23,334 nt of DNA from a virus, in IMG/VR virus record IMGVR_UViG_3300022562_001883, positions 1 through 23,334 of that record; one strand, written 5' to 3'. The notes beneath the pieces were generated by a model. The model was not told the DNA's origin. It ran no database searches and saw only the letters and a list, made by a program, of their open reading frames with translations. Below are positions 1 to 23,334 of this stretch, piece by piece. The position numbers and the translations under genes are program-made. Position 1 is the stretch's first letter. Each line of letters begins with the position of its first letter.

Positions 1-2
1 GT

Positions 3-251
3 GTTTTACCCGCTCCTCAAAAAGTAAAATTACGAGGTATCCTCGCTACTTATGGTATCCAGGTTATAGATGATCTTGATGGCCACATGCAGATATACTT
101 AGAAAATGAGTTAATTGCTGAGTGGTTCAAGTGTACTTATAAGTTAAAACGAGACTTGCGTGTAATAGACCCAAGAAAGCGTATTTACGTTGAAATGGAA
201 GTTAATTGTTGGTCAGTTTTTGACGACAAAGAGGAACAAGAAACCGAATGA
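3..251 (+). CDS. C-terminal part of an unrecognised protein
   Basis: An open frame runs from the window edge to a TGA at 249-251, giving 82 residues with no start codon that can be trusted, so the gene begins upstream. The visible end reads as a compact alpha/beta domain (LRGILATYGIQVIDDLDGHM near the start) and finishes with an acidic tail (DDKEEQETE). The stop overlaps the next start as ATGA at 248-251, which suggests translational coupling with the PhoH-family gene. I do not recognise the family. The frame is supported by the overlap, by the absence of stops, and by codon use like that of the downstream genes. Confidence 0.7.
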   Translation, partial: VLPAPQKVKLRGILATYGIQVIDDLDGHMQIYLENELIAEWFKCTYKLKRDLRVIDPRKRIYVEMEVNCWSVFDDKEEQETE

Positions 252-1561
252 GAAAAACTTACGTACTTGATACTAGTACTTTAATCTATGATCCTTGCGC
301 ATATAAATACTTTCCACAGAGTGATATCATCATTCCAATTGCCGTACTTAACGAACTTGATAAAGTAAAGAAATTATCAAATGAAGCTGGCAAGAATGCT
401 AGAGTTGCTATTAGACTACTAGATGATATTAGTAATCTAGGAGATATCAGTATGGGTATTCTTCTAGATGATGATATCATGATTAGAGTTGATGCTAATT
501 GGATTGATATGACCGATTCTGCTTATCGTGGATTGGGTGATCCAACTTATGGCGACACACAAATTCTAGCTTGTACACAAGCAATTTGGCATTCGCACCC
601 AACTCATGATGTAATTTTGGTTAGCAATGATATCAACTTGCGCGTGAAGGCCAAAGCTCGTGGAATCGACTCTGAGTCCCATGAAGGAGAAAGATATCAT
701 CTAAGCGATCTTTATTCTGGTGCTCAGACAATCACGCATGAAGATGCTGGTCTTGCATTGCAACAGGATGGTAAGATTGATCCGCGTGTATTTGGATTGA
801 ACTTTAATCCTAACGAGTGTGTTCTATTTGAGGCGGACAATGGCGATGGCATCGCTATGGGCCGTAAAGTAGCTAGAGATTGCGTCAGGCTCATCCGTAA
901 AAGCTATCCATGGAATATTGCCTGTCGTAATAAAGAGCAAAGCTTTGCTGTTGATCTAATTATGGATAAAAACATAGACCTAGTTACTTTGATTGGTAAA
1001 GCAGGTACTGGAAAAAGTTTAATTGTATTAGCCTCTGCTTTAGAGTTGGTTTTGAATAGAAAAGAATATGATAAATTCATTATCTATAGACCAATTCAAC
1101 CAGTTGGAAATGATATTGGTTATCTTCCTGGTACAATGGAGGAAAAGCTAGCTCCTTGGTTCCATGCTATCATGGACAATTTTGAAATGCTATTCACTCC
1201 AAAAGGTGGTGGGGGCGATTGGAGAAGAGAGCTAGAACACTTCCAAAAGAGAGGTAAAATTGAAATGGAGGCTATTACCTATATTAGAGGTCGTAGTATT
1301 CCAAACTCTATAATTCTAGTAGATGAGTGCCAAAACCTGAGTAAAGAAGATGTAAAGACTATTCTAACTCGTGCTGGAGAAGGTACAAAAATCATTCTAA
1401 CTGGTGATATAGAGCAGATTGATAATTCGTTACTAGATGCTACCAGCAACGGATTAACTCATGTTATCGAGAAGTTTAAAGGCTCTGAGCTAGCTGGTCA
1501 CATTACCTTCACTCAGGGTGAGCGTAGCAAGTTGGCTTCCAAGGCCGCCGAAATCCTGTAA
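248..1561 (+). CDS. phoH: PIN-PhoH family ATPase
   Basis: This is a 437-residue two-domain protein. The N-terminal half (about 1-155) is a PIN-type nuclease domain with the expected acidic residues: D8 in VLDTS, E36 in NELD, D103 in YGDTQ and D128 in SNDIN. The C-terminal half (about 225-437) is a PhoH P-loop ATPase with Walker A GKAGTGKS at 250-257 and Walker B IILVDECQN at 355-363, plus a family-typical LTGDIEQID at 384-392. PIN-PhoH proteins of this layout are known in bacteria (PhoH2 type), where RNA helicase/ribonuclease activity has been described, and PhoH proteins are common in phages; the phage role is unclear. The GAGGA at 231-235 lies 12 bases from the start, a little far, so coupling to the upstream gene may matter. 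Confidence 0.95.
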   Translation: MRKTYVLDTSTLIYDPCAYKYFPQSDIIIPIAVLNELDKVKKLSNEAGKNARVAIRLLDDISNLGDISMGILLDDDIMIRVDANWIDMTDSAYRGLGDPTYGDTQILACTQAIWHSHPTHDVILVSNDINLRVKAKARGIDSESHEGERYHLSDLYSGAQTITHEDAGLALQQDGKIDPRVFGLNFNPNECVLFEADNGDGIAMGRKVARDCVRLIRKSYPWNIACRNKEQSFAVDLIMDKNIDLVTLIGKAGTGKSLIVLASALELVLNRKEYDKFIIYRPIQPVGNDIGYLPGTMEEKLAPWFHAIMDNFEMLFTPKGGGGDWRRELEHFQKRGKIEMEAITYIRGRSIPNSIILVDECQNLSKEDVKTILTRAGEGTKIILTGDIEQIDNSLLDATSNGLTHVIEKFKGSELAGHITFTQGERSKLASKAAEIL

Positions 1562-1570
1562 GGAGATTAA

Positions 1571-1945
1571 ATGTCTAAGGATAAAAGAAGAAACCCACAA
1601 CCAGTTAGTGTCCCTGTAGAAGAAGTAGTTTTGGAAGCAGATGCTCCAGAAGTTAATGCTAATGGGACGCCATTGGGCTCTGTTGTACCAGTTCCAATGC
1701 CCCCTCAGCCACGACTTTCTGATGTAGACCGTTTGGCACTTGAGCTGGCCAAACAGCGTAGACAAACTGCTCTTGCTGAAGCTAAAACTGCTTTAGCCCA
1801 GAATGAAAATGCTGAGCTTTCTTATAAGTACGTGGTCCTACAGATTTATATGAAGTATGGTTTATCAGACGCAGATGCCATCAGCGAAAATGGTGACATT
1901 GTCAAGGGTGGGGCGCTACCTCAAAACCAAGCAAAGACTCAGTAA
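1571..1945 (+). CDS. Small unknown protein with central coiled coil
   Basis: A 124-residue protein of unrecognised family. The N-terminal third is low-complexity and rich in Pro, Val and Ala (PVPMPPQPR near 42-50), probably disordered. Residues about 53-85 (LALELAKQRRQTALAEAKTA) form a charged, Ala-rich helix that should make a coiled coil. A short ordered C-terminus follows (VLQIYMKYGLSDADAIS). The start is well supported by an AAGGAG immediately upstream, overlapping the phoH stop region, with 5-6 bases of spacing. The stop overlaps the next start as TAATG at 1943-1947. The coiled coil suggests an oligomeric or scaffold-like partner, but no function can be assigned. Confidence 0.8.
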   Translation: MSKDKRRNPQPVSVPVEEVVLEADAPEVNANGTPLGSVVPVPMPPQPRLSDVDRLALELAKQRRQTALAEAKTALAQNENAELSYKYVVLQIYMKYGLSDADAISENGDIVKGGALPQNQAKTQ

Positions 1946-2226
1946 TGGATTTTGAAGAACTTATTCATCTAATCGAAATTAGAAAGTATGTTGTTAATTC
2001 CATCGCTCTTCCTACTATTGACAGGAAAACGGTGAATGAATTAAACGGCATTCTTCTACTTTTAGACAAAAAAATTATCGGGTTCTTGACAGGCCCGGAC
2101 TTCAAGGATTACATTGGCTACCAGGACGTGCAGCAGGCCAAAGAAGCTGCCGCTCGTATTACCAATATATACTCAGGTATTGAAAATAAGAATAGTGGCC
2201 TTCATAAAAACATTAGACAGAAATAA
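1945..2226 (+). CDS. Small unknown helical protein
   Basis: A 93-residue protein, mostly alpha-helical by composition, with no recognised domain. It starts inside the stop codon of the preceding gene (TAATG), so it is probably translated by re-initiation. The N-terminus is hydrophobic and helical (MDFEELIHLIEIRKYVV), the middle holds a Leu-rich stretch (LNGILLLLDKKIIGFL), and the C-terminus is basic and polar. It has no signal peptide or clear membrane segment. Its size and coupling suggest it works with the coiled-coil protein encoded just upstream; that is inference from position only. Confidence 0.75.
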   Translation: MDFEELIHLIEIRKYVVNSIALPTIDRKTVNELNGILLLLDKKIIGFLTGPDFKDYIGYQDVQQAKEAAARITNIYSGIENKNSGLHKNIRQK

Positions 2227-2236
2227 CAGGTAAGAC

Positions 2237-3040
2237 ATGAGAATGAACGCTCCAAAAGAGCTGTTCAGTGATAACAGCTTTGTCCGCTTGAAGGATAAGA
2301 ACTGGTTAGAGAAACAAAGGGTCGCTGGCAGAATTGCTGCCGAGACCCTTTTGCTTTTGGAAAGCTTTATGAAAGGTAAAACTTTTCATTCCATGGCAGT
2401 TCTTAACGAGGTGGCAGAGAATTACATTATCAAGAACGGCGGAACTCCAACTTTCAAGGGATACAAAGGCTTTCCTGCTGGCGTATGCGTTTCCATTAAC
2501 AAAGAATTAGTTCATGGTATCCCCAAAGATACCGTACTAGATGACGGCGATATTGTTAGCTTTGATTTAGGCGTAACGTATCAAGGAGCTATTGCCGATA
2601 CTGCAATAACCTGTATTTTCGGGACGCCCAAATCTGAAAAGCATGTGAAGTTGGTTAAATCTACTGAAGAAGCTCTGATGAAAGGTATTGAAGCAATTAA
2701 GGTAGGTAGAAGGTTAGGCACCATCGGGCAAGCTATTTCTCAACATGCGAAGATAACTGGATTTAACGTGATCAATAATTATGGTGGTCATGGAATAGAT
2801 TGGGACACTCCACACGCTGCCCCTTTCGTGGAAAATAAATCAGATAGCGGGCGTGGAATTCGAATTCAACCAGGATTAGCCATTGCTATAGAGCCGATGT
2901 TTGTAATGGGCTCCGTGACCACAACTACGCTTGCTGATGGTTGGACCGTGGTAACTCCCGATCTAGGAGCGCATTTTGAACACTCAGTATATGTTCATGA
3001 AGATCATGTAGAGATTATTACTGATAGGAGCAAACTATGA
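2237..3040 (+). CDS. map: Type I methionine aminopeptidase
   Basis: This 267-residue protein matches full-length type I methionine aminopeptidase, which removes the initiator methionine from new proteins. All five metal ligands of the pita-bread fold are present: D110 (SFDLG), D121 (IADTA), H185 (GGHGI), E219 (IAIEPMF) and E248 (FEHSV). The substrate-binding histidine H93 (ELVHGIP) is also there. The length equals that of bacterial enzymes (about 250-270), and it lacks the N-terminal zinc finger of eukaryotic type I forms, so the enzyme should be active. The start at 2237 is preceded by AGGTAA; a second ATG two codons on is also possible. The stop overlaps the next start as ATGA. A methionine aminopeptidase is an uncommon phage gene. 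Confidence 0.95.
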   Translation: MRMNAPKELFSDNSFVRLKDKNWLEKQRVAGRIAAETLLLLESFMKGKTFHSMAVLNEVAENYIIKNGGTPTFKGYKGFPAGVCVSINKELVHGIPKDTVLDDGDIVSFDLGVTYQGAIADTAITCIFGTPKSEKHVKLVKSTEEALMKGIEAIKVGRRLGTIGQAISQHAKITGFNVINNYGGHGIDWDTPHAAPFVENKSDSGRGIRIQPGLAIAIEPMFVMGSVTTTTLADGWTVVTPDLGAHFEHSVYVHEDHVEIITDRSKL

Positions 3041-3246
3041 TAGAACCAGATAGTATAGATGGCCATATCATGTTAATTGCTAATGCTTTATGCTCTGGGA
3101 TGAAAGAAGAAGACATTATTGCTGCGTATGAAAAAAATGGTTTCCCTGGAGATGAAATTTCTCTTATATTAGCTGCCGGCAAATTGATTTGTCAAGATAG
3201 AAAAGATGCTTCACCATTGAAACCTATTTTTAGGAGAGTGACATGA
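3037..3246 (+). CDS. Small unknown protein
   Basis: A 69-residue protein of unknown family, starting within the end of the methionine aminopeptidase gene (ATGA overlap) behind a good AGGAG. It looks like a small helical bundle: ANALCSGMKEEDIIAAYEKN is a helix-turn-helix-like stretch and a second helix follows (DEISLILAAGKLI). The pattern resembles small phage proteins predicted from helix content alone, so no function is offered. Its stop in turn overlaps the next start as ATGA at 3243-3246, making three consecutive coupled genes. Confidence 0.75.
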   Translation: MIEPDSIDGHIMLIANALCSGMKEEDIIAAYEKNGFPGDEISLILAAGKLICQDRKDASPLKPIFRRVT

Positions 3247-3413
3247 AAATCACGTTCGATGATAAAAGCTATATTGAATGCACCAAATCTGCAAATCCTG
3301 GCAAAGTAATAATTACCATTTCAGCTAAAGATCATACTGATCCTCTCAAGAAAATTACTAATGCAGTAGAAATTACTGTTGAAGAGTTCAAGAAATTAAT
3401 ATCTGATATTTGA
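3243..3413 (+). CDS. Very small unknown protein (56 aa)
   Basis: A 56-residue frame runs from ATG 3243 to TGA 3411-3413. It starts MKITFDDKSYIECTKS and ends in a helical segment (VEEFKKLISDI). It is preceded by a strong AGGAG about 8 bases before the start, overlaps the previous stop by four bases, and fills what would otherwise be a 174-base hole in a tightly packed run. The composition (alternating beta strands such as KVIITISAK, then a helix) is protein-like. The gene is short, so confidence is moderate; the SD and the overlap are the best evidence. Function unknown. Confidence 0.7.
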   Translation: MKITFDDKSYIECTKSANPGKVIITISAKDHTDPLKKITNAVEITVEEFKKLISDI

Positions 3414-3420
3414 GGTCTCA

Positions 3421-3969
3421 ATGAGAGTTTATTTTGTAGGTGCCCACAGCACGGGTAAAACCACGTGCGCAAGATACGTGTCTGAAAAATTCGGTTTACC
3501 AATGATTACAGAAATGGCTAGAGCGGTCCTATCTGAAAAGGAATTGCATCTAGATAGTTTACGCTATAATATGGATTTGGTAGATGATTACCAAGAATCT
3601 ATATTCTTTAGACAAATATCAGAAGAACAAAAATACAAAGATTTTGTCTCTGATAGAAGTTTTGATTGTTTAGCGTATGCGGCCCAGCACAGTCGCATTT
3701 TGCCAAGTTTGTTGTTGAGCGAGCAGGTAGGCCCCTACATTGCCAAATTAAAGGCTCCAGATTCATTTGTATTCTTTGTTCGACCCTCCACGGCTACCCT
3801 GAAGGCTGACGGCGTGCGAGAAAGTTTAACATGGGATGGCGTGGTCGCAATCGATGCTATGATTAAATTCATGCTGGTTCAGTGGGAATTGCCGCATTTT
3901 CAAATTAATATGGATAATATGCAGGAAAGAGTCCAACTAATCAATTCTGTTTTAGCTTTGCATAGGTAA
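3421..3969 (+). CDS. NadR-like P-loop kinase (AAA_28 type)
   Basis: A 182-residue P-loop protein of the AAA_28/NadR-kinase type. Walker A is GAHSTGKTT at 7-15. E31 (TEMAR) follows the first helix as in this group, and DRS at 78-80 (FVSDRSFDCLAY) matches the substrate-binding DR region. A lid with DGVRES at 130-135 matches the arginine-bearing lid of these kinases. Relatives include the ribosylnicotinamide kinase domain of NadR and related nucleotide kinases; here there is no adenylyltransferase or DNA-binding domain, only the kinase. A substrate such as nicotinamide riboside or a nucleoside is likely but cannot be picked from sequence. The SD is TGAGGT, four bases before the ATG and formed from the previous stop. 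Confidence 0.75.
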   Translation: MRVYFVGAHSTGKTTCARYVSEKFGLPMITEMARAVLSEKELHLDSLRYNMDLVDDYQESIFFRQISEEQKYKDFVSDRSFDCLAYAAQHSRILPSLLLSEQVGPYIAKLKAPDSFVFFVRPSTATLKADGVRESLTWDGVVAIDAMIKFMLVQWELPHFQINMDNMQERVQLINSVLALHR

Positions 3970-3971
3970 GA

Positions 3972-3977
3972 TATACT
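3972..3977 (+). promoter_or_regulatory. Possible -10 element before the fibre gene
   Basis: TATACT lies in one of the few non-coding gaps of the plus-strand block, about 45 bases before the fibre gene start. It matches a sigma70 -10 box well, but I see no convincing -35 at 16-18 bases upstream, where the kinase gene ends. If used, transcription would start near 3984 and the leader would contain the hairpin at 3990-4017. Weak evidence. Confidence 0.25.
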
Positions 3978-3989
3978 AAAAATTTGGTA

Positions 3990-4017
3990 TTCTCTTGAAT
4001 AATTACGTTCAAGAGGA
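3990..4017 (+). promoter_or_regulatory. Hairpin hiding the fibre-gene SD
   Basis: CTCTTGAA at 3992-3999 is perfectly repeated in inverted form as TTCAAGAG at 4008-4015, with an 8-base loop. One G-T and one A-T pair extend the stem to ten pairs (3990-3999 with 4008-4017). The Shine-Dalgarno AGAGGA at 4012-4017 lies entirely in the 3' arm, three bases before the ATG at 4021. Folding would block ribosome binding. No T run follows, so it is not an intrinsic terminator. Confidence 0.5.
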
Positions 4018-4020
4018 CAC

Positions 4021-5721
4021 ATGAGTGGAATATTAACACCAGGATATTTGAGATGGGACGGCACTAAATACGTTCTGGACCAAGATGTTGAAATCGTTGG
4101 TCCTGCGGGTTCTGCTGGCCCAACTGGTCCAGTGGGTCCTGCCGGCCCACCAGGCCCTTATGGAACAGCCAGTGGAGACATATCTGGAAATTATCCTGGC
4201 CCTATTGATGTTATTGGTCTCACTGGTGTTTTGGGCGTAGTTAATTGGGATCCAAGTTCACCAAACCCAACTATTACCCAGCCGGCAACTGGAGCTACCA
4301 CCGGCCAGACCCTAACATACAAAGCTCAAGACGCTACCGCTAACGGTGGTAACGTAGTATTACAATCAGGTACAGGTACGAGTGCTGGCCTCATTCAATT
4401 CATAACCGGCAATAATGTAGCCGCTTATTTTGATTCCAATAGAACATTTAGAATTGGTCCTAATGCCACAGCCACACTGACTGGCCCCTACGGTATCAAT
4501 CCAATTTCTGGCACTGACTACATCTACGGTAACAGTGCATCTGGAAGTATGATTCAATACATGCTATCTGGTGCAACCAATCAAAGATCGGCAGTATCCG
4601 TTTATAATTATGGTGTTTCTGGAACGGGAATAAGCGGAGTCAGTCTTGTAGCAGCCGGTTCAACTTATGGTGTTGGATCTTATGCTCAGCAAGGTGTTAT
4701 AGAACAAACCGGGCCATCAACTTCTGCTTTAGTCTTTTCTAAAATTCTCGGAGATGGAAGTAGCCGTACAGTAACTGGCCGTATTTTTCAATCAGGTGCG
4801 TGGAGTATTGGAGATTTAGGTACTAGCTCTAATTCTTATGCTCAAGCAGGTCTTAGCGGGCCTCTGCTTACTTTTGGTAGTGTAGGTGGTTCATTGACTA
4901 CAACAGGTGGTCAGGCTACTATTTTCAAAACTTGGGGTGGTGGAGCTGACAACGGCACTTTGTATCTTCAAGCAAATACATCTGTTAATCTTATGTCGGC
5001 TACAACTACGGTCGCCGGTACAACTACCACTAAGTTTATTACTTTCCAAGGTAGAAGAGTAAAAGTAACTTCAGTTACTTCTGCAACAGCTAGCCCATTT
5101 ACAATAACAGCTAGTGATGAAATAATTTCTGTCAACCGCGCAGGGTTACCAACACCTGATCCGGCGATCACTATTAATTTGCCAGCTTCTCCAACTGCTG
5201 GAGACACTTACACGATTAAGGATGCTAATGGTACGGCGGGCATAGCAAATATTACTGTGTCTGGCAATGGAAAGAATATTGATGGCGGCTATGCAAGTAT
5301 TGTGTTGATGACGAATTACACGCAAGCTACGTTTGTATATAATGGTACTATTTGGATCTCTTCATTAACTAATAACATTTCTCCAAATTCTGGTTATACG
5401 TCTGTTGTCAACGTTCCTAGTGGTACAGGAGCCAATGTTGTTGGATTGGATGAATTACTATTATGTGACCCAACTAGTGCCGTTTGTACAGTTACAGCTC
5501 CATCAACGCCATTACCTAATTTAAGATTTACTGTCAAAGATGCTACATTCAAAGCCAATGTTAATGCTATAAGTGTAGACGGAAATGGTGCTACTTTAGA
5601 AAATCCAACCAGTTTAGGAACTTATGGTTCACCAATCAGCATTACCACTGCTGGATTATCAGCCACTTGGGCATATGATCCTACTAGACTCAGATATACT
5701 TTAGTTTCTAAGGTAGTATAA
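4021..5721 (+). CDS. Collagen-like phage fibre protein
   Basis: A 566-residue beta-rich protein with the build of a trimeric tail or head fibre. Residues 27-48 hold seven Gly-X-Y triplets (GPAGSAGPTGPVGPAGPPGP), a collagen-like helix. Next comes a long Gly/Ser/Thr-rich shaft with phage-typical stretches (LIQFITGNNVAAYFDSN at about 124-140). Two tandem beta domains end the protein, about 340-447 and 460-566. Both repeat the plan xTxKDA...NxxSVxGNG...ITxxxxxATxxYxxxxxxY, as in YTIKDANG and FTVKDATF. Such C-terminal domains are known from many phage fibre-like proteins. The protein probably contacts the host surface or decorates the virion. The SD AGAGGA is buried in an upstream hairpin. Its composition resembles the minus-strand structural block, yet it shares no obvious core with it. 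Confidence 0.8.
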   Translation: MSGILTPGYLRWDGTKYVLDQDVEIVGPAGSAGPTGPVGPAGPPGPYGTASGDISGNYPGPIDVIGLTGVLGVVNWDPSSPNPTITQPATGATTGQTLTYKAQDATANGGNVVLQSGTGTSAGLIQFITGNNVAAYFDSNRTFRIGPNATATLTGPYGINPISGTDYIYGNSASGSMIQYMLSGATNQRSAVSVYNYGVSGTGISGVSLVAAGSTYGVGSYAQQGVIEQTGPSTSALVFSKILGDGSSRTVTGRIFQSGAWSIGDLGTSSNSYAQAGLSGPLLTFGSVGGSLTTTGGQATIFKTWGGGADNGTLYLQANTSVNLMSATTTVAGTTTTKFITFQGRRVKVTSVTSATASPFTITASDEIISVNRAGLPTPDPAITINLPASPTAGDTYTIKDANGTAGIANITVSGNGKNIDGGYASIVLMTNYTQATFVYNGTIWISSLTNNISPNSGYTSVVNVPSGTGANVVGLDELLLCDPTSAVCTVTAPSTPLPNLRFTVKDATFKANVNAISVDGNGATLENPTSLGTYGSPISITTAGLSATWAYDPTRLRYTLVSKVV

Positions 5722-5730
5722 GGGAATAAC

Positions 5731-6234
5731 ATGAAATCTACAGACAAATTATTCAAATTAGCTTCTCGTTTAGAAAGAAAGCTTTCATTTAGAAAAATGG
5801 CAGAAGAATTAGGAGATACTGCTATGGTAAATGTTAGGCCACTTCTGAATAAAATGTTAGTAGGACGAGAAGGCGCAGGTAATGCTCCTGATCCACCACC
5901 GCCAGACACTCTTAAGGCAAAAATAATTGCTATCCTAGGTCAAGGTGCGGCTGGAAAGGGTACTATCGAAGTTGGTGGCAGCTTTTTCTTTTCCGCCAGA
6001 AAATCTGGAAATAACTGGGTAGTAACGGAGGGCCATGTAAATGCCTCAGGATCTTTACTACAGGACAAAAAAGTTGGTCCTGCTTTGAAAGCTACCATAG
6101 ATTTATTCAATAAAATTGCAAAAACAAAAATACAGCAGGAACTAAACCGAGTTCGAGACAACCTTGGTGATGCAGACACTATTACTAACATGCAAACTTT
6201 TGTTGACGGTTTTAATTTTACACTTGGTGACTAA
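5731..6234 (+). CDS. Unknown small protein, possibly virion-associated
   Basis: A 167-residue protein with no recognised family. The N-terminus is an amphipathic basic helix (KLFKLASRLERKLSFRKMAE at about 7-26), a type of segment I associate with virion-targeted or internal-head proteins of large phages. A Pro-rich linker (DPPPPD at 54-59) separates it from a domain of about 100 residues with beta strands (GGSFFFSARKSGNNWVVTEG) and a helical end. It sits 9 bases behind the fibre gene with an AAGGGA SD, so the two are probably co-expressed. A role as a fibre partner or minor virion protein is inference; nothing shows an enzymatic activity. Confidence 0.75.
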   Translation: MKSTDKLFKLASRLERKLSFRKMAEELGDTAMVNVRPLLNKMLVGREGAGNAPDPPPPDTLKAKIIAILGQGAAGKGTIEVGGSFFFSARKSGNNWVVTEGHVNASGSLLQDKKVGPALKATIDLFNKIAKTKIQQELNRVRDNLGDADTITNMQTFVDGFNFTLGD

Positions 6235-6262
6235 TTAGAATTGCTTGATATAATTAGAGGGC

Positions 6263-7474
6263 ATGAAAGAATTTGATGTCGGTATAATTGGGGCTGGTGT
6301 TGCGGGCGCTTTTGCTACTTTAAAGTTAGCTAAAGACCACAAAAACGTTAAAACTATCTTATTCGATTTAGGTCGTCCGCCAATGAAGCGTAGACGCCAA
6401 TTGGAAGGATGGTTAGGTTGTTTGCCAAATAGTGATGGTAAACTGTATCAAACTGACATATCCAAAGTGGCAGAGCTTACTGGATTACGTAGAGCAAAAT
6501 CAGCTCATACTTGGTTCAAACACGTAATAGAACATGTTGATAATTATAAAATCATCAAAGATCGTTCTCCTGCGGCTTCCATGGAAAAGAAAATTAAGAA
6601 ACTAGGATACGACCTAAGACTTAATGATTATGTTCAAGTGTATCCAAAAGAAATCCATATGTTATCTAAACATATGGCAGAAATTATTGAACAGAATAAA
6701 AATATTACCTTCAATTTTGACAATGAAGTTCTACGAGTAACTAAACAAAAGAATGTCTTTGTTATTTCAACAGAGGAACAAGAGTTTCGATGTAAGAAGA
6801 TTATAATTGCTGTTGGTAGAAGTGGTTGGCGCTGGGCTAAGGAGCTTTATGCCAACTTCGGTATTATCGATAATAATGATACTGCTAGATTTGGCATTCG
6901 TATCGAAACTAATTCTAGTGTAATGAAAGACTTCAATAAGTCTAATTGTACTTTAATAAAGGCGGATGATCTAGAAATTGGACCGCTTTCATGGTATGGC
7001 ACCGTTATACCAGAAGATCATTTAGATTTAGCTATTTCAGCATTTCGTTCTAATGAAAATAGATGGAAATCTGATAAGGTATCTTTTAACTTAATAGGAA
7101 ATAGACCATTTCCCGATGCAGGCTTTGAACAAACAGATAGAATAGGAAAGTTAACTTTTGTTTTAGCAAATGATAGAATAGTTAAAGAGCGTGTATCTAC
7201 TATTCTATCCGGTAAGAGTAGGATATCTATCATTCCAGAATATGATTGGCTCAAGCCAGTTATTACCGAATTGTCTACACTTATACCTGAGATTTCCAGT
7301 AAAGCATATTTCCACGTACCCACCATTATTCCGTCAGCCCCGAAAATAAATATCGGTGATAATCTAGAGACTGAAGTTGATGGTATGTTCGTGGCTGGTG
7401 AGAGTGCCGGTATTCATGGTATATTAGCTGCTGGAATCATGGGCATTGCCGCTGCTGATGCCGTATGTAAGTGA
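6263..7474 (+). CDS. FAD-dependent oxidoreductase, COG2509-like
   Basis: This 403-residue protein has an N-terminal Rossmann nucleotide-binding motif, GIIGAGVAGAF at 7-17, and a late family-like motif, VDGMFVAGESAGIHGILAAG, followed by GIMGIAAADAV. The second motif closes the FAD site in uncharacterised FAD-dependent dehydrogenases of COG2509 and in some related flavoproteins. The middle (about 170-330) is the variable substrate part, with IIIAVGRSGW as the usual strand-turn after the FAD domain. The exact substrate is not readable. MnmG (tRNA-modifying) proteins share the closing motif style, but this protein is much shorter (403 versus about 630) and lacks the MnmG layout. The start has an unusually close SD (AGAGG, 2 bases before ATG), but later starts would remove the GxGxxG, so I keep it. 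Confidence 0.8.
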   Translation: MKEFDVGIIGAGVAGAFATLKLAKDHKNVKTILFDLGRPPMKRRRQLEGWLGCLPNSDGKLYQTDISKVAELTGLRRAKSAHTWFKHVIEHVDNYKIIKDRSPAASMEKKIKKLGYDLRLNDYVQVYPKEIHMLSKHMAEIIEQNKNITFNFDNEVLRVTKQKNVFVISTEEQEFRCKKIIIAVGRSGWRWAKELYANFGIIDNNDTARFGIRIETNSSVMKDFNKSNCTLIKADDLEIGPLSWYGTVIPEDHLDLAISAFRSNENRWKSDKVSFNLIGNRPFPDAGFEQTDRIGKLTFVLANDRIVKERVSTILSGKSRISIIPEYDWLKPVITELSTLIPEISSKAYFHVPTIIPSAPKINIGDNLETEVDGMFVAGESAGIHGILAAGIMGIAAADAVCK

Positions 7475-7482
7475 GATAAATC

Positions 7483-7857
7483 ATGCCGCCTACCAATAAA
7501 AACAAAAGTAATAATACTCAAGAACCCAACTTTCCTGCTGGTACGCCAGATGAATTAAAAGACAGTAATCTTAAATATAGTCTTAGTAAGTTTGAGTACG
7601 ACTTATATCATGAAGAAGATGATGTAGCGGAGAAGGTAATAAGGGTAAAAAGAGTGTCTATGCCTAATAAAGGTGAGAAGTGGAAAATCTTCGAGGATAA
7701 CAAAGTTATGTTTGTCGTCGAGGGCTCTAAATTGACGAAGAAGGAAAAAGATTTCCTACGCACGATCGATGGGGTAAATTTTTTAATTTCTCAGTACAAG
7801 CAGGGCATCAAGTCCTTTAATTCTCTGAAAAACGAAATCAAGAAAAGATTGAAATAA
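7483..7857 (+). CDS. Unknown small charged protein
   Basis: A 124-residue hydrophilic protein of unknown family, directly behind the FAD gene. The first 25 residues are Asn/Pro-rich and probably disordered (TNKNKSNNTQEPNF). The rest is strongly charged, with an acidic patch (YHEEDDVAE) and a very basic C-terminal helix (SLKNEIKKRLK). KGEKWKIFEDNKVMFVVEGS looks like a small beta sheet. There is no membrane segment or cysteine motif. The short GTGAG-containing leader overlaps the FAD stop codon region. I cannot offer a function. Confidence 0.7.
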   Translation: MPPTNKNKSNNTQEPNFPAGTPDELKDSNLKYSLSKFEYDLYHEEDDVAEKVIRVKRVSMPNKGEKWKIFEDNKVMFVVEGSKLTKKEKDFLRTIDGVNFLISQYKQGIKSFNSLKNEIKKRLK

Positions 7858-7863
7858 TCGGAC

Positions 7864-7926
7864 TTGACGCTTTATTATTGATTCTTACATTGCGGGGAGC
7901 GGTTTGCTCCGACAGAGGTGTATTGC
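7864..7926 (+). promoter_or_regulatory. Candidate promoter and leader before exonuclease operon
   Basis: This stretch is among the longest non-coding gaps in the window (69 bases with its flanks). TTGACG at 7864-7869 and TACATT at 7886-7891 are 16 bases apart and resemble sigma70 -35 and -10 boxes. A 5-bp hairpin, GGAGC-GGTTT-GCTCC, lies at 7896-7910, and the SD AGAGGTG at 7914-7920 is 6 bases before the ATG at 7927. The -10 match is modest. There is no T run, so the hairpin is not an obvious terminator. Confidence 0.35.
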
Positions 7927-8547
7927 ATGAATTATGTATTTTATGTTGCTGATATTGAAACTACCGGCTTGGATTCTCATATCCATGACGTAATTGAATT
8001 GTCACTATCTAGAATAGGCGACTCAAGTGAAAACGCCCAAAAGACTTGGTGTTTTAAACCAATCAGTCCTGATAAGATTGATATGGGATCCCTGAAGGTT
8101 AACGGTCATAAACTAGAAGACCTATTGCATAAAACCAAGGAAGGGCGTGAGCGATATCTAGATCCCAACCTAGCGATAGTTGATGTAGAAAATTGGCTAT
8201 CCGAAGATGGCGTGCCAGCCGAGAAGAGATTTTTGATTGGACAAAACATCGGATTCGACAAGGATAGACTAGAACAACTTTGGATCAAATGCAATTCTAG
8301 AGATTCATTTCCCTTTGGTCGTAGACTAATGGATACGATGATGAATGAATTGTTTTTTGATTTTTGCCGCGGACAGTTTGCGGAAGGTTATGGCTTGAAC
8401 GCTTTGGTTAAAAAGTATGGCGTCAAGAATGAAAAGGCCCACACCGCTGCGGCTGACGTAAAAGCAACCAAAGAAGTATTTGAAAAGCAAGTCGAACTGA
8501 TGAGAAAGCTCATCAAGCTAGGAGAAGACGCCGGTCTTTTTAAATGA
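7927..8547 (+). CDS. DEDDh 3'-5' exonuclease
   Basis: A 206-residue exonuclease of the DnaQ/RNase T type. Residues and motifs: D9 and E11 in DIETTG (Exo I), D111 in NIGFDKDR (Exo II), and H172 with D177 in KAHTAAADVKA (Exo III), giving the DEDDh set complete, so it should degrade single-stranded DNA or RNA from the 3' end. The protein is one domain without a polymerase fusion. I start it at ATG 7927 rather than the in-frame GTG at 7918, because AGAGGTG at 7914-7920 is placed as an SD for the ATG and the GTG lies inside it. The last four bases overlap the glycosyltransferase-like gene (ATGA), so the two are co-translated. Confidence 0.9.
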   Translation: MNYVFYVADIETTGLDSHIHDVIELSLSRIGDSSENAQKTWCFKPISPDKIDMGSLKVNGHKLEDLLHKTKEGRERYLDPNLAIVDVENWLSEDGVPAEKRFLIGQNIGFDKDRLEQLWIKCNSRDSFPFGRRLMDTMMNELFFDFCRGQFAEGYGLNALVKKYGVKNEKAHTAAADVKATKEVFEKQVELMRKLIKLGEDAGLFK

Positions 8548-9515
8548 AAATTCTGTATGCAGCATCCAATAATCAAAATGCTAAGATTCAACTCTCTCGT
8601 TTCCTGAGAGCTATGGAAGGATCTGAGCATCAGATTAAGATAGCGGCATATAGAAAGTCATCTCCTTATTCTGTTAATATAGACTGGACGTTAGATGCCT
8701 GTTTGAATATCTATAGGCCAGATTTATTGTCGCTTCACAATGATAACTTAAGTATTTACGCCGAGCAAATCAAAAGTTGGGCGCCTGATTTAGTCATTAG
8801 TGATTTAGAATATTTCACTAGTTACATTGCAAGTGATTTGAATATCACGCTGTGGCAGTGTAGTTCCTCTATGATCAATTACGCTTTATCGCGTAAAGAG
8901 AAATACAATTTGGGGCTGTTTAAGTTCCATGCTCATATTTTGAATAGAGACATGCTGCATTCTCAGAGAATGATTAATATACTAGATAACTCGAATTGTA
9001 ATTTCGTTTATGCTCATTATGGCGATACAGTATCTCCACCCACTTTACAAGAAGGGTTTGAGTGGGTTAGGCCATACCATATTATCTCTAAAGAATACAT
9101 ACCGTGCCAGCATAATGTTGTGGCTGCGGTTTCGAGTCCCGATAAATCTTTGCTAAATTTTTTAGCAAAACATTCCGATAGCGTGGTTTTCCAAGAAGAC
9201 GTGCGTGAATATTATCCGAATCCGCAGGTCAAGGATATAAGGATCGAAGACGAATATTACTGTAACATTAAAAATTCCGACATTTTCGTTTGTCAGGGTC
9301 AGATGAGTTTCTTGGCCGATGCTTTTTACAATGGCAAGTATGCACACATTTTCCCAGACTATGAAGATACTGAATCTGTAACCAACAGCCAAATTACCCA
9401 AAAATTAGGGCTGGGACATGTTATGTCTTTCAAAGATAACTTTGCCCCAAAAGAAATACAACCAATGTATTCAGATTCAGTTAGGTATTTGCATCAATAT
9501 ATAGAGGAACTATGA
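8544..9515 (+). CDS. GT-B-like glycosyltransferase
   Basis: A 323-residue protein that reads as a GT-B-fold glycosyltransferase of the MurG/MJ1255-like type. The N-terminal domain opens MKILYAASN as a Rossmann start and has APDLVISDLEYFTSYIA at about 80-96, a pattern of PDLVISD plus a turn seen in this group, then a Gln/Cys-containing strand (ITLWQCSSS). The C-terminal domain ends with FVCQGQMSFLADAFYNGKYA and a following VTNSQITQKLGLG, resembling the donor-binding site of UDP-sugar transferases (G-H/M-x-x-xEAL...KLG). The usual Glu after the glycine loop is Asp here (LADAF). Donor and acceptor (phage DNA, tail or host envelope) are unknown. It lies between an exonuclease and a phosphatase gene with ATGA-type overlaps on both sides. 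Confidence 0.7.
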   Translation: MKILYAASNNQNAKIQLSRFLRAMEGSEHQIKIAAYRKSSPYSVNIDWTLDACLNIYRPDLLSLHNDNLSIYAEQIKSWAPDLVISDLEYFTSYIASDLNITLWQCSSSMINYALSRKEKYNLGLFKFHAHILNRDMLHSQRMINILDNSNCNFVYAHYGDTVSPPTLQEGFEWVRPYHIISKEYIPCQHNVVAAVSSPDKSLLNFLAKHSDSVVFQEDVREYYPNPQVKDIRIEDEYYCNIKNSDIFVCQGQMSFLADAFYNGKYAHIFPDYEDTESVTNSQITQKLGLGHVMSFKDNFAPKEIQPMYSDSVRYLHQYIEEL

Positions 9516-10153
9516 TGTATGTAGCCTTAGATATTGGCAACGTATTATGCCATGTTGATTTCAATCAGTTTTTGAACGATTTATCAGAAGCCCTTAACAT
9601 ATCAATAGATGATGCTATGTACTTCTTAAATCGTAGCCAGAAGCTACATGATTTAGGACTAACTGCAATGCGGGATGAATTAAGAGATCACTTCAAGATT
9701 AAGTCTCCTGTGGTTATTGATAAACTTCTAAAATCGTGGAATAATTCTATCAGACCGGATTTTGAAGTGTTAGATATGTTTAATAGCATGAGCGAGAAAC
9801 ATAATTTGAAAGTTGCATTAGTTTCTAACATCGGTATAGAGCACGCCGCTTTAATGGAACATGTATTAGATCATAATGGGTTCTTTCAAAACGCGATAAA
9901 GCATTTTAGTTGTAATGTGGGTGCAAGAAAACCCACACTTCTATATTATCAAAGTTTTCTAATGGAACATCCAGAATTCACTCATTGTGTTTACGTAGAC
10001 GATGCTATTGAAAATTTAGAAACAGGTAAGAGATTTGGATTTCAAACCTATCACTTTGCTTTAGATAAAATGGACACTACTGCAGAGCTACCTGAAATTG
10101 AAAAGTTAATACTTTCCACTGAAGAGATGCATAAAAACAGCAGGTGGCACTGA
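9512..10153 (+). CDS. HAD-family phosphatase, YihX-like
   Basis: A 213-residue haloacid-dehalogenase-fold hydrolase. Motif I is LDIGNVL with nucleophile D7, matching the FDLGNV of E. coli YihX (alpha-D-glucose-1-phosphate phosphatase), in which Gly replaces the usual second Asp. Motif II has S105 in VALVSNIG, motif III K140 in GARKP, and motif IV is DD at 163-164 in VYVDDAIEN. The helical cap near 15-85 is also as in YihX. It should dephosphorylate a small molecule, plausibly a sugar phosphate. The gene starts in the last four bases of the glycosyltransferase gene and has a good GAGGA SD. The pairing suggests joint sugar metabolism, but the exact substrate is inference. Confidence 0.8.
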   Translation: MMYVALDIGNVLCHVDFNQFLNDLSEALNISIDDAMYFLNRSQKLHDLGLTAMRDELRDHFKIKSPVVIDKLLKSWNNSIRPDFEVLDMFNSMSEKHNLKVALVSNIGIEHAALMEHVLDHNGFFQNAIKHFSCNVGARKPTLLYYQSFLMEHPEFTHCVYVDDAIENLETGKRFGFQTYHFALDKMDTTAELPEIEKLILSTEEMHKNSRWH

Positions 10154-10192
10154 TATATTCATTATGTTAGAGCCGACTAAAAAGGATATAAT

Positions 10193-10687
10193 ATGAGCAG
10201 TGATAACAAAGAAACAGTTAAAAGATTTCAGCAGCCAGGTCGTGTTAAGGTGGTACAAGGAAGTATTGTTAACCCACATAATGCTGGCCTGAGATTTGTG
10301 CTCAACGTAGCTAATACAGTTGGCAAAGCAGAGGGCCCAATGTATTCCCTCTTTGAAAAGAAATGGCCGAGCGTCAAACGAGAAGTTCGTGGCTGGTTCA
10401 CTACCCGTGATGGTAAGTATAAACTAGGTGCCGTGCATACTATGGCTGTACAGAGTGATACCTGGGTACTTAGTTTGCTATGTCAGGATGATGAGCTACA
10501 AACTCAGGATGACGCGTTGCGTACCTGCCTAAAAGAGGTTTGTAAATCAGCTAAATATGAAAAGGCTAGCGTTCATGTTTCTACAAAGCTAACCGATGCT
10601 TTACCAGCATTACAGCAACTTTTGACTGATGAGCTAGTCAATGAAGGTGTTTCTGTTTCTTTTTATGAAGAACCAGAAGCTCAGTGA
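10193..10687 (+). CDS. Divergent macro-domain protein
   Basis: A 164-residue protein whose plan fits a macro domain of the Poa1/TARG1/ALC1-like type, which bind or hydrolyse ADP-ribose compounds. The landmarks are VVQGSIVN at 20-27 (normally GDI), FVLNVANTVGKAEGPMYSLF at 35-54 (normally a binding-loop stretch with NAAN and GxG), KKWPS at 56-60 in place of the KKRFP of Poa1-like proteins, and KLGAVHT at 77-83. The glycine loop at the C-terminal side (GxGxxGG in the family) is missing: VSTKLTDALPALQQLL holds that place. The Asp of the first strand is replaced by Ser. It may therefore bind ADP-ribose weakly or have another ligand. AAGGA is 6 bases before the start; the stop overlaps the next GTG start (GTGA). 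Confidence 0.6.
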   Translation: MSSDNKETVKRFQQPGRVKVVQGSIVNPHNAGLRFVLNVANTVGKAEGPMYSLFEKKWPSVKREVRGWFTTRDGKYKLGAVHTMAVQSDTWVLSLLCQDDELQTQDDALRTCLKEVCKSAKYEKASVHVSTKLTDALPALQQLLTDELVNEGVSVSFYEEPEAQ

Positions 10688-11145
10688 TTTGGTTAACTAG
10701 TCATTTAGTTCTTCCCAAAGATAGACAATCTGATGATAACTCCATAATTTCGCATTATGGAATGACAAAACTCAAACCGGGGGATAGAGTTGATTGTCGT
10801 GTGAAGGCGTCCACCATAGTCAGCCCTTATAAAAGCTATGATGAGATAAAGACTTTCGAGATCGTCGCAAAAGACGGTCATGGATACTATCTGTATGTAC
10901 CTCATTACTATCATTTGAAGGATACTAAAGTAGCAGATAAACACCGATGTAAAGAGCTGGGTATAGACAAAAAGTTCCAAGATGAGAATATTGTCTATAT
11001 TCAAGAAAATCTAGTTGCTTTTGTCCATGACAGATTAGATGGCTTGGCCTGTAAGATTTGTAAAGAATTTTATCAATATTCTTCGGCAAATCAGGAAGAT
11101 GGCAGCCTAATTTGTTATTCTTGTCGTCAAAATCCATATCGATAA
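10684..11145 (+). CDS. Unknown protein with C-terminal zinc ribbon
   Basis: A 153-residue protein with an N-terminal beta-rich part and a C-terminal four-cysteine metal site: C123-x-x-C126 (CKIC) and C144-x-x-C147 (CYSC), with 17 residues between, a zinc-ribbon spacing. Zinc ribbons of this size often bind nucleic acid or protein. The middle has an aromatic patch (GYYLYVPHYYHLKDT). The start is GTG, overlapping the preceding stop as GTGA with only a weak SD; a second start could be the ATG 26 codons later (KLKPGDRV follows), so the N-terminus is uncertain. I do not recognise the family. Confidence 0.65.
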   Translation: MIWLTSHLVLPKDRQSDDNSIISHYGMTKLKPGDRVDCRVKASTIVSPYKSYDEIKTFEIVAKDGHGYYLYVPHYYHLKDTKVADKHRCKELGIDKKFQDENIVYIQENLVAFVHDRLDGLACKICKEFYQYSSANQEDGSLICYSCRQNPYR

Positions 11146-11160
11146 CCTAGCATTGTATTT

Positions 11161-11937
11161 ATGGCAGTTGACGCGGGCTTTGAAAGCTATTTTAACAAAT
11201 TGATTAGCGAGGTCAAGAGTTTGTTTACCTCGAAGGCGCCCCAGGCTACCCCTGCGCCTCAAAAGGAATTTGTAGCGTCTCCTGGTGGCTACAGCGCACC
11301 AATTCGCGGCACTTGGCACAACCTCGGAGGCTTTAGCCCAAGCATGGCTCGCTATGATGATTTAGCTAAAAATCCTAAAGCCACTAAGGGACGAGGTCAT
11401 TTTGGTGTAGATATGGGCGCACCGGCCGGAACTCCTGTTTATGCTGTGGGAGCGGGTACAGTGTCTACCACTGGTACAGATAAAATGGGCGGTAATATTG
11501 TAGGGGTACAGCATCCAGATGGTCTTTGGTCCTACTATGCTCATCTTTCTACTGTCAAAGTACAAAAAGGTGATAGAGTCGATAAAAACACCATTGTTGG
11601 AACGGTAGGTAACACAGGTAATCCAGGCAATCCTAAAGATCCATACGTGACTCAAGAAGGTGGCAGAACCTGGCCACACTTGCATTTCGGAGTTAAAGAT
11701 CACGGCCAATGGGTTGATCCCGCAAAACTATTCAGCATCCCACAGTATGACGCTGCTTATGCTAAAAATCCTGGTAAGTATCAAAAATTCTGGTTATCGG
11801 ATCAGTCTAAACAAGAGGCTCAGGCATTTAATATGCAACAACACATAGCGAATCGCCGAGTAGCCTTCTCTAGAGATGTGGATCGCTTGATGAAGGTAGC
11901 ATTTGAATTCGCCAAAGTTAGCGGTCGATCCAAGTAA
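11161..11937 (+). CDS. M23-family metallopeptidase
   Basis: A 258-residue lysostaphin/LytM-type endopeptidase that should cut peptide bridges of peptidoglycan. The zinc ligands are H80 and D84 (GHFGVDMG) and H175 (HLHFGV; H173 is the helper), with a catalytic H128 in YYAHL. The core strands GTPVYAVGAGTV and KGDRVDKNTIVGTVG follow the family. There is no signal peptide; a 40-residue Ala/Pro-rich N-terminus precedes the core. The C-terminus (about 205-258) is an extra helical part ending DRLMKVAFEFAKVSGRSK, so the protein may be virion-attached rather than soluble. No SD is visible within 15 bases of ATG 11161, which is unusual here. The last 20 bases overlap the convergent gene C2. Confidence 0.85.
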   Translation: MAVDAGFESYFNKLISEVKSLFTSKAPQATPAPQKEFVASPGGYSAPIRGTWHNLGGFSPSMARYDDLAKNPKATKGRGHFGVDMGAPAGTPVYAVGAGTVSTTGTDKMGGNIVGVQHPDGLWSYYAHLSTVKVQKGDRVDKNTIVGTVGNTGNPGNPKDPYVTQEGGRTWPHLHFGVKDHGQWVDPAKLFSIPQYDAAYAKNPGKYQKFWLSDQSKQEAQAFNMQQHIANRRVAFSRDVDRLMKVAFEFAKVSGRSK

Positions 11938-12250
11938 GAACTACTTCAATATTAGATAGTGTGTTGCCACTAGGTGGCGTTAGTAATGGTTTACCCGTAG
12001 AAAACCATACTTCATGTTTTTGGGTAGATGAATTGTATCCTTGCATCTTGAAGTATGTATTAAATCCGTGTGTTAGCTTGCCGGTAAGATTAGAATTATA
12101 CTCAACAAGTTGAGCACTCGGCCCATAAGTTTGTGTTGGTGTTTCAAAGAAACTAGAAAAATCATCGTTTCCTGCGTTCGCGGCATATTGACCATTCCAT
12201 TCTAGAAACGTCAAAAATCCATAAATGTTTTGGTCTAAAGCAATAGCCAT
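11918..12250 (-). CDS. Structural protein, family C (C2)
   Basis: A 110-residue protein paralogous to the 169-residue protein at 19546-20055. They share YFKMQGYN...Q-HEVWF versus YYKLVGYN...QTFETWV, and TPPSGNTLSNIEVVLTWI versus TPPSGHSLVNIKIVGRWI at the very end. The N-terminus (MAIALDQNIYGFLTFLEWNG) is its own. It lies six bases behind A3 with no good SD, so it is probably translated by coupling. Its 3' end overlaps the M23 gene on the other strand by 20 bases. It is likely a small virion-surface or baseplate partner of the A and B proteins, by context only. Confidence 0.75.
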   Translation of the reverse strand: MAIALDQNIYGFLTFLEWNGQYAANAGNDDFSSFFETPTQTYGPSAQLVEYNSNLTGKLTHGFNTYFKMQGYNSSTQKHEVWFSTGKPLLTPPSGNTLSNIEVVLTWIDR

Positions 12251-12256
12251 TTTAAA

Positions 12257-14755
12257 TCAGGTTAATCCACCCGCTCCATTCCACTGTAAATAAATTCCAT
12301 TCTGTAGATGTAGCCAGCGTGACGTTCCTTGTACGGTACCACCACCAGTATATGTACCACTTCCTGAACTTCCTGTTAATGTAAAGTGCGTGTTATCGAT
12401 TACAGTAATAACCCAAGTACCGTTGGCAGCAGTATTTCCTGTCACGTCCTTGATAATAACAGTTTGTCCGGTGGTTAAAGCATTGGCCGATGAAGTAGTA
12501 ATCTGGATTGGAGATGCATTGGTCGCACCACTGATAGTGGAGGTTGCTGTACTATCTGTGGTTAAAGTAAAATCTCCAAAATTGGTTCTGCCCTGTCTAA
12601 GGAACGGTGCTGTTCCCATAAATCTCTGGTTGAGAGACCAATAAATAGGTAAGTCAGTTCCATATGGAAGAGATAATCCGGGATTATTTAATTGCCCTGC
12701 CCAAATTTCCCAAGGGAATAACTCAGTAGCGCTAGTAAAAGGATTATCACCAGCATTTGCTGAAAATACGGGAGAAGATCCGCTTCCGTCAGCATACGTT
12801 AATCCCGCAATCATACACATTTCTGGTGCGCTATCACGATAGGTAAATCCAACATTGACTTGATTACCCCCTCTCATTCTGATACCCCCATAATCAGGAG
12901 TGGCACCGGTACTACTGCCATACACGAATATTCTGTTGCTATCTACCGGTAATGGTGAAGGTTCATTTTCTGGCAATCCAAATGTTATTAATCCGTTACT
13001 TCCGCCAGTTTGCGCTCTAGCATAACAAAAAACTGCTCTTCCAGTATCATCACCGACTGCCGTTATACGAGGAGCATTACTAGCATTGGCAGATCCTGTT
13101 ACCGTATATGCATAAGCGCTTCCAATCTGTATATTTCCGTCTAAATACTGTGGTGTAAGAGTTGTTATTCCGCCCGCAGTAAAATCACCAGATGAAATAC
13201 CACCATAGCCTACACTGATAGATGTATATGGAACTACAGACGGTACGTTGTACGGATCTATAGAAAGTCTAACTTGCCAGCCAGTTGAATGAGGACTTTG
13301 CAATAAAATTTTACTATTGAATGAAAGGGGGCCTGCCGTATAGCCCGTACGTGTTATAGTTCCGCCACTGGTATAAGTTCCGTTACCAGAAGAGCCGTTC
13401 AACAATACGGTATTATAACCATTAACAGTAATAGTCCAGGTACCATTAGCATTTGTATTGCCGTTAACCCCAGAGACAATAACTCGTTGTCCTGTTTTAA
13501 AATTACCCATTGTGGTAACATTATAGGTAATTTGTATAGGTGTAGTATTGGTAGCTGCCGTTACGCCCCAACTTGATTGACCTTCATTCGTCTGCAAGAC
13601 ATAGTTTGAAGCTTGTGTTTCAATTTCATATAACCACCAACTCATTCCGCTTTCTGGCGGTGGAGTGTCGGTTGATCGATAATTGATAGTATAAGAATTA
13701 GAAGCCGTATTCGTAGTCGTAATCTTAAATACTCCGGAATTTTTGGTTGGGTAAAGATTACTTTTTAGTACTAGAATGCGTCCGGTATCACCTGCAAAAG
13801 GAGCCGTACCATTTACAACTGTTCTGGCAGTAGATTCAACGCTAACTGCATAGACAGAAGGGGCGCCTCCAAAGTTAATACTGGCATTTGTTCCAGAAGC
13901 AATTAGCATTCCCCCTGGAAATAAAGTTTGCGCATTAGTTGTGTAAGCTCCTCCGCCAGTGCTTCCAACTAATTTTAACTGAGTAGAATTGATAACTTCC
14001 ACTTGATATGGATTGTAAGGAATAATGGTAGATATTGGGGAACCAGCTCCACCAATAGAAGCATATTCTCCCGTAGTCATGCCATGTGGAAATGTAGTTG
14101 TGATAGTCCACGGTGCACCCGAAGCGGCAAGTATTTTGTTTTGTCCGCACGTAACATTACCACCCGCAGATGTAACAGCTCCACCAACTGATGTGCTTCC
14201 TGTACCACCAGAACATCCTGTAAATGAGGTGGCAGTAACTCCAGTGTATGTTACTATTTGTGGGCCAGCACTGGTAACCACATAAATTGTTCCATTGGTT
14301 GGAAACCCTGTTGTTGAGGTTACGTTAATTGTAGCTGTGGGTAATGCTTGAACACCAGTTGTTGTAGTGGCAACTGTTGCTGTCATTGTTCCGGTGCCAC
14401 CAGTACAATTAGTAAAAGTAGTTGCGGTTGTACCAGAATATTTAACTCTTTGTATCCCGTCACTCGTGGTTACATAAATTAATCCACTTGCTGGAAAGCC
14501 GGAGGTAGATCCAACAGTAATTGTTGATTGAGGAAGTATTTGTCCGTTGGAAGCTACATCTATGTTAGTACTAGCAGACGCAGAAAAGGGCTGGCTATTA
14601 TCACTATCTAAATTGAAACCGGTTTGTCCAACTATTGAATAGCCCAATACCCTATGCATGAATAAGGCTAAACAGTATAGATATGGCGTGAAAAGCATAT
14701 TGCCAACATAACCAGAAGTGGCAGAAGGATAATCTCGTAAAACATGAACTGTCAT
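12257..14755 (-). CDS. Large structural protein, family A (A3)
   Basis: An 832-residue beta-rich protein of family A. Core landmarks: N-terminal LRDY and FMHRVLGYSIVG (about 32-43); GDTGRILVLKS (322-332); SNSYTINYRSTDTPPPES; KILLQSPHSTGWQVRL (482-497); GLPENEPSPLPVDSNRIFV; FMGTAPFLRQGRTNFGDF (712-729); the end WLHLQNGIYLQWNG. It holds two copies of the short LPQSTI module (about 66-127 and 133-190) and three copies of the FCCH-like domain (about 205-275 divergent, 400-467, 743-809). The last copy sits between the GRTNFGDF and WLHLQNG core segments. The start is 1 base from the B2 stop, with its GGAGG SD inside the last B2 codons. Likely a fibre, spike or other virion surface protein. Confidence 0.85.
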   Translation of the reverse strand: MTVHVLRDYPSATSGYVGNMLFTPYLYCLALFMHRVLGYSIVGQTGFNLDSDNSQPFSASASTNIDVASNGQILPQSTITVGSTSGFPASGLIYVTTSDGIQRVKYSGTTATTFTNCTGGTGTMTATVATTTTGVQALPTATINVTSTTGFPTNGTIYVVTSAGPQIVTYTGVTATSFTGCSGGTGSTSVGGAVTSAGGNVTCGQNKILAASGAPWTITTTFPHGMTTGEYASIGGAGSPISTIIPYNPYQVEVINSTQLKLVGSTGGGAYTTNAQTLFPGGMLIASGTNASINFGGAPSVYAVSVESTARTVVNGTAPFAGDTGRILVLKSNLYPTKNSGVFKITTTNTASNSYTINYRSTDTPPPESGMSWWLYEIETQASNYVLQTNEGQSSWGVTAATNTTPIQITYNVTTMGNFKTGQRVIVSGVNGNTNANGTWTITVNGYNTVLLNGSSGNGTYTSGGTITRTGYTAGPLSFNSKILLQSPHSTGWQVRLSIDPYNVPSVVPYTSISVGYGGISSGDFTAGGITTLTPQYLDGNIQIGSAYAYTVTGSANASNAPRITAVGDDTGRAVFCYARAQTGGSNGLITFGLPENEPSPLPVDSNRIFVYGSSTGATPDYGGIRMRGGNQVNVGFTYRDSAPEMCMIAGLTYADGSGSSPVFSANAGDNPFTSATELFPWEIWAGQLNNPGLSLPYGTDLPIYWSLNQRFMGTAPFLRQGRTNFGDFTLTTDSTATSTISGATNASPIQITTSSANALTTGQTVIIKDVTGNTAANGTWVITVIDNTHFTLTGSSGSGTYTGGGTVQGTSRWLHLQNGIYLQWNGAGGLT
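12329..12529 (-). repeat. FCCH-like module near the A3 C-terminus
   Basis: Residues about 743-809 of A3 (GATNASPIQITT to TYTGGGTVQ) form the FCCH-like module, including TGNTAANGTWVITVIDNTHF. In A1 and A2 the corresponding core site, between the GR-N(F/Y) and QH-R-G segments, holds no module. Confidence 0.75.
13355..13558 (-). repeat. FCCH-like module in the A3 middle
   Basis: Residues about 400-467 of A3 (NTTPIQITY to YTSGGTITRT) form another copy, with NGNTNANGTWTITVNGYNTV. It lies just before KILLQSPHSTGWQVRL, a core segment shared with A1 and A2. Confidence 0.7.
14186..14560 (-). repeat. Pair of short LPQSTI modules in A3
   Basis: Two copies in a row: LPQSTITVGSTSGFPASG...TYTG-like and LPTATINVTSTTGFPTNG...TYTGVTATSFTGCSGGTG. 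They sit near the N-terminus, before the FCCH-like copy and the GDTGRILVLKS core segment. Divergence between copies is high, so they are not recent DNA duplications. Confidence 0.7.
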
Positions 14756-14756
14756 T

Positions 14757-16709
14757 TTAGGTTCCTCCAGCTAAAATTGGATATGGCAATATAGACCCAT
14801 CCCAAGGCATTAATATACCATTAGCCAGATGAATATATTCTCCTTTATTACCGACTAAATAATTAGTCGGCACTGAACTTGAGGTAAGTCTAAAAGGTCT
14901 AAATCTTGCTCTAGCAAGTGAAAATTGCCCAGTTGCTACCGTAGACATTAATGGTTCACTTGTTATCATTTGTCCAGTTTGACTTTGAAATGCTACATAA
15001 GTAGACAAACTTGAGCCGGTTGTATAGGCGGTTCCAACAGATGCATTACCTGTGTCGCCCACTAAGTTTCTAGTAATAAGGTTAGAAGATCTGGTTATTC
15101 CGTCAGTTCCAACCATACCAAAATAGTTACAAATAGAATCATTACCGGTTGTAGAATTTAAACCATTTCCACCAACCCATGTTGCCAGTACGTTTGGATC
15201 TTGTGTTTGAGTATACAGTCTTTGTGGAGTAATAACAGAGAAATAAAATCCTTTAGTAGTACCCGAACCATTTGAGTTGCTGGATAAAATGTGTCCAAAA
15301 AGAAAATCGGTATCGGCACACATAGTAACGAATCCAGTTACGTTTATGGCAGTGCCGCTATAGTTTAAACCATTTGCATTAGTTCTTTCTGATATTGGAG
15401 TATTTGATCCTGTTCCAGAAAATCCGGAACCATTCCAACTGTTAGTTGGAGATCCAACTATACCTAATTGTCCATATGCATTTGCACTGCCTCTTAGTAT
15501 AAATTGAAATTGACTAACAGCTTGACCAGAATTGATGCTCGGCGCACCTTTCAAATTTCCAACAAAATAATTGCCGTTGGCTACTGATAACTGAGAGGCA
15601 CCAACTAAATCAATTACTCGATAACATAGAGAGGCTCTAGACGTTAAATTATTTTTCAAAGTAGAAATATCTGGAGTACCACCACTAAACGGTACTAATC
15701 TTACTTGTGAACTAGAATTGACTTCAATAATTTTATAAATGGAATCGTCAGTACTTGGTTGATTAACAGATACAGATGCATTTAGATCTAGATATCCAGT
15801 TCCACCAGAACATCCCGTTAAAAATGGTGCTGTTACAGTATCTCCAGTTACTACGGTTCCAGTACCTCCAGTACATCCTGTAAACGATGTTGCTGTAATA
15901 CCTGTATAAGTAATTATTTGTTCTCCGGTGGTAGTTTTTACATTAAATGTTCCACTGGTTGGAAATCCTGTCGTGGAAACAACATTAACGGTAGCCTGAG
16001 GAAGAACAGCATTATTCGATAAAGAAGAAATAGTTGTATTTGGAATTGAAGCATAACTAACTGTCTGTGTACCGTCGCTAGTTACTACAAATACAGTTCC
16101 TGATGCTGGGAACCCTAAGGTATTGACCACATTAATTGTATTTTGTGGTAATGATAATCCAGCCATAGAAGGGGCTGTTCCAGTTCGAGCGCCCGGCAAC
16201 CAGATAACTACATGTTTGCCGGCCATGCCTACAGTGAATGGAGTGGAACTAGCTGCCGTAAGTGTAGGGCCTATGGCTGATGTAACCCCATCATTTCCAA
16301 TTGCTAAGACGGATGATCCCTCGAAAAATCCTGATGGGCCACTAACTGGGCTGGTTGGAATACCACCAGGTATTACGATTGTGCCGCCTCCAGTATAGGT
16401 AGCGTTACCAACTGCTCCGGATAAATTAAACGTGGTAGGACTTTGAACGTTAACTAAAAATCCACCGTTAGCATTAGTATTACCCTGAACGCCATAAACT
16501 CCGACTAATTGATTAGTAACTAATCCGTGCGGAGTAGATGTAGTTATTTGAATTGGGTTAGCATTAGATGCAGACAATACTGTAAGAAAAGAACTATTGC
16601 CGTTAACACAATAAGCCCAAAACTCATAACACAGTTTCATAAAGATAGGAATATCTCTACCATTTGTACCGGTTGTATATTGTAATCCTCTAAGATATTT
16701 CCTTGCCAT
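14757..16709 (-). CDS. Large structural protein, family B (B2)
   Basis: A 650-residue protein of family B, paralogous to the partial B1. Shared landmarks: KHVVIWLPG (165-173) with B1 KALVMWKPG; DDSIYKIIEV with EDSIYVITGV; FSGGTPD with LNTGGTPD; YRVIDL with YRIVDM; FYFSVITPQRLY with LHVEIPTRLY; LARARFRPFRLTSSSVP with LGRARIRTIKLTSTPLP; and the end YIHLANGILMPWDGSILP with FLNIQNGIAIIWDNTILP. An FCCH-like copy lies at about 45-114 and short modules at about 176-318. The N-terminus starts MARKYLRG, as MARHLLRD in A2. The SD AAGGG is close upstream. Likely a virion surface or fibre component. Confidence 0.85.
   Translation of the reverse strand: MARKYLRGLQYTTGTNGRDIPIFMKLCYEFWAYCVNGNSSFLTVLSASNANPIQITTSTPHGLVTNQLVGVYGVQGNTNANGGFLVNVQSPTTFNLSGAVGNATYTGGGTIVIPGGIPTSPVSGPSGFFEGSSVLAIGNDGVTSAIGPTLTAASSTPFTVGMAGKHVVIWLPGARTGTAPSMAGLSLPQNTINVVNTLGFPASGTVFVVTSDGTQTVSYASIPNTTISSLSNNAVLPQATVNVVSTTGFPTSGTFNVKTTTGEQIITYTGITATSFTGCTGGTGTVVTGDTVTAPFLTGCSGGTGYLDLNASVSVNQPSTDDSIYKIIEVNSSSQVRLVPFSGGTPDISTLKNNLTSRASLCYRVIDLVGASQLSVANGNYFVGNLKGAPSINSGQAVSQFQFILRGSANAYGQLGIVGSPTNSWNGSGFSGTGSNTPISERTNANGLNYSGTAINVTGFVTMCADTDFLFGHILSSNSNGSGTTKGFYFSVITPQRLYTQTQDPNVLATWVGGNGLNSTTGNDSICNYFGMVGTDGITRSSNLITRNLVGDTGNASVGTAYTTGSSLSTYVAFQSQTGQMITSEPLMSTVATGQFSLARARFRPFRLTSSSVPTNYLVGNKGEYIHLANGILMPWDGSILPYPILAGGT
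15756..16184 (-). repeat. Short LPQSTI module array in B2
   Basis: Residues about 176-318 of B2: a truncated first copy (SLPQNTINVVNTLGFPASG), a complete second copy (VLPQATVNVVSTTGFPTSG to TATSFTGCTGGTG), and a remnant (PFLTGCSGGTGYLDLN). The array splits a core loop that is continuous in B1 (WKPG then EDSIY). Confidence 0.75.
16368..16577 (-). repeat. FCCH-like module in B2
   Basis: Residues about 45-114 of B2, NANPIQITT to YTGGGTIVI, with NTNANGGFLVNVQSPTTF. It sits near the N-terminus, unlike the copies in A proteins. The conserved NGTW is NGGF here. Confidence 0.7.
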
Positions 16710-16716
16710 TTTTCCC

Positions 16717-19539
16717 TTAAGTTACTACGGGCGGGCCGTTCCATAACATCCACAAACCTCTTCTCATATGCTGAGCTACTAAGTCTGCGCTTGTGCTATA
16801 TTCTGCGTAATTTGCTCTTCCTTCCCTTATATGCGGAATAGTTCCCAGGAATCTACCTTGAGATATTGGAAAGCCATAATTTGAATAATTGTTGTTATTC
16901 CAGGTGAAAAAACTTCCAGAAATAAGATCAACTGGGAAAAGCTCTACTCCACCAAACCAAGGAGTATCGCCTGCAGAACCATCAAAAATAGGACTGCCTA
17001 GTGCCGAATTACCGGCAGCGTATGCAAGCAAAGATGCGCAAACAGATACTGGGATAGAGTAAGTTCCGTGGTTAACAGACCTTGTAATACCCTGAGCATA
17101 TAATCCTCCGCTGCTGAGGTTGCCTGGGTACCAACTCATATCGTTTAGGTAGCCTCCTCCAGTACCACTATATCCTGAGCCAATAACAAAAAGACGCGCT
17201 TCATCATTGCTAGGTAATGGTGTAGCTTCACTATCACACATTCCGTAGGTAACAAAATATGAACGTGGGTTACTGGCATTTCCAGGTCTGCGAGCAAACA
17301 TAGAAACTCCGTATCCGTCAGTATCTCCCACTATGGTAATTCTGTACACCATTGAATTAAAACTAGTAGGGAAATTTTGATTATCCCCGAAACCTGGAAT
17401 TCCTCCCTGAAATTTATTATCGTTTGAATTAAAGAAAAGAGCGGTATGTAAATGTTTACCGGTGGCAGGGAAATCTCCAGATGAATCGCCCTCAAATCCT
17501 GGTATTGTGCTAATCATTGCACATTCTGAACTCTGGGAAAGGAAGTTTACACTACCAGAATCATCGATCGTTTCGTGACAAACCCTAATTTGCCAGCCTA
17601 AAGGATGAGGACTTTGCAAAATTATTCGTGGAGCAGTAGAGGTGCCATTCCCTCTATATTGACTCGTTGTATTGCTATTATTTGTATTTTCAAAAATAAC
17701 ATATCCGTAGTCAACAAATCCAGCCCCTGATATTCCTGTAAAGCCAAGTTTACCACCGTAGGTTCCAGTCCCAGAATAAGTAACTTGTTGCCATGAAAGA
17801 TTAGTTGTTAATACGTACAACTTCCCGTTTGAAAATGGTATGCTTGAAGGATCGCCGTACAAAGTTGCTGGTAAATTAACATACGGTATAGTTACCGTGC
17901 CTCCGCTCGTATAAGTTGTTGAAGCTCCCCAACTTGATCCATTTAGAGTGAATGTATTGCTTCCAGTTACAGTAACAACCCATGTTCCATTAGAGCTATT
18001 GTTGGCGCCTACTACACCAGAAATAGTAACATAATTTCCCGTAGTGAGACCATGACTTCCTGAAACGGTGACAGTATAAACTGATCCTGTCGTACCAGTT
18101 TCATTCGTTATAGTAAAAGTAGGCGATGAAAGGAATGTAATTGGCGATTGAGGTACACATAAAGAATCGGATTCATATAAATACCAATTCATACTATCTG
18201 CAGCTTCAATTGGTGGAACATTAGGAGAATAATATACAAGATTACTGGTGCTCATAACACCTGTTCCGCCTGTACAACCGGTAAAAGTTGTGCTTGTGGT
18301 GCCAGTATATGTTACCTGTTGAACGCCAGTGCTGGTGGTTACGTAGATGATTCCTCCAGTCGGAGAAAATCCTGCTACGACCGCATTGCCGGTTGACATA
18401 CGTCCAGTACCACCAGTACATCCGGTAAAGGTAGTGGCTGTAGTTCCAGTATAAGTGACTAGTTGAGGACCACTTGCAGTTGTAACATAAATTCTACCAT
18501 TTGTTGGAAATGAAGTGGTGGATGAAACGTTGATTGTTCCAGTTGGCAAAGATACATTGTTAGAAGAGGCGGTAATTGTAGTCGTACCGGTTGTAGTAGA
18601 AGCAACATTGATAGTTGTTTGTGGAAGTGATAATCCGTTAGAGCCAGCAGCAATAGTAGTATTTGTGGTAGTAGCAATTACAGAGGCGCCTGTTCCAATA
18701 GCTGATGCAACTCCTCCCACGATAGTGCCAGTTCCCCCTGTACATCCTGTAAAGTTGTTACCAGATATACCAGTGTAAGTAATAGTCTGGCGGCCGGCAC
18801 TTGACCAGAGGAAAAATGTCTGTGGACTAGATGTTGTGGCAGCAGGAAAACCAGTTGTTGATGTACTTATTATAGTAGATTGTGGTAGTGATAATTGGGA
18901 ATTAACAGCGTATCCAGTTTTTATTGTGCCAGTTCCACCAGAACATCCCAAAAATTGTGTGCTGTTAATGCTAGTGTAAGTAATTGTTTGGACACCAGCA
19001 GTTGATACTACTTTAATAGTCCCGCTGCTAGGAAATCCTGTAGTTGATGATACATTGATAGTACTTGTCGGAAGCGCAGCGTTGTTAGAACTGCTTGCAA
19101 TACTTGTCGCGCCACCAATATATGTTCCGCTCCTATAATCTACAACATATGAATTGCTAATAGACTCGAAATTGGTGATTAGGAAACATCCAGAATTTGA
19201 TTGTGGATTTGTGTCACTTTTAAGAACCAAAATCCTGCCAATATCCGAAGAGCTAACGACTCTGGTACCGACTGGAACAGAAACGTTGAATTCTTTATCT
19301 AATCCCAAATTGATACCTGCTCTATCACCCCCAGCAAAAGTAGGTGTTCCTGTTGGAGTGGAGTCTGCTGTTGAAATAAGAAAACTTCCGACAGAATTAA
19401 TAGGATAATTAGTATCACCAACATAAGAATAGCCAAGTACTCTTCTCATGAAAATGGTTAAAAGATATGAGGCTACAGATGTAGATGTAGGGGTATTAAA
19501 ATTGGGAGAAACATAATCTCTTAGTAAATGTCTTGCCAT
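16717..19539 (-). CDS. Large structural protein, family A (A2)
   Basis: A 940-residue family A protein, longest of the group. Core landmarks: LLRDY, IFMRRVLGYSYVGDTNYPIN (29-48), SDIGRILVLKS (98-108), ISNSYVVDYRSG (127-138), VPPIEAADSMNWYLY (441-455), PRIILQSPHPLGWQIRVCHE (637-656), YRITIVGDTDGYG, ARLFVIGSG, LGTIPHIREGRANYAEY (898-914), and the end LWMLWNGPPVVT. Between YVVDYRSG and VPPIEA lies an array of about 300 residues of short modules; in A1 those two core segments are adjacent. An FCCH-like copy is at about 475-552 and a distant short module at 553-617. The SD TGAGGT, containing the C1 stop, precedes the ATG. Likely a virion surface protein. Confidence 0.85.
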   Translation of the reverse strand: MARHLLRDYVSPNFNTPTSTSVASYLLTIFMRRVLGYSYVGDTNYPINSVGSFLISTADSTPTGTPTFAGGDRAGINLGLDKEFNVSVPVGTRVVSSSDIGRILVLKSDTNPQSNSGCFLITNFESISNSYVVDYRSGTYIGGATSIASSSNNAALPTSTINVSSTTGFPSSGTIKVVSTAGVQTITYTSINSTQFLGCSGGTGTIKTGYAVNSQLSLPQSTIISTSTTGFPAATTSSPQTFFLWSSAGRQTITYTGISGNNFTGCTGGTGTIVGGVASAIGTGASVIATTTNTTIAAGSNGLSLPQTTINVASTTTGTTTITASSNNVSLPTGTINVSSTTSFPTNGRIYVTTASGPQLVTYTGTTATTFTGCTGGTGRMSTGNAVVAGFSPTGGIIYVTTSTGVQQVTYTGTTSTTFTGCTGGTGVMSTSNLVYYSPNVPPIEAADSMNWYLYESDSLCVPQSPITFLSSPTFTITNETGTTGSVYTVTVSGSHGLTTGNYVTISGVVGANNSSNGTWVVTVTGSNTFTLNGSSWGASTTYTSGGTVTIPYVNLPATLYGDPSSIPFSNGKLYVLTTNLSWQQVTYSGTGTYGGKLGFTGISGAGFVDYGYVIFENTNNSNTTSQYRGNGTSTAPRIILQSPHPLGWQIRVCHETIDDSGSVNFLSQSSECAMISTIPGFEGDSSGDFPATGKHLHTALFFNSNDNKFQGGIPGFGDNQNFPTSFNSMVYRITIVGDTDGYGVSMFARRPGNASNPRSYFVTYGMCDSEATPLPSNDEARLFVIGSGYSGTGGGYLNDMSWYPGNLSSGGLYAQGITRSVNHGTYSIPVSVCASLLAYAAGNSALGSPIFDGSAGDTPWFGGVELFPVDLISGSFFTWNNNNYSNYGFPISQGRFLGTIPHIREGRANYAEYSTSADLVAQHMRRGLWMLWNGPPVVT
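17884..18117 (-). repeat. FCCH-like module in A2
   Basis: Residues about 475-552 of A2, with HGLTTGNYVTISGVVG and SNGTWVVTVTGSNTFTLNGS. It lies after the MNWYLY core segment and before PRIILQSPHPLGW, close to the same region as the middle copy in A3 but with different flanks. Confidence 0.7.
18229..19107 (-). repeat. Array of short LPQSTI modules in A2
   Basis: Residues about 145-437 of A2 hold at least four copies plus partial ones. Full copies have LPTSTINVSSTTGFPSSG...GVQTITYTS...GCSGGTG, a second with an insert (GFPAATTSSPQTFFLW), a third with TINVSSTTSFPTNGRIYV, and a fourth starting at GGIIYVTTSTGVQQVTYTGT. Two short copies in the middle are broken or fused (SLPQTTINVASTTTG). DNA-level similarity is moderate, so the copies have diverged since duplication. 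Confidence 0.8.
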
Positions 19540-19545
19540 TATACC

Positions 19546-20055
19546 TCACTGAATCCATCTGCCCACGATTTTAATATTCACAAGACTGTGGCCCGATGGC
19601 GGAGTAAAATATACTCCATAGTCTACGTTTGGAACATTTCCTGTAGGATCGAAAGTTTCTGGTCTAGTTACAATGTCTTCTGCAATGACCCAAGTTTCAA
19701 AAGTTTGATCTAAAGGATTATATCCAACTAACTTATAATATATCTGTTGATCTTTTGGCCATGGTACTACTGGCTGATTATCATATAAATATGAATTACC
19801 CAATGCGGTAGGTATTGTTACATCAGCATTAAAATCAATTGTAAACCCATTATATGTTTGTGGCGTTACACCGTCTAGAACATTAAGATTTACTTCTGCC
19901 GAAAAACTAGCAGAATATGCTCCAGTATAATCTATGTTAGCGTCACTTCCTACTGCTGCGGTGTCAGTATTCAGGGCGCCATATGTGTTACTAGAGCCGC
20001 CCCAAGTAGGATTATTTCCTAGTGCCGGCAAGCTAAGACTCTGTGCGTTACTCAT
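19546..20055 (-). CDS. Structural protein, family C (C1)
   Basis: A 169-residue beta-rich protein with the C-terminal motif TPPSGHSLVNIKIVGRWI, paralogous to the 110-residue C2. The extra N-terminal 60 residues (SLPALGNNPTWGGSSNTYG onwards) are specific to this copy. I start it at ATG 20055, not at the in-frame ATG 20112: the later start overlaps the A1 stop exactly as ATGA and is preceded by AGGTGG, while the longer form would overlap A1 by 61 bases. It lies between A1 and A2 in the transcription unit and is likely a small virion-surface or baseplate partner; the function is inferred from context. Confidence 0.8.
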   Translation of the reverse strand: MSNAQSLSLPALGNNPTWGGSSNTYGALNTDTAAVGSDANIDYTGAYSASFSAEVNLNVLDGVTPQTYNGFTIDFNADVTIPTALGNSYLYDNQPVVPWPKDQQIYYKLVGYNPLDQTFETWVIAEDIVTRPETFDPTGNVPNVDYGVYFTPPSGHSLVNIKIVGRWIQ

Positions 20056-21803
20056 GGCACCACCTGTGGGCCATTCCAAGTAATGTAAACTCCACTTCTT
20101 AAATGCTGCCAAGCACGATTTGCATCATTACTCGTAGTATACTGTCCAAAATTGGATCTACCACTTCTAATATGAGGAATAGGACCAATCATGCTTGGTT
20201 CGAAGGGAAATATATCTGGATTATATGGATTTGTGCTTCCATTCCAAGAAGCAATAGTTCCGCTAATTAAATCGACAGGAAGTAACTGTGTAGTAAATCC
20301 CCATGGATCATCACTTGCAGATCCATCAAATCCTGGACTTGTGTAGATGGTAGCTCCCGTACTGTATGTCCATAAAGAAGGAGAGCAGCTAACTGGAACG
20401 CCTCCGAGAGACATGCTAACGCCTTGAACAACACTGTTCTTTGTATAGCTATTTCCGAAGGAGGCTCCAAAACATGCCCCTGTAGATAAGCTAATGTTAT
20501 TTAAACTCTCTCCAAAGTCGCCGTTGCTACTTGAACTTATTCCGTTGCCAATGCAGAAAAGTCTAGCTGTGTTATTAACTGGTAATGGTGCTGGTTCATT
20601 TTCTGGTACACCAATAGCAAATAATTGTGATCTTGGGTTTGTTGCATTAGATTGTCTACGATAAACTAGAACAACACCTTGCCCGCCATCATCTCCAACT
20701 ATTGTTATTCTAGATTGAGCGCCATAATAACTAGTAGGAGAGTAAATATATCCGTGATACCATGGTGCACCAAATCCAGGACAATTTCCTGACATATAGG
20801 AGTTTGCTCCATATGCATTAGCATCATATGTTCCTGAATAAAATAAAGCTGTGTGAAGATGTGGTCCGCCCACAGCAAAGTCTCCAAAAGAATCGCCCCC
20901 AAATCCAGGGCTTGCAGTCATAACTGGTACTGATCCGGTTGCACCGTTTGTTTGACCAATATTACGGGCCCAATCAAAATATGCTTCGTGACATATTCTT
21001 GTTTGCCATCCTAGTGCGTGAGGACTTTGAAGAATAATTCTTGGTGTAGTAGAATTTCCGTTGCCACCATAAGTTGATGGCCAAGTACTATTTACTGTTC
21101 CCTGTACAGGGGCAAGTGAATCAGCAGCGTATAGCCACCACTCCATACTATCGAACGCTTCAACTGGAGGATAGCTTCCCATGGTTCTATAATCGATAAC
21201 ATAGGAGTTAGTTGTTACTGTACCTGTGCTACCTGTTCCATTACCAGTGGCGGGAATGGTAAACGTGTTAGCTCCTGTTACAGTAATTGTCCAGGTACCA
21301 TTAGCATTGGTATTTCCTGTTACACCCGAAATAGTAACTGTTTGCCCAGTAGTTAAGGTAGTTGTAGTGCTAGTAGTAATAGTTATTGGGTTAGTATTAG
21401 AAGCATTAGAAACTGTATATGTGTTCGATTCAAAACCGTTAATTAGAAAAATTCCTGAATTATAAGTTGAATTGGCCGTACTTTTTAGTACCAATAGTCT
21501 CCCAACATCTGCTACACTTACAACTCTAACAGAAGGCGGTACCCATACATAAAATTCCCTTCCATCTCCTTGATTAATGCCTGCTTTAGTTCCTGCTGCG
21601 AAAGTTGGAGTTACTGTTGGAGTGGAATCAGCAGTGGCGATAAGTAATGTTCCCACAGAATTGATTGGATAATTAGTATCTCCCACATAAGAGTATCCTA
21701 ATATTCTTCTCATAAAGATGGATAGTAAATATCCTGGAATCCACTGTCTGTTTCCACTATTTACATTTTGTTCTATGTAGTCTCTAACTGTATGGATGGC
21801 CAT
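20052..21803 (-). CDS. Structural protein, family A (A1)
   Basis: A 583-residue family A protein and the closest to the inferred core. Landmarks: TVRDYIEQ, IFMRRILGYSYVGDTNYPIN (29-48), ADVGRLLVLKS, TNSYVIDYRTMGSYPPVEAF (198-217), DSMEWWLYAAD, PRIILQSPHALGWQTRICHE (254-273), SRITIVGDDGGQG, GVPENEPAPLPVNNTARLF, IGPIPHIRSGRSNFGQY, and the end LRSGVYITWNGPQVVP. It has no short-module array and only one FCCH-like copy (about 128-198), placed directly before NSYVIDYR. The SD AAGGA is 7 bases before the ATG. Likely a virion surface protein. Confidence 0.85.
   Translation of the reverse strand: MAIHTVRDYIEQNVNSGNRQWIPGYLLSIFMRRILGYSYVGDTNYPINSVGTLLIATADSTPTVTPTFAAGTKAGINQGDGREFYVWVPPSVRVVSVADVGRLLVLKSTANSTYNSGIFLINGFESNTYTVSNASNTNPITITTSTTTTLTTGQTVTISGVTGNTNANGTWTITVTGANTFTIPATGNGTGSTGTVTTNSYVIDYRTMGSYPPVEAFDSMEWWLYAADSLAPVQGTVNSTWPSTYGGNGNSTTPRIILQSPHALGWQTRICHEAYFDWARNIGQTNGATGSVPVMTASPGFGGDSFGDFAVGGPHLHTALFYSGTYDANAYGANSYMSGNCPGFGAPWYHGYIYSPTSYYGAQSRITIVGDDGGQGVVLVYRRQSNATNPRSQLFAIGVPENEPAPLPVNNTARLFCIGNGISSSSNGDFGESLNNISLSTGACFGASFGNSYTKNSVVQGVSMSLGGVPVSCSPSLWTYSTGATIYTSPGFDGSASDDPWGFTTQLLPVDLISGTIASWNGSTNPYNPDIFPFEPSMIGPIPHIRSGRSNFGQYTTSNDANRAWQHLRSGVYITWNGPQVVP
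21210..21422 (-). repeat. FCCH-like module in A1
   Basis: Residues about 128-198 of A1: NTNPITITTSTTTTLTTG and NTNANGTWTITVTGANTFTI. The copy interrupts the core between INGFES and NSYVIDYR, which are nearly adjacent in A2 (NFESISNSYVVDYR). Confidence 0.75.
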
Positions 21804-21813
21804 TCTAAATTCC

Positions 21814-23334
21814 TTATATAATATATAGCAAGTTATTTGGTAAGATTGTATTGTCCCAAATTATAGCAATTCCATTTTGGATATTAAGGAACTGATCTCC
21901 TCCCGGAGATCCAAATCTATGGTATAGTGGTAATGGTGTGCTAGTAAGCTTAATAGTTCTAATTCTAGCCCTACCAAGAGAATATTGATTAGCAACACCT
22001 GGTAAGCAGAGAACAATATCCGATGCTAGAACTGATCCTCTTGACGTATTAAAAGATATTCTGTAATCTGTTAAGTTAACTCCAAATACCGGGCTAGCAT
22101 CACCAGATATAGATTTAGCTAAGGAATAGTAAGTTCTTACTGTACCATCTGTTCCCTTCATAGCAAAACCGCGTCCGAAATTTTGTCCGCTACTGGTACC
22201 GATACCGAAAACAGAGCCGTTAAATACTCCGCCTCTGTGTATACAGGCCATTGGATTTGTATCAGAAGATGCTGCATACAGTCTTGTTGGAATTTCAACA
22301 TGTAAGTAGGCAGACCCGTCTCCGCTGTTTATATCTTTGTAATGCATTAGGAAGAAGGTTGGATCAGCCGCCATAGTTATAGCTACGTTGCCGTTAGGAC
22401 CACCGTTATAGATACCTCCACTTAAACTTGTAAATTCGGCGGGAGCATCAATTTGGTAATCTCCTGTAACTGGGAATGTAAGTCCATTCCAGTTTCCACC
22501 TGGTGATAGAGTGATTCCCATGTATCCGCTCGTGCGGTACGAAACTTTAACTTGACTGTTTGCTTGACCAGGATTTAATCCTTGGGAAGATGGATTAAAC
22601 TGTAGTGTAATAAAGTTACCATCTGCAAATCCAGTGCCCGAATTTTGAGCATTACCCATATCTACGATACGATAATTTATATTACTACGTTCATTGAAGG
22701 ATGGATGTAGCGTGATTGTATCGGGAGTTCCACCAGTGTTGAGATTTACTCTAATCGTATTTGGGCTTATTACACCAGTAATAACATAAATACTGTCTTC
22801 ACTGCTACCGGATCCAGGTTTCCACATAACCAAAGCTTTATTGGTCATATCTTTAACTAAAGCTTGCTGTGTGCCACCACTGGTCCAATTTCCATTAGGA
22901 CTAGAATTGTTCAGATAGAAGTTAGAATAGTCAACTAATGTACCACCGCTTGTATAAGCGCCAGCCCCTAATGCTCCGTTAAGAGATAGAACGTTATCAA
23001 AACTGTTAAGAGGCGTTACAGTAAATGTACTACTAGCATTTGGCATGCCACCAATTCCTGCAGTAATTGTTGTATTACCAGATAATAGCGTGCTTGGCCT
23101 ATCCAACACCACCGATATAGAAGAGTTAATGCTACCATAGGTAGACATAGTTCCAGAACCGCCAGAAGCTCCTGTGAAAGTAGTGGCCGTAGTTCCTGTG
23201 TAAGTAATTGGATAGGTACCTGTGGAACTTGTGATGAAAATAGTTCCGGTTGGCGCATAACTTATAAATACTGGACCCCCGGTTGACATAGTTCCAGAAC
23301 CGCCCGAACATCCTGTAAATGTAGTTCCTGTGAT
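21814..23334 (-). CDS. Structural protein, family B (B1), partial
   Basis: At least 506 residues of a family B protein whose N-terminus lies beyond the right end of the window. An ATG at 23289 looks like a start, but the frame stays open to the last base, and the 15 codons before it (GTTFTGCSGGSGT) are repeat-module sequence, so 23289 is internal. Visible parts are the ends of two short modules, a degenerate FCCH-like piece (residues about 66-120 counted from 23289), and then the family B core: KALVMWKPG, EDSIYVITGV, NTGGTPD, YRIVDM, VEIPTRLYAAS, LGRARIRTIKLTSTPLP, and the end FLNIQNGIAIIWDNTILP. The stop is 10 bases before the A1 start. Confidence 0.8.
   Translation of the reverse strand: MTGTTFTGCSGGSGTMSTGGPVFISYAPTGTIFITSSTGTYPITYTGTTATTFTGASGGSGTMSTYGSINSSISVVLDRPSTLLSGNTTITAGIGGMPNASSTFTVTPLNSFDNVLSLNGALGAGAYTSGGTLVDYSNFYLNNSSPNGNWTSGGTQQALVKDMTNKALVMWKPGSGSSEDSIYVITGVISPNTIRVNLNTGGTPDTITLHPSFNERSNINYRIVDMGNAQNSGTGFADGNFITLQFNPSSQGLNPGQANSQVKVSYRTSGYMGITLSPGGNWNGLTFPVTGDYQIDAPAEFTSLSGGIYNGGPNGNVAITMAADPTFFLMHYKDINSGDGSAYLHVEIPTRLYAASSDTNPMACIHRGGVFNGSVFGIGTSSGQNFGRGFAMKGTDGTVRTYYSLAKSISGDASPVFGVNLTDYRISFNTSRGSVLASDIVLCLPGVANQYSLGRARIRTIKLTSTPLPLYHRFGSPGGDQFLNIQNGIAIIWDNTILPNNLLYII
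22930..23094 (-). repeat. Degenerate FCCH-like module in B1
   Basis: A shortened and diverged copy (SSTFTVTPLNSFDNVLSLNG, then GAYTSGGTLVDY). The conserved NGTW core is missing, so the piece is recognised mainly by the LNG-x-GAYTSGGT end. Confidence 0.5.
23110..23334 (-). repeat. Short LPQSTI-type modules at the window edge (B1)
   Basis: The right-hand end of the window holds the tail of one module (TGTTFTGCSGGSGTMSTGG) and a second with IFITSSTGTYPITYTGTTAT then TFTGASGGSGTMST. The array probably continues beyond the window. Confidence 0.65.

Follow-up and report, generated by a model that had tools for sequence, protein, structure and literature searches.

What do seven closely packed, paralogous genes of virion type build in a tailed phage, and how did such an array arise? 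This question is raised by the window analysed here, the entire 23,334-base IMG/VR virus record IMGVR_UViG_3300022562_001883, which is part of the genome of an uncultured contractile-tailed jumbo phage. To our knowledge, only a minority of the structural proteins that jumbo phages carry have been identified. A first-pass annotation had described seven closely coupled minus-strand genes of three families (A, B and C), transcribed in the order B1-A1-C1-A2-B2-A3-C2, and had read them as a B-A-C cassette present twice with one additional A. Open reading frames for all seven genes were found in place and in this order, with gaps of 1 to 10 nt or overlaps between them, a coupling that is kept in related jumbo phages. 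The related genomes compared were uncultured contigs throughout.

Gene content and core homology

The first gene, B1 (21814-23334), encodes a B-family virion-type protein that the tree places as a first-pair B orthologue; it is cut by the end of the record, leaving the C-terminal 506 amino acids of a protein that has about 1257 in relatives. A1 (20052-21803; 583 amino acids) is an A-family virion-type protein by core homology and an AF2 model. C1 (19546-20055; 169 amino acids) is a small C-family protein supported by BLASTP and by core and ten-sequence alignments, and it starts at the ATG overlapping the A1 stop (ATGA, 20055) rather than at the TTG at 20112. By core homology and tree, A2 (16717-19539; 940 amino acids) is an A-family sister duplicate of A1, and A3 (12257-14755; 832 amino acids) is the third-pair A orthologue; B2 (14757-16709; 650 amino acids) is the third-pair B orthologue by core homology, tree and AF2 model. 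The last gene, C2 (11918-12250; 110 amino acids), was taken from the list of open reading frames and belongs to the C family by the ten-sequence alignment. An M23 peptidase gene (11161-11937) is convergent with C2 and overlaps its 3′ end by 20 bp.

Plain BLASTP groups the seven genes by family, yet it also strongly links A genes with B genes. The latter similarity arises because two inserts, M1 and M2, are common to both. These module inserts, absent from the first-pass annotation, are the main source of both the size of the A and B genes and their similarity. Cores were therefore compared as the proteins left after removal of M1 and M2, which were defined by iterated profiles. End-to-end alignments were obtained for the cores of A1 and A2 (46% identity, E 1e-134), A1 and A3 (31%, E 4e-54), A2 and A3 (32%, E 7e-52), and B1 and B2 (33%, E 7e-39). 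The match of C1 to C2 is weaker (33% over 63 amino acids, E 1e-5), and the ten-sequence alignment supports the C family. Every within-family core score was greater than the best of 40 shuffles, whereas between-family scores did not. After module removal, the three families are thus homologous well beyond chance, as had been proposed from motifs. Those motifs are present in every member with two exceptions: A3 reads GRTNFGDF, which changes the fourth A motif to GRxNxxx[YF], and B1 reads LVMWKPG, which changes the first B motif to [LV]V[MI]WxPG.

Searching IMG/VR with A and B profiles yielded about 16 contigs, the longest of 480 kb, and further rounds with different profiles added none. In 50,697 annotated phage records, tblastn with A1, B2, one M2 and two module-free relatives as queries detected no homologue of A or B, a search in which the low-complexity filter may hide module-only matches. 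A profile search of genome contigs with the B profile returned no relative and hence no hint of the host.

Fold and genomic setting

Both the A and the B proteins are rich in beta structure, and a distant relationship between the two families is probable, supported by one N-terminal stretch. Their stripped profiles gave an hhalign score of 35.1 over 147 N-terminal columns, compared to a decoy maximum of 27.6 from 120 shuffled alignments and 14.2 for the reversed control. A stronger A/B match with modules retained (E 4e-31) was discarded, as it runs through M2 only. The A1 model (pLDDT 81, pTM 0.90) and the weaker B2 model (mean pLDDT 68.5, pTM 0.72) both retrieve a 387-amino-acid protein of Acidovorax phage ACP17 (A0A223AJ03), with probability 1.00 and 0.98, the core fold matches being partial (TM 0.25-0.38). 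HMM comparison detected no sequence relation between the ACP17 proteins and the array. The ACP17 gene (33321-34484, assigned by length only) is separated by about 6 kb from one whose annotation reads T4-like gp6 baseplate wedge, and a fold relative in KL1, its gene likewise assigned by length only, directly follows the tape measure. The unnamed BFVD entries A7KUT2-4, which we take to be proteins of Bacillus phage 0305phi8-36, match the B2 model by fold. Endosialidase matches of the A1 model (TM about 0.1, rmsd 28) were rejected.

In PHROGs and Pfam, none of A, B and C matches a characterised fibre, spike or chaperone family, and sequence searches of the PDB gave no match of A or B to a family of known function. 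The neighbours of the array include fibre-like and LamG proteins and matches to PHROG "virion structural" families, and some match PHROG tail fibre and baseplate families. The contigs of relatives also encode Baseplate_J proteins and sheath-like proteins, the latter below the Pfam cut-off. The virion-type setting proposed earlier is supported, and the array lies in a tailed-phage genome among structural genes.

Together, fold, neighbours and contractile tail point with moderate confidence to an operon-like array of paired, tail- or fibre-associated virion proteins. Gene order suggests that the B and A proteins pair; each B-A pair would then form one heteromeric piece of the assembly, with the small C proteins as possible partners. 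An alternative is that the array proteins decorate the capsid instead of the tail. PHROGs of the head and packaging category are matched by the LamG neighbours, and phrog_1645 (category head; "virion structural protein") by another nearby gene. The array lies about 45 kb from Baseplate_J in contig G003, so a head-decoration role is still compatible with the map. Capsid decoration is nevertheless unlikely, given the fibre-like neighbours and the position of the fold relatives, by gene length, near baseplate genes in ACP17 and after the tape measure in KL1.

Several other genes lie around the array. A 566-amino-acid fibre-like protein (4021-5721) contains a short stretch of collagen type and matches PHROG tail fibres; its homologue in contig G001 carries an M2. 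Upstream of B1, contigs G002 and G003 (loci L034 and L036) have three tandem LamG proteins. A Peptidase M24 (methionine-aminopeptidase-like; 2237-3040) and an FAD-type oxidoreductase (GIDA/Pyr_redox matches; 6263-7474) are unusual cargo near structural genes. A PhoH/PIN protein is encoded at 248-1561; by Pfam, a PhoH/PIN gene also lies directly before the array of locus L046 in the clade of G005, with homologues in L047, L048, L049 and L053. PhoH and the array therefore keep company across both clades described below.

Related arrays and their history

Gene orders in relatives were determined from A and C searches of whole records and from maps of open reading frames. Three contigs (G002, G003 and G004; 480, 359 and 210 kb as a set) have the same B1-A1-C1-A2-B2-A3-C2 order and match the window gene for gene, including most flanking genes. 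Complete arrays of the form (B-A)(B-A-C)(B-A-C) are found in G001, L050, L051 and L052. Those of G005, L046 and L047 consist of three B-A pairs and have neither C homologues nor modules; the arrays of L044, L048, L049 and L053 are interrupted by contig ends. All complete relatives outside the window clade carry three B-A pairs, and no lone A or B occurs among the complete arrays of the IMG/VR relatives. Locus L048 has a first-pair B of 1089 amino acids (4801-8070) that contains neither M1 nor M2 but a large insert or extension of a different kind. In the clade without C, related proteins of 153-165 amino acids follow the last A (L041, 8115-8582; L044, 7394-7855; L047, 15763-16260); at the position of C2, they are possibly its functional counterpart.

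The trees relate the copies in the window to these pairs. A1 and A2 form a sister pair in the A tree (98/97) that leaves A3 outside, and the first-pair As of G001, L050 and L052 join this pair next (91/89); A3 falls with the third-pair As (100/100). The B tree groups B1 with the first-pair Bs (90/87) and B2 with the third-pair Bs (100/100). According to the ten-sequence alignment, the C proteins come in two forms: C1 is long like the second-pair C of G001, and C2 is short like the other C of that contig. B1, A1 and C1 therefore seem to be a mosaic in which first-pair and second-pair genes are combined. Because of the placements of A1, A2, A3, B1 and B2, the window order is best seen as derived. 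Most simply, the middle B-A pair would have been lost in the window clade and A1 duplicated, in an array descended from three B-A pairs as its inherited units.

The earlier description, B-A-C twice with one added A, holds as a statement of gene order but not of history. A literal cassette duplication would fit the observed order, and the homology of C1 and C2 leaves room for a more ancient B-A-C duplication from which pairs 2 and 3 would descend. However, no duplication of the cassette as a two-copy block was recovered, since A1 and A2 are sisters, B1, A1 and C1 have mixed pair origins, and the relatives carry B-A pairs with or without C. We therefore regard the literal reading as quite improbable.

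The two deep clades, with and without C, have no position-orthologous pairs in common. AU tests rejected joining the same-position genes of the two clades for the first-pair A (p 6e-46), the third-pair A (p 3e-4) and the third-pair B (p 0.006), with groups that were named after the tree was seen and with long branches or gene conversion as possible contributors. A single ancient triplication common to both clades is at odds with these tests. Separate triplication in each deep clade and gene conversion are both possible.

The copies might also be a reservoir of host-range alternatives, as the first-pass annotation had suggested; a single copy, or a small subset, would then serve at any given time. 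Paralogous beta-rich proteins with variable inserts would suit such a reservoir. It is disfavoured because every copy is intact and keeps a position-specific orthologue (about 58-68% identity in four phages); in addition, the genes are closely coupled, and no silent cassette was seen among the open reading frames of the array. A host-range reservoir is accordingly a poor candidate, and a paired assembly is preferred; all copies may sit together in one fibre or spike, the other proposal of the first-pass annotation.

Inserted modules

The first module, M1, spans about 69 positions in its iterated profile and is an E1-FCCH-like beta domain. It matches Pfam E1_FCCH (PF16190) in four window proteins (best E 4e-10); relative to the cut-off of 29.5 bits, A3 (40.1) and A2 (30.0) score above and A1 (28.2) and B2 (23.7) just below. 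The A1 model retrieves UBA1 and UBA6 chains with probability 1.00 over about 120 columns, and its M1 residues, at pLDDT of about 90-95, adopt the FCCH fold. Pfam searches matched no E1 adenylation domain in any array protein; M1 is therefore an FCCH-like module and not an E1 relative. Profiles place M1, always on the minus strand, in B1 (divergent; 22930-23142), in A1 after core column 129 (residues 132-199; 21207-21410; Pfam E1_FCCH E 2e-6), in A2 (residues 480-551; 17887-18102; not found in three orthologues), in B2 after core column 44 (residues 45-113; 16371-16577) and three times in A3 (residues 208-280, divergent, 13916-14134; residues 399-469, 13349-13561; residues 742-810, 12326-12532).

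The second module, M2, has a fixed length of about 67-68 amino acids, profile E-values down to 1e-32 and invariant Cys, Gly and Tyr residues, and had no family or PDB match of note in Pfam and PDB searches. Profiles located all copies, again on the minus strand. Simple copies occur in A2 (residues 147-214, 18898-19101; residues 210-281, divergent, 18697-18912) and in tandem in A3 (residues 65-132 and 128-196; 14168-14563). In B2, a nested pair (15765-16178) consists of an inner copy at residues 227-294 (15828-16031) within outer halves at 178-229 and 291-315. The A2 nest (18229-18654), with the same topology in G002-G004, has an inner copy at residues 322-389 (18373-18576) between outer halves at 296-321 and 388-437, and its split point, at M2 model position 22, differs from that of B2. 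The truncated B1 of the window retains an M2 fragment (model 45-67; 23263-23334) and an M2 lacking its N-terminal third (model 23-66; 23122-23268), the outer half of a nested pair. Full-length B1 in G002-G004 reads N-part, N-part, full copy, C-part, C-part, which is balanced; in G003, the further outer pair comprises an N-part near 413-433, placed by eye, and a C-part at 645-697. As judged from these sequences, M2-in-M2 nesting is at least three deep. Simple tandem duplication cannot account for the N1-N2-C2-C1 order.

Relatives provide the graded states of one site. B core column 106 is empty in L050 and L052, holds a single undivided M2 in G001, and holds an M2 split by an M2 in the window and in G002-G004. 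Insertion sites recur at A core columns 57, 62, 127-129, 140, 175 and 453 and at B core columns 44-63, 91, 106 and 221; at one A site (columns 126-129), the second- and third-pair As hold M2 where A1 holds M1. The nested stretch of the B2 model is mostly below pLDDT 50. No target-site duplication was evident by eye on the protein at the B2 nested junction. Module copies are found mostly in the array and adjacent fibre-like genes of the 200-480 kb contigs, and few lie elsewhere. Recent copying was considered and set aside: copies within a genome share at most about 60-74% DNA identity, and where the module trees are resolved, they branch mostly by gene position. A third type of insert, 179 amino acids long, occurs in a LamG protein adjoining the array, at residue 43 in G002 and residue 214 in L050 and L051, and is missing from G003 and G001.

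It is extremely improbable that the modules reflect low-complexity convergence of Thr/Gly/Ser-rich sequence rather than homologous domains, for although composition is biased and DNA identity between copies is limited, M1 has E1_FCCH matches with the matching fold, M2 has a strong profile of fixed length with invariant residues, and relatives differ by exactly empty and occupied sites.

M1 and M2 have entered the cores in frame, repeatedly at the same few sites, with M2 entering existing M2 copies as well, and recombination between module repeats may be the copying route. The inserts may serve to extend and diversify the exposed surface, in the way of the Ig-like domains of other phages. Tentatively, M2 could be a self-inserting module that spreads through virion genes in frame, prefers a few core sites and a few positions of its own sequence, and builds Russian-doll proteins. 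On the same tentative view, exactly three B-A pairs would have arisen, or would have been homogenised, independently in each of the two deep clades, which would hint at a structural need for three.

Comparison with known systems

The locus is of interest in three respects. First, A and B are two families, met only together here, that lack a homologue in the annotated phage records. Second, the graded empty, single and nested inserts between relatives offer a tractable case of surface-protein growth by internal insertion. Third, the array is a case for asking whether three B-A pairs build one three-part structure. A literature search gave no description on point of self-nesting domains or of FCCH in phages.

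Phage Ig-like domains are mostly terminal and are often added by frameshift. Unlike them, M1 and M2 in the array are internal to cores, and M2 inserts into M2. Both kinds are small beta modules fused in frame to unrelated virion proteins; Ig-like domains are promiscuous among the structural proteins of tailed phages (Fraser et al. 2006, as cited in PMC10684548). As for M1, BFVD already labels phage proteins "FCCH domain containing"; what sets M1 apart is that it recurs as an insert across two families of paralogues and has no ubiquitin-type context.

Compared to the array, the 387-amino-acid ACP17 protein is similar in fold to A1 and B2 and unlike them in sequence. Bacillus phage 0305phi8-36, a large contractile phage, has repeated paralogous virion domains that have been proposed to anchor additional structures, curly fibres among them (PMC2147016), and by this description the array resembles it in having paralogous virion domains in a large contractile phage. 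Domain mosaicism in phages is concentrated in structural and host-contact proteins (PMC10684548, in whose text the word "nested" does not occur). The array and the mosaic receptor-binding and baseplate proteins of that study are alike in the shuffling of domains within structural proteins.
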